Assembly: GCF_002218195.1 (NCBI RefSeq)
Contig: NZ_CP022336.1
Location: 3,157,001 to 3,221,000, forward strand
DNA length: 64,000 nucleotides
DNA from: Sphingorhabdus sp. SMR4y
GTDB lineage: Bacteria > Pseudomonadota > Alphaproteobacteria > Sphingomonadales > Sphingomonadaceae
Direction: 5' to 3'
Shown: piece by piece, positions 1 through 64,000 of the stretch
Numbering within the stretch: the first letter of the stretch is position 1
Layout: each line of letters begins with the position of its first letter
Notes under the pieces: generated by a model
Database searches by the model: none
What the model saw: the letters and a program-made list of their open reading frames with translations, nothing else
Told to the model about the DNA's origin: nothing
Position numbers and translations under genes: made by a program

Positions 1-253
1 TGACATCGACTTTGCCGGCTTTTATGTCACCGAGAAGCTGGGTTATGGCAGGTCGGTTCATTGAACCGCCAGACCAGCCACCGTCATCATATAGCTCGCA
101 AACGGCTTCCCAGCCCTCACTAGCTTGGCTGAGTATATAGGCAGCACAGGCTTCGCGCTGGGCATCGAGGCTGTTAAAATCCCGTTCCAGACCATCCTCG
201 GTCGATTTGCGGGTATAGATCGCGCAGCGCAGCTTTTTGGGTTTGTCAGACAT
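1..253 (-). CDS. Large serine recombinase, N-terminal part (cut by window edge)
   Basis: The minus strand from the ATG at 253 stays open to the window edge (84 codons). It begins [17 protein letters not shown], the start of the resolvase/invertase catalytic domain; Ser17 in YTRKS is the expected nucleophile that attacks DNA. Further family features are SLDAQREAC and a [11 protein letters not shown] segment. Large serine recombinases integrate and excise phages and integrative elements. The start codon overlaps the stop of the DUF2924 gene by 8 bases, so the two are probably co-translated. The C-terminal DNA-binding part lies outside the window. Confidence 0.93.
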
Positions 254-704
254 AAGCCGATGCCTTGGATTTGTATCCGCTCCGCTTCTTCAATCCGAAA
301 AAGCGAGGGCCGGACCAATGGGCGCCAGTTATCTCTCGGGCGATATGACTGAGGCTCTCGTAGTGGCGCCCCTCAAACTCAAACCCGTCATCACATACCA
401 GAACATGAAAGCTTTTGCCGTTCCACGATCGAACCAGCCTGGTTCCGGTCTTCAACGAGATGGCGTGCATGTAGCCGGCTTTTCCGGTGCGCTCGACGCG
501 TTTGCGAAGGCGCTGGATTTCTCGCTTGGTGGCGCCTGTCAGGCTGCCGTGCACACGTCCCTGCAGGCGATTGGCGATACCGCGCCTGAGCAGGTCTGGT
601 CCGATGTCGGGAGCAGGCAATCGATATGTGTCGCGCCACAAAGCTCGCAGCTGGGCAGGAGGCATTGTCATCAGTTCGGCCAACTGCTGTTCGAGTGCGG
701 TCAT
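246..704 (-). CDS. DUF2924 domain-containing protein
   Basis: This 152-residue protein matches the DUF2924 family: an N-terminal [22 protein letters not shown] helix, a basic middle segment ([16 protein letters not shown]) and a C-terminal stretch with [10 protein letters not shown] and FFGLKKRS. The family is found beside large serine recombinases and DUF3489 proteins in alphaproteobacterial mobile elements; its biochemical role is unknown. The start overlaps the DUF3489 stop by 4 bases (ATGA), and the stop overlaps the recombinase start. A role as recombination accessory or directionality factor is inferred from context only. Confidence 0.88.
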
Positions 705-949
705 GATGCTGCCTGTATCGCGCTTTGATCCGGATTCTGTGTAATCCTGTAGGCCGTGCCATCATCGCCGCGCTGTTCGCGGGTGATAGTAAAGCCTTTC
801 TTGCGCAGGCCAGTCAGGAACGCACGAGCGCTGTGGGTTTGCCATTTTGTGGCTTTGCAAATATCACCAAGAGTTGCGCCTTTGCCTCGGTTTAGCAGCG
901 CAATAACGGTGGCGGATTTGGTTTGGGTCTTGGGCTTTGTCGTTTGCAC
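701..949 (-). CDS. DUF3489 domain-containing protein
   Basis: This is an 82-residue basic protein starting at a GTG (947-949) with GGAG a few bases upstream. A longer in-frame ORF reaches 1078, but the extra N-terminus does not look like this family. The body has an HTH-like fold signature: TKSATVIALLNRGKGATLGD, then ATKWQTHSARAFLTGLRKKG, then GTAYRI. DUF3489 proteins are small, putative winged-helix DNA-binding proteins that sit upstream of DUF2924 and a serine recombinase. It is the first gene of the trio and could be its regulator; that role is inferred. Confidence 0.82.
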   Translation of the reverse strand: MQTTKPKTQTKSATVIALLNRGKGATLGDICKATKWQTHSARAFLTGLRKKGFTITREQRGDDGTAYRITQNPDQSAIQAAS

Positions 950-1286
950 ATTGGGTCTCCAGCATTGGAGCCGGTCTATCCGGCTCTTCCACTGACCCAA
1001 GCCGCGGATGGGATTGAAAACCCTGCGGCGTGTCGCGGTTTTTTGCAGCGACCTCAATAGCAATGCTCGAACAAACACCGAAGTCCAGTGGATTATCCGA
1101 ATTTTGTCAAAAGCGGCTAGTCGGCTAACGCCCCATTTGCGGACGTTCCCGCAACATTTCTCAACTACCCAAACCTGCCATTCAATTAGTAAGTGCTAGA
1201 CGTAAAAATTAGGTGGGGAATTGGTTGGCCAGATCAAACTGGATCAAGTTAGCGAAATGCCGCGGACGGGTTCTAAATGCCCTCCC
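950..1286. other. Intergenic stretch with the trio's promoter side
   Basis: No convincing gene is seen. On the minus strand this segment must contain the promoter of the DUF3489-DUF2924-recombinase trio, and it also contains the end of the exported-protein operon that stops at 1287. The only clear structure is the hairpin at 968-986. The short ORFs here have no family features. Confidence 0.5.
968..986. repeat. Perfect 7-bp inverted repeat upstream of DUF3489
   Basis: GAGCCGG and CCGGCTC are separated by TCTAT. The repeat lies about 20 bases upstream of the GTG start, in the likely leader or promoter of the recombinase trio. It has no U-tract, so it is not an intrinsic terminator; an operator or 5' leader structure is possible. 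Confidence 0.5.
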
Positions 1287-2069
1287 TTACTGCTTGCACA
1301 AACCATAAGCAGAGCGCGCAATGACGCGCGGGTAATCGGGGTGCGCGAGAGTTTGCTCGACGATAGCGAGAAAGGCCGGATAAAGCGCCTGAACGTCTTT
1401 TGCCTGGTTCTTGATCTCGAGCGGTACTGCCGGGTTGGCGGACATGGTACGGGATTCTGTTTCGGTCATTGAAAACAGGATCTCGACGGCTTCGACAAAT
1501 TCACCCGCGGCCACCCGCGATTGCGGAGCGAGCTCGTACATAGAGAGCGTAAACGCTCCCTCCATCACCTTCAGCACGCCCTGTTCACCGTCATGGTCGC
1601 GAGGCAGGTTGATCTCGCCATCGCGGAGCATTTTTCCCCAACCATGAATGGCGTTGGGATATTCGTCGATCGGCAGGAACGATCGGAGATGATAGCCGAT
1701 CTCGGAGGACAGTCCCGCCATTTCCTTGATTGCTTCCGCCTTTGCGGGTGGCCTGCCCTTGGTCGGCGGCCTGCTGGGTCGGGTACCCAATTGTTCCGCG
1801 GCCGGACCGATTTTTCCAATCGTTTCGGAAAGCCATTCCAGCTCCTTGTGGAAATGGGATATGGTGCGGCGATAGTCCTTGTCGGTTCCGGCCGCGCAAT
1901 GTTCAATCGGCTTCCGGTAAAAAGGGGTTAGGTCGATCGGCCCATTGGGGGGCTCGAAATACTCAGCGGGAGGATCGCCTGCCCCAAGCGGTGACCGCTC
2001 CATGGCAACCAGCGTGCCGACCGTAACGGTTAAGACCGCCGCCACGATTATCACCGCTATCTTATTCAT
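1287..2069 (-). CDS. Exported/membrane-anchored protein of unknown function (last gene of operon)
   Basis: About 260 residues, family not recognised. An N-terminal hydrophobic segment (KIAVIIVAAVLTVTVGTLVA) is a signal anchor or uncleaved signal peptide. The rest is hydrophilic and mostly helical, with one Cys near the N-terminus (IEHCAAGTD) and one at the extreme C-terminus (YGLCKQ), the same two-Cys layout seen in two other proteins of this operon. I chose the ATG at 2069; an in-frame GTG at 2078 is possible. The start lies inside the 3' end of the upstream gene (8-base overlap), so translation is coupled. It is the last gene of the run. Confidence 0.78.
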   Translation of the reverse strand: MNKIAVIIVAAVLTVTVGTLVAMERSPLGAGDPPAEYFEPPNGPIDLTPFYRKPIEHCAAGTDKDYRRTISHFHKELEWLSETIGKIGPAAEQLGTRPSRPPTKGRPPAKAEAIKEMAGLSSEIGYHLRSFLPIDEYPNAIHGWGKMLRDGEINLPRDHDGEQGVLKVMEGAFTLSMYELAPQSRVAAGEFVEAVEILFSMTETESRTMSANPAVPLEIKNQAKDVQALYPAFLAIVEQTLAHPDYPRVIARSAYGLCKQ

Positions 2070-3381
2070 TGCGTTCACCAGGACTCACAACCGCGTCATA
2101 TTCGGCGGTAATCTTGCGCTGGATCGTTGCAAATTCCTCGATTGCTTGTGCGAATCCGGTGAGCGGAGCGCGGATCGTGAAGGGCTGGTGGCTGCCATCA
2201 GGCAGCAGGATCGGGATGGTTGCGATCAGCCAGCCGTCCTCAGCCGCTCGAACTTGTCGCCACTCCTCTGTATTGGGGAAGGCCCATAGCCATGACGTGC
2301 TGGTCGCTTCGGCACCGAAACGGCCCGATAGAGTGTCCGGCGGGATGACCGGTAGGGGTGTGGTCAAAGTCGCCAGTCCGCCCTTTGCATCTATTACCGA
2401 GAGCTGCGCTTCGTTTTCGGCAAACAGGCTCTGCGGTAACTCGATCGCAATCCGCAACCGCGGCAGCTGTATGAACGGGCCATAGCGTGGTTCCAGCCCC
2501 AAAGCGCGCGCGGCAGCAGGATCGCCGCCCAGTTCATTCGCCTCGACCGATGCATATTGGGCGGGCTCGACGATCACCTTCCAATGCGCCGCCGACTCCG
2601 TATCCATATCGCTGTCGCCCAGCCAGCCTTGGCTAAGCAATCCTCCTGCCTCGGATGCCGTGCGTCGATAGAGCCGCGCCCAAGCCTGGGACTCAGGGTC
2701 GGGCAATTCTGCTTCGCTCTCGCCTGCTTCATCGGACGCGGGATAGGCTGACCCGTCAAAATCCTGAAACGGCGCCACCTTGAATCTGGACAACGAAATA
2801 CTCTCGCCCTGTGCAGCGAGGATCGCCAGCATTTCCTGCGACAAGGCCTTGCGATAGTCCTGTTCGTCATCAGTCAGGGTTACCCCTGCCGGTGGTCGGT
2901 CCTTCTTGGTTCCGCAAAAACCGTTGCGCGGATTTTCCCCATCGGAACAATAGAGCTCATAGTCAGACCGCAAATATAGCCCGCGGCAATAAGGAAGCAC
3001 CGCAATGCTGACGGCAGCGGCCGCTATATGGGAGCGCATGTCGTCAGACAATGTTGCGCGATACGCGTCGCTAGCCCGGCGTTGATCAACGGCAGGCTCG
3101 CCGGCAACAATCTCCTTCGTTTGCTCCATCCGGGCGGTAACCAGATCGTGCAATTCCGAAATCTTGCGGATATCCTCGTAGGCATTGAAACAGGCCGGCG
3201 CATTGGCGCGGGGGACTGGAAATTCGGCCGGTTCGGTCAAACCGTGACGATCGGCGATCACGGCATAAGGAGAGGCGATCCGAGTGACATTGTCATGTGG
3301 TTCCTGCGCGGCAAGCGGCGTCGCTGCGACGGCTGCCATAAGCGAGACAAAAGACCATCCACCAGAGCGCAGCCATATCAT
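2062..3381 (-). CDS. Secreted protein of unknown function, paralogue of the 686-residue protein upstream
   Basis: This is a 439-residue protein with a clear Sec signal peptide (hydrophobic core SFVSLMAAVAA, cleavage near PLAAQE). No known domain is recognised. It shares an ordered set of features with the protein at 5600-7660: a single Cys in the first 70 mature residues (ANAPACFNAYEDI), then YCRGLYLRSDYELYC, NGFC and PPAGV, and later GPFIQLPRL. The conserved Cys residues suggest periplasmic disulfides. The start codon overlaps the previous stop (ATGA). Function is unknown; co-export with its neighbours is inferred from the tight operon. Confidence 0.82.
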   Translation of the reverse strand: MIWLRSGGWSFVSLMAAVAATPLAAQEPHDNVTRIASPYAVIADRHGLTEPAEFPVPRANAPACFNAYEDIRKISELHDLVTARMEQTKEIVAGEPAVDQRRASDAYRATLSDDMRSHIAAAAVSIAVLPYCRGLYLRSDYELYCSDGENPRNGFCGTKKDRPPAGVTLTDDEQDYRKALSQEMLAILAAQGESISLSRFKVAPFQDFDGSAYPASDEAGESEAELPDPESQAWARLYRRTASEAGGLLSQGWLGDSDMDTESAAHWKVIVEPAQYASVEANELGGDPAAARALGLEPRYGPFIQLPRLRIAIELPQSLFAENEAQLSVIDAKGGLATLTTPLPVIPPDTLSGRFGAEATSTSWLWAFPNTEEWRQVRAAEDGWLIATIPILLPDGSHQPFTIRAPLTGFAQAIEEFATIQRKITAEYDAVVSPGERNE

Positions 3382-4136
3382 TGATCATTCTCCCTTGCAG
3401 CCAAGCAGGCCGCCCACAGCTGCATCTCCAGAGCCGGGGCAAAGCCTTGCCAGTCGACAAAGCCAAGCAACAGCGGTCGCAGCCGTTCATAACTTGCTTC
3501 CACCCGTTCCAAGGCAAGCAGCAATTCGTCCGATTGAATTGCTTCCAATGGCTCGTCGGCCGGTTCGCCAAGCAAGCGCTCCGCCGCGCTTCGTGCCGCC
3601 AGAAATTCAAACAGCGCCGGGCCTGTCGTATCGCCCGAGTCGTCCATCAGGGGCCAGCCGCCGATTAGAGCTTTGCCAAAGGCTGCTCGCAAAGGCGCAT
3701 GGGGCGATGGCACCCCCAGCTGCGAATGCACAGCGCGGATATTGATCGTTTCAATCTGGCCCACCTCGACCCTGCGATGCTGTTCGAGCGGCGGAAATAT
3801 GGTTAGCGCAATTCTGTGATTCTGATCCAGCCATGCGATTAACCGACGCTGGCGCGCATCGTCGAAGTGGGCGCTGCGTTGCCCCTCGGCATCAAGCGCA
3901 CGCGATGGTCCCGATTCCTCCGAGGGCATGAATTTGTCGAGCTCGTAAACCTGATCGCGCAGAAAATCGGCGGCGCGGGGTTCAAATGGTGAGTCACCTC
4001 CCACTGGCGCGCATATATCGAAACGTTCCTCGAGATAATCGATCCAGAGTTCACCCGCTTGGGCGGGGGATGAAATGCACGCCACTGCAAAAGCCGTTGA
4101 GACAAGAATAAATCGAGTCATAAAATTATGTTTCAT
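3378..4136 (-). CDS. Secreted two-Cys protein of unknown function
   Basis: About 252 residues with a Sec signal peptide (FILVSTAFAVACISSPAQAG, cleavage after AQA). The start is uncertain: ATG at 4136 is preferred, with GTG at 4145 or ATG at 4121 as alternatives. The mature part opens WIDYLEERFDICAP and ends LEMQLWAACLAARE, so a Cys lies near each end, as in the proteins at 4805-5596 and 1287-2069. The middle is helical. The stop overlaps the next start by 4 bases. No family is recognised. Confidence 0.8.
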   Translation of the reverse strand: MKHNFMTRFILVSTAFAVACISSPAQAGELWIDYLEERFDICAPVGGDSPFEPRAADFLRDQVYELDKFMPSEESGPSRALDAEGQRSAHFDDARQRRLIAWLDQNHRIALTIFPPLEQHRRVEVGQIETINIRAVHSQLGVPSPHAPLRAAFGKALIGGWPLMDDSGDTTGPALFEFLAARSAAERLLGEPADEPLEAIQSDELLLALERVEASYERLRPLLLGFVDWQGFAPALEMQLWAACLAARENDQ

Positions 4137-4151
4137 TTTCACCACCGGCTC

Positions 4152-4808
4152 TCAGATTTTCGCCTCTGCTTCGGCAATGTCGCTGCATCGCTCCATTATC
4201 TCGGCAAGCCTTCTCTTGATGCGATCGCGTTCGGTCGCGCTTTCGTGCGGCATGTCGAAATAAGGCAGCTGGGAGAGTCGCTTCGAAGGCTCTGTTTCCA
4301 ACGGCATGGAAACCATCACGGTGGGCACGTCGGGATTGGCGGTTTTTCTCTGGTCGATCATGATTCTCAGAACGTGGCTGTTCATCGGCCCATCGCCATC
4401 ACGGATCGCACCATCCATCCCGACAATCGCCAGAACCGGGAAAGGCGCATAGCGGACAAGGCTTTCATCGGGTGTTTGCGCCACCAGCTCGATATCACAT
4501 CCAGAGCCGCCGGCCTGACGCTCGACGACGAAGGATTTCTTGTCGGCGCCGATGATATGGTCGAGATCGCGATCAAGCGCGCCGATCAGCTTGTCATTCT
4601 CAGCCCTATATGCGGCAAGCGCTGCTGGATCGCCAAGATTGACCGGACGTTGGACGGGCGCCGCATCGTCGATCTGGGCGGCATTTACGTCCTCTGGACT
4701 GGCGGTACTATCCGGGACCGCTCCGGTGCCATTCAGCAGCAAGATCAGCGGAATGACCGCGATATTGGCGATGACAATCCACATGATGATCTTGAGGGCC
4801 TTGTTCAT
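4152..4808 (-). CDS. Single-pass membrane protein of unknown function
   Basis: A 218-residue protein with an N-terminal transmembrane segment (IIMWIVIANIAVIPLILLL), a low-complexity linker, and a soluble domain presumed periplasmic. The domain carries GGSGCDIELVAQ and a late Cys (MERCSDIAEAEAKI). The start overlaps the stop of the preceding gene by 4 bases (ATGA), and the gap to the next gene is under 20 bases. No domain family is recognised. It might anchor the otherwise secreted products of this operon, but this is only inference. Confidence 0.78.
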   Translation of the reverse strand: MNKALKIIMWIVIANIAVIPLILLLNGTGAVPDSTASPEDVNAAQIDDAAPVQRPVNLGDPAALAAYRAENDKLIGALDRDLDHIIGADKKSFVVERQAGGSGCDIELVAQTPDESLVRYAPFPVLAIVGMDGAIRDGDGPMNSHVLRIMIDQRKTANPDVPTVMVSMPLETEPSKRLSQLPYFDMPHESATERDRIKRRLAEIMERCSDIAEAEAKI

Positions 4809-5596
4809 CGATCATTCCCCTCGGTTTCTGCTGACTGGCGTGCCCGCCTGTCTTTTGCGTGAGCCTTGCATACGGGGCCAAGGCGACGCTCCAGCGCGTC
4901 TTCGAGCGACGGCGAAAAAATACTCTGTTTGAGCGCCGGCATGAATGCGTCAAACGCCTCGTCGAGCGCGCCTTTATGCTCGAAAAAATCCGGAGCGGTC
5001 GCGCCGCTGGCAAGCGCGAGAGCATCATCTTCAAGATTACCAAGCGCCCGGATGAAGGCCGCTCCCCGCGCACCATTTTCCTGATGGTCCGCGGTGAGAT
5101 AATTTTCCATCAGGGCGGTCTTCATTTCCGACCCTTCCCAGTCGTAGGCCGGCACCGATCGCGTGGCGAACCGGTCGGCGAGAGCCGGGACGTCCATCGA
5201 CCGGTTGAAATGGGGGAAAAGCTCGCCCACAAATACCATCAGCCGTTGCAGATCCATCTTGTACCGATCGGCCCGCTCGCGCAGCTCGCTTCCTTCTGGC
5301 AGCGGAGTCTTACCGAAATTGGCGTCGTGAAGGTTCATTTTCCAACCGATCGCACGGCCATGAACATCGAGATCATACCAGGCGCTTTCGAAACCGGCGC
5401 GGATATCCTTGGCGCGGGCATCGATCGGCGCGGTGCACAGGGCGTCAAGATTGTCGTGATCGATATAGCGCGCCTCGGCGGTCGAGGGTGCCGACAGCAG
5501 GACCAATGCTGCAATCAATGCGCCTGCAGCCTGTTTTGCTTTCGACGCAATGGGTGAAACCAGTGACATGGGTTCGCGTCGGATTATTTCTGCCAT
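4805..5596 (-). CDS. Secreted two-Cys protein of unknown function
   Basis: Up to 263 residues. The Sec signal peptide runs through AAGALIAALVLLSAPSTAEA; the ATG at 5569 (MSLVSPIAS) may be the true start rather than 5596. The mature protein opens YIDHDNLDALCTAPIDARA and ends LERRLGPVCKAHAKD, which resembles the opening and closing segments of the protein at 3378-4136: an ID motif, Cys-Ala/Thr-Pro, and a terminal Leu-Glu...Cys helix. The gap to the upstream gene is only 3 bases. Function is unknown. Confidence 0.8.
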   Translation of the reverse strand: MAEIIRREPMSLVSPIASKAKQAAGALIAALVLLSAPSTAEARYIDHDNLDALCTAPIDARAKDIRAGFESAWYDLDVHGRAIGWKMNLHDANFGKTPLPEGSELRERADRYKMDLQRLMVFVGELFPHFNRSMDVPALADRFATRSVPAYDWEGSEMKTALMENYLTADHQENGARGAAFIRALGNLEDDALALASGATAPDFFEHKGALDEAFDAFMPALKQSIFSPSLEDALERRLGPVCKAHAKDRRARQSAETEGNDR

Positions 5597-5599
5597 TGC

Positions 5600-7660
5600 T
5601 CAATACCATCCGCTGCTGAGATAGCCCGGTGTCAGTCGCGGAATTTCGACGGGGCGATATTCCGGCATCTGGATGCCATAGGTCAGGAAGCGTTCCTTGG
5701 GTGTCATCTCGCCCGAACCGCTATTGTCCGAATATCGGGGCGGCACAGAACGGCGACGGCGATATTGCGGTACCTTATAGGCCGGCGTACTGGCGCTCGC
5801 ACTCTGCGCATTGCGGTTCGCAACCCGGATATTGTTGTCGGCAACCCTTTCTTCGAACCGGTTAATCTCTTCAGTCCCGGATTGGATATATTTGTCCCAT
5901 TGCTTTTTGACATCATATATCCGGTCCCGCATCAGGTCCGCATCTGCCGTCCGGCGAAATTCCCACAAAGTTGATGAAATCCCGCTCAATTTTGCCTTCG
6001 CCACATTCGCCTTTCGGTACCAGTTTCTCATGCAGGTCTGAACTGCCGTAGCGTCGGCATTATTCGTAGCCGCTGCCCGCTGCCGGAGATCGTCATAGCT
6101 GGGGAAATTCCCGCATCCATGGGGGGCCGGGCGTTCATTGGCCAGCACGGCACTGGCTTCCAGCAATGTTGCCTTGAGCTTCGCCTGTTGCCGGACCCGA
6201 AACTGTGCATTGGCGACGGCATATTTGGCATCAGACTCCGCCTTCTCTCGCGCCAGACGATCGCTGGTCTCTTTGGCTTTTGCAGCGATTGCGACGAGGG
6301 ACTGATCCGACTTTCTGAATATATCGGCCACATAATCACGGAAATCGCCTGTGGCACCGTGCAATCCATATTCGAAGGTCACAGCATCGATTTTGCCATC
6401 CTCGACCATCATTTCGACCTCGAACAGAATATCCTTGGCATCGGCATGGGTCAGGAGGGCGATATCGCGAGCGGTCGGTATCATCGTCGCGTGCGTCACA
6501 TAGCTGTTGTAGCTCGACATTTGCGGCATGCCATCGGGGGCCTGGCCCATCACCGCCGCATTTTCGAGCGGATGGACGGTTCCATCCCAGAAGCGGACGC
6601 TGAACCGGCCCATATGCTCGCGCAGGAAGACATCATAGGCATACATCTCGAAATGCAGGCGCGGATACTGAAGGAATTCGCCGACTTGCGGCTTTACACC
6701 GATGTCCGTTGCAATGGACTTCAGGACAGCGGTTTGGTCGGCGTTGAAATTGTCGGCCAGCTCGCGCACCAGTTCGAAATTGAACTGGAATGTTCCGAAT
6801 CTCGCCGTGTCTTTTTCCGGTCTGGCGGAGTTGGTGAGTTTCAGCTTTTCAACTTTCGAACTGACCACCATGACGCCGCCTTTTCCCATCCAGTCCAGCA
6901 TGTCGCGTTCAAATTCCGCTGCGCTGTAAATGGTCGAGCGAATTCGACCGTCAGAACCGATGACCGTCCGCAATAGGGGACGCTTGATATCGGCTGGAAT
7001 CTTGTTTCCGGTCACCCACGATCGCCAGCCATTGTCGATCAGAAAGTCGAAGCCGCGGGTCCGGACCGCGCCGACATAATTCCAGGCCAGGCTATAGGCC
7101 AGGGCAGCGCGGTCTTCGCTGAAGCTGACGCCGGGCAAGCCGCCTTGCCTGACGGCACGGCAAAAGCGGTTGTTCTCGTCCGCGCCGATGCGGTCGCAAA
7201 CCTGCTCGACGGCGGGCCGGTAATAGACGCCCTGACATTTCGGAATATTCCGGTCGAAGGAAGTTGCGCGGCGGCGAATTTCTGCCTCGGCGCTGGCCAG
7301 TTCCGACAGCGCTTGCTGTCGCGATTTCGCCAGCTGGTCGTCGGACAGACCCTCGGTCCGGAACAACGCGATCGATTCTGCAATCTTGGCCTTTGCCGCG
7401 CTCAAGTCATCGGGAAGCCGGGTCAGGCTATATTGATATTGATAGGCCAGCGCGCAGGGTTCGTGATCCCATTTGGCATTGGCGATTGGCGGCTTGGCCT
7501 TGTCGGAAGCCGCAGCCTCCTGCTCCGAAAGACCGGCGCCGTAAGGATTGACCAGTCGATATTCGACGAACCGCGCATTGTCTCGCCAATTCTCCTGCGC
7601 CAGCGCAGGGGAGGCAATGGCGAACCCGATGGCGACGAACAAAAGACCGATTAATTTCAC
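5600..7660 (-). CDS. Large secreted protein of unknown function with coiled coil
   Basis: A 686-residue protein with signal peptide (LIGLLFVAIGFAIASPALAQ). It starts at GTG 7660 with AGGGAGAA about 8 bases upstream. Family motifs shared with the 439-residue paralogue are CALAYQYQYS, KCQGVYYRP followed by VEQVC and RFCRA, PGVSF, and FLQYPRLHFEMY. The second half adds a charged, Ala/Lys/Arg-rich helical segment that looks like a coiled coil (AKAKETSDRLAREKAESDAK region), further Cys residues and a Pro/Tyr/Arg-rich tail. It is the first large gene of the operon. No known domain is recognised. Confidence 0.82.
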   Translation of the reverse strand: MKLIGLLFVAIGFAIASPALAQENWRDNARFVEYRLVNPYGAGLSEQEAAASDKAKPPIANAKWDHEPCALAYQYQYSLTRLPDDLSAAKAKIAESIALFRTEGLSDDQLAKSRQQALSELASAEAEIRRRATSFDRNIPKCQGVYYRPAVEQVCDRIGADENNRFCRAVRQGGLPGVSFSEDRAALAYSLAWNYVGAVRTRGFDFLIDNGWRSWVTGNKIPADIKRPLLRTVIGSDGRIRSTIYSAAEFERDMLDWMGKGGVMVVSSKVEKLKLTNSARPEKDTARFGTFQFNFELVRELADNFNADQTAVLKSIATDIGVKPQVGEFLQYPRLHFEMYAYDVFLREHMGRFSVRFWDGTVHPLENAAVMGQAPDGMPQMSSYNSYVTHATMIPTARDIALLTHADAKDILFEVEMMVEDGKIDAVTFEYGLHGATGDFRDYVADIFRKSDQSLVAIAAKAKETSDRLAREKAESDAKYAVANAQFRVRQQAKLKATLLEASAVLANERPAPHGCGNFPSYDDLRQRAAATNNADATAVQTCMRNWYRKANVAKAKLSGISSTLWEFRRTADADLMRDRIYDVKKQWDKYIQSGTEEINRFEERVADNNIRVANRNAQSASASTPAYKVPQYRRRRSVPPRYSDNSGSGEMTPKERFLTYGIQMPEYRPVEIPRLTPGYLSSGWY

Positions 7661-7733
7661 AGCTGGTTTCTCCCTTTAATTCCCGTCTCTTGCGTGCCTA
7701 GCACGGCAGCGGCTGATGTCGAAATTTGATCGT

Positions 7734-8147
7734 TCACGGATAGCCTCTGGTAAACGGCCGTCCGCGCGGGACGCAGGGCCGGCCGTCGAAAGCAGCATCC
7801 CATGTGCCGAATAGGCTGGCATTGCGGCCGTCGAGATAGAAGGTCGCATTATATCCCTGACCACCATTGGCGTGCCAGGGGCACAAGGCATTGCCCCGAT
7901 AGATATTCCCGCGACGACCCTGCCGGCGGCGGTAAATGTCTCGGCGTTGTTCAAGACAGTCCTGATCATAATCGATAATCCGGTCCGCGCGATCATAAAA
8001 GGAACAGGCCTCATAATCCCTGTCATCCAGCCGCTGGGCCGATGCGGTCGAGGGATAGGCGAGCCACATTGTCAACCCTGGGATCGCTGCCCCGGCAATG
8101 CGGACAAAGCCGATTGATGGCGCCATCAGGAAGGCAGATCGCGACAC
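7734..8147 (-). CDS. Small secreted Cys-containing protein of unknown function
   Basis: A 137-residue protein. A GTG at 8147 overlaps the upstream surroundings tightly; an ATG at 8126 is an alternative start. It has a hydrophobic signal segment (FVRIAGAAIPGLTMWLAYPS) and a probable AXA cleavage region (STASAQ). The mature part is rich in Arg, Tyr and Asp, with four Cys (YEACSFYD, QDCLEQRR, ALCPWHA, RPCVPRG). No family is recognised. It lies between the 89-residue protein (1-base spacing) and the 686-residue protein, so it belongs to the same transcript. Confidence 0.72.
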   Translation of the reverse strand: MSRSAFLMAPSIGFVRIAGAAIPGLTMWLAYPSTASAQRLDDRDYEACSFYDRADRIIDYDQDCLEQRRDIYRRRQGRRGNIYRGNALCPWHANGGQGYNATFYLDGRNASLFGTWDAAFDGRPCVPRGRPFTRGYP

Positions 8148-8148
8148 G

Positions 8149-8418
8149 TCAGTCTTTCGTCCGAATAGTCAGGTCAACGGTGCAGACGTGGTGATTGACG
8201 TACTTCTCAACGCAACGGCACGGGCTGGTCGAAACAATATCCTTTTCGGTCTTGCCGGTTTTCGTGATACGGATGGCCGCTCTGCAGGCAAGCGGCTCGG
8301 TCATCGCGGAACCTTCGACCGGATAAGTTTTAGTTCCGGCATGGGCTGGCGTAGAAACCGTCATGGCAAGCAGTAAAGCGAGCAGCATTGCCGGAAGAAC
8401 TTTGGTATTTCGCATCAT
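8149..8418 (-). CDS. Small secreted protein, four Cys (paralogue of the next gene upstream)
   Basis: An 89-residue protein with a strong signal peptide (AMLLALLLAMTVSTPAHAG) and a good ribosome site (TTAGGAG, 5 bases before ATG 8418). The mature part has LACRAAIRI, then SPCRCVEKY, then CTVDLTIRTKD. This matches the 88-residue neighbour in order and spacing: Cys-x-x-A, then C-x-C, then C-x-V-D...KD at the C-terminus. Two disulfides in the periplasm are likely. Function is unknown. Confidence 0.78.
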   Translation of the reverse strand: MMRNTKVLPAMLLALLLAMTVSTPAHAGTKTYPVEGSAMTEPLACRAAIRITKTGKTEKDIVSTSPCRCVEKYVNHHVCTVDLTIRTKD

Positions 8419-8482
8419 TTGTCTCCTAATTCATTCGGTCTAATTTGAGTGGGCCACTATCTCATGAGTTCGAATTGGATTT

Positions 8483-8749
8483 TCAGTCCTTCAGATAGAC
8501 ATCGACATTGCAGTCATACCAGATGACTTGCCCGCCACCTTCCCGCGAACATTGGCACGGACCAAAGCCGCTGATCCGGTCGCTGCCATAGATTTTGATC
8601 GCGCTGTTCTTCGCTTTGGAACAGGCTTCAGATCGCGTGTCACCAATTGCGTTGGTGTTGTCGACACCGGCGATGGCAATGGTCGGCCATGACGACAGGA
8701 TCAATACACCGGCCAAGATGGCGCCAGGCTTTCGGCATGATGGGTTCAT
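8483..8749 (-). CDS. Small secreted protein, four Cys; first gene of the exported-protein operon
   Basis: An 88-residue protein with signal peptide (GAILAGVLILSSWPTIAIAG) and ribosome site GAGGATG upstream of ATG 8749. The mature part has EACSKAKNSAIKIYG, then GPCQCSREGG, then WYDCNVDVYLKD, paralogous to the 89-residue protein downstream. It is the first gene after the transmembrane regulator; a tandem 10-bp repeat lies about 100 bases upstream. Function is unknown. Confidence 0.78.
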   Translation of the reverse strand: MNPSCRKPGAILAGVLILSSWPTIAIAGVDNTNAIGDTRSEACSKAKNSAIKIYGSDRISGFGPCQCSREGGGQVIWYDCNVDVYLKD

Positions 8750-8845
8750 GGTTCACATCCTCTACGACGCTGCTTCGCGTTGATCGCGATATGGCGTGTC
8801 GAGCCCATCCACCCTGAAAGCTGTGATCAGTCTTTGCCGAACCCA

Positions 8846-8873
8846 CTGAAAAATTCTGAAAAATTCTGAATTT
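8846..8873. promoter_or_regulatory. Tandem 10-bp direct repeat, candidate regulator binding site
   Basis: CTGAAAAATT occurs twice head to tail (8846-8855, 8856-8865), followed by a partial third copy (CTGAATTT). It lies between the winged-helix/TPR regulator gene and the first exported-protein gene, about 100 bases upstream of the latter's start. OmpR-type winged-helix proteins bind tandem direct repeats about one helical turn apart, so this is a plausible operator for the adjacent regulator. The link is inferred. Confidence 0.45.
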
Positions 8874-8914
8874 CCCAGTTTTCCTTTCATTTTTAGTAGC
8901 TTGCCTGCCGTCGG

Positions 8915-10789
8915 CTAATTGGCCGCCATATCCTTCACAAGCCTCTTGGCATCCGCGAGCAGGGGGTAGGATTGGGAAATTTCGGAGTGCTGTAGGATTT
9001 TGAGGCAGCTGTCCGCCTTTTTGGCAGCGAGCGGTCGCTTCTGCTTCCGCAATGCCAGCCGGGCTTCTAGACACAGGCTGCGGGCATACCAGGGATGATC
9101 TGTTCCGAAACTGTCTCTGAGTGCCGATTGGGCCAATTTGAGCTGCGTCTGCGCCGCTTCGTCATGCTTCGCTTCGACCAGGGTTTCTGTCCAGCGGAGG
9201 TAGAACCAGCTCTGTTTGGCCGGTCGGCCATAGAGCGCGGCTTCGCCATCCCTTTGCGCCTCGATCATCAACTTTGCGGCATTGTCGGTCTGGCCGATCT
9301 TCGCTTCCAGCGCAGCCAGTTCCGTCTTAGTATACAGGGTCCAGAAATGGTCGGCTCCCAGCTGTTGCTGATAGATCGGCACAATATTGTTCAGCATGGC
9401 GCGCGCCTGGCCAAAATTGCGCTGCGCCACATGGACCAGCGCCAGGCTATATTGCGGAGACAGGGATTCGATATGATCGGCTCCGAGCCGAGCGTCAAAA
9501 ATCTTCTGTGCCTTTTGCAGTTCAACCACAGCCTCGTCTGTACGACCGGCATCGATCAGAAAGTCACCATAATCGGCATATGCCCATGCCGTTAACGGAT
9601 GGTCGTCCCCGAATTGTTCGACGCGCATTTCGATATGCGTTCGAAACGCCGCTTCTGCGGCAGGAAAATGAGCCAGTTTCCGTTCGGACAGGCCAAGAAA
9701 CCAGTGCGCGTCTGCCAGCAAATGGGGTGCTAGACCGTCGGGCCTGTCGACCGCCTTGCGCAGCTCGTCGCGGGCGGCGATATAGTCGCCGGTTTCAAAT
9801 GCCATTTTCGCGCGATAGACCCGTGCCTTGCTCATCCGTTCCGAATCGCGTGCCTCGGCTCCCGTTACCGCGCGCTGGCAAATTCTGGAGCCACGCTTAG
9901 TCCTGCCCGCAAGCCGCAATTGCTGGCACAGATCGGTATCGATCCGGACAAATATGGGATCGGACGGCGGGAGGTGGATTTCGGCATATTCCCGCGCCGC
10001 ATCGAGATGCTTTACGGCCCGGCCATATTCGCCCCAGCCGCTGACCGCTTCGGCCATCTTGAGGTGGAGGGGTACGAGCGAAGACGGAAAATCGGCAAAT
10101 CGCGTGTCGATCGACATGGACAGCTTGTCGACCACTGCACGAAAGTCGGGATCAAATTTCTCAGCAGCATAGGGGTCACTGGACGAAATCAGTTCACCAG
10201 ATATATAGGCGACCAGCGCATCTGCTTCGGCGTTCCGGTCCGCGCTTGCCTTGGCCGGCCAGTTCTCCCAAGCCAGATATAGCGTAAAGCAACCCAACAT
10301 TCCGACAATGATCCCGAACATCGCTGCCCGGCGAGACTTGAAGACATTTCGGAGCCGCTTAAGAGGGAAAGACTCTCTGCTTGGAATTTTTGCGGCTGGC
10401 CTCTTGGCCGCCGGATGGTGGGCTTGCTCCCACTTCGCTTCTCCAACCAACTTATAGCCAAGTCCGAAGACGGTTTCGAGCAGATGTTTTTCCTTGCCGA
10501 GCGCGTCGCGCACCCGACCGATGGCTTTCGCCAGAGAGTTTTCATGGACGATCCGCCCCGACCATCCCGCCTCGATCAAATCGTCCTTGGATACCAGTTC
10601 ACCACAGTTTTCGAGCAAGACCGTCAACAGCGCCGCAGCCGTTCGGTCCATGGAAACCGTGCCGACGGCGGACTGGACAAGGCAGGCATCCGGGAAAAAC
10701 TGTACCGAATGAAATTTACAGGAACGCAATTCTGTCAAATGCTGCCCAAACCTCCCTTTTTCCCCCTCCGGACCCACGGGTGAATTCAT
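8915..10789 (-). CDS. Transmembrane winged-helix transcriptional regulator with periplasmic TPR domain
   Basis: About 624 residues. I chose ATG 10789 (MNSPVGPEG); a GTG at 10828 would add 13 residues. From the N-terminus there is an OmpR/CadC-type winged helix (LVSKDDLIEAGWSG, then HENSLAKAIGRVRDALG, then FGLGYKLVG), a basic Pro/Ala linker, one transmembrane segment (AAMFGIIVGMLGCFTLYLAW), and then about 430 residues of helical TPR repeats (ALVHVAQRNFGQARAMLNNI and similar) predicted to be periplasmic. CadC-like proteins sense outside the membrane and bind DNA directly. It sits immediately upstream of the exported-protein operon in the same direction, so it is the obvious candidate regulator. 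Confidence 0.87.
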   Translation of the reverse strand: MNSPVGPEGEKGRFGQHLTELRSCKFHSVQFFPDACLVQSAVGTVSMDRTAAALLTVLLENCGELVSKDDLIEAGWSGRIVHENSLAKAIGRVRDALGKEKHLLETVFGLGYKLVGEAKWEQAHHPAAKRPAAKIPSRESFPLKRLRNVFKSRRAAMFGIIVGMLGCFTLYLAWENWPAKASADRNAEADALVAYISGELISSSDPYAAEKFDPDFRAVVDKLSMSIDTRFADFPSSLVPLHLKMAEAVSGWGEYGRAVKHLDAAREYAEIHLPPSDPIFVRIDTDLCQQLRLAGRTKRGSRICQRAVTGAEARDSERMSKARVYRAKMAFETGDYIAARDELRKAVDRPDGLAPHLLADAHWFLGLSERKLAHFPAAEAAFRTHIEMRVEQFGDDHPLTAWAYADYGDFLIDAGRTDEAVVELQKAQKIFDARLGADHIESLSPQYSLALVHVAQRNFGQARAMLNNIVPIYQQQLGADHFWTLYTKTELAALEAKIGQTDNAAKLMIEAQRDGEAALYGRPAKQSWFYLRWTETLVEAKHDEAAQTQLKLAQSALRDSFGTDHPWYARSLCLEARLALRKQKRPLAAKKADSCLKILQHSEISQSYPLLADAKRLVKDMAAN

Positions 10790-10925
10790 CGCTGCGCATC
10801 GGGTCTCGGGCGTATAAATGTTCCGCACCCATACCGGGTTGGTTCAAACAGTCGACGCTTCATATTTTGATCGTGAAATACGAAAGAAAGCAAGTTATTT
10901 CAACGATTACCAAGCTTCAGAAAGG

Positions 10926-11549
10926 TCAACCTGACATCTTGATCAATTTGTTCAGCGCCTTTTCCACTAGCGTCCTGTTTGTGCCCAGCTTGATCCAGTT
11001 CGGCAGGTTTGCGGTCATAGTCTCGTGGGCTGCGTCCCCGGAGCGCTTGCGTAGGCCATCTGCGAAATAGTTCTGCAAGACTTCGGCATGGGCGCGGTTA
11101 TAGGCCCATATATATCCCTTTGCAGTTTCCTCGACCAGATATAGAAGCGTACCAAAATAGGGCTCCCTTACATCTCCGGCGCGATGATATGGCACCCAGC
11201 GGGCCTCGATCTCGTAGCTTTCGGCGCATGTCGGGCAGGAGCCATTGAGCTTGTCATCAACAAAGGTGGGTTTTTGAGCCGCGTCGCGTTTGTAAAGCGG
11301 AGGTCTCTGGTTGTTTCCGCATTTACGGCACCGGGGTGGCTCCGTTGGAACTAGCGCCGTGCGGCCATACCAGTCAGCCAATTCAGCTGCTCGTTCGAAA
11401 CTTGTCCCGACCGTTCCATATAAACGTCGATTGGTGCGGTTGTGGCTAAGATTGCAGCAGTCGCAACCCAAGCGGACGCCACCTGATATATTTGCAGGCT
11501 TTTCGCACTGAGGGCAGATTACGACAATATCATCGTCAATTTGCTGCAT
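10926..11549 (-). CDS. Zinc-ribbon protein of unknown function (TFIIB-type ribbon)
   Basis: About 207 residues from ATG 11549 (MQQIDDDIVV); an upstream in-frame start at 11585 is less likely. Three CxxC-type metal sites are visible: VICPQCEK paired with GCDCCNLSH, RCRKCGNNQ, and GSCPTCAESY. Such proteins probably bind structural zinc; the molecular function is unknown. The C-terminal half is helical (GYIWAYNRAHAEVLQNYFAD). It is transcribed in the same direction as the regulator, about 140 bases upstream of it. Confidence 0.75.
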   Translation of the reverse strand: MQQIDDDIVVICPQCEKPANISGGVRLGCDCCNLSHNRTNRRLYGTVGTSFERAAELADWYGRTALVPTEPPRCRKCGNNQRPPLYKRDAAQKPTFVDDKLNGSCPTCAESYEIEARWVPYHRAGDVREPYFGTLLYLVEETAKGYIWAYNRAHAEVLQNYFADGLRKRSGDAAHETMTANLPNWIKLGTNRTLVEKALNKLIKMSG

Positions 11550-12085
11550 CTGGTTCCGCTTTTCTCGGCTCGAGGGGGACGGCAATTATGAGAAATAATT
11601 ATGGTAAGGTCAAACAGAGGAAAATGGGAATTTTAAACTCCCTCTATCGCTTATTGGCGAAAGATAGATTATGTCGTTAGTCAGTTAGAAGGAAGTAGCA
11701 CGCGCATATTGACTCTTTTCAACGTCGGCCTTTCATTACACATCGAAAAGTTTTGGCGGACTACAACTGGTACCGTGTGTCAACCAAATTGGAATCGGGA
11801 TGTAACGGCGGGAATGAGGGCGCGAAGCTGTAAACCAACATTCCTACGCTAGTGTCCGCTAGCGCTATCTGGGCACCCATAAGCAGACGGTCGCAAAGCC
11901 ACCCAGAAGCCGACGTTCTAGCTAGCCAAATTCTATGTCCGTTTCGCGCCCTCATCTCGGCCATCCGACCAGCCTGAAGCAGGCCCCAAAAATCGGGTCT
12001 TCATTCATGTAGCTGCTCCCGACCAAGTCTTGTTCGTCAATTGCTTGGAAAACTATTGATGCTACTTCAGCGCTTCAACAAACCT
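11550..12085. other. Intergenic stretch, no supported gene
   Basis: Between the zinc-ribbon gene and the CHAT gene I see only short ORFs without family features (for example minus strand 11761-11964). The segment 11590-11780 looks AT-rich by eye. It must contain the promoter of the zinc-ribbon gene. No terminator hairpin with a clear U-tract was found after the CHAT stop at 12086. Confidence 0.45.
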
Positions 12086-14860
12086 TCACTTTGCGGAGCC
12101 ATCGCCAACCAGCGAAAATGGAGCCCAGGCGTTGGGGTGCGCCCAAGAGTCAGCTGCTGAATCGCGCGACGGATCGTCGCGGATTTCCTTCATCGCCTGC
12201 TGGAGAGCGGATGCGCGTGTAAGCGGGCTTTTTCCCGTAGTCAGTTCGACCGTGCGCACCGTCATTCTTGCAGCAACGGCGTCACGCACGGGCCAGTGAG
12301 AAACGAGCAAATTTTCTGCGCCAGCAAAAAAGAAAGCACGCGCCAGACCGGATAGTCCCGCCGCTCCAGAGCTGCCGTCGCCTGCTGCCGTGTTGCATGC
12401 AGACAAGATAACCCACTCGGCATCAAGATCAAGAAAGGCGATCTCCGACATCGCGAGATAGCCATCGTCATTCGAAGTGGCAGCCGCTGGGGGGGTGAGG
12501 ACCAAGCCGGGCTCAATAGCGCCATTAATCTCGCCAGCTAAAAGTCCATGTGTCGCGAAGGCCAAGACGTCGGCGTCCAATCTCCGCGATTTGACATTCG
12601 TTTCCGTTGCTCGATCGCTTAAATAAAGACTGTTGTCCGGCGATCCAAATATCTGAGACAAATTCGTTAGCTCTTCAGCGGTGCCAGGCAGTCGAGCCAG
12701 CGAACGCAATTCATCCAAAGCGATTTTTGTTTCGTCCGTGCCTATTCCACCGGTTCGAAAAACATTTCGCAGCGATGGCGCGTGGTTGCCAGACCTTCGG
12801 CGATGCGCAGAGCCACCTCGCGTATTTGCATCACCGTCAAGGATAGGGTCGCCAATTCCGATAAACTTGTTTCTGGTCGCGTGGTTATCCCCGGCCCTGT
12901 GCTTACGAAGAAAAAACAATGTCTGCAACGACGGTAAAACCGAAAAGCTCAACTGATTTGACAGCCAACTGGCACTTCGCAACGTTTTCGGATCGCCAGT
13001 CCTGCCCTGCGGAATTTCGTCTACCAGCAACCCCAATGGAAGCGACGCGAGCGGTCCGTCCGCCACAACAAAAACATGATCGACATCATCCCGATTGAGG
13101 CCAGAGAACAACTGGTCATAAAGAAATTTTGCCTGCGCAAAGGAGTACGGATAGGCCCCTTTATTTGCCATTTCATCCATCCAAGAAACAATCTCGGCCG
13201 GTGATGCATTATTGGGCGCACCTACGTCCCAGAGAAGCCGGCGAACCGCCGAGTTTATTTCTTCAGGCGTAGCCGACGTCCGTTTCCAGACATGATGGCC
13301 GTTTGCGTAATAGAGTATCTGGGTCGAGATCTCGGTCGGCACTACCATGAGCAATGCTTCACCTGGCCTGAGGAGCTCGTAAGGCGTGTCGATGTCGATG
13401 GTTTTTGATCCCAGAAAATCGAAATATTCTGGGAATATCTTCCGGATCCTATCCTCATTCCGGCGGATTGCATCGCCGTTATGTATTAGTGCAATTCTGA
13501 ATTTTTCAGACTCGGCTCCTCCGTCCCCTTGAGCAGCTGCATGTTCCGCTTGAAGCTCTTCCCTTTCGATAAGCATTCGCTCGCGGGTGCGCACGAGTTC
13601 ACCAGATGCTCCGGAGGCACTGCGGCCAATCGCGGAAACGATCGCTCGATCTGCACTATTGTCGAATGATTGCAGCATCGAACGAAAAACACCCGGGCTA
13701 TGGTCGGCGAGTTCCAGAGCATCCATGCTCGAGCCGGCTTCATCGGCCTTCGCATAATACGCGTCAATCAGCAGACGATGGACTGCGTGATTACCATTCT
13801 CGCGCTTGAAGCCTCCGATTTGAGATTGGTCAGTTGCAGCCGCTTGGAGGGGGCCAAGAGCAAGATCGCGTTTTGCGGGCTGCCTTAATAGAGCCAGTCC
13901 TAGCCTTTGATTGATCCGTTTTCGTAAAGGAAGGTCCGCACCGGTTCCATCCAGCGCAGCGATAGCAGAACGAAAATGTACCTCAGCGCTCTCTGCTTCG
14001 CCCAAACCGAGCAATACAGTTCCGAGGGAAGCCTGCGACCTCGCAACATCCGTACGGCGAACGCCATACTTTTCAGCTAGCGTCTTCACAGCTCGCTCGG
14101 CATAGGGCTTGGCCGCATTATATCGGTTGCGCACCGCCAGCGCATTCGCCAAGTCAGCAGCACTGATCGCTCTCGCAATTTCGTTGCCTGTATCAAGTCG
14201 TTCGCGCTCGGCGAGAACCAGTGCAAAAGTCTGCTCCGCTTCATAGACGCGGTTCAACTGCATAAGTGCGCGACCATATTGCTGCAGTAGATCGATTGTA
14301 ACCGGATGATCGGGTCCCAGCGCGTCTTTCGCGCGGCCCACAGCAGGCGCAAGAATCGACAAAGCATGATCGGGCAGACCGATTTCGATCAACACTCCGG
14401 CGTATCCCGTCAGGCTTACTAGCGTATCGGGATGAGACGGCCCGATTAACTTTGTTCGGTTCTGGAAAGCACTTTCATAATGGCGCTTGGCATATACAAA
14501 AAACCCGGATTGAATTGCTGTTTCACCAAGGGCATGTTCCATGTCGAACTCATCGGGATGCGTGCCCTGGTAAACATAATGGCGAAAGCGCTGTGCCCAG
14601 TGGTAGCTGCCGTATGCCTCGAGCCAGTCCCCCTTTTCCACCGCATCGCGCGCATCAGCCGCCGCACGGTCGGAAGCAGCCTGTCCGTCGTCAGAACATT
14701 TGGCACTGAAGGCTGCGTAAATTAACGGAGCATTGGTTCCATCTGGTTGGTTGATATTAAGCGGCAAGCTTGCGGTGTAGCAAGCGCCGATGTTCGATGG
14801 TTTGTTTTTTGATCCTTTCTCGTTTTTTGATGATGGCGAGTGCTCTGCCGAAGTAGGCAT
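12086..14860 (-). CDS. TPR-CHAT putative cysteine protease, 5' end replaced by an IS element
   Basis: The ORF is 924 codons. Residues about 75-330 are TPR-like helical repeats with Tetratricopeptide_10-type motifs (GPSHPDTLVSLTGYAGVLIE, GPDHPVTIDLLQQYGRALMQ). The C-terminal third is a CHAT domain with the conserved His in FATHGLLAG (residue 771) and Cys in LSACNTAAGDG (residue 822), followed by HWPVRDAVA. CHAT proteins are caspase-fold peptidases often fused to TPRs. The first 49 codons lie inside the IS3 element (left end near 14714), so the native start, and probably a signal peptide, is missing. Expression from a promoter reading out of the IS is possible. It may therefore be a truncated gene. 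Confidence 0.85.
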   Translation of the reverse strand: MPTSAEHSPSSKNEKGSKNKPSNIGACYTASLPLNINQPDGTNAPLIYAAFSAKCSDDGQAASDRAAADARDAVEKGDWLEAYGSYHWAQRFRHYVYQGTHPDEFDMEHALGETAIQSGFFVYAKRHYESAFQNRTKLIGPSHPDTLVSLTGYAGVLIEIGLPDHALSILAPAVGRAKDALGPDHPVTIDLLQQYGRALMQLNRVYEAEQTFALVLAERERLDTGNEIARAISAADLANALAVRNRYNAAKPYAERAVKTLAEKYGVRRTDVARSQASLGTVLLGLGEAESAEVHFRSAIAALDGTGADLPLRKRINQRLGLALLRQPAKRDLALGPLQAAATDQSQIGGFKRENGNHAVHRLLIDAYYAKADEAGSSMDALELADHSPGVFRSMLQSFDNSADRAIVSAIGRSASGASGELVRTRERMLIEREELQAEHAAAQGDGGAESEKFRIALIHNGDAIRRNEDRIRKIFPEYFDFLGSKTIDIDTPYELLRPGEALLMVVPTEISTQILYYANGHHVWKRTSATPEEINSAVRRLLWDVGAPNNASPAEIVSWMDEMANKGAYPYSFAQAKFLYDQLFSGLNRDDVDHVFVVADGPLASLPLGLLVDEIPQGRTGDPKTLRSASWLSNQLSFSVLPSLQTLFFLRKHRAGDNHATRNKFIGIGDPILDGDANTRGGSAHRRRSGNHAPSLRNVFRTGGIGTDETKIALDELRSLARLPGTAEELTNLSQIFGSPDNSLYLSDRATETNVKSRRLDADVLAFATHGLLAGEINGAIEPGLVLTPPAAATSNDDGYLAMSEIAFLDLDAEWVILSACNTAAGDGSSGAAGLSGLARAFFFAGAENLLVSHWPVRDAVAARMTVRTVELTTGKSPLTRASALQQAMKEIRDDPSRDSAADSWAHPNAWAPFSLVGDGSAK

Positions 14861-15737
14861 CGGCAGGCGTAACGTTGCCCAGGCTTTCGTGATAGCGCTG
14901 GTGATTATAATGTTCGACGAACGCCTCGATCTGCGTTTCCAAGTCCCCTGGCAGGAAGTAGTTTTCCAGCAGGATGCGGTTCTTCAAAGTCTGGTGCCAG
15001 CGTTCGATCTTGCCCTGTGTTTGCGGATGGAAGGGGGCGCCGCGTACATGGCTCATCTTCTGTGCTTCGATATATTCTACCAGTTCACCCGCAATGTAAC
15101 TCGGGCCATTGTCAGAGAGCAGCCGTGGCTTGTGCATAACTGCTGCCTGGTCGCAGCCTGAAGCTTCCAGAGCCATGTCCAGCGTGTCGGTGACGTCCTC
15201 GGCCCGCATGGTGCTGCAAAGCTTCCAGGCGATGATGTAGCGCGAGTAATCGTCCAGCACCGTCGATAGATACATCCACCCCCAGCCAATGATCTTGAAG
15301 TAGGTAAAATCTGTCTGCCACATCTCGTTGGGCCGCACGGTCGGTGTGTGGAATCGATCAGCAGCTTTGATCACGACATAGGCGGGGCTGGTGATCAGGT
15401 CGTGGGCCTTCAGAAGCCTGTAAACCGTGGCTTCTGACACGAAGTAGCGCTGTTCATCGGTGAACGTCACCGCCAGTTCGCGTGGACTGAGCTCCGAACG
15501 TTCCAGCGCCAGATCGATGATCTGGTCATGCACTTCGGCAGGGATCCGGTTCCACACCCGGCTTGGAGCCGATGGCCGGTCAGCCAGCGCTTCAGGCCCC
15601 CCTTCCAGATACCGATCATACCAGCGGTAAAAGGTTCGGTGCGGGATCCCCAACTTATCCAGCGTCTTGCGCGCTGACAGATGTGATTGCTCGACGATCC
15701 TGATGATCTCAAGCTTCTCCGATGCCGGATATCTCAT
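14757..15737 (-). CDS. IS3-family transposase orfB (integrase catalytic domain)
   Basis: About 326 residues from ATG 15737, overlapping the orfA stop (ATGA). It has an HTH region (ARKTLDKLGIPHRTFYRWYD) and then an rve-type catalytic domain with the DDE triad visible: Asp in WQTDFTYFKI, Asp in LLSDNGPSYI and Glu in QGKIERWHQTL. The frame stays open upstream to 15809, consistent with synthesis as an OrfAB fusion by -1 frameshifting at the A7 run in orfA. It looks intact. Confidence 0.9.
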   Translation of the reverse strand: MRYPASEKLEIIRIVEQSHLSARKTLDKLGIPHRTFYRWYDRYLEGGPEALADRPSAPSRVWNRIPAEVHDQIIDLALERSELSPRELAVTFTDEQRYFVSEATVYRLLKAHDLITSPAYVVIKAADRFHTPTVRPNEMWQTDFTYFKIIGWGWMYLSTVLDDYSRYIIAWKLCSTMRAEDVTDTLDMALEASGCDQAAVMHKPRLLSDNGPSYIAGELVEYIEAQKMSHVRGAPFHPQTQGKIERWHQTLKNRILLENYFLPGDLETQIEAFVEHYNHQRYHESLGNVTPADAYFGRALAIIKKRERIKKQTIEHRRLLHRKLAA

Positions 15738-16126
15738 GCGTCGTCGTCCCCATCCGCGATCATGCTTTTTTTGAGCAGACGGTTCTCGAGGGTCAGGTCG
15801 GCCACGCATTCCTTCAGATCACGCGACTCCCGCCGCAGGTCTTTCACTTCATCGCTGGTTGCAGCACGGGCCGTGTCACCGGCCAGCCGACGTTTGCCGG
15901 CTTCCATGAACTCCTTCGACCAAGTGTAATACAGGCTCTGCGCTATGCCCTCCTTGCGGCACAGCTCGGCAATGCTGTCATCACCGCGCAGGCCGTCGAT
16001 CACGATCCGTATCTTGTCTTCTGCTGAGAAATGCCGGCGGGTCGCACGGCGGATATCTTTAACCACCCGCTCTGCGGGCTTTTTTGCGGTGGAGTGTTTT
16101 GGTTTCATGCTTCGTTCCTTCGTCAC
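15734..16126 (-). CDS. IS3-family transposase orfA (helix-turn-helix)
   Basis: A 130-residue protein; the start is at 16126 or ATG 16108 (MKPKHSTAK). It has an HTH_Tnp_1-type domain (RRHFSAEDKIRIVIDGLRG, then SIAELCRKEGIAQSLYYTWS) and a C-terminal leucine-zipper helix (VKDLRRESRDLKECVADLTL). It binds the IS ends and supplies the N-terminus of the OrfAB fusion transposase. Confidence 0.88.
   Translation of the reverse strand: MTKERSMKPKHSTAKKPAERVVKDIRRATRRHFSAEDKIRIVIDGLRGDDSIAELCRKEGIAQSLYYTWSKEFMEAGKRRLAGDTARAATSDEVKDLRRESRDLKECVADLTLENRLLKKSMIADGDDDA
15766..15772 (-). promoter_or_regulatory. Probable -1 programmed frameshift site (A7)
   Basis: On the coding strand orfA reads CTG CTC AAA AAA AGC. 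A -1 slip on the seven-A run joins orfA to the open upstream extension of orfB, which is the usual way IS3-family elements make the OrfAB transposase. The orfB frame is open from 15809, covering the slip site. Confidence 0.65.
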
Positions 16127-16211
16127 TACGATGAAACCAAAACACTCCTTAATTCACAACATCAATTTGGTGACATAGGTGCTGACGGGGAACAAGTATG
16201 ACAAATAGCGA

Positions 16212-16248
16212 TATAAAAGGAGCGAATGGCCCCCCAGCCACTCGCTCC
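16212..16248 (-). terminator. Intrinsic terminator of the marR gene
   Basis: On the minus strand GGAGCGAGTGGC pairs with GCCATTCGCTCC around a G-rich loop with one mismatch, followed by TTTTATAT. It lies about 60 bases after the MarR stop codon and about 50 bases from the right end of the IS element. Confidence 0.75.
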
Positions 16249-16305
16249 ATCTGATCCAACGGGAGAGAAGGATCAGAAACAGTCAGACTTAAGAACGTGA
16301 GCTGT

Positions 16306-16779
16306 TCAACATACTCTTAGATTTCGAGCCATTTTTTCCATGTTGGTTCGTATGGTCGCCAGATCTGCCTCGGAAATGCCTTTTAACATCTTGTTGTAAA
16401 CGGCGTCGGCTTCTTTCCGGAGCTCTGGGATGATCTCTATTGCCTTTGGACGCAGGAATATCCGCCAGACACGCCGATCACCTTCTGCCGATCGACGTTC
16501 GACAAATTCCAGCTTTTCGAGACGATCAATCGTTAGTCCAATAGTAGCGCGTTCCAGTTCTAGGCAATTTGCCAACTCGGTCTGTGTCATCCCTTCTGTT
16601 TTGATCAGATAGGCCAAGGTTCTCCACTGGGTGCGGGACAAGCCGAACTGAGCAATCGATTCATCAAATGCTTTGCGCAGAACTCGCGGCACTTCCTCCA
16701 GCAGAAACGCAAATTCATCGCTCTCATTCAGAAAGCCGTCCTGCGCGTCGATGCTTATCGTAGCTGCTTCGTTTGTCAT
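16306..16779 (-). CDS. MarR-family transcriptional regulator
   Basis: A 157-residue protein with a MarR winged-helix fold: FGLSRTQWRTLAYLIKTEG, TQTELANCLELERATIG (recognition helix), LTIDRLEKLEFVERR, and the wing EGDRRVWRIFL. It is divergent from the alpha/beta hydrolase-thioesterase-RND operon, with 76 bases between starts. A perfect -10 (TATAAT) on its own strand is bracketed by an inverted repeat. MarR repressors usually respond to small aromatic or hydrophobic ligands; control of both itself and the efflux operon is likely. Confidence 0.93.
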   Translation of the reverse strand: MTNEAATISIDAQDGFLNESDEFAFLLEEVPRVLRKAFDESIAQFGLSRTQWRTLAYLIKTEGMTQTELANCLELERATIGLTIDRLEKLEFVERRSAEGDRRVWRIFLRPKAIEIIPELRKEADAVYNKMLKGISEADLATIRTNMEKMARNLRVC

Positions 16780-16791
16780 GATAGCGGCTAT

Positions 16792-16827
16792 ATAGTAAAT
16801 TTAGTGTATTATAAAGCCCTTTACTAT
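16792..16827. promoter_or_regulatory. Divergent promoter with candidate MarR operator
   Basis: ATAGTAAA (16792-16799) and TTTACTAT (16820-16827) form a perfect inverted repeat. Between them, on the minus strand, lies TATAAT (complement of 16808-16813), about 30 bases upstream of the marR start. A third related half-site (complement of CACTATAC, 16833-16840) is adjacent. This layout fits autorepression and co-repression of the hydrolase operon. Binding is inferred. Confidence 0.55.
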
Positions 16828-16855
16828 TCGCCACTATACAGCCTATAAAATCGGC

Positions 16856-17740
16856 ATGGATCATGAAGATAATATCTTGACCGGTCATAACGGCTTGAAG
16901 ATTACAGCTAGTTCGACCGGGCCCAAAACCGGTTTTCCAGTGATGCTTGCGCATGGTGGCGGTCAAACCCGTCATGCATGGAAGAAGGTGCTGGATGAAC
17001 TCGCCAATGCTGGCTACCGCGCGACGGCCATCGACATGCGCGGTCACGGAGATAGTGAGTGGGCATCGGACGGCGCATACGATATGCGCGATTTTGCGCG
17101 TGATCTGATTGCTATCTCTAAGCAGCTTAGTAATCCTCCAGCGTTGGTGGGAGCATCACTGGGCGGAATTGCGGGTATGATTGCGACCGGTGAACTGGCT
17201 CCTAAGAGCTTTAGGTCGCTGACGTTGGTCGATATTGCGCCGAAGATGGAAGCCGTCGGAGTGTCGAGGGTGGTTGGGTTCATGCAGGCCCACATGACAG
17301 ATGGATTTTCCTCCCCAGAAGAAGCTGCCAAGATTATTTCAGAGTATATGCCGAAGCGCGAGAAACGCTCTGGCAGGGGTAAGCTTGATCGATATTTACG
17401 TAAACGGGAAGACGGGCGATATTATTGGCATTGGGATCCCAATTTTATTCACCATGTAACGCGCGCTCGGGACAATACTACCGCAGTAAATGACGAGGGT
17501 TTCGACAGGTTAAGCGCTGCGGCCGCCAAATTAACGCTGCCGGTTCATCTCATACGCGGAGGTTCCAGCGACATGGTGTCTGAAGAGGCCGTAGCCCATT
17601 TTAAAACATTGGTTCCCGGCGCGCTTTTGACCAATATTGCGGATGCTGGCCATATGGTCGTCGGTGACCGCAATGATGCGTTTTGTTCGGCGATAATCTC
17701 CTTTTTGAATGCGACCCACAATCGCGGTGCCGTGGCATGA
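16856..17740 (+). CDS. Alpha/beta-fold hydrolase
   Basis: A 294-residue protein. It shows the oxyanion-hole HGGG (LAHGGGQTRHAW), RGHGDSEW, the nucleophile elbow GASLGG (Ser101), a probable acid in RGGSSDMV, and the catalytic His in ADAGHMV. It belongs to the broad esterase/epoxide-hydrolase-like superfamily; the substrate cannot be told. It is the first gene of the MarR-controlled operon; its stop overlaps the thioesterase start (ATGA). A role in modifying the compound exported by the pump is inferred. Confidence 0.92.
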   Translation: MDHEDNILTGHNGLKITASSTGPKTGFPVMLAHGGGQTRHAWKKVLDELANAGYRATAIDMRGHGDSEWASDGAYDMRDFARDLIAISKQLSNPPALVGASLGGIAGMIATGELAPKSFRSLTLVDIAPKMEAVGVSRVVGFMQAHMTDGFSSPEEAAKIISEYMPKREKRSGRGKLDRYLRKREDGRYYWHWDPNFIHHVTRARDNTTAVNDEGFDRLSAAAAKLTLPVHLIRGGSSDMVSEEAVAHFKTLVPGALLTNIADAGHMVVGDRNDAFCSAIISFLNATHNRGAVA

Positions 17741-18138
17741 AATATGATCCAGACAACCTTGCTGACCTGCTGCAAATCGCTCCTTTTCATCGCTGGTTGG
17801 GCCTGCAGATCGTGCAGCAAAACAACGATCAACTGGAACTGGAAATGCCGTGGCGAGATGAGATTATATCCAATCCCATGATTGGGACCGCGCACGGTGG
17901 CATTCTCGCATCCCTGATCGATTTATGCGGATTATACACGATTATTTCTGCGGACGGCTCCGCAAAGGCAACCGCCGATTTGAGGATAGATTATCACCGT
18001 CCAGCCACCAAAGGTCCGCTTCGTGCCATTGGGCAGGTAATCAAGCTAGGAAAGACGATAAGTACCGCAGATACGCGCATTCTGGATGCCGATGGCCGAT
18101 TGGTTGCTAGCGGGCGCGGGACATATTTGAGCGCGTAA
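17737..18138 (+). CDS. PaaI-type hotdog-fold thioesterase
   Basis: A 133-residue protein starting at ATG 17737, which overlaps the hydrolase stop by 4 bases (an in-frame start at 17683 would lie inside the hydrolase). Hotdog features are PFHRWLGLQIV, MIGTAHGGILASLID (HGG signature with the family's conserved Asn/Asp helix) and ADLRIDYHRPA. PaaI-like enzymes hydrolyse acyl- or aryl-CoA thioesters. It ends one base before the adaptor's ATG, so the operon is tightly packed. Confidence 0.9.
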   Translation: MKYDPDNLADLLQIAPFHRWLGLQIVQQNNDQLELEMPWRDEIISNPMIGTAHGGILASLIDLCGLYTIISADGSAKATADLRIDYHRPATKGPLRAIGQVIKLGKTISTADTRILDADGRLVASGRGTYLSA

Positions 18139-19257
18139 ATGGATGCCAAAAATATTATATTTCTTCTGTCTGTAACCGTGCTGGGCTTGGTTTCGGGCTG
18201 TGCGAGCGACGATAATGCGAATGCCGATGGTGAACACATTCAAGCAAGCGCGACCCTCGAAGTAGACTTTCTGACAGTGAAATCCGAACCTTTGACCGAT
18301 CCTGTTGAGGTTTTTGGAACGATTGCGGCCAAGCAGACCAGTGCGATCGGCACACTCGTGGCTGGACCGCTTGAAACTATGTTTGTGACCGTCGGCGATA
18401 GGGTCAAAAAGGGCCAGGCGCTTTTCCAGATCAGGCAAGCCGATTATAAAAGACGTGTTGCAGAAGCATCCGCAGCGCTACGCCTGACCGAAGCGCAGGC
18501 GATACAGGCCCAGCGACAATATGACCGCGTAATTGCACTTGCGCCGCGCGGCTTTGTATCGAAAGCGCAAGTCGAACAGGTGGAAACAGACTTAGCCGTC
18601 GCCAGAGCACAGGTATCGCAGTCGCAATCGGTACTGGCCACCGCTAAACAAGCGCTTCGCGACACTATTGCACGCGCTCCATATAACGGCGTCGTTACAG
18701 CCAGATTGGTCGATGAGGGGTCCTATCTCAACAATAGCTTTTCGATGGGTGAACAATCTGCAGCCTTGCAACTACAGGAACTTGAAATAGTGGCCGCGAT
18801 CGTCAGTGCTCCGCAGGCCCGGGTCGATGACTTGAAGCTCAACCAGAAGGCAAAAGTTTACATAGATGGCTTTGATGAGCCATTCGACAGCTTTGTGTTC
18901 ATAATTAACGACCGGGTTGACCCGGAATCCCGGACGGTTGAATTGCGATTGCCGATAAGAAACCCAAACTATCGGATCAGCAGCGGACTAGGTGTGCGGG
19001 CGCTCATCGAGACACCGCCAGAATCTGCAATTATTCTTCCTAGATCGGCGGTCAAAGGTGATAGCGCGGCGGCATATGTATTCCTGTTCGAGAATGGTAT
19101 TGCACGCCAAAGGGATGTAAAGGTTGAAAGCATAGATTTCGAACGGGTCAAGGTCACCCGAGGCGTTCAAAGCGGCGAAAAAATCATCCAAAACCCACCA
19201 TCCACTTTGCGCGATGGACAAAAAGTAGCGCGCAAGCAAAGAAAGCCTGCAAGGTAA
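18139..19257 (+). CDS. RND efflux periplasmic adaptor lipoprotein (MFP/HlyD family)
   Basis: A 372-residue protein. The lipobox LVSGC (Cys21) predicts a lipid anchor. It has a biotinyl-lipoyl-like domain (VAGPLETMFVTVGDRVKKGQ), a long alpha-hairpin (EAQAIQAQRQYDRV to SVLATAKQALRDTI), then APYNGVVTARLVDEGSYL, a beta-barrel and a membrane-proximal domain (VKVTRGVQSGEKII). It links the inner-membrane RND pump to an outer-membrane channel; no OprM/TolC-type gene is present in the window. It is four bases from the pump gene. Confidence 0.94.
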   Translation: MDAKNIIFLLSVTVLGLVSGCASDDNANADGEHIQASATLEVDFLTVKSEPLTDPVEVFGTIAAKQTSAIGTLVAGPLETMFVTVGDRVKKGQALFQIRQADYKRRVAEASAALRLTEAQAIQAQRQYDRVIALAPRGFVSKAQVEQVETDLAVARAQVSQSQSVLATAKQALRDTIARAPYNGVVTARLVDEGSYLNNSFSMGEQSAALQLQELEIVAAIVSAPQARVDDLKLNQKAKVYIDGFDEPFDSFVFIINDRVDPESRTVELRLPIRNPNYRISSGLGVRALIETPPESAIILPRSAVKGDSAAAYVFLFENGIARQRDVKVESIDFERVKVTRGVQSGEKIIQNPPSTLRDGQKVARKQRKPAR

Positions 19258-19261
19258 GCTG

Positions 19262-22200
19262 ATGTGGATCTCTGATGTATCGATCCGGCGTCCCGTTTTT
19301 GCGACAATGGTGATTGCTTCGTTAGTCGTTATGGGTCTGTTGAGCTTTGGGAGACTGGGTGTTGATCTGTTCCCCAAAATTGAATTTCCATATGTTTCGG
19401 TAACAACGACTTTGCCTGGTGCGTCTCCAGATACGATTGAGACTGAAATAACCGACGTAATCGAGGAAGAGGTCAACAGCGTTTCGGGCATTCGGCAAAT
19501 GCGCTCAGTCAGCGCCGAAGGAGTCAGTCAAGTCGTGGTCGAGTTTGAATTATCGGAAGATGCCGATGTGAAGGCTCAGGATGTCAGGGACCGGGTAGCC
19601 AGCATATTAAGCAATTTGCCGGAAGAATCAGATGCACCAATTGTCGAAAAGCTTGATCCTGATGCCGCACCGATATTGTCGCTGCTTATAGCTGGAGATG
19701 CACCTGTCCGAGAGCTTACAGTCTTTGCAGATGAGGTCGTTAAAGAGAGGCTTCAGCGTATTCGCGGCGTAGGTTCTATCTCAATAGTAGGTGGGCGAGA
19801 GAGAGAAATGCGGGTCTGGCTTGACCCGGCAAAAATGCGTGCAAGCGCCATTAGCACGGATAATGTCTTAGCCGCCTTGAGAAATGAAAATGCCGAGTTG
19901 CCGGGCGGTCGCCTTGAGATTGACGGTCGCAGCAAGCAATATGGGGCCAGAACATTTGCTGAAGCCAATACAGCCTCGGAATTTGGCAATCTCGCGGTAG
20001 CATATCGGCCCAACGGGCAGGTCACGCGGGTCCGCGATATCGGTCGCGTGGAAGACTCGGTCGAGGATGAAACCAGCTATGCCCAATTAAACGGTCGTCC
20101 CGGAGTAGTGCTTGAGGTTCGCAAGCAATCTGGAAGCAATACAGTTGCAATGACCAAGGCAATCAAAGCGGAGATAGAACAGATCAAAAACCAATTGCCG
20201 AGCGGGGTTGAAATTGTTGTCACGAGGGAAACCGCGCGATTCATCGAATCTGCCATTGGTGATGTTCTGTTTGATTTGATGATCGCGGTAATACTGGTTG
20301 TTATTGTCACCTTCTTTTTTCTGCTTAGCTGGCGAGCAACGTTTATCGTTATGCTTGCCATCCCGACTTCCGTAATTGCGACGTTCGCTGCCTTCGCTGC
20401 GTTCGATTTTACACTTAATTTTATGACATTGTTGGCGTTGACGGTTGCGATTGGATTGCTTGTTGATGACGCTATTGTCGTTGTTGAAGCCGTGCAAAGC
20501 GATGTCGATGATGGCGCTGATCCAATGGAGGCGGCACCCAAAGCAACCAAACGAGTGGCATTGGCGGTGCTTGCCGGGACATTCGCGACATTGGCGGTGT
20601 TTGTGCCTATTGCCTTTATGGAAGGAATAGTCGGACGCTTCTTTTTTCAATATGGCTTGGCGATTGTATTTTCGGTTAGCGTCTCATTGTTGGTGGCGCT
20701 TACCCTGTCGCCCATGCTTGCATCCCGATTTCTGAAATCGGAGAAAGAGAAAACAGGCTGGCTGGGAAAGATTGAAATCTTTCACGAGATCATGCGGAAG
20801 CGATACGAACAGCTTGTAGGTTGGTCGATCAAGAGACGAAATATCGTTTTTTTGGGAGCGATCATAAGCCTTTTTATCGGCGGCCTTTTCGCAGCAATGG
20901 TGCCGTCCACGTTCATGGCCCTCACGGACAGGTCAGAGTTTCTTGCAAGTGTTGAACTTCCGTTGGGAACGGGCATTGCGACAGCTAAAGAGGCGTCACA
21001 GCGAGCGGATGAAGCGCTACGCAATATCGAAGATGTAGAATATGTTTTTGTAACCATAGGGGCAGGAACCAATCAGAAAACGAACTTGCTAGATTTCTAT
21101 TTTGATCTCAGTCCTAAACAGGGTCGAGCAGTCGAGCAGGGTGCGATCATGGACCAAGCGCGAAAGGTCCTTGCAAAGACGTTGCCAGAAGCCACGGATA
21201 TTTCGGTCGTCGAAGTTCCATGGGTTTCCGGTGCCGGAGTGGGATCGGTTCAGATAGAGCTTATAATTGCTGGTTCCGACCTTACGACGATCAATGAATA
21301 TGCAAATATTATTGCGGAACAAATGCGTGCTACCCCAGAACTGGTGGATGTCGCTTCTACTTACGAAGGCGGCAGGCCAGAATTGCAGATCAGGTTAGAC
21401 CGTAATCGGGCCGCAGATTTAGGAGTGACGGCACGGGACGTCGCAGCAGCATCGCGGACTTTGATTGGCGGGAGTGATGCGGAAACATTTGAAGCCGACG
21501 GCAGACGTTATGACGTTAGAGTGCGAGTGGATGAAGATAAACGGCAAACTTTGAATGACGTTGCCCGGCTTCCGGTTCGATCAGGAAATGGAAGTTTAGT
21601 CGATCTGGCGGCAGTTGCCGATATTGACGTTGCCGACAGTCCGGCTCAGATTGATCGCGTGGACCGAGCCAGACAAATTACGGTCATGGCAAACACTCCG
21701 CCAGGCGTGGCCTTGAGCGTCGCAGTCGCTCAGGTTGAAAAAATCCTGATGAACAATCCTCCACCGGAAGGAATGTCGACCAAAATGGAGGGTATGGCGC
21801 GGAGACTGGCAGACACAACTTCTGCCATATTGTTGGCGTTCGGGCTTGCTATTGTGGCCCTATATGTTGTCCTGGCCAGCCAATTTAACAGCTTCGGACA
21901 ACCTGTCCTGATCATGCTTACCGCCCCCCTTTCTTTTTCCGGAGCGTTTATTGCACTTTGGCTTTCCAATCAGGAATTGAGCATGTTCGCCCAAATCGGA
22001 ATGATTGCCCTGATGGGGATCGTGATGAAAAACGGGATTCTGCTTGTGGATCTTGCCAATGAATATCGGAAGGTAGGTATGGGCGCGGCGGAGGCCATGA
22101 AAAAAGCCGCACCCGAACGGCTCCGGCCAGTGTTAATGACGGCTCTTGCCGCAATTTTCGGAATGATGCCTGTTGCCTTCGCTCAGTCGGATGGAGCCGA

Positions 22201-22369
22201 ATGGCGCAATGCTATGGGTTTTATCATTATGGGCGGTTTGGCGACATCGACCTTTTTGACGCTTTTGGTTGTGCCCGCTGCATATGCTTTGCCTGATAAC
22301 TATGCTCGGTTTAAAACTCGCGCGCGAGCGAAGTTTTCGGGAGGTTGTTCAAAGGGCCCTCGGGCTTAG
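19262..22369 (+). CDS. RND efflux transporter permease (AcrB/MexF superfamily)
   Basis: A 1035-residue protein, full length for the HAE1/AcrB class. The N-terminal amphipathic start MWISDVSIRRPVFATMV and TM1 are followed by a large periplasmic porter domain, the TM4 proton-relay motif LLVDDAIVVVEA with its paired Asp, a second periplasmic loop, and the C-terminal six-helix half (MKNGILLVDLANEYRKVG; MTALAAIFGMMPVAF). It is a proton-driven exporter of hydrophobic compounds. It is the last gene of the marR-divergent operon. Base use is visibly more AT-rich than distal genes (27 G/C in 20281-20340 against 38 in 47881-47940). Confidence 0.95.
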   Translation: MWISDVSIRRPVFATMVIASLVVMGLLSFGRLGVDLFPKIEFPYVSVTTTLPGASPDTIETEITDVIEEEVNSVSGIRQMRSVSAEGVSQVVVEFELSEDADVKAQDVRDRVASILSNLPEESDAPIVEKLDPDAAPILSLLIAGDAPVRELTVFADEVVKERLQRIRGVGSISIVGGREREMRVWLDPAKMRASAISTDNVLAALRNENAELPGGRLEIDGRSKQYGARTFAEANTASEFGNLAVAYRPNGQVTRVRDIGRVEDSVEDETSYAQLNGRPGVVLEVRKQSGSNTVAMTKAIKAEIEQIKNQLPSGVEIVVTRETARFIESAIGDVLFDLMIAVILVVIVTFFFLLSWRATFIVMLAIPTSVIATFAAFAAFDFTLNFMTLLALTVAIGLLVDDAIVVVEAVQSDVDDGADPMEAAPKATKRVALAVLAGTFATLAVFVPIAFMEGIVGRFFFQYGLAIVFSVSVSLLVALTLSPMLASRFLKSEKEKTGWLGKIEIFHEIMRKRYEQLVGWSIKRRNIVFLGAIISLFIGGLFAAMVPSTFMALTDRSEFLASVELPLGTGIATAKEASQRADEALRNIEDVEYVFVTIGAGTNQKTNLLDFYFDLSPKQGRAVEQGAIMDQARKVLAKTLPEATDISVVEVPWVSGAGVGSVQIELIIAGSDLTTINEYANIIAEQMRATPELVDVASTYEGGRPELQIRLDRNRAADLGVTARDVAAASRTLIGGSDAETFEADGRRYDVRVRVDEDKRQTLNDVARLPVRSGNGSLVDLAAVADIDVADSPAQIDRVDRARQITVMANTPPGVALSVAVAQVEKILMNNPPPEGMSTKMEGMARRLADTTSAILLAFGLAIVALYVVLASQFNSFGQPVLIMLTAPLSFSGAFIALWLSNQELSMFAQIGMIALMGIVMKNGILLVDLANEYRKVGMGAAEAMKKAAPERLRPVLMTALAAIFGMMPVAFAQSDGAEWRNAMGFIIMGGLATSTFLTLLVVPAAYALPDNYARFKTRARAKFSGGCSKGPRA

Positions 22370-22595
22370 TCAAAGTTCTTCTCACATTATCAACGCAACC
22401 TTTTGCAGATGACGCTATAACGCGTGTGATCGGTGAGATGGTGGGCGCACCATAATCAGCAAATTCAACCCATTGAATGACCGCTATCCACCTAATTGTG
22501 GCCGTTCGGAGTGATTGGATGGAAATAAAAGCCGCCGGACGGCAATCTCCCAAAAAGCGGACACCAGCCCGTAAGTGACCGGTGCCCGAGCATAG

Positions 22596-23228
22596 TCATA
22601 TCTCTGTTTTTTCAGCCAGAGTGAGAGCATCTTCTATGTCGACACCCAAATAGCGAACCGTGTTTCCGATCTTTGAATGGCCGAGCAAGATTTGGATTGC
22701 TCGCAGGTTGCCCGTCGCCTTGTAAATGATAGACGCTTTGGTTCGCCTCAGCGAGTGAGTCCCATACTCCTCCATTCGCAGTCCGATGGCTTCAACCTAT
22801 TCATCAACGAGCCTTGCATATTGTCGAGTGCTCAGATGTCTTGTGTGATCTACCCGACTTGGAAAGACATAATTAGCGACTGAGCCGCCACGCCTTTCTA
22901 GCCAAGCAAACAAGCTTCCCCTGGTATCCGTAGAAATTTCGAACTGGACCGGTCTCCCAGTTTTTTGCTGTGTGATTGCCGCTCGTTTTCTAATATTCGG
23001 CCCTGAGACCAAATCGCCGATCTGGAGCTGGACTAGGTCGCAACCTCTCAGCTTACTGTCGATCGCCAGGTCGAACAGCGCTCGGTCTCGCAGTCTCTGT
23101 TCGCGATCGAGAAAGAACCGGATCGCCCAGATTTGCTTCTGTGTGAAAGGCCTCTTCGGTCCGACGTTGACACCAAAGTTCCATGGCACCCGGTTTTTTG
23201 CTGCCGGGTCGAATTGTGAAATTCCCAT
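22596..23228 (-). pseudogene. Tyrosine recombinase/integrase broken by one in-frame stop
   Basis: A single frame runs 211 codons from ATG 23228 to TGA at 22596, interrupted only by a TAG straight after YARLVDE (around 22797). All catalytic features are present on the two sides: Arg in SKLRGCDL before the stop, then HSLRRT, LLGHSKIG and the Tyr in NTVRYLGVD after it. The TAG stands where a Trp (TGG) is likely. The family is a short phage-type integrase of about 210 residues. Unless the stop is read through, the protein is inactive. Confidence 0.85.
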
Positions 23229-23341
23229 TGTTTTTCTCCTTGGCCAGAAAGGCCATGAAGAACGTCAGCTATTAGGGGCTAAAAAATCGAGTTGCTTTGT
23301 CTGAAACTGGGGCGCATTTCAGACCGGCCGGAATTGGGCCG

Positions 23342-23475
23342 GCTGCCGAAAGCCCGGGCCTAGGTTCAAAAATGTGCGATGCTGCCGTTCATTCGAGCCA
23401 ACGTCCCGGTCAGCTGCCGTTCACAAAGCGATTATGCGGATGCTACCGCTCGTTCATTGGGAGCTGGCGTTCGTG
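23342..23475. repeat. Cluster of degenerate GCTGCCGTTC repeats
   Basis: Copies or near-copies of GCTGCCGTTC begin at 23381 (exact), 23413 (exact), 23442 (GCTACCGCTC) and 23463 (GCTGGCGTTC), with a half copy at 23342. Spacings are 39, 32, 29 and 21 bases. They fill most of the 336-base gap upstream of the integrase remnant (23229-23564), where I see no gene. I recall similar GAACGGCAGC-type repeats from other sphingomonad genomes, but cannot check this here. Confidence 0.55.
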
Positions 23476-23564
23476 AATTTTTCTGCAGCGCGCCCGGCCA
23501 ATGGTTCTCGCCTTGCCCCTAAAGAGACCAACCCTTCAGGTCGAACTGAATAGCCCCTAGTTTT

Positions 23565-23990
23565 CTAAATACCTTCGTTTTTCATTTTCTGCTGCCGTTC
23601 AAACTCTGCGGGTGACAGCATCCCGTTTCTAGTGTGCTTGCACTTTGAATTGTAGAACATTTCAATGTAATCGAACACGTCCTGCCTAGCTTCTTCACGT
23701 GTTTTGTAGTTTCGACGCCGTATTCGTTCATGTTTTAACAAGTTGAAGCAGCTCTCGGCGACAGCATTGTCGTGGCAGTTTCCGTACCGGCTCATCGAGT
23801 GCTCCAGATTGTGAGCTTTCAGGAATTATGCCCAGTCCATACTGGTAAACTGAGAGCCTCGATCTGAATGGATCAGCATCCTTCCCATCGTCATCGCCAG
23901 ATGCCGATCCGAACTTCTTCTTCCACGCATAAAATGACTGCGTGCTAATCTGTCTATCGAATGCTGACGGGGGACAATTGTACGTGCTTC
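23565..23990 (-). pseudogene. IS3-family transposase remnant (internally deleted)
   Basis: The 3' end of an IS3-type orfB is readable on the minus strand: SMSRYGNCHDNAVAESCFN, then KHERIRRRNYKTREEARQDV, to MLSPAEFERQQKM, stopping at 23565. Upstream the same frame reads IHSDRGSQFTSMDWA and then a TAA near 23825. Still further upstream, another frame reads RQISTQSFYAWKKKFG, an orfA-type HTH segment, so most of orfA and the middle of orfB have been deleted. It is not functional. Confidence 0.8.
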
Positions 23991-24059
23991 AGGTTGACTG
24001 CCCCAAGAGTAGGTGTTCAGTCATCGGGCCCAGAAGAAAAACCGATTGCGCAAATATTG

Positions 24060-24875
24060 TTACCGGGTTAGCCCCCGTTTTTTAGCGATGTCACCGCTGC
24101 GGGTTGCTCCTGCAGCATAGGATCGATCTTTAAGTTCCATGTTGTGACGTTTGCCGATCAGATCGTTGATCGTATCAAAAACCTTCTGCTCGTAATGCCA
24201 TTCCTTAAGCCAGAACGCTTTACGCTTCGGGTCGCGGGCATTTTTGTACTTGGCGGCAAAATAGCTAACATCTTCCTGACATTGGCTCCGTCGTTCGAGA
24301 GCCTCGTCGAACATCTGTTTCTGCTCTTTAGTTTTTGGACCATTTACCCTCACATCGCCGGTGACGGGATTGATGATGACATCGTCGGGGTGCGGGACAG
24401 GATCTGGCTCGGGAATGCCGGCTTTGCGACAACGTGCGATTTCTTCGTCCCAGCTTCTCTTGTAATTTGCAAAATGCTCCAGATTTTCAATCTTGAGCTG
24501 TCGATCTTCGGCCTCGATATCACGCACCATTTCAGCAAGGGTGCGCTGGGCAAAGCGATTGCCCTTCATGGCAGAAACGCCCATCGAGCGAAACACCGCC
24601 TGGATCGCAGGCAATTCGACAACCCTGTCTCCTTCACGGACTGTCACCGGTCGGTATGCTTCCTGACGAAGGAGTTCTTCGGCAGGACGATTACCAAAAT
24701 CCGCGCCCGGACTTTTCTTGTTCCTGGAGCCTTTCGGACGCCCTCGCGGATTCCCCGATTGACCTTTCTGGAACTGGTGAGCGGCAGGAGGCTTTGCATA
24801 GCCTACTTCATATTTTGCTGGAAGGTTGGATGGGGACGTGTCTTGAGCCGCTTTTTCACCATGGTGATCCTGCAT
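24060..24875 (-). CDS. DUF5681 domain-containing protein (phage-type)
   Basis: A 271-residue protein. The N-terminal DUF5681 signature is clear: YEVGYAKPPAAHQFQKGQSG followed by NPRGRPKGSRNK. The rest is helical and charged with a conserved RTLAEMVRDIEAEDRQ segment. DUF5681 proteins are common in alphaproteobacterial prophages and integrated elements, often next to DNA methylases and terminase genes; function is unknown. Its start overlaps the methyltransferase stop by one base. Confidence 0.85.
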   Translation of the reverse strand: MQDHHGEKAAQDTSPSNLPAKYEVGYAKPPAAHQFQKGQSGNPRGRPKGSRNKKSPGADFGNRPAEELLRQEAYRPVTVREGDRVVELPAIQAVFRSMGVSAMKGNRFAQRTLAEMVRDIEAEDRQLKIENLEHFANYKRSWDEEIARCRKAGIPEPDPVPHPDDVIINPVTGDVRVNGPKTKEQKQMFDEALERRSQCQEDVSYFAAKYKNARDPKRKAFWLKEWHYEQKVFDTINDLIGKRHNMELKDRSYAAGATRSGDIAKKRGLTR

Positions 24876-26209
24876 CAGACCGTCTCCCGCGTAGCTTCGA
24901 GTTCGCAGCGGATTTCCGAGACATCTTCAAATGTCTGGCCGGTTTCATCAAGTTTGGCATGCTTGCCCGTAAGTTGTTCCCACCGTCTGAGGATTGTGTC
25001 GCAATAAAGCGGGTCGAATTCTATCAACCGCGCCGATCGCCCGGTTTTTTCAGCAGCAATCAGAGTGCTTCCCGAACCGCCAAAACAATCCAATATGATT
25101 TGCCCGCGCTTCGAACAGTCACGTATGGCATCAGCTACGAGAGCAACCGGCTTTACCGTCGGGTGCATGGCAAGTTCATCCCCGCGATCTGCGCTGATGC
25201 TGCTGATTCCCGCATAGTCCCACACATTGGTCCGGTAACGTCCAGTCTCACCCAATCCAAAACTGTTGATATGTTCCGCAGTACCTTGCTTGAACACGAA
25301 GATGAGCTCATGCTTTGACCGGTAGAAGGTACCCATGCCGCCATTGGTCTTGTTCCAAACAACAAGATTTTTAAGCTCGGTAAAAGCGGCGCTGCCCGCG
25401 GCCAAAAGCTCGCCCATGTGCCGCCAGTCCATGCAGACGAAGGCGATAGCGCCATCATCCATATTAGCTGACATGTTGCCAAGCGTTTCAGTAAGAAATG
25501 TGATGAAACTGCCGGCGCTCATTTCTCCCGAAGCAAATGCGAATTCCCGGTGTTTGACACTTCCCGATCCACATACATTCCCGTCAATTTTAACATTATA
25601 CGGCGGATCCGTAAAAACCATGTTTGCTTTTGACCCATCCAGAAGCAGAGCCACGTCTTCCTGATTGCGCGCATCTCCGCAAAGCAGTCGGTGCCGTCCC
25701 AACTGCCACAAATCGCCAAGCCGGCTGACGGCGATTTCCTGGAGCAGGGGAATTTCATCCTCGGGAGTACATACCCCGTCCGGATCAGCATCACTGGCCT
25801 CGTCCAGGACAAGATCAATCTCTGCCAGGCTGAACCCGGTGAGTTCGACCTCGAAGTCCAGATCAATCAGGCCTTGCAACTCGATAGCCAGTATCTCTTT
25901 ATCCCAACCGGCGTTCAGGGCGAGCCTGTTGTCCGCCAGCACATAGGCTCTGCGCTCGGCTTCGCTAAGATGTGACAACGCCAAAGTGGGCACGGTCTTC
26001 ATGCCTATCAGCTTTGCTGCCTCTACCCGCCCGTGCCCGGCAATGATTTCGCCATCATCCGACACCAGCACCGGATTGGTAAATCCGAACCGCTGGATGC
26101 TGTCGGCAATTTGCCTCACCTGTTTTTTGGAATGAGTACGTGCGTTTCGCTCATATGGCTGGAGCGATGTAATATTGCATTCAACCAGGCTGCCTACTTG
26201 TTGTATCAT
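24875..26209 (-). CDS. ParB-domain/DNA (N6-adenine or N4-cytosine) methyltransferase
   Basis: A 444-residue protein from ATG 26209, which has GGGGGAC just upstream; the in-frame extension to 26242 is unlikely to be used. The N-terminal ParB-like nuclease domain has LQPYERNARTHS and EIIAGHGRVEAA. The methyltransferase domain has catalytic TDPPYNVKIDG near residue 200 and the SAM-binding DCFGGSGSTLIAAEKTGR near residue 390. This motif order (DPPY before FxGxG) is that of beta-class enzymes. It is typically phage- or element-borne and orphan. No restriction enzyme gene is adjacent. Recognition sequence is unknown. Confidence 0.92.
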   Translation of the reverse strand: MIQQVGSLVECNITSLQPYERNARTHSKKQVRQIADSIQRFGFTNPVLVSDDGEIIAGHGRVEAAKLIGMKTVPTLALSHLSEAERRAYVLADNRLALNAGWDKEILAIELQGLIDLDFEVELTGFSLAEIDLVLDEASDADPDGVCTPEDEIPLLQEIAVSRLGDLWQLGRHRLLCGDARNQEDVALLLDGSKANMVFTDPPYNVKIDGNVCGSGSVKHREFAFASGEMSAGSFITFLTETLGNMSANMDDGAIAFVCMDWRHMGELLAAGSAAFTELKNLVVWNKTNGGMGTFYRSKHELIFVFKQGTAEHINSFGLGETGRYRTNVWDYAGISSISADRGDELAMHPTVKPVALVADAIRDCSKRGQIILDCFGGSGSTLIAAEKTGRSARLIEFDPLYCDTILRRWEQLTGKHAKLDETGQTFEDVSEIRCELEATRETV

Positions 26210-26753
26210 AAGTCCCCCGAGAAAAGTTATTCCGACCTTCATAGTCTGGGAACAAATACCAAATATAACAAGATCAAAAAGGGAACATATGTCGCCAGAA
26301 AACCACGTCCTGTCTCATTTTTGTGGTGGACGTGGGTGGTTTGTTCAAAAGAGGGTCACGGCAACGCGTTTTTTGAAGCAGCGGCCTGCTCTCTCCATCC
26401 TAATTTTTTAATCACTGTTCCGCGCCAGTACGTTCGCTGTTCGAGGGCATTACGTTCCCTGAAACGCCGAATTAAATTCCCTGTTATTTTTATAGGGAAT
26501 TCACTTCATAAATCCCTCAATTAAAGGGGTTTGAGAGTGGGTCCGGAATGAAGAAAGGTGCAGAAAACTGCATTTTCCCTGTAAATTCCCTGTAAAGCAG
26601 GGATTTACAGCGTATCGCACCTGAGACTGGTTCGCGACAGACTGCGTCGCGCACCACCTTTTTTCTTCATCGCCGGACTTGATATTCGCTGCGGCTTTGC
26701 CTGAATATACAGCCGCGTGCTCCTCTGCCCGGTTTAACGGACCTTCCGCAATC
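26210..26753. other. Intergenic repeat-rich stretch between phage remnant and TonB receptor
   Basis: No supported gene. The segment holds repeated TTCCCTG elements (separate entry), several GGGAA inverted copies, and a GCGAC/GTCGC hairpin followed by a T-run (26634-26666) that could end transcription. It likely marks one end of the integrated element whose integrase and methylase remain to the left. Confidence 0.5.
26455..26612. repeat. TTCCCTG repeats with a perfect 11-bp tandem duplication
   Basis: TTCCCTG occurs at 26455, 26477, 26575 and 26586. TTCCCTGTAAA is duplicated head to tail (26575-26585 and 26586-26596), followed directly by the inverted partner CAGGGATTTACAG, giving CTGTAAA...TTTACAG arms. 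GGGAAT also occurs inverted near 26495. The arrangement resembles recombinase arm sites, iterons or an operator cluster at an element boundary. Confidence 0.6.
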
Positions 26754-29204
26754 CTAATAGGCGACGTCGACGGCGATCCGGAGCGTTCGCGGACGAAGCG
26801 GGGTCAGATAGCCCTCGCTGCCGGGAACGAACGGCGTTCCCAGAGCAAAGCGATTGCCACGCGAATCCAGCAGGTTGGTCATGGAAAGGGTGATCCCTCG
26901 CGAATCATTGCCGATCCGCGCGGCCAGGCCACTGTCCAGATAGTCCCCTTGCCCTTCGCCCAGTTGCGGGCCGATTCCGACCCGGGAAGGACCGATATAG
27001 CTGGCCCATCCCTGCAGGCGGAAATCCTCGTCACCGATGACGGTTTCATAATTGGCCGAGCCGCGCACAGCGTGGCTGGCGACATTGGGTATGCGGCCCA
27101 GTCGCCCGACAGCGGAAACCGGAACCGACGAGAGGAAATCGGTGGGGGGACCGGCCAATGTCGCCCCGGCAAGTTGCAGCCCGGTCGACAATTGGGTCAC
27201 GCGACTCTTGTTATATACCGCTCCCATTTCCAGTGACAGTCCGGTGACCGGCCTGACGGCAATGGAACCCGATATGCTGGTAATTTTGCCATCGCCGATA
27301 TTGGCGGTGGTCGGGAAGCCATTGGTGTCGATATAATCGGCCTGAATATCCCGCCAGCGGCTGTGCGAGATGGAAATCGTGGCGTCGAGGGGAGTTACGC
27401 CCTTGCGACCGAAACGCATGCCCGCGTCATAGGTGGACACATGGTCATTGCGAAAGCGCTGGACGAAGCTGCCGTCTATTGACAGCCCGCCGGGGCGGAA
27501 ACCTTCCTGATAGCGGGCGTAAAATGTTATGTTTTTCCCCAAATTCGCGAGCAGCGATGCTGATGGAAGCAGATCCTGTTCATTGCGCTTTGCGGTTATG
27601 GCGCGGCCGACTTGCGTGAGCGCGAACAGGGCATCGACATCCTCGCCATCGCCGCCGAGGCGGGCGTGGGTATAGCGCAGGCCACCGGTGGCCACGATAT
27701 CGGGCAGCAGTTCAAGCGACATCTCGCCATAGGCCGTATATTCGGTGATCCGGTTGGTGACGCCGACAATCGCCGCACGCATGTTTTCTCCGCCAAAGTC
27801 TCTTGTCTGGCGGGTCCGGTTGTCGATGAAGCTGGTGCCGACCACCCAGCCCAGCCCGTTACTATAGGGGCGAGACAGGCGCGTCTCGCTGGTCAGCATC
27901 CGGGTTGCGTTCCGTTGTTCGAAAACACGGGGCGTGTCACCGACCAGACTGGCGTCGAACCGTTCGTAGAGATTGTGATCGACATAGGCGTTGGACGACT
28001 GGAAATGGAGATTGTCCCAGTTTTTCATGACCACCAGCATCGCCGAGCCGTAGCGCGCGTTTGCGCCCTGCTCGACAAGACTGCTGCGGGTCAGCGGCGG
28101 GGCATTCTTGTCTGCATATTGGGCGTCATCGGCCTTGATACTCTGATAGATGCCACCGAAATCTACCGCCCAATTGTCGCCAAGGTCCAGGCGCAGCGTG
28201 CCGCGTCCACCCCGGATATTGGTGCGGTTTACGTCATTCAGTCCGAGCAGCGGGTTGTCGATATAGCCACCGTCGCTGATCGAATAGCCGACCAGTCGCA
28301 GCGCGTGACCGCTGTCACCGACGGGAATGTTCGCTGTGGCAGAAATATCGCCACCCGGCGCGCCATGCTGCACCAGAGAAACGCCTGCCGATGCGACAAG
28401 AGTCGTCTCGTCCGGATCGGGTGTCTTGGGGATCATGCGGATAATGCCCCCCAGCGATCCGGCGCCGTATAATGTGCCTTGCGGCCCTTCGAGAATCTCC
28501 ACGCGATCGATATCGTAAAGCCGCAAGTCGGGATCGGGTGCGTTATAGCTGAGGCGGATATCCCCGAGATATTGCCCGACCGTCGCCTGCGTCGGTCCGG
28601 TAAAGCTGGAATCGGCTATGCCTCTTATGAACAACTTGTTTCGGCCGCTGCCAAGATGGGTGGAGGATATTGTCGCCATGCGCGACAATATCGAATCCAT
28701 ACCCCGCTCTCCGCCGAATTGCAGATCGGCACCGTCCAATATGGTGACAACGCCGGCATAGTTGACATAGGGCATGTCGATCTTGCTGGCATTGACGACA
28801 ATTTCTTGGACCGGCCGTTGCTCCTCCGCTGATGGCGTCGCTTGCGCGCTGGCCCGGCGTATTTTGCGGGTTGATCGGGCCTGGCGATTGGCGTGTTGGG
28901 TGCGGGATGCCCGCCGCTCAATGCGCCAGCTGGTGGTGCCGACCCTCACAGCATGGGCATCGGTCCCGGAAAGCAAACGATCAAGGGCCTTTTGCACGCT
29001 CATCCGGCCGCGTACCGGCTTTACCGTCCTTTGCCAGAGCTTGGCGTCGGCCACGCTGATGCTGATACCCGCTTGTCGCCCCAGCAACGGGAGGCTTTGC
29101 AACAATGTTCCGCTTGGCAATTCGATCAGGCGCGATTCATCACGTGCCGCGACGGCGGTCGCGCACAAAAGCAAGAACAGGGCGGAGAACAGGCGGGCGT
29201 TCAT
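26754..29204 (-). CDS. TonB-dependent receptor with N-terminal signalling (STN) domain
   Basis: An 816-residue protein. Signal peptide (LFSALFLLLCATAVAARDES); STN/secretin-type domain at about 25-95 (IELPSGTLLQSLPLLGRQAG, KALDRLLSGTDAHAVRV); a basic linker; plug domain at about 130-245 (VEILEGPQGTLYGAGSLGGI); and a 22-strand barrel to the C-terminus (TLRIAVDVAY). STN-bearing receptors pass ligand occupancy to a FecR anti-sigma factor, which is encoded one base upstream. The ligand may be a ferric siderophore or another chelate; no biosynthesis genes are near, so it is not identified. Confidence 0.94.
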   Translation of the reverse strand: MNARLFSALFLLLCATAVAARDESRLIELPSGTLLQSLPLLGRQAGISISVADAKLWQRTVKPVRGRMSVQKALDRLLSGTDAHAVRVGTTSWRIERRASRTQHANRQARSTRKIRRASAQATPSAEEQRPVQEIVVNASKIDMPYVNYAGVVTILDGADLQFGGERGMDSILSRMATISSTHLGSGRNKLFIRGIADSSFTGPTQATVGQYLGDIRLSYNAPDPDLRLYDIDRVEILEGPQGTLYGAGSLGGIIRMIPKTPDPDETTLVASAGVSLVQHGAPGGDISATANIPVGDSGHALRLVGYSISDGGYIDNPLLGLNDVNRTNIRGGRGTLRLDLGDNWAVDFGGIYQSIKADDAQYADKNAPPLTRSSLVEQGANARYGSAMLVVMKNWDNLHFQSSNAYVDHNLYERFDASLVGDTPRVFEQRNATRMLTSETRLSRPYSNGLGWVVGTSFIDNRTRQTRDFGGENMRAAIVGVTNRITEYTAYGEMSLELLPDIVATGGLRYTHARLGGDGEDVDALFALTQVGRAITAKRNEQDLLPSASLLANLGKNITFYARYQEGFRPGGLSIDGSFVQRFRNDHVSTYDAGMRFGRKGVTPLDATISISHSRWRDIQADYIDTNGFPTTANIGDGKITSISGSIAVRPVTGLSLEMGAVYNKSRVTQLSTGLQLAGATLAGPPTDFLSSVPVSAVGRLGRIPNVASHAVRGSANYETVIGDEDFRLQGWASYIGPSRVGIGPQLGEGQGDYLDSGLAARIGNDSRGITLSMTNLLDSRGNRFALGTPFVPGSEGYLTPLRPRTLRIAVDVAY

Positions 29205-29205
29205 T

Positions 29206-30126
29206 TCAGCGGGTCAGCAACCATCCTTCATTCTGTTTTTCTCCTTTAATGCCGGCGAGCGCGGTCAGGTCGTCGATCACCCGCTGCTGGTCATGGCTGA
29301 TCAGCAGCGCGCCGCGGAACGGCAGCGATGCCACGTCGGGCGAGACATTGATTTTCAGGCCGGCCGTCCTGCCAATATCTTCGGCAACCTGCGCGATGGA
29401 TGTACCATTATAGACAAGCTGGCCCTTTCGCCAGCTACCGACGCTGAGGGCGTCGATGGCCTGCACCCGGGGCGTTCCCCCGGCATCCGAAGCCTCGATT
29501 CCGAACCCCGCATCCAGCCGGATATTTTCGCGCTCCGGATTATATAGCACCAGGCCTTCCGACACGGCTACGGTCAACGTATCGGACCGGCGAATGACGT
29601 TGAAGGCCGTCCCCATGTCGACAAGCTTTGCTTTGCCGGTCTCGACCAGGAATGGATCGCCGTCGCGGTGAACGACGTGGAACATCGCTTCGCCACTTTC
29701 GAGCCGGGCGAAGCGGGGCCGATCGTCGTCCAGTGCGATGACGGTGCCGCCATTGATTTCGATCCGGGAGCCGTCTGCCAGCGCTACCGTCCGATGCTCT
29801 CCGGCAACGGTTTCGATATGGGTGACGCTGTTATTGAGCATGCTGGTGCCGATGATACCAAGCAGTGCGGCAGCCAGCGCACCACCCAGCCATGTCCTGC
29901 GATTGGCAAAGACAGGCTGATTGGCGGTGATAATATCCTCGGCCGGTTCCGCATATTCATCAAATTCCGCGTCGCTGGCAGCCAGCCGGTCGTAAATGGC
30001 GGCATGATCAGGGTCCTGTTCCAGCCATTCGGTGAAATCCTCCCAATCGTGAAAAGCAGGATCGCGTTGGCGGATTATCCAGTCCAGTGCCTGAACTTCG
30101 ACCGCGAAGGGTGTGGCATCACTCAT
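29206..30126 (-). CDS. FecR-family anti-sigma factor / sigma regulator
   Basis: A 306-residue protein. N-terminal DUF4880-type sigma-binding segment (ALDWIIRQRDPAFHDWEDFT), one transmembrane helix (WLGGALAAALLGIIGTSML), FecR domain (VAGEHRTVALADGSRIEING, GEAMFHVVHRDGDPFLVETG), and a C-terminal STN-interacting domain (YNGTSIAQVAEDIGRTAGLK). Its start overlaps the sigma-factor stop by 8 bases. It relays the receptor signal across the membrane to the ECF sigma factor. Confidence 0.93.
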   Translation of the reverse strand: MSDATPFAVEVQALDWIIRQRDPAFHDWEDFTEWLEQDPDHAAIYDRLAASDAEFDEYAEPAEDIITANQPVFANRRTWLGGALAAALLGIIGTSMLNNSVTHIETVAGEHRTVALADGSRIEINGGTVIALDDDRPRFARLESGEAMFHVVHRDGDPFLVETGKAKLVDMGTAFNVIRRSDTLTVAVSEGLVLYNPERENIRLDAGFGIEASDAGGTPRVQAIDALSVGSWRKGQLVYNGTSIAQVAEDIGRTAGLKINVSPDVASLPFRGALLISHDQQRVIDDLTALAGIKGEKQNEGWLLTR

Positions 30127-30640
30127 TGATTTGCCCTTTCATTGCGGCAAGCGCTTTATAGACTTTGCGTAAGTCCGCCTCGACCGTGCTCAGGCTGACA
30201 CCCAGCCGGGCCGCGATGGCGCGCTGGCTTATGCCCTCGATACGAAAATAGCGGAAGGCGGTGGCTGGGCGTTCGCCGATCTCGTTGATCGTTGCTTCGA
30301 CGCGGGCCAGTTCCTCCCGCGAAATAAGCGATTGCTCGACTGATGGATTCCCTCGTCCGCTGTCTTGTTCACCCCAGGCCTTTTCGCGCATTTCGGTCGC
30401 ACGCGTGGAGCGGTAGCGGTCCAGCATGAGATTGTTGGCGGCGCGATAAAGATAGGAAAGCGGATTTGCCACAGGTCCGGGGCGTGACCTTGCGATCTGT
30501 ACCCACAATTCCTGAAACAGATCTTCAGCACTGTCCCCGGCGCCGCGAGCGAGCAGAAAGCGGATCAGCTTTTCACGATTGGCGAGCAGCACAGCTTCGA
30601 TGCCGCGTGCGGTTTCAACTTTTTTATCCACCATGCTCAT
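30119..30640 (-). CDS. ECF RNA polymerase sigma factor, FecI-like
   Basis: About 173 residues from ATG 30640 (or 30634). An in-frame extension to 30835 exists but does not resemble sigma factors. Region 2 is visible in SAEDLFQELWVQIARSR and NPLSYLYRAANNLMLDRYRS, and region 4 in EGISQRAIAARLGVSLSTVE. It forms the fecI-fecR-receptor cell-surface signalling unit with the two genes after it, and probably directs transcription of the receptor and perhaps the autotransporter upstream. Confidence 0.92.
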   Translation of the reverse strand: MSMVDKKVETARGIEAVLLANREKLIRFLLARGAGDSAEDLFQELWVQIARSRPGPVANPLSYLYRAANNLMLDRYRSTRATEMREKAWGEQDSGRGNPSVEQSLISREELARVEATINEIGERPATAFRYFRIEGISQRAIAARLGVSLSTVEADLRKVYKALAAMKGQINE

Positions 30641-30832
30641 GAACTGTTCGCTTCGGCTGTGGCGCTTGTCTGGTGCGATGCGCCTTTTGCTGAACCAGCC
30701 ATCGCAAGCGTCTCCCGCTGGCGCGATATATAGCGACCGCAATCTGTCGCGCAATAGCAGCATGAGCGGTCGAGCGGTGATCGAGGCGGGTGTAGCAAAA
30801 ATATCTGTCTCCATGTTTGTTTTGAAAGAAGG

Positions 30833-30873
30833 CAAGGGGGGTGGGAAATGGGGATATATCCTTTCCCCCCTTG
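30833..30873 (-). terminator. Long hairpin after the autotransporter gene
   Basis: CAAGGGGGG (30833-30841) and CCCCCCTTG (30865-30873) are perfect 9-bp arms; the loop contains the self-complementary GGATATATCC (30852-30861). It lies 20-60 bases after the autotransporter stop and is followed on the minus strand by a pyrimidine-rich CCTTCTTTC. It is likely a terminator or mRNA-processing structure separating autotransporter and sigma-factor transcripts. Confidence 0.55.
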
Positions 30874-30895
30874 CGCTCTCGCCTGAGCGATCTCG

Positions 30896-33800
30896 CTACA
30901 GACCGACTCGCAGGCTGGCACGTACCGCTATGGCCGCATGACTTTGCTGTTCCTCGACAGAAACCTCACCGCCGATCTGGAAGCCGGAATTGCCGGCGAC
31001 TGCGCGCAATCGTCCGATCCAGCCGCTTTTGCGTTCCTCCGGCACAAGAGTGAAGGGCGAGCCGTTTTCGAACTGGGCCACGGTGACGCCAAGAGCGCCG
31101 CCGACGATTTCGCGTCGTCCGGCCTCCAGTTCAAAGCGATACCACCCATCATATTGGTCCAGCCCGCCCAGATCGAGACCCAGCGCAACCGTCCCAGAAA
31201 CTGCAAGCTCGTCGCTTTCACGGTCGGCGACAGTCAGATCCAGCGCCTCACCACCGCCCGTTTCGGTATAGCCGTCTTCGCTCAATTTGAAATATTCAAC
31301 GGCAATTGTCGGGCGGATCGAGAAATGGCCCGAACGCATGTCACGGGCTACCGCACCGGAGGCCGACCATAAGGTGCCGTCCCAATCCGATGTCATGGTC
31401 TTCGTGATATCCTCCCCATCCAGCTCACCCACAAAATAGCGGTTGCCGTCAAAGTCGATCTTTGCGCCGGATATGCGGGCGTGGGCCAGCCAGTTATCGG
31501 AGGTCAGGCGCCAGTATCCGGCCAATTCCCATTGTTCGGACCAGACTTCATTGCCATTGCTTGCGTTATCGTTCTTGCCGTGGATGTAGCCGACGGAGGC
31601 TCCGAAATTGCCGATGCCGGTCTTGTGTTCTGCACCCGCGGATATACCCCAGCCGCCAACGTCATAGCCTGCGGTGTCGCCCACGCTTTTCGAACTGCCC
31701 CAGCCGACCTGCGCAACCCAGTAGCCCCATTTGCCCTCATCCTTGAACGGACCTTTCGGATCCGCAAGGAACCTCGCCATCGCCCGTGATCCAAGGGTGA
31801 CATTTTCGAAAATGCCGCCTTCATGCTCGGGCAACATCTGCTGCAACTGGTTGCGAAACTGTTCCTGGTCGGCAATCGCGAGAAACAGGCCTTCGACATC
31901 CTCATCGGTTTGCAGTGCTGCATAGGCTGCGGAAAAACCGCTTGCCTCGGACCGGTTGAGGCCGAGTTCCGTCGCATCCTTGCGGGCCACACTGACGATG
32001 ACCTGATTGGCATTCGAGCTGAGGGAGCCTTTGTAGAGGAAAGGCAGAAGTGCGGTTGAGGCGGTCAAATTTGTCGCGCCGGTGATGGTTCCAGCCTGCA
32101 CGACCACATGATCCCCCTCGGCGCTCTGGACATTGGACAGCTTGATCGCGAGTTTCGATCCCGTACCAAAGCTTGCGTCGCCCGATATCTGTAAAGCCGT
32201 GTCGTTGGTGCCGCCCAGCGTCACGCCGAGCACAGCATCGTCAGTGATGGCAAGCGACGCGATCTGAGCAGTGCCGATGACATCGAACGTGCCGCCCGAT
32301 GCTTTCACCGCAAGACCTTGCGCATTGGTCAGCGAGCCGGCGAAACGCGAGGTGCCGGACAGGTCCAGCATGTCCGCTCCGCCACCGAAATCTACATTGC
32401 CGTTAAACACCGATGTTCCCGCGAGTGTCAGAATATCTGCGCCTGCGCCAAATTCCGCCTGGCCCGTGTAAATAGCGTCACCAGACAGTTTGAGCTGATT
32501 ATCGCCCGCGCCGAAGTTGCTGTTTCCCCTCATGCTGCCATCGGCAATGTCGAATATGTCGTTGCCGTTGCCGAGGCGAACGTCGCCGATGATCGAGGGG
32601 GCCTTGGCCGACGCCGCTACTGCGGTCTGGCGTAAGGTGGCACCCGAGCCATTCGCCGACAGATCGATCGCGACATTGCGCCCCGATGACGCGAGCGCGC
32701 CGGTGGCAGCGATCGTACCGCTGTTTTCAAGCAGATCGACGGTGCCGGATGAATCTATAATCGCAATAGCGGTGGCATCATCGCCGCCCGCTTTTGCACC
32801 GATCGTGCCGCTGTTGCGGATGGTTGCGAGATCTGCGCCTGCGCTGATCGAAAACGCGGTGCTGATCGAAGTCGCGCTGGACCCACCGGTCGCTTCGATA
32901 GTGCCGGCATTGCGGAATTCCGGGGTCGTGGCTCCGGAGCCCAATTGAACCGCAGTTGCCGACCCGCCGTTGGAGACCGCCTTTATCGAGCCGGTTGCGC
33001 CTATGCCAATACCGCCGTCTATGGTGACGCCGCCGCCGAGCCCGCCGATTTGCAGGCCGCTGGCGTTGATGCCGCTGTAAACACCGCTGCCCAGGATGCC
33101 GCCGTCGATGATCAGGCCAAAACCTGTTCCCGTGCCGGCGATCGCGCCGATGGTCACGGCGTTGCCGGCATCGCCGATACGCATTGCGGGGGCCGCGCCG
33201 TAAGAACGGACGAGCGCAGAACCTTCCTTGGAATCCTCAATGCCGTCATCATCCTCGTCATTGTCTGTGGTGCTGTTATCCTTCGGCGGCACTGCGAGAA
33301 TGATACCGCCAGTAACATCGCCAGCAATCGACAGGGCCGGACCGCCTTGCAGCAGGTCGTCGGCGTCCAGTTTGGAACTGTCGGCGGGCGCTGTCGCATA
33401 TCGATAGCCGGTGGACTGCAGAGATCCCTGTACCACAAGCGCGCCATCGACATTGCCGTCGATACGCGCCGCTACAGCGTCAAGGCCTTGCGCGGTGATG
33501 GTTCCGGCAATCCGAACATCGCCGACAACATCTTGCAGACCAACGCCCAGCGCATTGTCACCGAGCACAGTGGTCGTGCCGTCATGCACAAAATTGCCGG
33601 TCAATGGACCGCCCAGGCGAATCCCGGCTGAGTCATTGCCTTCGATCGTGATCGTTCCGCTATTCGTGATATTGCCGTTGAAGGCGCCAGCGGTTGCGAT
33701 GCCTGTCCGACCTGTTCCGGTGGCAAAGGGGCCATCTATGTCCCCGTCATTGTCAGCATCGGTTGGGGCATAGGGTTCGTCAAGAATGATCTTGCCGTTC

Positions 33801-34102
33801 GCGCTATTGGTAATTGTACCGGTGACGCCTGCCTGTGCGAGAATGGCGGTCGCGTTGTCGGCATTGCCGATCTCTATCGTGCCGTCGTTGACCAGCGTGT
33901 TGTCGCTGTCGACGGTAACCGCAATACCCGATGTCGGCTTGATCGAGCCCGCTGAGGTGATCTTGATATCATCGGCGGCCCCACCATCGATGGTGGAGGT
34001 GCGGATCGGGTCGGTGGTGGCTGTCGCTATAGTCGTTTCCGCCTGTGCGGGGATGGCGATGACAGCGACCAGACAGGTCGACGCGAGTAGATATTTGCGC
34101 AT
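30896..34102 (-). CDS. Autotransporter with beta-helical passenger and outer-membrane barrel
   Basis: About 1068 residues from ATG 34102, which has AGAGGA six bases upstream (the frame stays open to 34150). Signal peptide KYLLASTCLVAVIAIPAQAE. The passenger is built of Gly/Asn/Thr-rich repeats typical of beta-helices (NSGTITIEGNDSAGIRLGG, NAGTIEATGGSSATS) and contains two Asp-rich loops resembling calcium sites (DADNDGDIDG; DNDEDDDGIEDS). The C-terminal autotransporter barrel follows (EGKWGYWVAQVGWGSSKSVG to AIAVRASLRVGL). It may be an adhesin; no protease triad was seen. It precedes the FecI unit in the same direction. Confidence 0.9.
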   Translation of the reverse strand: MRKYLLASTCLVAVIAIPAQAETTIATATTDPIRTSTIDGGAADDIKITSAGSIKPTSGIAVTVDSDNTLVNDGTIEIGNADNATAILAQAGVTGTITNSANGKIILDEPYAPTDADNDGDIDGPFATGTGRTGIATAGAFNGNITNSGTITIEGNDSAGIRLGGPLTGNFVHDGTTTVLGDNALGVGLQDVVGDVRIAGTITAQGLDAVAARIDGNVDGALVVQGSLQSTGYRYATAPADSSKLDADDLLQGGPALSIAGDVTGGIILAVPPKDNSTTDNDEDDDGIEDSKEGSALVRSYGAAPAMRIGDAGNAVTIGAIAGTGTGFGLIIDGGILGSGVYSGINASGLQIGGLGGGVTIDGGIGIGATGSIKAVSNGGSATAVQLGSGATTPEFRNAGTIEATGGSSATSISTAFSISAGADLATIRNSGTIGAKAGGDDATAIAIIDSSGTVDLLENSGTIAATGALASSGRNVAIDLSANGSGATLRQTAVAASAKAPSIIGDVRLGNGNDIFDIADGSMRGNSNFGAGDNQLKLSGDAIYTGQAEFGAGADILTLAGTSVFNGNVDFGGGADMLDLSGTSRFAGSLTNAQGLAVKASGGTFDVIGTAQIASLAITDDAVLGVTLGGTNDTALQISGDASFGTGSKLAIKLSNVQSAEGDHVVVQAGTITGATNLTASTALLPFLYKGSLSSNANQVIVSVARKDATELGLNRSEASGFSAAYAALQTDEDVEGLFLAIADQEQFRNQLQQMLPEHEGGIFENVTLGSRAMARFLADPKGPFKDEGKWGYWVAQVGWGSSKSVGDTAGYDVGGWGISAGAEHKTGIGNFGASVGYIHGKNDNASNGNEVWSEQWELAGYWRLTSDNWLAHARISGAKIDFDGNRYFVGELDGEDITKTMTSDWDGTLWSASGAVARDMRSGHFSIRPTIAVEYFKLSEDGYTETGGGEALDLTVADRESDELAVSGTVALGLDLGGLDQYDGWYRFELEAGRREIVGGALGVTVAQFENGSPFTLVPEERKSGWIGRLRAVAGNSGFQIGGEVSVEEQQSHAAIAVRASLRVGL

Positions 34103-34267
34103 GTAAATCCTCTTGTGAATATCGGGACATATTTCCCTGAACATCCACAAGACGGAGTCATTCAGCCGCAGCCTTGACCGGATTGAATTTTTTTCGGTTC
34201 AGTCTGTCTGGCCTGGTCGTTCCGGGCCACTGCAAGCAGTGGAGGGTGCTCGGTGGTTGCTGAGACC

Positions 34268-36208
34268 TCAGCGCATCGCTTCGGTAACAATTGCTTCGCA
34301 GTCCAGCGACTTCGGCTTTTGGATGAAAGCCTCTTTCTGTTCGTCGCTATCGCCAATTCCCAGCGCGCTGCCGATCGATTTTGTCGCCACTTTCATGACA
34401 TCGCCGAGCGAGGGTTTCTCCGCATCTCGGGCTTTACCGAGGCCGGCCACGGACACATCCGGAGCGTTCAGCGTTCCGGAGATTTTGATCGGATCGACGA
34501 TGCGCAAAGCGCTTTTCCCCTTGGCGCCGCCGCGTAATATCAGAGATACTGTTTCGCCTTTCAGGGTGATCCGTCCCTGGCCGCGTCCAATCGAGACACT
34601 GGTATCAATGGCGAGCGGTGCGGGTGTCAAAACACCGTTGCGGGCCGTGAAGCTGGCCACCAGACAGCGCAGCGGCACCCGCGCTTTCGGATTGCCGATT
34701 ATTTCCTCGACCGCGCCGCCAAGATTCTGCCCCAGAACATGTGCGGCTGTCGCGCGCACACTGCCGCCCGAAGCGACCATCGCGGCCCTGCCATCCGCTT
34801 TTTCCAAGGCGGACCGAACGGTGTCGCCGGTACCGGACAATAGTACCCGGCCCCGCATCTTTGCCGTCACGATATCGCCATTGCCGATCAGATCGGAAAG
34901 GGAAGCGCCTCTCAGTGTCAGGTCGGTCGAAAATTTCGGTGCGCCACTGCGGTGATCGACCCGTGCGGTACCAACCATTCGGCCGCTTTTCAGCACGATG
35001 ACCAGATCTGTCATGTTGAGCAATTTGTGATCCAGCGACAATTTGCCCCGCACGCTCCGGAATATCGTATCCCGCCGGGAAAGCAGGCGGTCGACGGCGA
35101 AAGTCATCTGGCCATCGGTCGGACCCATTTTGGACAGGTTGATGCGGGTGTTGGGAATGACGCGCGGGCCGATCCGCCGAGTGAGCGCCGCCGCCTTGGC
35201 AAGGCCGTCGTCGTCTGCCAGATCGTCAAAGTCCAGCGTAGCGAATTTTATGCTCGCGTCTATTTTGGTCCGGCCGCCGCGTTTCAGGACGTCCGCCTTG
35301 CCCGTCAGGCTGGACCGTCCTATCGATCCGTTCAGCGTCTCGATATACCAGTCCTTTCCCTGATGACGGATATCGGCCTGCAAATCGATCCTCTGCGTCC
35401 CGAACAGACCAGCTTCGATAATATGATCGAGATTTTTGAGAGTCGGTGCGCGTGCAGATAGCTTTGCCGTGAAGCGATCGGTGTTCAATACGCCCTGCAT
35501 TTCGCCTTTGGCCGTCAGTTCCAAAGCCGGGGACTGCAGGGAAAGCTGAAAGGGATAGCCGGCTTCGGGATCAATCCCGGCAATCGGGCCTCCGGTGAAT
35601 GCCATGACGGCCGTGGACTTTAAAAATGTTCCGCGCCCCTCAGCGCGGAGACCGTTTCGGGAGTTGACCGATATGGGGCCTTCGAGCGAGAGGCCCCGCT
35701 TGTGGTCGACATAGCTGAACCGGGAATGGGCAACATCGAGATCGGTCAGAACGGGGGCGCCGGTTTCTCGATCATCGTTGCGATTATTCCGGCCATTCCA
35801 GTTGTTGCGGCCATCCTTGTCGCGGACAAGCGCGATTTCCAGCCCCTCGACCGTGACGCGATCTGGCTTTGCGTTGCCGGTCAGAAAATCGAATACAGAC
35901 AGCCGCGCCGAAATTGATTTCAGCCTTAGAAAATCGCCTTCACCCGCCCAGGCCGGTTGCGCAACGCGAAGATTGTGGATGGTGATAACCGGAGCGTAGG
36001 AAAAGAAGCTGTCCCGGCTGACGGTGCCGATTGTCACTTCGCGATCGGCTGTGCCTTGCAACTTTTCCTTGATCACGCTTTTGAAGATGCCCGCAGGAAT
36101 GGCCCCCAGCAGCAACATAGCCGACACCAGAAGGACGAGACAGGTGAGGACGATGACCCGTGGCTTCCGACAGGGGCTTTCGCGAGAATCTTCAGCGATA
36201 CCGTCCAT
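34268..36208 (-). CDS. AsmA-family protein
   Basis: A 646-residue protein with one N-terminal membrane anchor (VIVLTCLVLLVSAMLLLGAI), then the AsmA-type start (REVTIGTVSRDSFFSYAPVI; LRLKSISARLSVFDFLTG) and a C-terminal AsmA_2 region (GRVLLSGTGDTVRSALEKAD, then RAAMVASGGSVRATAA). Family members sit in the inner membrane with a large periplasmic body and are linked to outer-membrane assembly and bridge-like lipid transport. It is an isolated gene here, in the same direction as the autotransporter. Confidence 0.9.
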   Translation of the reverse strand: MDGIAEDSRESPCRKPRVIVLTCLVLLVSAMLLLGAIPAGIFKSVIKEKLQGTADREVTIGTVSRDSFFSYAPVITIHNLRVAQPAWAGEGDFLRLKSISARLSVFDFLTGNAKPDRVTVEGLEIALVRDKDGRNNWNGRNNRNDDRETGAPVLTDLDVAHSRFSYVDHKRGLSLEGPISVNSRNGLRAEGRGTFLKSTAVMAFTGGPIAGIDPEAGYPFQLSLQSPALELTAKGEMQGVLNTDRFTAKLSARAPTLKNLDHIIEAGLFGTQRIDLQADIRHQGKDWYIETLNGSIGRSSLTGKADVLKRGGRTKIDASIKFATLDFDDLADDDGLAKAAALTRRIGPRVIPNTRINLSKMGPTDGQMTFAVDRLLSRRDTIFRSVRGKLSLDHKLLNMTDLVIVLKSGRMVGTARVDHRSGAPKFSTDLTLRGASLSDLIGNGDIVTAKMRGRVLLSGTGDTVRSALEKADGRAAMVASGGSVRATAAHVLGQNLGGAVEEIIGNPKARVPLRCLVASFTARNGVLTPAPLAIDTSVSIGRGQGRITLKGETVSLILRGGAKGKSALRIVDPIKISGTLNAPDVSVAGLGKARDAEKPSLGDVMKVATKSIGSALGIGDSDEQKEAFIQKPKSLDCEAIVTEAMR

Positions 36209-36609
36209 CTACGAATGATCCGCCGACGTGGCGCGGGAATTGAATTTGATAATGATGGCAGTCTGAACTGGTTTGTCCCGCTTTGGCCTTGCGAATTTCA
36301 TCTGTTGCGCATCCGTCTGGTTGGTGCCGGTATCTACAGCCCTTATGGGGCAAATAGTCGTGCCTTGCTGGATTTACGTCCTGACAGGGCAAAGGTTGCA
36401 CAAAGAGCCCCGCTCTGGCTGCGCCAACGGTTCAATGGCGCAGTTCATTGCTTCGGTGGCAGCGCCTACTGTTCTGGTGGGCCTGCAACATATCGGTCAC
36501 CGGATTTTCGCTGAGCCATGAATGGTTTTTGATCAATCGGCTTGCTGGCGGCGGACCTGTGGGCATGGCTGAACTGAAGTTGCTCAGCTCCGGGATATCC
36601 AGCCTGGAA
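36209..36609. other. Intergenic stretch, no supported gene
   Basis: Only short overlapping ORFs on both strands without recognisable features. The left part should hold the promoter for the AsmA-like gene. No hairpin with a U-tract was found after the dehydrogenase-like gene ending at 36610. Confidence 0.45.
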
Positions 36610-37206
36610 CTAAACTGATTGCATCAGCAGCGCCTTGCCCGTCCAATCACTGTCTTCCACCGCATTGGCCAGCACAGCAGCGACATCGCCGCGCGCCGCT
36701 TCACCGTTCGGGTCTACATCGTCCCCGAACCGCATGTTACGATTGCCATCCTCGTCGGTCAGGCTGACGGGCCGGACGATTGCGTAGTTCAGGCCCGAGG
36801 CTTTCAAATGTTCATCGGCGTCATGTTTCGCTTGCAGATAATGCGCAAGATCGCTGTCCGGGTCGGGATCATCCGCGCCTGCGCTGCTTAACATCACAAA
36901 GCGCGACACCCCCGCTTCGCTGGCCAGATCAATCAGCCGTTTGGCGCCGTCGCGATCAACCTTGTCGGTCATTTCGGGGCCGGTGGAACCGCCGGATCCG
37001 GCGGCGAAAATTACGGCTCCGCAACCGTCGCAGACACCGCTTTTCAGATCCGTGAGGTCGCCCTGGCGCTGCTCAATATCCTTGGGCAGAGCGCTCGTGT
37101 CCGAGGATTCGCGGACCAGCGCAATGGGAGAATGGCCGCTGTTCTTCAGTTGGTCTACGAGCCGCAGACCGGTTTTGCCGGTCGCGCCGGCGATAAGAAT
37201 ATTCAT
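36610..37206 (-). CDS. NAD(P)-binding SDR-type protein (YhfK/NmrA-like)
   Basis: A 198-residue protein with the atypical SDR Rossmann motif MNILIAGATGKTGLRLVDQL, then RQGDLTDLKSGVC, FAAGSGGSTGP, FVMLSSAGADDP and a YLQAKHDADEHLKASGLNYA segment with the Tyr...Lys pair, and VRPVSLTDE. It belongs to the NAD(P)H-binding sugar-nucleotide-epimerase-like proteins, often stress related. It is the third gene of a minus-strand operon after a VOC protein and a DJ-1/PfpI protein. Confidence 0.9.
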   Translation of the reverse strand: MNILIAGATGKTGLRLVDQLKNSGHSPIALVRESSDTSALPKDIEQRQGDLTDLKSGVCDGCGAVIFAAGSGGSTGPEMTDKVDRDGAKRLIDLASEAGVSRFVMLSSAGADDPDPDSDLAHYLQAKHDADEHLKASGLNYAIVRPVSLTDEDGNRNMRFGDDVDPNGEAARGDVAAVLANAVEDSDWTGKALLMQSV

Positions 37207-37227
37207 AGGTCGCTCCGTTGTTCGGGT

Positions 37228-37902
37228 TTAAAGCAGAGCAAGCAGCTTGCTCGCGGCTTCTGCAGATGATGCGGGGTTCTGGCCGGTGACCAGCTTGCCG
37301 TCGACAACGACGAACGCGGCCCAGTCATCGGCCTTGCGATAGATGCCGCCATTTTCTTTCAGCATGTCTTCGACGAGAAATGGCACGACATCGGTCAGGC
37401 CAACCCCTTCTTCTTCCGTATTGGTAAAACCGGTTACTTCCTTGCCTTTAACCAGCGGGTCGCCATCCGCGTTTTTCGCGTGTTTGAAAATGGCGGGAGC
37501 GTGACAGACAGCGCCGACGGGACGGCCGCTGGCGGCAAATGTCTCGATCAGGGTCTTGCTGTCATCATCTTCGGCCAGATCCCAGAGTGGGCCGTGGCCG
37601 CCGGGATAGAAGATTGCGTCAAAACCATCGGCCGAAACGGCTGACAAAGGCTTCGTGCTGGCGAGTTCTGCTTGCGCGGCTTCGTCAGACTTGAATCGTT
37701 CCGTGTCTTCGGTCTGGGCGTCATCTGCATCGCTGGACGGATCCAGTGGCGGTTGTCCACCTTCGGGGGAAGCCAGCGTGATATCCGCTCCGGCATCCTT
37801 GAAAACATAATAAGGCGCCGCGAATTCTTCGAGCCAGAAACCGGTCTTTTTGCCGGTGTCGCCAAGTTCGTCGTGTGAGGTAAGGACCATCAGGATTTTC
37901 AT
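37228..37902 (-). CDS. DJ-1/PfpI family protein (type 1 glutamine amidotransferase-like)
   Basis: About 224 residues from ATG 37902 (MKILMVLTSHDEL); an extension to 37914 is possible. It shows ITLASPEGGQPPLDP, FDAIFYPGGHGPLWDLAED and the nucleophile elbow GAVCHAPA with the conserved Cys, His and Ala. It resembles Hsp31/HchA-type and KdgN-like proteins, some of which are glyoxalase III enzymes acting on methylglyoxal. The neighbouring VOC gene is also of glyoxalase fold, which fits aldehyde stress; this is inference. Confidence 0.92.
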   Translation of the reverse strand: MKILMVLTSHDELGDTGKKTGFWLEEFAAPYYVFKDAGADITLASPEGGQPPLDPSSDADDAQTEDTERFKSDEAAQAELASTKPLSAVSADGFDAIFYPGGHGPLWDLAEDDDSKTLIETFAASGRPVGAVCHAPAIFKHAKNADGDPLVKGKEVTGFTNTEEEGVGLTDVVPFLVEDMLKENGGIYRKADDWAAFVVVDGKLVTGQNPASSAEAASKLLALL

Positions 37903-38034
37903 GATTTCTGCCATATTCTATTGTTATGAGTGCTATTCCCTCAAACAACGCCTCTGAGGGGCTTTGGTTGCGCGGCCGGGTCTCGCATTCGATCAATGCA
38001 AGCTCAAGACCGCGCATCCAATCCGTTCAATCTG

Positions 38035-38532
38035 TTATGAATAGGCGCCTTCGGAATAGGTCAGTTCATAACTGTGGCTGTATATCTCGAACACGATTCC
38101 GAACGGGTCCTCGACGTAGCACATGCGATAGGGTTTCTCGCCGGGATAATATTCGCGCACCGGCATGCGTTGCTTGCCGCCGGCCGAAACAATCTTTTCG
38201 ATCAACCCTTCAACGTCCGGATCCTGGATACAGAAATGGAACGTTCCCAGACGCTTGTGATCCAAATTATTGTCAGGTGCATAATTGTCGGGGAATTCGA
38301 ACAATTCGATACCGACGCGATCAGCGGTGGCGAGATGAGCAATGCGCAAGCTGTCCCAGCCGGGTCCGAATACATCGGTGCACATGACTCCGACGGCGCT
38401 GTCATCCTCCGTGACAAGGGTGGGTTTCATTATCGTGTAGAGGCCGAGAACCTCGGTATAGAATTTTACGGCGGCATCGAGATCGGGCACGGACAGGCCG
38501 ATATGGGAAAAGGCGCGTGGTGTCGGTTGCAT
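38035..38532 (-). CDS. VOC-family protein (glyoxalase/dioxygenase fold)
   Basis: A 165-residue protein. Two beta-alpha-beta-beta-beta units are visible: FSHIGLSVPDLDAAVKFYTE with a metal His, ELFEFPDN, then GTFHFCIQDPDVEGLIEKI with the second His, and CYVEDPFGIVFEIYSHSYEL with the Glu ligand. This fits a metal-dependent lyase or dioxygenase; the substrate is not known. It is the first gene of the operon with the DJ-1 and NAD(P)-binding proteins and is divergent from a LysR regulator. Confidence 0.92.
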   Translation of the reverse strand: MQPTPRAFSHIGLSVPDLDAAVKFYTEVLGLYTIMKPTLVTEDDSAVGVMCTDVFGPGWDSLRIAHLATADRVGIELFEFPDNYAPDNNLDHKRLGTFHFCIQDPDVEGLIEKIVSAGGKQRMPVREYYPGEKPYRMCYVEDPFGIVFEIYSHSYELTYSEGAYS

Positions 38533-38581
38533 GATGGATTTCCTTTCATCTTCTAACCCGATGAAATTAGATATCCCTGCT

Positions 38582-38598
38582 GATTATATGAAATAATC
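38582..38598. promoter_or_regulatory. LysR-type box in divergent promoter
   Basis: GATTAT-ATGAA-ATAATC is a perfect 6-bp inverted repeat with the T-N11-A core expected for LysR-type regulators. It is 37 bases before the LysR start and 50 bases before the VOC gene start on the other strand. It probably binds the adjacent LysR protein. Confidence 0.65.
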
Positions 38599-38634
38599 GT
38601 TTAAAAAAATAAACATAACATGTAGTAATGATCT

Positions 38635-39531
38635 ATGCTGAACTCCCAATGGTTAGAAACCTTCGTCGTCCTGTGCGAAACTGGTCACTTTACCAGAGCG
38701 GCGAGCCTGCGAAACATGACCCAGCCCGGGGTTTCGCAGCATCTGCGAAAGCTTGAGGAGCAAGTTGGTCAACCGCTGATCTCGCGGCAGGGCAAGAGCT
38801 TCAGCCTCACGCCGGCAGGCGAAGCCGTCCTGGCCGTCGGACAGGCACGGCGTGCCGAGGAGCAGATCTTGCGCGAGACCATAATGCGTGATGATCCTGC
38901 AGTTGGTGAAGTGTCTCTGGCATGTTCCGGCAGCTTTGCCATGCTGCTATATCCAGAACTCCTTTCCGCGATGGAGGATTCACCGGAACTGACCCTCAGG
39001 CTTGAAGCCGCTCCACAGGAAAATGTCATTTCCGGTGTGCTGGAAGGGCGCTTTGATCTCGCTGTTGCAGATCGTGATCCATGCCACCCGCGGCTTCAGG
39101 CGGAGCATCTGGGGAAAGAGGAACTGTGTCTCGTGGTTCCCCGGGATTGCCGGAAATCACCGATTAGCTTCCAGATGCTGGAAGGACTGGGCTTCGTCGC
39201 GCATCCCGATGGATACGCCTATGCCGATGATATGTTCGCGATGAACTTTCCGGAGGAGTTCCGCGGCGCGGATCGTCTGCATATCCGCAGCTTTGTCAAC
39301 CAGATCAGCCAGATCCCGTCGCCGGTGGCGCGTGGCGTCGGATATACATTGCTGCCGCGCAGCGGCATCGACAGCTATCCTGATAAAGAAAAGCTACGCA
39401 TCGCTCCGCTTCCGAACCAATTACACCATGATCTGTGGATGATATCCCGACGGGGGCGAACATTGCCGGCGCAGGTCTCCCGAATTGCATCTCTCATTCA
39501 GACGGTCGCCGAACATCTGGAAAGGGAATGA
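38635..39531 (+). CDS. LysR-family transcriptional regulator
   Basis: A 298-residue protein. The N-terminal HTH is typical (LETFVVLCETGHFTRAASLR, MTQPGVSQHLRKLEEQVGQP, FSLTPAGEAVL), followed by a substrate-binding domain (GEVSLACSGSFAMLLYPELL; GRFDLAVADRDP). It is divergent from the VOC/DJ-1/NAD(P) operon, with a LysR box in between, so local control is expected. The inducer is unknown. Confidence 0.94.
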   Translation: MLNSQWLETFVVLCETGHFTRAASLRNMTQPGVSQHLRKLEEQVGQPLISRQGKSFSLTPAGEAVLAVGQARRAEEQILRETIMRDDPAVGEVSLACSGSFAMLLYPELLSAMEDSPELTLRLEAAPQENVISGVLEGRFDLAVADRDPCHPRLQAEHLGKEELCLVVPRDCRKSPISFQMLEGLGFVAHPDGYAYADDMFAMNFPEEFRGADRLHIRSFVNQISQIPSPVARGVGYTLLPRSGIDSYPDKEKLRIAPLPNQLHHDLWMISRRGRTLPAQVSRIASLIQTVAEHLERE

Positions 39532-39721
39532 ACGGCGGGGAAGGGCGCAACGGCATTGACCAACCGCTACCGGCCACGGCTGCCATGATGACCCCGGCTC
39601 AGCTTCATATCTGGTGATGACGGCGCCGTTGCTGAACAGAGACACGGGTTTGGGGTAAAAAAATAGGTGCTGCGTGCATTCAGACCTCGCCTAAGCGGCG
39701 GTAAAATTCTATGCGCAAACC

Positions 39722-40804
39722 ATGGACAGAGATAGCGAGACCCTTCTAATATCTTTGAGCAGATATCTGCGTCCTGCGATTTCCTTGCCGTCCAGAGATG
39801 TTCTGGAACCGATCAGCGAAGCGCTGGCCATATTTGCAGACAGTCGCCATCGCGTCGGTCCGCTGTTGCATATAGCAATGCAAAATTGTGCCGATATCAC
39901 GGCAGACAGCAGTGCTTCCCCGATTTTGGAATCCGCCTATCAGAAGAATATATTTGCAAGTCTGAGGCAGAAGGCTGCCGAGAAAAAAATATCGGAACTG
40001 CTGGCGGCGCATTCGGTGCCATTCTCTTTCCTGAAAGGGCGAGGGCTGGCCGAGCAACTGCATGACGATCCGACCGCCCGGCGGTCGAAAGATGTCGACA
40101 TTCTCATTGCCCCGGATAGCACCGGCCAGGCCATCGCGCTGTTGAACAAGGAAGGATATGCCTTCCGGTCCAACACGATGCGGCGGACTGAAATGCCGGA
40201 ATTTGCACGCCAGAGGATGGAGCTTAAACGGTTCAAGGATATAACTTATATTGATCCGGCCCTGTCGGTGCCGATTGAATTGCATCAAAGGCTGTTCAGG
40301 TTCGAACCAAAAAATTTTACAGAGGATTTTAATAGTTCCGTGCAGTTTCATGCGAACCCATCGCTGTCGAACAGTTTCTATTGCCTGTATCTGGTTCTGC
40401 ACGGGGCACTCGCAATGTGGCCGAGATTAAAGTGGGTCGTCGATTTGTCGATCATCGCGAGAACCATGCCTGCTCACAACCGGCTCGAAATGCTGAATAT
40501 TGCGACAGGATACGGTTGCGACAGCGCGGTCGCTGCAAGTTTGCTGATGACCGAACGCATCTTTCCTGACAGCCTGGATGCTGAATGGCTTGCTATCCTC
40601 CAACCCTATCAGGAACGCCGCGACACAAACCGGTTGGAAACCCTGTTTTACCAGACATTGACGGCAGCCGCCAATGGCAGACCTGTCTTGCCGTGGAAGA
40701 GTTCTATGCTCTCTGGTTCCGCCGATATGATATTTCCCGGAAAAATCGGTCTGATGGACTGTATTCGCGCACGCGTCCTGAATTCCGTCTTTGCCCGGAT
40801 GTGA
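39722..40804 (+). CDS. Nucleotidyltransferase family protein (PF14907-like)
   Basis: A 360-residue protein. The active-site pattern of this family is visible: PFSFLKGRGLAEQLHDD followed by RRSKDVDILI (the two-Asp metal motif), then VPIELHQRLFRF. The C-terminal half has YCLYLVLHGALAMWPRLKWV and VDLSIIAR. PF14907 members occur in lasso-peptide, capsule and other export loci, with an assumed nucleotidyl-transfer role. The next gene is a peptide-type ABC exporter in the same direction, 199 bases on. No clear ribosome site precedes the ATG. Confidence 0.85.
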   Translation: MDRDSETLLISLSRYLRPAISLPSRDVLEPISEALAIFADSRHRVGPLLHIAMQNCADITADSSASPILESAYQKNIFASLRQKAAEKKISELLAAHSVPFSFLKGRGLAEQLHDDPTARRSKDVDILIAPDSTGQAIALLNKEGYAFRSNTMRRTEMPEFARQRMELKRFKDITYIDPALSVPIELHQRLFRFEPKNFTEDFNSSVQFHANPSLSNSFYCLYLVLHGALAMWPRLKWVVDLSIIARTMPAHNRLEMLNIATGYGCDSAVAASLLMTERIFPDSLDAEWLAILQPYQERRDTNRLETLFYQTLTAAANGRPVLPWKSSMLSGSADMIFPGKIGLMDCIRARVLNSVFARM

Positions 40805-41003
40805 CGATGTTTTGCCATCCACGGCGGACATCCCGGGCATCTTGGCTTTTGCCAGAAAGCGTTCTCTGACTGGCTGTCTTCTGCTTCGGAATGTCTTCAA
40901 TGTTCCGTCGCTCCATCTTATGGTCATCGGGTGACTGGGGCGGTTGGTAAAATGGCAGACGCCTTTCGATTGATTAGTTTGGCACTTCAACTAAACGACT
41001 ATC

Positions 41004-42740
41004 ATGCTGATTCTGACCTATCTGAAAATGATGTGGCGATTTTCGCCGGCACGGTCGCTGCTTTTTGCCACGCTTTTGCTTCTGTCCAGCGTGACCCAAG
41101 GCATCGGGCTGGTGCTTCTCGTACCGCTTTTGGCGGCGCTACAGAAATCCGAGACCGAAGCTTCCGGTGTCGTCGGAATGATAATCGATGGCCTGGCTTT
41201 TGTCGGTATCCCGATCACTCTTGTCGGGCTCCTGAGCACTTTTCTGGCCCTGAATGTTTTGCGGGCATTCATAAGCTACAGCCAGACGATTGTATCCGAG
41301 CGGTTCCGGCTGGAGTTGCTGGATGATCTTCGCACAAAAAGTTTTAACGCGATGCTGGAAGCGCGCTGGGCATGGCTGACTACTCAGAAAAAATCCGACA
41401 TGTCCAATCTGCTGGTGACCGAAATCAGTCGGATGGGAACCGCGTTGATGTTTTCTGTGCGCTTCATTGTGTCGGTTTTTTCGATCACGGCGTATATCAT
41501 CGTGGCGCTTAGCCTTTCGCTTCCGCTCACGCTTGCTGCCATGTTTCTGGGCGGCGGTCTGTTCTTTGCCATGCGGCGGCAGCACAAGCTTGCCCATGAT
41601 CAGGGAAAGCTGTTGAGCGGCGCCAACCGGCAAGTGCAGCAAACGATCGAGGAAGGACTGGCGGGGATCAAGCTGATCAAGATTCTTCGAAGCGAACATC
41701 GCCAGAGTCAGCTGATGCTGGAAATACGGAGCCTGTTGCGGAAACGGTCATTGCAGTTCACCCACTTGAATGCGGCGATGAGCGTTATATTCCAGATACT
41801 GGTGGCGCTGTTCATGGTGACGCTTCTCTATATCGGTGTCACGACGTTCGAGCTTTCATTGCCCACCCTGCTTATACTGGTCCTGATATTCTCGCGACTG
41901 TCCCCCCAGATCCGCGAAATCCAGACACAGATCAACAATATTCTCCATTCCGATTCCGTCCTGTCAAACTACACCAATTTGATGCGCGATGCTGGAGCGG
42001 CACGGGAAGAGACATTGTCGGATATTCCCGGTGACAAGATCCGGTTCAATAAATCCATCAAGCTGTCCGGTGTCTCGTTCGCCTACCGGACCCGCGGGGC
42101 ACCGTCGCTCCGTGACGTTGACATCGAGATCCCGAGCAGAAAAACCACCGCGATCATGGGGGCTTCGGGGGCGGGTAAATCAACCCTGGCCGACCTCATC
42201 ATGGGGCTCTTGTCTCCGGACTCCGGCAGCATCGAGATAGACGGTGTTCCGCTCGACGAAACAAACCGGCTGAAATGGCGCAAATCCATCGCATATATGC
42301 CGCAGGATGTTTTTCTCTTCCATGATACGATCCGCAATAATCTTCTCTGGGCCGACGATGAAGCCACGGACGAAGAGCTGAAAATGGCGCTAAAATTTGC
42401 TTCAGCAGAATTTGTTTTCGACCTTCCCGAGCAGCTGGATACCGTGGTCGGCGATGCCGGGCAGCGTCTGTCGGGCGGCGAGAAGCAGCGAATTGCTCTG
42501 GCGAGGGCGATAATCCAGAAACCGGAACTGATCATTCTCGACGAGGCCACAAGCGCACTTGATCTGGCCAATGAAGCCCGTATCCGCGATACAATTGACA
42601 GTCTGCACGACGATATAACCGTGGTCGTTATCGGTCACCGGCTGCCCACGCTGGAAAATTCCGACCAGTTGATCATTCTGGAAGACGGGCGGGTCAAACA
42701 GGCAGGAAAATGGGCCGATATCATGGGATCCGGTGGCTAG
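41004..42740 (+). CDS. ABC exporter, fused permease and ATPase (peptide/lipid type)
   Basis: A 578-residue half-transporter. Six transmembrane segments fall in the first 320 residues (SLLFATLLLLSSVTQGIGLV; LMFSVRFIVSVFSITAYIIV). The nucleotide-binding domain has Walker A GASGAGKST, the Q-loop in YMPQDVFLFHD, signature LSGGEKQR, Walker B ELIILDEATSALD and the switch His in VVVIGHRL. It must act as a dimer. Size and layout are like McjD and other lasso or microcin exporters, and also like lipid flippases, so the substrate is open. Confidence 0.93.
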   Translation: MLILTYLKMMWRFSPARSLLFATLLLLSSVTQGIGLVLLVPLLAALQKSETEASGVVGMIIDGLAFVGIPITLVGLLSTFLALNVLRAFISYSQTIVSERFRLELLDDLRTKSFNAMLEARWAWLTTQKKSDMSNLLVTEISRMGTALMFSVRFIVSVFSITAYIIVALSLSLPLTLAAMFLGGGLFFAMRRQHKLAHDQGKLLSGANRQVQQTIEEGLAGIKLIKILRSEHRQSQLMLEIRSLLRKRSLQFTHLNAAMSVIFQILVALFMVTLLYIGVTTFELSLPTLLILVLIFSRLSPQIREIQTQINNILHSDSVLSNYTNLMRDAGAAREETLSDIPGDKIRFNKSIKLSGVSFAYRTRGAPSLRDVDIEIPSRKTTAIMGASGAGKSTLADLIMGLLSPDSGSIEIDGVPLDETNRLKWRKSIAYMPQDVFLFHDTIRNNLLWADDEATDEELKMALKFASAEFVFDLPEQLDTVVGDAGQRLSGGEKQRIALARAIIQKPELIILDEATSALDLANEARIRDTIDSLHDDITVVVIGHRLPTLENSDQLIILEDGRVKQAGKWADIMGSGG

Positions 42741-42784
42741 ACACGGAGCTGTCTTCGCGCCTGTGCACGTTGCGCTGACAAAGC

Positions 42785-44329
42785 CTATCCTTTCCAGAGA
42801 ACGCGGTACAGGTCGAAGCGACGGTCCTTGAGATTTTGCACTGCGCCGGATTGCCGGCTGGTCAGCAGGCTGGTCATCGACAGGTCGGCAATCGCAATCG
42901 TCTCCGTATTGGGCGCAGTGTCGGCTGCCACGCCATCGCGGGCGAACGGGAAATCCGAAGGGGTCAGGATCGCGCTTTCGGCATAATGAATGTCCATATT
43001 TTCGACGTTGGGCAGATTGCCGACCACGCCCGACATCACAACGTAGCACTGGTTTTCCACTGCCCGCGCCTGGCAACAATATCGCACCCGCAAATAGCCG
43101 CGCCGTTCATCGGTGCAGAAGGGCACGAACAGGATCATTGCGCCCTGGTCGACCAGATGCCGTGCCAATTCGGGGAATTCACTGTCATAACAGATCATCA
43201 CGCCGATCGGACCACAGTCGGTCGGAATGGCTTCCGCACCATAGCCGCCCTTGATGTTCCACCAGCGCACCTCGCTCGGCGTCGGGTGCAGCTTGTCCTG
43301 TGTGTAGATCGCGCCATTACGCAGGAATATGTATGAAATATTGCGAATATCGCCGTTGTCCATGCGGGTCGGATGGGAACCGCCAATGATGTTGATATGA
43401 TAGGAAACCGCCAGTTTCTCCATCACTTCCTTGAACCGCTCGGTATATTCGGCGATCTTCTCGATCGCCTGCGCCGGCTCCAGTTTTTCCCCTTCGAGGG
43501 AGAGCAATTGCAGCGTGAACAATTCCGGAAAGGTGACAAAGTCTGCGCCATAATCGGCGGCGACATCGACAAAATATTCGACCTGTTCTTCGAAATCGGT
43601 CTGCGAGGCAATTTTTCGCATCTGGAACTGTACCGTCGCCACCCGCACCGATTGGGGCAGGCGGTCATGCGGTGTCTGCGTCACCAGCTTGGCCTCGGCT
43701 GCCAGCGGGTTCTCCCAGAACATATGTACAGCATTGCCGCCAGATGCCTTGTCGCTGGGCATATAATCCTTCAAAATCCCCAGCGGGACAAAGCCCTGAT
43801 TGAGCTGGAAATTGATCACCGGATCGCGGAACTGCTTGTCGACCACGGCGGCCAGATAATCGGCCGGGTCGGGATATTTGCGCTTTCGCCGGACATAGCC
43901 GGGCAGGCGGCCGCCAAAGATGATGCCTTTCAGCCCGAGATGCTGGCAAAGCTCCCGGCGCACCTTGTAGAAGCGCAGGCCGATACGCAGCCGCCGGTAA
44001 TCCGGATCGACGCTGACCTCCATGCCATAGAGTATCTCGCCGTTGGGATCGTGCCGCGCAGCAAAACCGCCGCCGGTAATTTCCGCCCAGCTATGCGCAG
44101 CACGCGCTGTTTTCTCGGAAATCTGGAAAGTCGCGCAATGGCCGACGATCTTGCCTTCATATTCCGCCACCAGCTGCCCGTCGGCGAAATTGTTGATCTG
44201 GCCGCGCACTTCCTCGGCGGTATAGCCTTCTCCCTTGCCGTAAACCTTGCGCGAAAGGGCGGAGATTTTGCGAGCATCTTCCAGTTCCGCCATGCGGATG
44301 ATGAGCTTTGGTTTTTCTGCGGTCATCAC
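42785..44329 (-). CDS. GNAT acetyltransferase / carbon-nitrogen hydrolase (nitrilase) fusion
   Basis: A 514-residue protein. Residues about 10-200 are a GNAT domain (DARKISALSRKVYG; SVDPDYRRLRIGLRFYKVRR). The C-terminal 290 residues are a nitrilase domain with the Glu-Lys-Cys triad: Glu in VTFPELFTLQ, Lys in YTQDKLHPTP and Cys in GVMICYDSEFPEL. Proteins of this architecture are widespread in bacteria and are annotated as bifunctional GNAT/amidohydrolases; the substrate is not known. Confidence 0.93.
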   Translation of the reverse strand: MMTAEKPKLIIRMAELEDARKISALSRKVYGKGEGYTAEEVRGQINNFADGQLVAEYEGKIVGHCATFQISEKTARAAHSWAEITGGGFAARHDPNGEILYGMEVSVDPDYRRLRIGLRFYKVRRELCQHLGLKGIIFGGRLPGYVRRKRKYPDPADYLAAVVDKQFRDPVINFQLNQGFVPLGILKDYMPSDKASGGNAVHMFWENPLAAEAKLVTQTPHDRLPQSVRVATVQFQMRKIASQTDFEEQVEYFVDVAADYGADFVTFPELFTLQLLSLEGEKLEPAQAIEKIAEYTERFKEVMEKLAVSYHINIIGGSHPTRMDNGDIRNISYIFLRNGAIYTQDKLHPTPSEVRWWNIKGGYGAEAIPTDCGPIGVMICYDSEFPELARHLVDQGAMILFVPFCTDERRGYLRVRYCCQARAVENQCYVVMSGVVGNLPNVENMDIHYAESAILTPSDFPFARDGVAADTAPNTETIAIADLSMTSLLTSRQSGAVQNLKDRRFDLYRVLWKG

Positions 44330-44406
44330 GGCCCATTAGCGGGCTTTGCGACGGTGGGAAACCATTGTTGTCAATCGGTTCAGCCAACCGGGTAAAAAGC
44401 CTGGTT

Positions 44407-45180
44407 TCAGAATCCTTGCACAGACCCGCCGTCGACCTGGATCGCGGTGCCGGTCATATAGCTTGCTGCTTCCGATCCAAGAAAAACCGCCATATTGGCG
44501 ATTTCTTCCGGCTGACCGATCCTTTGCATCGGAATTTGCGCTGCCAGGCCGGCTGCAATTTCGTCGACGCTTTTGCCCGTTTCGGCAGACTGTTTCGCGA
44601 AAATTTCGGCGATGCGATCGGTCTGGGTGAATCCCGGACATACGGTGTTGACCAGCACATTGTCGGCCGCCACCTGATTGGCGAGGGTCTTGGCCCAACC
44701 CAGTACGGCCATCCGGATGCTGTTGGACAGGGTCAGGCCGGGGACGGGCTGTTTGACACCGGTTGAAGAAATATTGATGATCCGGCCCCATTTTTGGGCG
44801 TGCATATGGGGCAATACCAGCCTGGTCGCGCGGACCACGGACTTAAGCGTCAATTCCACCGCCTTGTCCCAGTCATCGTCCGACAGATCGACGAAAAGAC
44901 CGGGCGGCGGGCCCCCGGCATTGTTGACCAAGATGTCGATTCCGCCGAATTTCGCGGCTGCCGCTGCAACGACCCTTTCGATATCTTCTGCCTGGGAGAC
45001 ATCCCCGGTCAGCGCCAGACAGCCGGGCATTTTCCTGGCTGCCGCGTCGAGCGCTTCCTGCGATCTGCCGCAGATGGTGACGTTGGCCCCGCATGCGTGA
45101 AATCCCAATGCAGTGGCCAGTCCGATACCCTTGCTGCCGGCCGTAACCAGCACGTTCCTGTTTTCAAGCTTCAGTTTCAT
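44407..45180 (-). CDS. SDR-family oxidoreductase with altered active-site Tyr/Lys
   Basis: A 257-residue protein with Rossmann motif VLVTAGSKGIGLATAL, VNNAGGPPPG, the catalytic Ser in INISSTG, and the C-terminal MTGTAIQVDGGSVQGF. Where classical SDRs have YxxxK, the sequence is LSNSIRMAVLGWAKT, so the Tyr and Lys are replaced (Ser and Arg by alignment). This variant occurs in a recognised subgroup of 3-oxoacyl-ACP-reductase-like proteins, whose activity is less certain. It is monocistronic. Confidence 0.92.
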   Translation of the reverse strand: MKLKLENRNVLVTAGSKGIGLATALGFHACGANVTICGRSQEALDAAARKMPGCLALTGDVSQAEDIERVVAAAAAKFGGIDILVNNAGGPPPGLFVDLSDDDWDKAVELTLKSVVRATRLVLPHMHAQKWGRIINISSTGVKQPVPGLTLSNSIRMAVLGWAKTLANQVAADNVLVNTVCPGFTQTDRIAEIFAKQSAETGKSVDEIAAGLAAQIPMQRIGQPEEIANMAVFLGSEAASYMTGTAIQVDGGSVQGF

Positions 45181-45533
45181 AGGGGGGAATATGGCGGAGC
45201 GGCTCGCCCCTGTATACTATCATTGAAGCTAGACGATACGGGCTATCGCCCTGTCCGCCATGGCCATGTAATCAACAGCCATAGAATTGTCACACATCGC
45301 GATGCTGAACAGCAAGGCAGAGATATTTGCCAGAGTCGCCTTCATTAGGGCGATGAAGAGAAAATCTGGCAAAATTCCAGTTGCGCGACGGATGTATCCC
45401 GACCGTGGCGACGCACCAGCGAAGCCCCTGATAAGGCGACTGCGTATTGACCGCCTGATTGCCGCCAGCATTGTTGATGACAGTGGTACCGCTATCCATA
45501 TTCACTGCTGGAACGCCAGTGTGATATATGGTT
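45181..45533. other. Intergenic stretch, no supported gene
   Basis: The short ORFs on both strands have no family features and overlap each other. The part just right of 45180 should contain the promoter of the SDR gene. No clear hairpin terminator is seen after ExbD. Confidence 0.45.
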
Positions 45534-45983
45534 TCAGTCCCGGTTGTCCCAATGTGCAAACTGCTGATTGCCGATAAAAGCCACTTGTTCGACACCGGCC
45601 ATTTTGATCATCGCCACCAGATTATCAAATCGTTCGTATCGGGCGCGGGCGTCGCTTTCAAAATGCAACTGTGGCTTCGCCGGGTCTCTGGCCATCATTT
45701 CCAGTCGTCCGCGCAGCCGGTCGCTATCCATCGGAATACCGTTCCAGATCGCCGTGCCAGCCGAATTCAGGAACAGTTTATTGATTGCAGATGGCCTGCT
45801 TCCCAGAGTTCCCGCTGGCAGGTCCACTTCGACTTTGTGCGTTGCGGCAGGGATGGAGAGCATCATCATCACCAGAAGAACCAGCAGCACATCGATCAGC
45901 GGTGTGATGTTGAGGTCCGCAAATGGTTTGTCCGTGGTAACCGCGGGCCCTGTCTGGCGGAGATGGGACTTTCTGCTGCGCAT
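45534..45983 (-). CDS. ExbD/TolR-family protein
   Basis: About 149 residues from ATG 45983 (MRSRKSHLRQ), which has GAGGAGAG six bases upstream; earlier in-frame ATGs at 45998 and 46016 are less well placed. The ExbD signature is present: PFADLNITPLIDVLLVLLVM with the Asp in the single transmembrane helix, then a periplasmic domain. ExbD works with ExbB and TonB to energise outer-membrane receptors; no exbB or tonB gene is adjacent. Confidence 0.88.
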   Translation of the reverse strand: MRSRKSHLRQTGPAVTTDKPFADLNITPLIDVLLVLLVMMMLSIPAATHKVEVDLPAGTLGSRPSAINKLFLNSAGTAIWNGIPMDSDRLRGRLEMMARDPAKPQLHFESDARARYERFDNLVAMIKMAGVEQVAFIGNQQFAHWDNRD

Positions 45984-46086
45984 GATATCTCTCCTCATTA
46001 TGATATGATATAACATCTATCACAATGCCGGGCTGATTGCAAAAAGTCGCTTGCCTTATGGTTTGAATGAGCCAAAACTGGTTCTC

Positions 46087-47274
46087 ATGTCCGAAGAACT
46101 GGAAGCCATGGGAACCGCCGTCGAAGGGGGCTTGATCGCCAAAGCGGTGGAAGACAAAGGCATCGATGCGTCGAGGGGGAAGGGTGGTACATGCCTTAAC
46201 TGCCATTCGGCTGTGACCAGTCGCTATTGCACGGAATGTGGCCAGTCCTTGCACGTCCACCGGTCAATCGGAGCCTTCTGGCATGATATATTGCATGGTG
46301 TCCTGCATTTTGAAGGAAAATTCTGGCGGACCTTACCATTGCTGGTCTGGAAGCCGGGCGACCTGACGCGGCGTTATGTACGGGGAGAGCGCGCCAAATT
46401 TATCTCTCCCATGGCGTTATTCCTATTCTCGGTATTCATGATGTTCGCGGTCTTTTCATTCATTGAAAATCCGTTTTCTTCGGAAGGCGATGGCAGCGAA
46501 AATGTCGGTTTCAACACCGCGGTTACTGCGGAGTCTCAGGAAATCGAAAAACGGCTGCAGGACAAGCTCAAAGTACTGGAATCGACATCTGGTAGTGAAG
46601 AAGCCGAAGTCCGGAAACAGATTCTCGACCTGAAGCGCAACCGCAATGTTCTGGCCACCATGACGATGAGCGAGCTCCCCTATCCGGAAGCCGGGTTGGG
46701 AGACGATACGGCGGCTATCGGCAATTTTGCGCTAGATGACGGCCCCGCTTCAGCCACCGAAGCCGGGGCGGATGGAGAGAGTCTGGCTAGCGAGAGCGGC
46801 AATCAGCTGGAGCTGTGGACGGATCTGGAAAAAAGTGCGTTTGGCAAGACGCTGAAAAGCGGAATCGCGCGTGCCACCAAGAATCCGTCGCTGCTTTTGT
46901 ACAAGCTGAAAGCCAATGGATATAAATTTGCCTGGCTGTTGATCCCGATCTCTATCCCTTTCGTGTGGTTGGCACTGATTGGCAGGCGCGGTCATCATTT
47001 CTATGACCACGCGGTTTTCGCGACTTACTCGATTGCTTTCATGTCGCTGCTGTTCGTGGCTTGCGCGATATTGGCTGCAATCGGGGCGCCGGAATCGATC
47101 TGGGCGGCTATGCTGCTCATCTACCCGCCCTTTCATATCTACCGGCAGCTCAGGCATGCCTATGAGATGTCCCGTCCCGAAGCGCTGGTCCGGGTGTCAT
47201 TCCTCCTCATATTCACTGTCATCAGTCTGACGCTGTTTTTCATTATTCTGCTCGCTCTAGGCATTTTGGGATAA
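46087..47274 (+). CDS. DUF3667 membrane protein with zinc ribbon
   Basis: About 395 residues from ATG 46087 (MSEELEAMG); a TTG at 46051 would add 12 residues. DUF3667 features: CLNCHSAVTSRYCTECGQ zinc ribbon at the N-terminus, GVLHFEGKFWRTLPLLVWKP and GDLTRRYVRGERAKFISPMA leading into a first transmembrane helix. A long acidic or coiled-coil cytoplasmic or periplasmic insertion and four more transmembrane helices follow (FAWLLIPISIPFVWLALIG; LFVACAILAAIGA). Function is unknown; the family is frequent in sphingomonads. Confidence 0.9.
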   Translation: MSEELEAMGTAVEGGLIAKAVEDKGIDASRGKGGTCLNCHSAVTSRYCTECGQSLHVHRSIGAFWHDILHGVLHFEGKFWRTLPLLVWKPGDLTRRYVRGERAKFISPMALFLFSVFMMFAVFSFIENPFSSEGDGSENVGFNTAVTAESQEIEKRLQDKLKVLESTSGSEEAEVRKQILDLKRNRNVLATMTMSELPYPEAGLGDDTAAIGNFALDDGPASATEAGADGESLASESGNQLELWTDLEKSAFGKTLKSGIARATKNPSLLLYKLKANGYKFAWLLIPISIPFVWLALIGRRGHHFYDHAVFATYSIAFMSLLFVACAILAAIGAPESIWAAMLLIYPPFHIYRQLRHAYEMSRPEALVRVSFLLIFTVISLTLFFIILLALGILG

Positions 47275-47278
47275 AATC

Positions 47279-48913
47279 ATGACCATGAATATAGACCGTC
47301 GCCAGCTTATGGCCCTGGGTACTTTCGGCCTGGGCGGGCTCAGCGTGCCGGCGTCGGCATCGCTGATGGGCGGAAAGGGGTTTACCCACGGCGTTGCCAG
47401 CGGCGAGCCCGGACAGGAATCGGTGCTGCTGTGGACGCGCTATGTCGGTAGCGGAGAATCCAGGCTGACTGCCGAAATATCGGATAACGCCGATTTCACC
47501 GGCGCCAGAATGGTCGGGGAAGTGCTGGCCAAAGCCGAGCGCGATTTTACCGCCAAGATTGTCGTTGATGGTCTCAGTCCTGACCGGTGGTATTTCTTCC
47601 GTTTCGTCGGGCCGGACGGCTCCCAATCGGCCATTGGTCGCACGCGGACCCTGCCGCAGGGGCCGGTACAGAATTTCAATATCGGCGTTGTCGGATGTTC
47701 CAACATGCCGTTCGGCTATTTCAACGCCTATGCCCATGCCGCGCAAAACAATGATCTCGATCTGATCATTCACACCGGCGATTATCTCTACGAATATCCG
47801 GTCGGCACCTATCCATCCCGGGAGGAAGCGCTGGCCGGCCGGAAAATCGAGCCCGCGCACGAGATGGTCCAGCTCGCCGACTACCGGCTGCGCTATGCCG
47901 CCTATCGCAGCGATCCCGACCTGCAGCGTATCCATCAGGTGTTGCCGATGATCCCGTCATGGGACGATCACGAGTTCACCAATGATGCCTATAAGGACGG
48001 CGCGCAGAACCACAATCCCGGCGAAGGCGACTGGGAGGTGCGCAAGCGCGTGGCCGAACGTGTCTACCGAGAATGGATGCCGGTTCGGGATATGGAGTTT
48101 GGCAGCCCGCGCTGGCGGGAATATCAAATCGGTGACCTGGCGACGCTGTTCTTTACCGAGAGCCGGATTGGCGGACGCGACAAGCCGGTGGATCTGGCAG
48201 AGGCGATCAAGGGACAGAAAGATGTCGCAGCGGCGCTCAGGGCTTTTCGTGACGATGTCTGGCAGGACCCCGAACGGTCGATGCTGGGCACAGTCCAGGA
48301 ACAATGGTTCGCGGATGCTTTGCTGAAATCCAAGGCCTCGGGCACGAAGTGGCAAGTCTGGTCACAGCAGTGCGTGATGGGCGAACTGGTGCTGCCACAG
48401 GACGCCAAAAACTGGGTGCCGGAAGATGCGCCGCCGATCGCGCAGGCGCGTGTCGCGGTGGGCGCGCTGGCCGCGCAAATCGGACTGCCGATCAACTTTG
48501 ACAGCTGGGACGGCTATCCGCAGGCCCGCGCCCGTTCGCTGGCCGCGGCGCAGCAGGCTGATGCCGATCTGATCGTACTGTCGGGCGACAGTCACAATGC
48601 CTGGGCATTCGACCTCGAAACGGCCGATGGCGCTGCTGGCGTGGAATTTGCCGGACATAGCGTCAGTTCGCCAGGCTTCGAAGCCTATACCAAAGGCGTG
48701 AATCCTGATCTGGTGGCCAAGGCTGTGGTTGGTGCCAACGAGCATCTGCAATGGGCCGACACCGAGCATCGCGGCTATATGAGCGTGGCGCTGACCCCCG
48801 AACAAGCGACTTCGACCTGGCATTTCCTCGATACGATCCGGAAGAAGTCCATCGCGTTGAGGGGAAGCAGAAGCCAGACAGTGCTCCGCGGGGCTCGCAC
48901 GATAGCGTCCTGA
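47279..48913 (+). CDS. PhoD-type alkaline phosphatase/phosphodiesterase
   Basis: A 544-residue protein. A Tat-like leader (DRRQLMALGTFGLGGLS) fits export of folded PhoD enzymes. N-terminal PhoD domain: FTHGVASGEPGQESVLLWTR. The metal-binding metallophosphatase core shows GVVGCSN, IIHTGDYLYEYPVG, SWDDHEFTND, and late SGDSHNAWAF. PhoD enzymes are periplasmic Ca/Fe phosphodiesterases. It begins 4 bases after the DUF3667 stop, suggesting co-transcription. Confidence 0.94.
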   Translation: MTMNIDRRQLMALGTFGLGGLSVPASASLMGGKGFTHGVASGEPGQESVLLWTRYVGSGESRLTAEISDNADFTGARMVGEVLAKAERDFTAKIVVDGLSPDRWYFFRFVGPDGSQSAIGRTRTLPQGPVQNFNIGVVGCSNMPFGYFNAYAHAAQNNDLDLIIHTGDYLYEYPVGTYPSREEALAGRKIEPAHEMVQLADYRLRYAAYRSDPDLQRIHQVLPMIPSWDDHEFTNDAYKDGAQNHNPGEGDWEVRKRVAERVYREWMPVRDMEFGSPRWREYQIGDLATLFFTESRIGGRDKPVDLAEAIKGQKDVAAALRAFRDDVWQDPERSMLGTVQEQWFADALLKSKASGTKWQVWSQQCVMGELVLPQDAKNWVPEDAPPIAQARVAVGALAAQIGLPINFDSWDGYPQARARSLAAAQQADADLIVLSGDSHNAWAFDLETADGAAGVEFAGHSVSSPGFEAYTKGVNPDLVAKAVVGANEHLQWADTEHRGYMSVALTPEQATSTWHFLDTIRKKSIALRGSRSQTVLRGARTIAS

Positions 48914-48926
48914 AGCCCGGACTGTT

Positions 48927-48959
48927 CGTTCTAGTAGGCCGGCCGTTCTAGTAGGCCGG
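48927..48959. repeat. 16-bp direct repeat between convergent genes
   Basis: CGTTCTAGTAGGCCGG is present twice (48927-48942 and 48944-48959), separated by one base. The second copy contains the S9 peptidase stop codon (complement of CTA at 48948), so the first copy carries a duplicate of the gene's last bases. It looks like a recent small tandem duplication. Confidence 0.6.
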
Positions 48960-50936
48960 ATTGTGCCGGTTCAGAAAGGCCTCCAGCTTATCCAGCCAGT
49001 CCTTCTCGTTTTCGGAATCCGAAAAGCCGTGTCCTTCGCTTTCGTAAACAATATATTCTGCGTCTTTCCCGGCTTTCTCGAGTTCTGACCGATAAAATTT
49101 GAACTGGCTGAAAGGGACGGTACTGTCTTTCTTTCCGTGAGCGAGCAGGATCGGGCGCTCCAGTTGCGCAACGAGCCGGGCAGGGGAAACCGTGTCGAGA
49201 TCAAATTCTTCATCTCCGCGTATTTCGTCTTGCCATTCCCTTTCATACCGGCTTCTCAAAAAGCGACCATCATAACTGAGCTGTTTGTCCCAGTCTGTAA
49301 CCCCGGCGAAACTGGCAGCGCAGCGATAGCGCTCGGGATTTCGCGTGACGCCCCATAGGGCCGCGTAACCTCCATAGGAGCCCCCGACGATGCATACCCG
49401 GTCCGGATCAACCATGCCGCGGCCAACCAGCCAATCCATCCCGTCGTCGAGATCGTCCTGCATCGCGCGACCGATTTCTCCCGAGCCTTTTTTGTAGAAA
49501 GCCTCCCCATAGCTGTCGGAACCCCGATAATTGGGTTGCAACACTGCATATCCGCGATTGGCAAGAAACTGTGCTTCGGTGTTGTAATCCAGTGTGTCCC
49601 GAACGCCGAAAGGACCACCGTGCGGGAGGATGACAAGCGGCAAATTCTCGGCGGGACGGTTTTTTGGCAGCGTGAGATAGGCCGGAATCGTGGTGCCGTC
49701 ACGGGCATCATATTTCACATATTCCGTTCTTGCCAGTTTCTCGGTGTCCAGCTTGTCGTTCAGGCTGGCAAACCATGCGAGCTTCTTGAGCTCGGGTTCG
49801 TAGAGATAATAGCTGCCCGGATCGGTGGAAGACGTCACATAGACGATCATGCGTTTGCCGTCGCGGCTTTTGGACTGGATCCACGCTTCCTGTCCCGGCA
49901 AAGCCTTGTCGAGTTTTCGCTGATGCTCGGCAAGATCGGCATCGAACCATTTTATCCGGTCTCGGGAATCCGTGAAATAGACCGATTCCAGCGCGGTCCC
50001 GCTATCGTTGAGATTGAATCCGGTGATATCATTTTCGTCATGGCCGAAAACCATTTCCCCAACTTCCCGGGTCAGATAGTTGAATTTGTACAGCGCGAAA
50101 CGACCCGTTTTTTTGTTGGAAAGAACATAGCCTTCGTCGGCTTCAGAGACGATATGGGAGATATCGAGCAAGGCTTCTTCCAGATCGTCCTTCTCCTTTA
50201 TTTTTCCGATCTGCCTGAATTTTTCCCCGGCCGCTCTGCGATAATGAATTTTCAAGGTACCGCCGATCTGGCTCAAGCCCATCCTGACAACGCCGCTATT
50301 ATCGGCGATCCATGTCCAAATCTGTGATTGCCGACGGATCACTCGCGTGATTTCATTATTCTCGAGCTCGATGCGATATACGGCAGGATAATCGTAAATG
50401 GACCGCTGCATTGAAAGCAGGATATATGTACCCGTCGGATCGACATAGAGAACATTGTCCCCGTCATATCCCTGAGTTTTCCGACCCAATGTGATCGACG
50501 CCCCACTATTGACATCCGTAACATATAGCCCGGTATGTCGCCGCTGGCCGCGCGAAGTGTCGACGACAGCAGAAACGCTGAACAATATCTTGTGGTTGCC
50601 CGCCCAGCGGTACCAGAGAAGGTCGACATTGTCGGGTATGGCTATTCGCTTCTTGGTGTCGCTGTATAATCGGGCGGCGGTGAGATAAGGCTTCCCGCCC
50701 AGTTGTTGCCGGTATACAACGCGCTCACCATCAGGAGATATTTTCGGATTACCGAAATGGCCTGGTTTCGCGAAAATTTCTGTCTTGATAATATTGGCAG
50801 ATACAGGCTTTTTATCCGCCTGGCCGACAGTTGCAGTATTATCCCGAGCCTGGGCCGGTGAAGTGAAAAGGCTGAAAATTAGTATTGCTCTGACCACCTT
50901 AACAACAGGCAATCCAGTTACACCCATTCTGTTCAT
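48948..50936 (-). CDS. S9-family serine peptidase (prolyl oligopeptidase / acylaminoacyl peptidase type)
   Basis: A 662-residue protein. A signal peptide is likely (VVRAILIFSLFTSPAQARDN). A beta-propeller-like N-terminal domain runs to about residue 400. The catalytic alpha/beta domain has PLVILPHGGPFGVRD, nucleophile IVGGSYGGYAALWG, Asp in HGKKDSTVPF and His in ESEGHGFS. It is a periplasmic peptidase cutting small peptides. It converges with the PhoD gene, with only a short direct repeat between them. Confidence 0.92.
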   Translation of the reverse strand: MNRMGVTGLPVVKVVRAILIFSLFTSPAQARDNTATVGQADKKPVSANIIKTEIFAKPGHFGNPKISPDGERVVYRQQLGGKPYLTAARLYSDTKKRIAIPDNVDLLWYRWAGNHKILFSVSAVVDTSRGQRRHTGLYVTDVNSGASITLGRKTQGYDGDNVLYVDPTGTYILLSMQRSIYDYPAVYRIELENNEITRVIRRQSQIWTWIADNSGVVRMGLSQIGGTLKIHYRRAAGEKFRQIGKIKEKDDLEEALLDISHIVSEADEGYVLSNKKTGRFALYKFNYLTREVGEMVFGHDENDITGFNLNDSGTALESVYFTDSRDRIKWFDADLAEHQRKLDKALPGQEAWIQSKSRDGKRMIVYVTSSTDPGSYYLYEPELKKLAWFASLNDKLDTEKLARTEYVKYDARDGTTIPAYLTLPKNRPAENLPLVILPHGGPFGVRDTLDYNTEAQFLANRGYAVLQPNYRGSDSYGEAFYKKGSGEIGRAMQDDLDDGMDWLVGRGMVDPDRVCIVGGSYGGYAALWGVTRNPERYRCAASFAGVTDWDKQLSYDGRFLRSRYEREWQDEIRGDEEFDLDTVSPARLVAQLERPILLAHGKKDSTVPFSQFKFYRSELEKAGKDAEYIVYESEGHGFSDSENEKDWLDKLEAFLNRHNPAY

Positions 50937-51198
50937 TCATCCCCCGCCCTGCGATATTCTCTGGATCTCTGGAATAATCACGGGGGCCGCAGAAATAAAC
51001 CCGCAAACTGAAAGTCTTGATAGTTAAACATATGTTGGTGGGCTGGCTCGGGAGGAAGCTGCATTCCCGTGACGCGGTTTTGTCTTTGTCCAACGCCATG
51101 TCCGTTGCGCACAATTCCCACCGACTAGCACTCGACATTCGCGTGAAAATTACGCAAAGCGGGGGCCCTGTAATATTTAACGCAAGAAACGATCAATA

Positions 51199-52410
51199 AT
51201 GTCCGAAGAGTTTTACCGCATCAAGCGACTGCCACCCTATGTGATTGCCGAAGTCAATAACATGCGGGCAGCGGCGCGAGCGGCCGGTGAGGATATTATC
51301 GATCTCGGCATGGGCAATCCCGACCTGCCGCCACCGCAGCATGTCATCGACAAGCTGTGCGAAGTGGCGCAGAAGCCCGATGCGCACGGCTATTCCGCAT
51401 CCAAGGGAATTCCTGGTCTGCGCAAGGCACAGGCCAATTATTACGGCCGCCGTTTTGGCGTGGATCTGGATCCCGAAACGGAAGTCGTGGTTACGCTTGG
51501 CTCGAAAGAGGGACTGGCCAGTCTGGCCACCGCCATCACGGCACCGGGTGACTGTATTCTGGCGCCCAATCCGAGCTATCCGATCCATACTTTCGGTTTC
51601 ATCATAGCCGGCGCGACCATCCGCAGCGTCCCGACAACGCCGGACGAACATTATTGGGAATCGCTGGAACGGGCGATGGCCTTTACTGTTCCCCGGCCCA
51701 CCTTGCTGGTGGTCAACTATCCTTCCAATCCGACCGCGGAAGTCGTCGATCTCGCTTTCTACGAGCGGCTGGTGGCCTGGGCTAAGGAAAACAAGGTCTG
51801 GCTGCTCTCCGATCTGGCCTATTCCGAACTCTATTATGATGGCAATCCGACGCCTTCAATCCTGGAGGTGCCGGGCGCAAAAGATGTCGCGGTCGAATTT
51901 ACCTCGCTCAGCAAGACCTATTCGATGGCGGGCTGGCGGGTCGGCTTTGCGGTCGGCAACCAGACGTTGATCAGTGCGCTGAGCCGGGTCAAAAGCTATA
52001 TCGACTATGGCAGTTTCACGCCGATCCAGGCTGCGGCCTGCGCGGCGCTCAACGGGCCGCAGGATCAGGTCGCCCAAAATCGCGAGCTTTACCATAAAAG
52101 ACGCGATGTGCTGGTGGAGAGCTTTGGCCGGGCAGGCTGGGAGGTTCCTGCTCCGGCCGCCTCGATGTTCGCCTGGGCACCATTGCCCCCGCAGCTGGCG
52201 CATATGGGCAGCCTCGAATTTTCCAAGCAGTTGCTGACTCAGGCCGGTGTCGCCGTTGCTCCGGGCGTCGGCTATGGCGAAGACGGCGAAGGCTATGTCC
52301 GCATCGCGATGGTCGAGAATGAGCAACGCATTCGCCAGGCGGCGCGCAACGTGAAGAAATATCTCCAGAAAATGGGTGTCAATACGCCGGGGCAAAACGA
52401 AGCAATCTGA
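51199..52410 (+). CDS. alaC: Class I/II aminotransferase, AlaC-like
   Basis: A 403-residue PLP enzyme. Features: IDLGMGNPDLPPPQHV, GYSASKGIPGLRKAQANYY, NPSYPIHTFGF, NYPSNPTAEVV, DLAYSELYYDG, and the PLP-binding Lys in EFTSLSKTYSMAGWRVGF. The pattern matches AlaC (glutamate-pyruvate aminotransferase), which sphingomonads use in alanine metabolism; the LL-diaminopimelate aminotransferase-like group is the nearest alternative. The assignment of substrate is from family resemblance only. Confidence 0.88.
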   Translation: MSEEFYRIKRLPPYVIAEVNNMRAAARAAGEDIIDLGMGNPDLPPPQHVIDKLCEVAQKPDAHGYSASKGIPGLRKAQANYYGRRFGVDLDPETEVVVTLGSKEGLASLATAITAPGDCILAPNPSYPIHTFGFIIAGATIRSVPTTPDEHYWESLERAMAFTVPRPTLLVVNYPSNPTAEVVDLAFYERLVAWAKENKVWLLSDLAYSELYYDGNPTPSILEVPGAKDVAVEFTSLSKTYSMAGWRVGFAVGNQTLISALSRVKSYIDYGSFTPIQAAACAALNGPQDQVAQNRELYHKRRDVLVESFGRAGWEVPAPAASMFAWAPLPPQLAHMGSLEFSKQLLTQAGVAVAPGVGYGEDGEGYVRIAMVENEQRIRQAARNVKKYLQKMGVNTPGQNEAI

Positions 52411-52453
52411 TGGGCCATGCGGGAACCGGTAAATATCAGCAGGTCATGTTCGC

Positions 52454-53143
52454 GTGATTGATCTCTATTTTGCTCCGACACCCAATGGTTGGAAAATCTC
52501 CGTGATGCTCGAGGAATGCGGCCTCGACTATAATGTCAAATGGGTGAATATCGGCGCGGGCGAGCAGTTCGAACCGGATTTTCTCGCGATCAGCCCGAAC
52601 AACAGGATTCCGGCGATTGTCGATCATGATCCGGCAGATGGCGGCGAGCCTGTATCTGTGTTCGAGACCGGTGCGATCCTGCTTTATCTGGCAGATAAAG
52701 CGGAACAATTTCTGCCGCACGATTTGCGCGGGCAAATTGCGGCAACCGAATGGCTGATGTGGCAGATGGGCGGGCTGGGACCGATGATGGGGCAACATGG
52801 CCATTTCAAACTCTACGCGCCCGACCGGATTGAATATGCCACCGAGCGCTATCGTAAGGAAGTGCAGCGGCTGTTCGGCGTGATGGACCGGCGGCTGGCA
52901 GCCAATGATTATCTCGCGGGCGAAGACTACAGCATCGCCGACATGGCCTGCTTTCCCTGGGTGCAGACCTACAAGCGGCAGGAAATCGCGCTCGAGGAGT
53001 TTCCCCATGTGAAACGCTGGTACGAAGTGCTGAAGCAGCGCGACGGCTTGCGGCGCGGCATGGCGGTTGGACGCGAACGTATAAATCGCAATCCGCAGAA
53101 TGACGCGCAGGCCCGCAAGACGTTGTTCGGATTGAAGGAATAA
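52454..53143 (+). CDS. Glutathione S-transferase family protein (YfcG/Ure2-like)
   Basis: A 229-residue protein. The thioredoxin-fold N-terminus has YFAPTPNGWKISVMLEECGL, the glutathione-contact NNRIPAIVDHD and ETGAILLYLADKA; the helical C-terminus has AEDYSIADMACFPW-like sequence (GEDYSIADMACFPWVQTYKR). The TPNGxK opening is that of YfcG-type disulfide reductases. It is 43 bases after alaC in the same direction. Confidence 0.92.
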   Translation: MIDLYFAPTPNGWKISVMLEECGLDYNVKWVNIGAGEQFEPDFLAISPNNRIPAIVDHDPADGGEPVSVFETGAILLYLADKAEQFLPHDLRGQIAATEWLMWQMGGLGPMMGQHGHFKLYAPDRIEYATERYRKEVQRLFGVMDRRLAANDYLAGEDYSIADMACFPWVQTYKRQEIALEEFPHVKRWYEVLKQRDGLRRGMAVGRERINRNPQNDAQARKTLFGLKE

Positions 53144-53219
53144 GAACCGCCGGCAGTGTTTCGCTCGCCGGGGTTGCGAATATGGCGCGGTACAGGCGAA
53201 TGACAAAGGATGCTGATAT

Positions 53220-53843
53220 ATGACCACAGTGGATTTCTACTTCGATCTCTCTTCTCCGTGGACCTGTCTGGCTTTTCACAATATCCAGCCGATCATCGAA
53301 GAAAATGGCGCGACCATTGTCTGGAAACCGTTTCTCGTCGGCGGCGTGTTCAATGCGGTCAATCAGGATGTCTATGCGGCGCGGGAAAATCCCGACAACC
53401 GCAAATTCGTTCACAGTTTCCGCGTGCTCAAGGACTGGGCAAAGCTGGCCGGACTGCCGATGAATTTTCCGAGCGAACATCATCCGGTAAAGTCTGTCCA
53501 TGCGATGCGACTGTGCTGTGCGCTGGAGGCAGACCAGGCCGCACTGCACAAGTTCGCCACCGCTGCGTTCGCCGCTTATTATGACGAACAGCACAATCTG
53601 GATGATCCGGCCGTGCTGATCGCCATCGCCGACGAAGCTGGTCTGGACGGCGCCGCTCTCGCTGCACGGTCCCAAGAGCAGGAAGTCAAGGACCGGCTGC
53701 GCGCCAATACCGACGAGGCAATCGCCCGCGGTGCCTATGGCTCACCGAGCATTTTCGTGCCGTTTGGCGACGGGGAAAGAATGTATTTTGGCAATGATCA
53801 GTTGCCGCTGGTTAACTGGGCGATTAAACAGGGCGCACAATAA
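53220..53843 (+). CDS. 2-hydroxychromene-2-carboxylate isomerase family protein (DsbA/GST-kappa fold)
   Basis: A 207-residue protein. FYFDLSSPWTCLAFHNIQP has the active-site Ser position of the HCCA isomerase/kappa-GST family; KPFLVGGVFNAVN, NRKFVHSFRVLKDWAKLAGL and a GAYGSPSIFVPFGDGERMYF glutathione-binding end follow. Such enzymes isomerise polyaromatic breakdown intermediates with glutathione; related members have other roles. It sits next to a GST gene. Confidence 0.9.
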   Translation: MTTVDFYFDLSSPWTCLAFHNIQPIIEENGATIVWKPFLVGGVFNAVNQDVYAARENPDNRKFVHSFRVLKDWAKLAGLPMNFPSEHHPVKSVHAMRLCCALEADQAALHKFATAAFAAYYDEQHNLDDPAVLIAIADEAGLDGAALAARSQEQEVKDRLRANTDEAIARGAYGSPSIFVPFGDGERMYFGNDQLPLVNWAIKQGAQ

Positions 53844-53949
53844 CCACGATTCTTCATTTTCGTCCGTGTACAGCGCTGTCGAAACACGGTCGGAATATCA
53901 AGCTTCTCCATCTCGCGCGCAGCGGACGGGGAAGAGCAAGGGATGAAAT

Positions 53950-54783
53950 ATGTCAGAACGCGTCACCATTACCGTCAAGGACCATGTCGCCGACGTCCGG
54001 TTCAACCGGCCGGACAAGATGAATGCACTCGATGCCGCGCAGATCGATGCGATTGTCGAAGCGGGTGAAAAACTGGCCGCGATGGGCGATATTCGTGCGA
54101 TCGTTCTCTCGGGCGAGGGCAAGGCCTTCTGTGCCGGTCTCGATATGGCCAGCTTCGCCGCATCCGCGGCTTCGGCTTCGGAGGAAAGCCGGGATGGCGA
54201 AAAATCCCCTCTGGCCAACACTCTGACCGAGCGAACCTTTGGCAATGCAAATAAATACCAGCATATCGTGTTGCTCTGGCGGCGCCTGAAGGCTCCGGTC
54301 ATCGCCGCTATTCACGGTCCGTGCATTGGGGGTGGACTGCAATTTGCCAGCGCTGCCGATATCCGCGTGGTTGCGCCGGATGCGAAAATGTCGATCATGG
54401 AAATGCGCTGGGGTCTGATCCCCGACATGGGCAGTTTCACAACATGGCGGAGCTTTGTCCGCGACGATGTTCTGCGCGAGCTGACCTACACGAACCGGAT
54501 ATTTACGGGTGAGGAAGGTAAAGAACTGGGCTTTGTCACCCATTTGTCCGATGATCCCCGTGCAAAGGCGATGGAAATTGCCACGGAGATTGCCGGCAAA
54601 CATCCGCAAGCCGTCCAGTTGGCCAAAGAGCTGATCAACAAATTGCCCGACATGGATGAAGACGAGATTCTGATGATGGAATCGGTGGGGCAGGACAAGG
54701 TTGCCCGGACACCCAATCAGATCGAAGCGGTCATGGCCTTCATGCAGAAGCGTGCGGCGAATTTTACCGACCAGGCCGCCTGA
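53950..54783 (+). CDS. Crotonase / enoyl-CoA hydratase family protein
   Basis: A 277-residue protein. Crotonase features: VRFNRPDKMNALDAAQIDAI, IRAIVLSGEGKAFCAGLDM (first oxyanion-hole loop), AAIHGPCIGGGLQFASAADI (second loop) and RWGLIPDMGSF. It acts on acyl-CoA substrates, probably in fatty-acid or branched-chain breakdown. Substrate is uncertain. It runs in the same direction as the three genes before it. Confidence 0.93.
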   Translation: MSERVTITVKDHVADVRFNRPDKMNALDAAQIDAIVEAGEKLAAMGDIRAIVLSGEGKAFCAGLDMASFAASAASASEESRDGEKSPLANTLTERTFGNANKYQHIVLLWRRLKAPVIAAIHGPCIGGGLQFASAADIRVVAPDAKMSIMEMRWGLIPDMGSFTTWRSFVRDDVLRELTYTNRIFTGEEGKELGFVTHLSDDPRAKAMEIATEIAGKHPQAVQLAKELINKLPDMDEDEILMMESVGQDKVARTPNQIEAVMAFMQKRAANFTDQAA

Positions 54784-54873
54784 ATCCTTCGCTCCGGGCT
54801 TGGTGAAGGCCCTTTCCGGATGATGTCGGCATCTCATGAAACGCGGTGCGAGCCGCAGGCCCTCGCATGACTT

Positions 54874-55308
54874 TCAACCAGTCGTTCGCATTTTCTCCAG
54901 TGCATCGACCACTTCCTGCCGCAGCGGCTTGCCTTCGCCGTCGGTGCGGCAGACAATCACGGACTCGCAGGTGGCGATGCACTGACCGTTCTGGAACATC
55001 GCCTGCGCTATGACATAGCTTGAGCGCCCGATCGTGCTGACACCCGAACTGATTTCGACATCGTCCGGAAATTGCCCTTCGCGCAGATAGTTGATCGTCA
55101 CCGCCGCGACCATGCTGCGTTCGTTCTTCGGACGGTCGGCCCAGGGGCGCAGGGCCCTGTTGAACCGGACACGGGCATTTTCAAACATCGTGGCGAAGGC
55201 GACATTGTTGAGGTGCCGGTTGGGATCGATATCCTGAAAGCGGGTCTGGGTGACCAGCGATACGGGATAGTTGGCAGGATCAAGCTGCCAGGATTGGGGA
55301 CGGGACAT
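54874..55308 (-). CDS. Acyl-CoA thioesterase, 4HBT hotdog family
   Basis: A 144-residue protein. The hotdog pattern has VTQTRFQDIDPNRHLNNVAF, with the catalytic Asp and the Asn-His of 4-hydroxybenzoyl-CoA-type thioesterases, then YLREGQFPDDVEISSGVSTI and ECESVIVCR-like strands. It is transcribed with the MFS transporter gene on its right, which ends 6 bases upstream of its start. Confidence 0.9.
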   Translation of the reverse strand: MSRPQSWQLDPANYPVSLVTQTRFQDIDPNRHLNNVAFATMFENARVRFNRALRPWADRPKNERSMVAAVTINYLREGQFPDDVEISSGVSTIGRSSYVIAQAMFQNGQCIATCESVIVCRTDGEGKPLRQEVVDALEKMRTTG

Positions 55309-55314
55309 GTTGGC

Positions 55315-57054
<1,740 letters not shown>

Positions 57055-57591
57055 ATGGCGCTAAGCAATATTGACCGGTTGAATGACGGGCAGCGCGATT
57101 GTCTGCGGCTTGTGCTGGCGCACCTCAATTCCAAGGAGATTGCACGCGAACTGGGTATTTCACCGCACACTGTGGATCAGCGATTGCGCACCGCCATGCG
57201 GATTCTGAACGTGCCGTCCCGGTTCGAGGCGGCGCGCAAGTTCGCCGCTGAAGATCAGCAGCAGGCGTATCAACCGTTGATATATCAAGCGTCGCGGGTT
57301 GAGCCTGCCGGAGAAATTGGGGAACAGGAACCGTCATCCCGGACAAGCCAGGATAGGAAAGCCGGCGCAACGGATGATTGTGCGGATGCGAAAAGCGGAA
57401 GTGTTGTCCAGGCCTCGGAGCCATTCGAAGTCTCGTACAGGTCACTTCCCCTTCCACGATTTCGCGGCGAGGAAAACCGTCTGGCGGTTGTCGCGCGATT
57501 GGGCTGGATATTGGCCATTGCGATCGGTGGCGCTTTGTCTTTCGGCGGACTTGTCGCCGGACTGGAAGCGCTCTCCCGGTTGAAGGGCTAA
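57055..57591 (+). CDS. LuxR-type HTH protein with C-terminal membrane anchor
   Basis: A 178-residue protein. The N-terminal LuxR/GerE HTH has LNDGQRDCLRLVLAHLNSKE, IARELGISPHTVDQRLRTAM and RILNVPSRFEAARKFA. A low-complexity linker rich in Ser, Ala and Glu follows, and a single transmembrane helix close to the C-terminus (LGWILAIAIGGALSFGGLVA). There is no receiver or autoinducer domain. The arrangement tethers a DNA-binding domain to the membrane; target genes are unknown. Confidence 0.88.
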   Translation: MALSNIDRLNDGQRDCLRLVLAHLNSKEIARELGISPHTVDQRLRTAMRILNVPSRFEAARKFAAEDQQQAYQPLIYQASRVEPAGEIGEQEPSSRTSQDRKAGATDDCADAKSGSVVQASEPFEVSYRSLPLPRFRGEENRLAVVARLGWILAIAIGGALSFGGLVAGLEALSRLKG

Positions 57592-57677
57592 ATGATACCC
57601 CGGTCCGGCCGACGCATTCGCACGTCGACAAATTCACACCCGTGCGCGTGTGATGTTGTAGCCTTAGGAAAGGAACG

Positions 57678-58040
57678 ATGATGCTGAAACAACGACGTGA
57701 AGCAGCCGAGAATTTGGCAAACAGGCTATTTGCAGCGGAACAGGCCATCGACGATGCCATATGCAAAGTGGCGGATCTTGCCGGCTATATGCCGCTTGCG
57801 CGGGCGCAAGCCAAACTCTCGGCTGTTGTCGGCCAGAACGCGATTGATCAGGCGGCTGCGACCCTGTCGGCATTGGTCGAGGCCAGGGGAAATCTGGTCT
57901 CGAGCCATAATCATCTCGCAGAAACGCGCGATCAAATTGGACTGCAGGCCATGGCCATGGGGAGCGGCGATATGAAGCCGACATATTTTGGCCCGATGAA
58001 GGCGGAGAAAATAGTCAATATGGCTGACCATGCTGCCTAA
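57678..58040 (+). CDS. Small helical protein of unknown function
   Basis: A 120-residue, Ala-rich, predicted all-helical cytoplasmic protein (EAAENLANRLFAAEQAIDDA; VGQNAIDQAAATLSALVEAR), with no signal peptide and no recognised domain. It is 86 bases after the LuxR-HTH gene in the same direction with a GGAAAGGAACGATG start region. It could be co-transcribed with that gene. Function is unknown. Confidence 0.72.
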   Translation: MMLKQRREAAENLANRLFAAEQAIDDAICKVADLAGYMPLARAQAKLSAVVGQNAIDQAAATLSALVEARGNLVSSHNHLAETRDQIGLQAMAMGSGDMKPTYFGPMKAEKIVNMADHAA

Positions 58041-58102
58041 ATGCTTGCGAGCCTGATTGTGACAAGCACGATTGGATTGGCTTTTGGCACAGGTGATGGG
58101 CG

Positions 58103-58546
58103 GTGATCGCCGACGCGTTCTGGGTCTATGTATACTACTCATTTTTGTTCGTCTGCTGTGGTTATGCCGTATGGAAAGGCGCTCACTCGGAATATGTCGG
58201 TGCTGCAATTATGGTGATTGGGTCGCTATCGTCTTTAGCCGTCGGTAGCTTTCTGGGAACACCATGGATTAATATCGAAGTAGAAATATTCGCCATAGAT
58301 ATCCTTGCGCTCGTGGCTTTAAGCTGGCTGTCCTTAAAATCCAGTCGCTTCTGGCCAATTTGGGCAACTGCCTTTCATCTGCTCGCGGTGAGTATTCATG
58401 CCGCAATGTTGGTGGCACCGCAGATCAAACCCTGGGCCTTTGCCACAGGATCCGTCTTTTGGGCCTACCCGATGCTGTTGGCGCTGGCAGTGGGAGCTCG
58501 TGAAAATAAACCTGCGCGTAAGGAGCGCATATTGCGGTCCGGCTAG
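58103..58546 (+). CDS. Small integral membrane protein of unknown function
   Basis: A 147-residue protein with about four transmembrane helices (FWVYVYYSFLFVCCGYAVW; VGAAIMVIGSLSSLAVGSFL; IFAIDILALVALSWLSL; ATGSVFWAYPMLLALAVGA). The start is a GTG at 58103. No family is recognised. It lies between the small helical protein and the NfrB-like gene, all in the same direction. Confidence 0.72.
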   Translation: MIADAFWVYVYYSFLFVCCGYAVWKGAHSEYVGAAIMVIGSLSSLAVGSFLGTPWINIEVEIFAIDILALVALSWLSLKSSRFWPIWATAFHLLAVSIHAAMLVAPQIKPWAFATGSVFWAYPMLLALAVGARENKPARKERILRSG

Positions 58547-58634
58547 CGCCACCGTTTAGCGAACCAGTTGTTTCTTGTGCATTCCAGAAAATGACCCGCA
58601 GAGGCCCGCTTCTGCGAATAGCCGGAGTATATTC

Positions 58635-60062
58635 ATGGCAAGCGACCAAATTTTTCCGTTTCTTGACTTCCTGCAGAAGGAATTGCTGCTGTTCGCCAGC
58701 CTGTCCTTTCTGGTCGGGGCCGTCGACGATGTGATGTTCGACGGCCTGTGGCTCTTCCATCGCCTGAAACGCAAATTGTTCGTCTATTCGCGCTACGAAC
58801 GGGCGACTGTGGAAGCGCTCGAAAATCCGTCACCCGATCGCCGCCTGGCGATATTCGTGCCGGCGTGGAAAGAAGCGGCGGTGATAGGTGGAATGCTGCG
58901 ATGTTGTCTGCAGCGCTGGACCGGGAGCGGATACCGTATATACGTGGGCTGCTATCCCAATGACTCCGAAACGGTTGCCGCCGTGGCGGCCGCTGCCACC
59001 GGCAGCGAGAAAATCCGGCTGGTCATGTGCCGGCAGAACGGACCGACAACAAAGGCGGATTGCCTCAATCATCTCTGGGAAGCCCTGTGTCGTGACGAGA
59101 TCGAGGAAAAGAGAAATTATGCCGCAATCATCTTGCACGATGCCGAGGATATTGTGCATCCCGAGGCCTTGCGGCTTTTCAGACATCTGATTGGACGCGC
59201 CGTACTGATCCAATTGCCGGTCATCCCCCGGCGGGCAAAAGGATCGCGCTGGATCGCCGGCCATTATGGCGATGAGTTTGCCGAACTCCACGGCAAGCAA
59301 ATGGTGCTGCGGGAAGCGCTCGGCGCGTCCATACCTTCTGCTGGTGTCGGCTGCGCCTTCGCCAGGGAAGGCCTGCAGAAACTGTCGGTCAGAACCCATG
59401 GCAAACCGTTCGACGCCGGAAGCCTGACCGAAGACTATGAGCTGGGTCTCCACCTGACCGGCGGGGAGGCGCGCGGCATATTTGCCCGGTTACGGGACCA
59501 ATATGGCCAGCTGGTAGCCACGCAGGAATTCTTCCCGGAAAAACTGGAAGATGCTATACGCCAGAAAAGCCGGTGGATGGCGGGCATTTCCCTGTCCGGA
59601 TGGGACCGCCTGGGCTGGAAGAACAGCTGGCGGGAGAACTGGATGCGGCTGCGGGATCGCAAGGCCAGTTTTGCCGCCATCATTATCGCCATCGCCTATA
59701 TTGCCATCATATTGATGGGCCTATTGCTGCTCGCTGAACTGACCGGAATATATCGTCCGGAGCCCATGTCCCGCTCTCTGGCGATATTGCTCTTTCTCAA
59801 TCTCGGGTTTCTGATGTGGCGGCTGCTGATGAAATTCTGCTTCGTGTTTTCGTTATACGGTCTGCGCGAAGCCTTCTTGTCGATACCCCGGACAATCGTG
59901 GCCAATCTGATCAACATCATGGCGGTCTGGCGCGCCCTCAGCCAATATGTCCGTCAATTGGCCGGTCAGCCCGCCCGGTGGGAGAAAACCAGCCATTTCT
60001 ATCCCGATGCCGGAGAAGTCCAGCAACTCAGGCCGCAATCCTTTGCGGGTGATGGAGGCTGA
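58635..60062 (+). CDS. Membrane glycosyltransferase, NfrB-like
   Basis: About 475 residues from ATG 58635 (MASDQIFPFLDFLQK); the frame is open to 58575. GT2-type catalytic features: RRLAIFVPAWKEAAVIGGML, IILHDAEDIVHPEAL (DxD-like), GSLTEDYELGLHL and the QKSRWMAG motif (Q-x-x-R-W). An N-terminal and several C-terminal transmembrane helices follow. This matches the glycosyltransferase part of NfrB, the phage N4 adsorption factor. The next gene overlaps by 11 bases and encodes a barrel-like protein. Confidence 0.9.
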   Translation: MASDQIFPFLDFLQKELLLFASLSFLVGAVDDVMFDGLWLFHRLKRKLFVYSRYERATVEALENPSPDRRLAIFVPAWKEAAVIGGMLRCCLQRWTGSGYRIYVGCYPNDSETVAAVAAAATGSEKIRLVMCRQNGPTTKADCLNHLWEALCRDEIEEKRNYAAIILHDAEDIVHPEALRLFRHLIGRAVLIQLPVIPRRAKGSRWIAGHYGDEFAELHGKQMVLREALGASIPSAGVGCAFAREGLQKLSVRTHGKPFDAGSLTEDYELGLHLTGGEARGIFARLRDQYGQLVATQEFFPEKLEDAIRQKSRWMAGISLSGWDRLGWKNSWRENWMRLRDRKASFAAIIIAIAYIAIILMGLLLLAELTGIYRPEPMSRSLAILLFLNLGFLMWRLLMKFCFVFSLYGLREAFLSIPRTIVANLINIMAVWRALSQYVRQLAGQPARWEKTSHFYPDAGEVQQLRPQSFAGDGG

Positions 60063-61188
60063 TCCCTTGCTGGCGACCACCGCCGGTGCGCCTCTCCGCG
60101 CGATGGCCGGTCTGGCGGTGATCTGGATAATGGTGCGCGCCCTCTCTTGGTATGGCTCGGCACATATTGTCTCGAGACCGCCAGGGCGGGAGGCCGTAAG
60201 CGCAGTGCAACAAGCCGGGGAAATCGCCAAGTCACCAGCCTTCGCCCGGTCCTTGACCAGTTCGACCGATAATCAGCTGCAGGAGAAACAGGGCCCCGGC
60301 CTGCGGTCCGTCTCTATGGTACAGGATGATGCGAGCGGCGTATCAACAGCAGCAAATATGGCCACACTCGTACCGGATCGCTTGTTCTGGCGATGGCAGG
60401 ACCCAGAAGACGTCCGCAGATTTTTCCTGCAGACCTCGGTTGCCCGAACGGGCACGGGCTTCCGCGTTCGGCTTAGCAAGGATCCGCCGATCCTGATCCC
60501 GCCTGTCCCAGACCATCCCGACAGGATCGCGGCCTATTTCTGGATTTTCGCGCGGCAGAATTCGGGCGCTGCAAGGGCGTTTCAAAGTGATGGCGGGCAA
60601 TCAATAGCCAATGGCCAATATGGCGGCAGTCAGGCCGGCGCGATCTTGTCCTATCGGCTGTTGGACCGGCGGTTACCGGAAATGTCGTTATATGGACGCT
60701 TTTCGGCGGCGCTCGATCCGTGGAGCGAACAGGAAATGGCGATGGGCACTCGCATCCGGCCGGTCCAGGACCTTCCTTTCGCGCTGCACGCTGAACAGCG
60801 TTTCGATATAGGCCGGGGCAATGCTTCGGGGACGGCTTTTTTTGTGACCGGCGGCAACGGTCCGGACCGGGTCGCCGAAGAATTCGTGCTCGAGACATAT
60901 GCGCAGGGTGGCTATATTCTTGGTCCGCATGAAACCTATTTCTTTGACGGAGCCGCGACCTTGCAGCGCCCCATAGCGACGCTCGGGGTGGCGAAACTCT
61001 CCCTGGGGCCGGGGGCCTGGGCCGGCGGGCAGCGCAATGTCCACCGTCTCGATGTCGGCCCGCGAATCGATCTTGCCGTTCCTGTCGGGACTTTGTCAGC
61101 GCGTCTCGCCCTGGATTGGCGCACCCGCGTGGCCGGCAATGCGCGGCCCGGAAGTGGAGCAACCATAACCTTTTCGTCCGGCTTTTGA
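60052..61188 (+). CDS. Probable outer-membrane protein partner of the NfrB-like glycosyltransferase
   Basis: About 378 residues from ATG 60052 (MEADPLLATTAG), overlapping the NfrB-like stop by 11 bases; longer in-frame starts lie inside that gene. A hydrophobic segment (MAGLAVIWIMVRALSWYG) may anchor or export it. The C-terminal 200 residues alternate strands and turns (GAILSYRLLDRRLPEMSLYG; GYILGPHETYFFDGAATL) and end SGATITFSSGF with a terminal Phe, as in outer-membrane barrels. It resembles the C-terminal domain of NfrA-like proteins, but this assignment is tentative. Confidence 0.72.
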   Translation: MEADPLLATTAGAPLRAMAGLAVIWIMVRALSWYGSAHIVSRPPGREAVSAVQQAGEIAKSPAFARSLTSSTDNQLQEKQGPGLRSVSMVQDDASGVSTAANMATLVPDRLFWRWQDPEDVRRFFLQTSVARTGTGFRVRLSKDPPILIPPVPDHPDRIAAYFWIFARQNSGAARAFQSDGGQSIANGQYGGSQAGAILSYRLLDRRLPEMSLYGRFSAALDPWSEQEMAMGTRIRPVQDLPFALHAEQRFDIGRGNASGTAFFVTGGNGPDRVAEEFVLETYAQGGYILGPHETYFFDGAATLQRPIATLGVAKLSLGPGAWAGGQRNVHRLDVGPRIDLAVPVGTLSARLALDWRTRVAGNARPGSGATITFSSGF

Positions 61189-61291
61189 GCGATCCGGGAT
61201 CCGGTGCTATCCGGTGTTCGGATTGATTTCGTACCGCGCAGGCAGCAACGCCCTTTATCCCGTCACAAAAAGAGATTAGTCCAATATCTAT

Positions 61292-62206
61292 ATGGACATA
61301 TATCTGCCAATCGCCAATCTATCGGTAAATGCGTTCGTCATCGTCCTTCTCGGCGGGCTGGTTGGTATTTTGTCCGGGATGTTCGGCGTCGGCGGCGGGT
61401 TCCTTACCACGCCGCTGCTGATCTTTTACGGAATACCGCCAACGGTCGCGGCGGCATCTGCATCCACCCAGGTTACCGGAGCGAGCATTTCCGGTGTGGC
61501 TGCCCATATGCGCCGCAAGGGAGTCGATTTTCGGATGGGCGCGATACTGGTGGTCGGTGGTATTGTCGGCACCATAGTCGGGACCGGGCTGTTCCAGATT
61601 TTGCAGACCTGGGGGCAGATCGATACCGTGATCAACGTTCTATATGTGCTCATGCTGTCCAGCATCGGTGGCCTGATGTTCAAGGAATCTCTGCAAAGCG
61701 TGCGCGCGTTGCGCGCCGGCAAGCCGATGCCTGCCCGGAAGCGCCGGCACCACCCGCTGGTTGCCAACCTGCCCTTCCGGTGGCGATTTTACCGGTCCGG
61801 TCTGTATATCTCACCCATCGCTCCCTTCATCCTTGGTTTGCTGACCGGTATTTTGACGATGCTGCTGGGTGTCGGCGGCGGGTTCATCATGGTACCGGCG
61901 ATGTTGTACCTGTTGGGCATGGGCGCGCAGGTGGTGGTCGGGACCTCGTTATTCCAGATACTGTTTGTCACTATCGCGTCGACCATGATGCACAGCATGA
62001 CGACGCGGGCGGTTGATATCGTTCTGGCCTCCCTGCTGCTGCTGGGCAGCGTGACCGGTGCCCAGCTTGGCGCAAAATTCGCGCAACGGATGCGGCCGGA
62101 ATATTTGCGGCTGGCGCTGGCCTCCATGGTACTGCTGGTCGCAATACGCATGGCCCTGGGCCTCGGTTTCCAGCCTGCCGAAATCTATACGGTGCAACTC
62201 CTGTGA
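61292..62206 (+). CDS. TauE/SafE (TSUP) family permease
   Basis: A 304-residue membrane protein with two related halves, each with the family motif: GILSGMFGVGGGFLTTPLL near residue 25 and GILTMLLGVGGGFIMVPAM near residue 190. TSUP proteins move sulfite, sulfonates or organic acids across the inner membrane. It overlaps the next gene by 4 bases (ATGA/GTGA type), and the pairing with a TIGR02186 protein is conserved in alphaproteobacteria. Confidence 0.93.
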   Translation: MDIYLPIANLSVNAFVIVLLGGLVGILSGMFGVGGGFLTTPLLIFYGIPPTVAAASASTQVTGASISGVAAHMRRKGVDFRMGAILVVGGIVGTIVGTGLFQILQTWGQIDTVINVLYVLMLSSIGGLMFKESLQSVRALRAGKPMPARKRRHHPLVANLPFRWRFYRSGLYISPIAPFILGLLTGILTMLLGVGGGFIMVPAMLYLLGMGAQVVVGTSLFQILFVTIASTMMHSMTTRAVDIVLASLLLLGSVTGAQLGAKFAQRMRPEYLRLALASMVLLVAIRMALGLGFQPAEIYTVQLL

Positions 62207-62976
62207 CGCTGTGTCATCGCCTTCTGGGTCGCTTGCTGGCGGTCTTCGGCATGGCTGTGCTTACGATAGCCGCAACCCCGGTGCTGGTCCCCGAAGTGTC
62301 GCAGGACCGGATCAGCATCAAGGGCGATTTCAATGGCGCACAATTGCTGCTCTTCGGCGCCATTACCTATCCACCGGGGACCCGCAACACCGACAAGGCC
62401 GATATCGTGGTCGTGCTGAAGGGACCGGTCAATTCGATCGTTGTCCGCGAGAAACAGCAGATCGCCGGGATATGGATCAATGCAGCGAGCAGCGAATTTC
62501 GTTCCGCCCCCGGTTTTTACGCGATTGCATCGTCGAAACCGGTCGACGAAATTGTCGATGGCAAAACCGCGGATATATATGAGCTGGGCCTGCACCATTT
62601 GCAGCTTTCTCCCGCCGGTGCGATTGACAGCCGCGAACTCGATCGCTTTGTTGACGGTCTGGTCGACCTGAACTCGCGAGGAAATCTGTTCAAGAATCTG
62701 CCCAATAGCGTCAAGATCACCAACAGCGTGCTCTATCAGGCGCGGATCAATCTGCCAGCCAGTGTGCCGGTCGGAGATTATACAGCAGAAACCTTCCTCG
62801 TCATCGATGGCCGGGTGGAGGCAGCCGAGGTCAAGGAAATCACCATCGAGAAGACAGGGATGGGGCGCTTCATTACCAATTTATCCCAGAATTACGGCTT
62901 TCTCTATGGGCTTATCGCCGTGCTCATTTCGATTTTCCTTGGCTGGTCTGCAGGCTATCTGTTTCGCAAGATGTAA
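62203..62976 (+). CDS. TIGR02186 family membrane protein
   Basis: A 257-residue protein. Signal peptide (LLAVFGMAVLTIAATPVLVP), a beta-rich periplasmic domain (RISIKGDFNGAQLLLFGAIT; VVVLKGPVNSIVVREKQQIA; WINAASSEFRSAPGFYAIAS), and a C-terminal transmembrane helix (YGLIAVLISIFLGWSAGYLF). This is the alphaproteobacterial TIGR02186 family, regularly encoded after a TSUP permease and probably its partner. The start (GTG) overlaps the permease stop. Confidence 0.92.
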   Translation: MTLCHRLLGRLLAVFGMAVLTIAATPVLVPEVSQDRISIKGDFNGAQLLLFGAITYPPGTRNTDKADIVVVLKGPVNSIVVREKQQIAGIWINAASSEFRSAPGFYAIASSKPVDEIVDGKTADIYELGLHHLQLSPAGAIDSRELDRFVDGLVDLNSRGNLFKNLPNSVKITNSVLYQARINLPASVPVGDYTAETFLVIDGRVEAAEVKEITIEKTGMGRFITNLSQNYGFLYGLIAVLISIFLGWSAGYLFRKM

Positions 62977-63087
62977 ATCCTGACCGATGGCCTTCAGTCC
63001 ATGCCTGCTTCCCCAATGCGGCAGTAAATCTTCCTTAACCATGATCGACTAGTCCTGTGGCCTGACCAGTAAAACAGGAAAACACCG

Positions 63088-64000
63088 ATGTCCGATATGG
63101 GTTCCCATAATTTCCACGCCGCGAGGTCTCTCGCGGATTCTGAAGCTCTACCACAAGAGGGGGAGAACCAGGGGGCCGTTTCGAAGCGCAGCGAAGGCCA
63201 CAAGATCGGCGAGGTTATTGAAATTGCCGGTTCTGGCTCGAAAGTCATCATGGATACTGCTGTACTTGCAGGACTTCAGGACCATGTCGATCCGACGATA
63301 AAAACCGCAGGTCAAGTCGGCAGCCAGGTGAAAATCCGCGTAGGTAAAACATGGCTGCTAGCCAATATCCGGACCCAGAGGCTGTTTGAAGGCCAATCCG
63401 GGCTGGTCGTTGCCGAGATCGATTTTCTCGGTGAAGGCGACGAAGAAAAACTGACCGGCCAGATTTACAATTTCCGCCGGGGTGTGACCCGCTATCCGAC
63501 ACCAGCGTCGGAAGTTTATGCTGTAACGACCGCAGACCTCAAGCAGATTTATGCTTCCGACGGGCGAGCCAATATAGAGGTTGGCACGGTCTATCCGACC
63601 GATGATATTCGTGGCGCACTTTATATCGACGCTATGCTTGGCAAACATTTCGCGCTTCTGGGCTCTACCGGTACCGGTAAGTCGACGGCAGCGGCTTTGA
63701 TCCTCCACAAAATCTGCGATCTTGCGCCCGAAGGCCATATCCTGATGATTGATCCGCATGGTGAATATTCGGCTGCCTTCGCGGGTAATGGCAAATTGTT
63801 TGACGTGAACAATCTCAATCTGCCTTACTGGTTGATGAATTTCCGCGAGCATTGCGAGGTGTTTGTCCAGTCCAAGGGCGACGCCAAGCAAATAGATTGT
63901 GATATTCTGGCGAAATGCCTGCTGGCGGCAAAAGCCAAAAGTCAGGGGGCTGCCGGCATCACCAAGCTGACTGTCGATTCGCCGGTGCCATATCTGCTGT
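63088..64000 (+). CDS. HerA/DUF87-type ATPase, N-terminal part (cut by window edge)
   Basis: The frame is open from ATG 63088 (ACAGGAA eight bases upstream) to the window end, 304 codons. An N-terminal beta-barrel (HAS-barrel-like: KIGEVIEIAGSGSKVIMDTA) is followed by GALYIDAMLGKHFALLGSTG and Walker A GSTGTGKST (residues 192-200), then Walker B HILMIDPHGEYSAAF. HerA-type ATPases are hexameric translocases for DNA ends, and some act in defence; the neighbours here give no hint of a partner nuclease. The C-terminus is outside the window. Confidence 0.88.
   Translation, partial: MSDMGSHNFHAARSLADSEALPQEGENQGAVSKRSEGHKIGEVIEIAGSGSKVIMDTAVLAGLQDHVDPTIKTAGQVGSQVKIRVGKTWLLANIRTQRLFEGQSGLVVAEIDFLGEGDEEKLTGQIYNFRRGVTRYPTPASEVYAVTTADLKQIYASDGRANIEVGTVYPTDDIRGALYIDAMLGKHFALLGSTGTGKSTAAALILHKICDLAPEGHILMIDPHGEYSAAFAGNGKLFDVNNLNLPYWLMNFREHCEVFVQSKGDAKQIDCDILAKCLLAAKAKSQGAAGITKLTVDSPVPYLL

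Follow-up and report, generated by a model that had tools for sequence, protein, structure and literature searches.

A rare conserved cluster of nine genes for putatively exported proteins behind a TPR-bearing ToxR/CadC-type regulator in Sphingorhabdus sp. SMR4y

CadC of E. coli, as described in PMC5430869, combines an OmpR/PhoB-type winged helix with a single membrane helix and a C-terminal sensor region, and its gene lies beside its target operon, with repeated half-sites upstream; the sensor consists of an alpha/beta plus an ARM-repeat domain (PMC9214523). For the co-component systems ToxR/ToxS and VtrA/VtrC, PMC9214523 describes a membrane-bound winged-helix regulator whose gene precedes, in the same orientation, that of a fast-evolving, exported, lipocalin-like partner; the partner gene overlaps the regulator gene in VtrA/VtrC and some others. 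The locus analysed here resembles CadC in the predicted architecture of its regulator, in the position of the regulator gene beside a likely target operon and in repeated candidate half-sites upstream. However, its own sensor appears to be a kinesin-light-chain-type TPR solenoid, and its likely targets are nine uncharacterised, putatively exported proteins, not cadBA. As in ToxR/ToxS and VtrA/VtrC, the gene after the regulator (g1) runs in the same direction and encodes a hydrophobic N-terminus, but it begins 165 bases on with no partner overlap, and nine such genes follow rather than one. Two products, g4 and g8, recall the IalB proteins (PF06776; structure 3DTD; RgsG of Sinorhizobium meliloti, PMC7327166), which are exported and alphaproteobacterial, through the beta-sandwich predicted for g4; in contrast to these, g4 and g8 are 440-690 aa long and carry an extra N-terminal Cys-containing region, and g4 also has a long C-terminal extension. 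Literature searches returned no paper on CadC with tetratricopeptides in Sphingomonadaceae, none linking ToxR-like regulators with TPR and none on IalB in sphingomonads. The locus links a ToxR/CadC-type regulator bearing a putative TPR sensor to a compact, rare and fast-diverging set of putatively exported proteins that belongs to no sequence family.

The window (the whole 64,000-nucleotide stretch analysed) contains nine ORFs, g1 to g9, all on the minus strand at 1287-8749, downstream of a 637-aa regulator in the same direction (Table 1). This agrees with a preliminary description, made from the sequence, of nine minus-strand genes behind a winged-helix/TM/TPR regulator, and is confirmed by the ORFs, the Trans_reg_C and TPR matches and hydropathy. 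Several overlaps of 4-8 bases had also been claimed; three overlaps exist, with sizes of 4 (g5/g6), 4 (g7/g8) and 17 bases (g8/g9), and the remaining intergenic gaps measure 1, 3, 6, 64 and 73 bases. Given the two larger gaps and the one that follows the regulator, the genes might also be transcribed in more than one unit. Near the TTCAG repeat described below, no sigma-70-like site was found, and the whole 900-11700 region contains 3 (5.9 expected); the 14 terminator-like sites in this region, several of which fall within the operon, do not stand out from the chance expectation (11.9). Reading frames are intact throughout g1-g9, with GC3 of 0.59-0.67 against 0.70 for the TonB receptor gene.

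Table 1. Features of the locus in window coordinates.
Feature	Position	Strand	Description
Serine recombinase gene start	1..253	-	Island module; gene extends beyond the window
DUF2924 protein	246..704	-	Island module, outside the operon; E 4.5e-42
DUF3489 protein	701..1078	-	Island module, outside the operon; E 1.4e-19
g9	1287..2078	-	263 aa; putative N-terminal anchor, two Cys
g8	2062..3381	-	439 aa, putatively exported; paralogous to the core of g4, with four similarly spaced Cys
g7	3378..4145	-	255 aa, putatively exported; one early and one late Cys beyond residue 30
g6	4152..4808	-	218 aa; putative N-terminal membrane anchor, two Cys
g5	4805..5596	-	263 aa, putatively exported; predicted all-helical, two Cys
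g4	5600..7660	-	686 aa, putatively exported; predicted IalB-like region and C-terminal extension
g4 residues 203-445	6326..7054	-	Predicted IalB-like beta-sandwich (structure model)
g3	7734..8147	-	137 aa, putatively exported; 4 Cys conserved at all three loci
g2	8149..8418	-	89-aa small protein, putatively exported; 4 Cys, weak g1 paralogue
g1	8483..8749	-	88-aa small protein, putatively exported; 4 Cys after residue 30
Candidate operator	8846..8870	-	Three TTCAG in 10-base steps in the regulator-g1 gap
Regulator	8915..10828	-	ToxR/CadC-type; winged helix at residues 58-127, predicted membrane helix ~168-186, C-terminal TPR region

Among 397 genomes of the family, the regulator profile (E limit 1e-40) and the g4 profile (E limit 0.001) each matched three, and these were the same three: Sphingorhabdus sp. 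SMR4y, Tsuneonella flava MS1-4 and a genome denoted G603. The distribution is thus very sparse (3/397; 1/385 in another set). Absence of the gene order from every other genome had been named beforehand as an outcome that would speak against a common system; in T. flava and G603 the core likewise runs from the regulator through one or more small-Cys genes, g3 and g4 to helical exported-type genes, an order kept across three genera, so the proposal withstood this comparison. Downstream of the core, genes diverge strongly among the three loci. The regulator is 40% identical to its T. flava counterpart across 579 aligned positions; g3 is 44% and 41% identical to its two counterparts, with four Cys invariant in all three sequences; and g4 has clear homologues in both genomes, that of G603 having only 402 aa, with the match continuing across two TGA codons. 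For g5, similarity to the T. flava/G603 pair is at profile level (hhalign E 2.8e-5, probability 74), and g1 weakly resembles both g2, its weak paralogue (phmmer E 0.006-0.009 within a set of 12 proteins), and a T. flava gene at 5270-5587 (single-comparison E 4e-4). Similarity of g9 to a T. flava/G603 gene is weak and insignificant (E 0.078 and 0.026). In the limited set of pairings compared, no homologue was demonstrated for g6, g7 or g9, nor was there a Pfam match for g6, and g8 yielded no homologue beyond the g4 family. Since g3 and g4 have homologues in two genomes in the same order, with g5 matching at profile level and g1 weakly, g1-g9 are more than a chance row of ORFs, and the nine genes with their regulator are well supported as a rare but real conserved unit.

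Scanning of genome contigs with g4 alone gave 9 pattern stretches and no relative, and a second scan with an alignment gave at least 599 stretches, with one relative, T. flava, among those listed. Two weak matches were rejected: G167/L003 for g4 (E 6e-4), whose ORF list holds no comparable neighbouring genes, and G329/L014 (E 0.0046), where the match falls within a 659-aa frame resembling an ABC ATPase. A third weak match, in G467, had E 0.0056.

All nine products begin with a hydrophobic stretch (19-residue Kyte-Doolittle mean 1.36-2.87), which bears out the earlier claim of a signal peptide or membrane anchor in each, as judged by hydropathy rather than SignalP. The weakest of the nine N-termini is that of g8 (1.36), which has a second stretch (1.6) at residue 119, and g6 has an additional one (1.37) at residue 117. 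By hydropathy and motif, g4 and g8 combine a hydrophobic N-terminus with AxA after residues 21 and 20, respectively. Numbers of Cys after residue 30 are even throughout (4, 4, 4, 6, 2, 2, 2, 4 and 2 from g1 to g9). At the level of sequence, the N-termini support export of the g1-g9 products and a putative periplasmic or surface system. The products had also been described as lacking any recognisable domain, and this holds for the sequence libraries: none of the nine reached the cut-off in Pfam (one listed, g9, E 0.28) or NCBIfam (best E 0.035, g5), and PHROGs listed none at E 0.1. It does not extend to structure, where an IalB-like fold is predicted for g4 and g8. PADLOC, to which 8 proteins were submitted, returned no match.

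The g4 and g8 proteins are paralogues (E 4.5e-7 by sequence comparison; hhalign E 3.3e-9, probability 96). A model of g4, with a pLDDT of just 52.9, ranked 3dtd_D at the top (Z 9.3, rmsd 3.9, 136 of 145 residues aligned), whereas Foldseek gave no match under 0.001; its rows at E 0.0016 or worse were seryl-tRNA synthetases, T4 gp15 and antibody domains. The seryl-tRNA synthetase likeness was rejected because the rows cover model residues 40-120 only. PF06776 was not listed for g4 or g8 at E up to 1, and at E up to 10 its first-look candidates were two places in the same genome, both away from g4 and g8. Alignment by hhalign to 14 of 20 places above the IalB cut-off gave E 0.023, against 0.42 and 0.24 for controls. 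An IalB-like beta-sandwich in g4 and g8 is thus a prediction from a weak model. The g5 model (residues 43-263; pLDDT 84.1, pTM 0.82) is a helical bundle with no Foldseek match under 0.001. Its best VIA-align row was the TIP47 C-terminus (Z 10.4, rmsd 4.5, 155 aligned), and other top rows were designed bundles, bacterial ligand-sensing domains and cytochrome c'; no family assignment was drawn, as the scores are at the level usual for helical bundles.

The regulator is CadC-like, as proposed: Pfam matches comprise a Trans_reg_C winged helix (E 4.3e-11; 43.2 bits against a cut-off of 26.2) and TPR_12 (E 1.6e-22), and hydropathy gives one strong internal hydrophobic stretch (residue 168, score 2.04). 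Its profile also matches the CadC DNA-binding domain 5ju7 (E 5e-5), other OmpR/PhoB-type DNA-binding domains and kinesin-light-chain TPRs. From this single hydropathy peak, the TPR region may be periplasmic. The triple TTCAG direct repeat upstream of g1 has one match in the 3.48-Mb genome (reversed-pattern control, 0) and occurred in none of 200 simulated 64-kb sequences, on one strand. Related TTTCAG clusters are located in the same gap between regulator and first gene in T. flava and G603, at spacings of ~9, 22-23 and 10-11 by eye, against 10 and 10 here. Regulation of g1-g9 through this candidate operator is moderately supported, and operator footprinting is thin because only three loci are known.

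The proposed working is as follows. The regulator would span the inner membrane, its winged helix facing the cytoplasm and its TPR solenoid the periplasm; it would bind the TTCAG repeats between its own gene and g1 and switch on nine mostly tightly packed, presumably co-transcribed genes. All nine products would be exported or anchored and probably disulfide-bonded: the small 4-Cys g1 and g2, the 4-Cys g3, the large IalB-like g4 and g8, and helical two-Cys proteins, to which g5 would belong by its model and, judged just by their layout, g7 and g9. The nine products most likely have a joint periplasmic or cell-surface action, perhaps as a complex, and the TPR domain may read a signal or, as feedback, one of the nine. 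We put the probability of a horizontally acquired, self-contained, regulated exported-protein cassette at roughly 0.68, a figure that covers no named role; such a cassette probably represents a bacterial cell-envelope system of a new kind. More tentatively, and less likely than not, it may form a new multi-protein periplasmic or surface assembly of IalB-like and helical disulfide-tied proteins whose state the TPR domain of the cassette's transmembrane regulator would read directly, making it a TPR-based co-component system in which the operon products serve as both output and input. If confirmed, the locus would offer a tractable model of envelope-protein sensing by a membrane transcription factor, show the IalB fold, of which little is understood, within large proteins of several parts, and broaden the cargo of tRNA-linked sphingomonad islands by an envelope system.

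A genomic island location is well supported: the operon lies within a 28-kb variable region that begins at tRNA-Phe, its left edge being set by comparison with the congener G256. The interval between the symporter and TonB genes is 28.7 kb here against 548 and 643 bases at the empty sites of G256 and another congener, G267. No repeat of the tRNA-Phe 3' end was found in the window. The operon had been suggested to be element-borne, given the recombinase trio (DUF3489 protein, DUF2924 protein, serine recombinase) at its downstream end. The variable island at tRNA-Phe agrees with this, but the trio itself is not tied to the operon, because at the same tRNA in the close congener G264 a recombinase of 98% identity and a DUF2924-like gene accompany other cargo, and inspection by eye of the ORF lists for the T. 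flava and G603 loci (14.6 and 17 kb) showed no such trio. Papers retrieved for DUF2924/DUF3489 together with a recombinase concerned Wolbachia. The G264 comparison and the ORF lists also weaken the reading that the nine genes serve a mobile element's own functions (surface exclusion or attachment, for example) and not those of the host, a reading that the island and the adjoining recombinase would otherwise favour. No g4 or g8 relative was found in 72,556 plasmids, the g4/g8 alignment gave 28 stretches and no relative when viral contigs were searched by peptide pattern, and g1-g9 have no PHROG match; we consider this reading quite unlikely. A phage, plasmid or defence origin is likewise unsupported by PHROGs, plasmids (g4/g8), viral contigs and PADLOC (8 proteins).

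A secreted effector or toxin cassette, in which fast-diverging exported proteins would target other cells while downstream cytoplasmic-type genes protect the producer, would fit the rapid divergence seen downstream of the core. The extra genes at the downstream end of the T. flava and G603 loci encode a small protein and one that resembles HEAT repeats; the HEAT matches (E 9.1e-5 in G603, E 5.6e-4 in T. flava) fall just short of the Pfam cut-off. In T. flava the extra gene shares a 4-base overlap with the last exported-type gene, which it follows in G603. These genes may be immunity-like. The window locus, however, has no such downstream genes, neither Pfam nor PADLOC (8 proteins) gave a toxin, secretion or immunity family, and it would be atypical of an effector set to include two large IalB-like paralogues, leaving this explanation unlikely. 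That unrelated orphan genes gathered on the island with no common role would suit the sparse distribution and the lack of homologues for g6, g7 and g9, yet we regard it as highly improbable given the intact frames, the uniform export-type N-termini, the core order kept with the regulator across three genera and the identical genome sets of regulator and g4.

The nine consecutive minus-strand genes reported behind a regulator in the preliminary description are present as open reading frames (g1 to g9 in order of transcription), preceded by a regulator of 637 amino acids. All nine products have a hydrophobic N-terminus, the weakest being that of g8, and past residue 30 they carry, from g1 to g9, 4, 4, 4, 6, 2, 2, 2, 4 and 2 cysteines, every count being even. 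One early and one late cysteine are common to g5, g7 and g9, a likeness of layout only. No family was matched at cut-off by any of the nine in Pfam and NCBIfam, and PHROGs gave no match at E 0.1. The genes probably encode an exported, disulfide-rich protein set under the control of a one-component regulator of ToxR/CadC type whose sensor consists of TPRs.

Features of the nine-gene locus, its surroundings and the loci compared with it
Sequence	Feature	Position	Product (aa)	Gap to preceding gene (bases)
Window	Regulator	8915-10828 (-)	637	
Window	Candidate operator, between regulator and g1: TTCAGAATTTTTCAGAATTTTTCAG	8846-8870		
Window	g1	from 8749 (-)	88	165
Window	g2	(-)	89	64
Window	g3	(-)	137	1
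Window	g4	(-)	686	73
Window	g5	(-)	263	3
Window	g6	(-)	218	-4
Window	g7	(-)	255	6
Window	g8	(-)	439	-4
Window	g9	to 1287 (-)	263	-17
Window	CxxC protein	10926-11585	219	
Window	TPR-CHAT gene and IS with rve-type transposase gene	12086-14860 and 14757-15809		
Window	Block with RND-type efflux pair	16200-24000		
Window	DUF5681 protein and ParB-N/N6_N4 methylase fusion	24060-26242		
Window	TonB receptor gene	26754-29204		
T. flava	Regulator	2492-4330		
T. flava	Small-Cys genes			
T. flava	g3-like	5630-6043		
T. flava	138-aa gene		138	
T. flava	g4-like			
T. flava	Anchored protein			
T. flava	Exported Lh, Li, Lj			
T. flava	Cytoplasmic-type genes			
L019, L020 (other two loci)	Small and HEAT-repeat-like proteins	12559-14562; 3492-4882		
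L051 (G264)	Apparent peptide natural-product cluster	1-8000		

Relatives of the locus are rare in the genome sets searched, each of which is a draw covering part of its group. The g4 query alone matched 2 of 249 family genomes, this one and a second whose match was rejected as chance, and g8 matched 1 of 32 genus genomes (this genome). A g4/g8 profile gave four matches at E 0.01 among 396 genomes of the order, namely this genome, Tsuneonella flava MS1-4 (NZ_PHSO01000013.1) and weak matches in G329 and G467, that in G329 looking like chance. The improved g4-family profile (A4) matched 3 of 397 family genomes, a further genome (G603) among them, as well as 1 of 11 in the genus of T. flava (G516) and, among 385 drawn from the class, this genome alone. 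The regulator profile, counted at E 1e-40, matched the same three of the 397 family genomes; the association of the regulator with g4 is therefore supported far better than by proximity alone. More distant regulators of this type may exist among weaker matches.

A search for the same gene order in other sphingomonads had been proposed earlier, and a like core order was found in T. flava and G603. In T. flava, the anchored protein matches SH3_3 below threshold (E 0.0012), as does the last cytoplasmic-type gene HEAT (E 5.6e-4). The G603 order resembles that of T. flava, except that there is a single small-Cys gene and the SH3-like gene is missing; the g4 of G603 encodes 402 amino acids without the C-terminal part, and the profile match extends over two TGA codons. 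Identity of the window locus to the other two is 38-39% for the regulator, 41-44% for g3 and 28-29% for g4; T. flava and G603 are 72, 76 and 49% identical in these three, respectively, and 70% in Lh, 56% in Li, 66% in Lj and 41% in the 138-aa gene. From profile comparisons by hhalign, a single helical family appears to unite the C-terminus of Lh with Lj, Li and g5 (E 9e-13 at probability 98 and E 9.6e-5 at probability 59 within the group; g5 against its counterparts, E 2.8e-5, probability 74; Lh against g5, E 0.0053; all E-values per single comparison). Pairings of g6, g7 and g9 tried with genes of the other loci gave nothing convincing (g9, E 0.026). After the exported genes, the other two loci encode a small protein and another that is HEAT-repeat-like. 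The two may resemble immunity proteins; Pfam matched no immunity family to them.

Within the operon, g8 is a paralogue of g4 (BLASTP E 4.5e-7; g4 pair against g8, hhalign E 3.3e-9), and the two have like spacing of four cysteines in g4 and g8 (69/142/155/167 and 64/132/145/156), all four paired in the two-sequence alignment and the last three in the four-sequence alignment. Likeness between g1 and g2 is weak (phmmer E 0.006-0.009, 12-protein search). The g5-family model, from four sequences, is confident and all-helical (pLDDT 84.1, pTM 0.82), and fold searches with it returned no specific relative. The ending of g4 and g8 we took to resemble IalB. The g4 core model, from three sequences, is poor (pLDDT 52.9, pTM 0.43); its top VIA-align match is Bartonella IalB 3dtd_D (Z 9.3, rmsd 3.9, 136 of 145 residues), the next beta-sandwich entries being at Z 6.8 or lower, and Foldseek gave nothing under 0.001. 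The Pfam IalB model listed neither g4 nor g8. In an hhalign comparison with an IalB set, made of 14 of the 20 places above the cut-off of this model, 27 columns at the C-terminal motif aligned with E 0.023, and the controls gave 0.42 and 0.24. On these results, g4 and g8 may be IalB-like by predicted fold and are not family members by the available test. PMC7327166 describes the S. meliloti protein RgsG, which has an IalB domain, as essential, periplasmic, located at the growing pole and of unknown molecular function.

OmpR/PhoB-type winged helices bind direct repeats spaced about one helical turn. The candidate operator contains TTCAG-N4-6-TTCAG-N4-6-TTCAG, the only copy of this pattern in the 3.48-Mb genome, where the reversed pattern used as control has none; the pattern arose in none of 200 first-order Markov, one-strand simulations. 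Both TTCAG pairs observed at N4-6 fall within it (60 such simulations: mean 0.35 per 64 kb, maximum 2). The corresponding gap in T. flava and G603 contains TTTTCAGAAT plus further TTTCAG or TTTCAA copies, with AAAGAC common to both downstream. CadC, according to PMC5430869, binds two target sites in Cad1 through two DNA-binding domains. The TPR-sensor regulator probably controls the exported g1-g9 set. In co-component systems, as PMC9214523 describes them, such a regulator is paired with one fast-evolving exported partner, whereas here nine exported genes follow it. The likeliest of the possible roles of the set is one in an envelope assembly or in stress, an effector role being less likely.

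At E 1e-50, 30 of the 32 genus genomes have an SLC6-type symporter homologue (SNF family); nine of them, this one counted, have it at full length with at least 86% identity, and the others, mostly near 50%, may sit at other places. From symporter to TonB receptor gene the distance is 548 and 643 bases in two of the nine, the congeners G256 and G267, and 28.7 kb here. DNA identity with G256 stops at the CCA end of a tRNA-Phe (GAA) gene upstream of the window and resumes near the TonB stop codon; no repeat of the tRNA 3′ end was found in the window with up to 3 mismatches. The closest genome by symporter, G264 (95%), carries past the same tRNA a serine recombinase (98% identical to the one here) and a DUF2924-like gene, then other cargo. 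The identity break, the short sites and the differing cargo therefore place the operon in a tRNA-Phe hotspot. By eye, the G264 cargo includes an apparent peptide natural-product cluster with asparagine-synthase-like, sulfotransferase-like and kinase-like frames.

Elsewhere in the variable region, an IS has probably cost the neighbouring TPR-CHAT gene (CHAT E 2.5e-44) its native 5′ end, because the first ATG of the TPR-CHAT gene falls within the 3′ end of the transposase gene. The CxxC protein, encoded between this gene and that of the regulator, has several such pairs and is zinc-ribbon-like by eye; its Pfam matches are all weak, and two PHROG matches lie near E 0.003. The DUF5681 protein and the adjoining methylase fusion form a phage-like pair within the 28-kb region. 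The block with the RND-type efflux pair (by eye) is 90% identical at G264 C2:3543780 and occurs at two places in G256; it therefore seems to move independently of the nine-gene operon.
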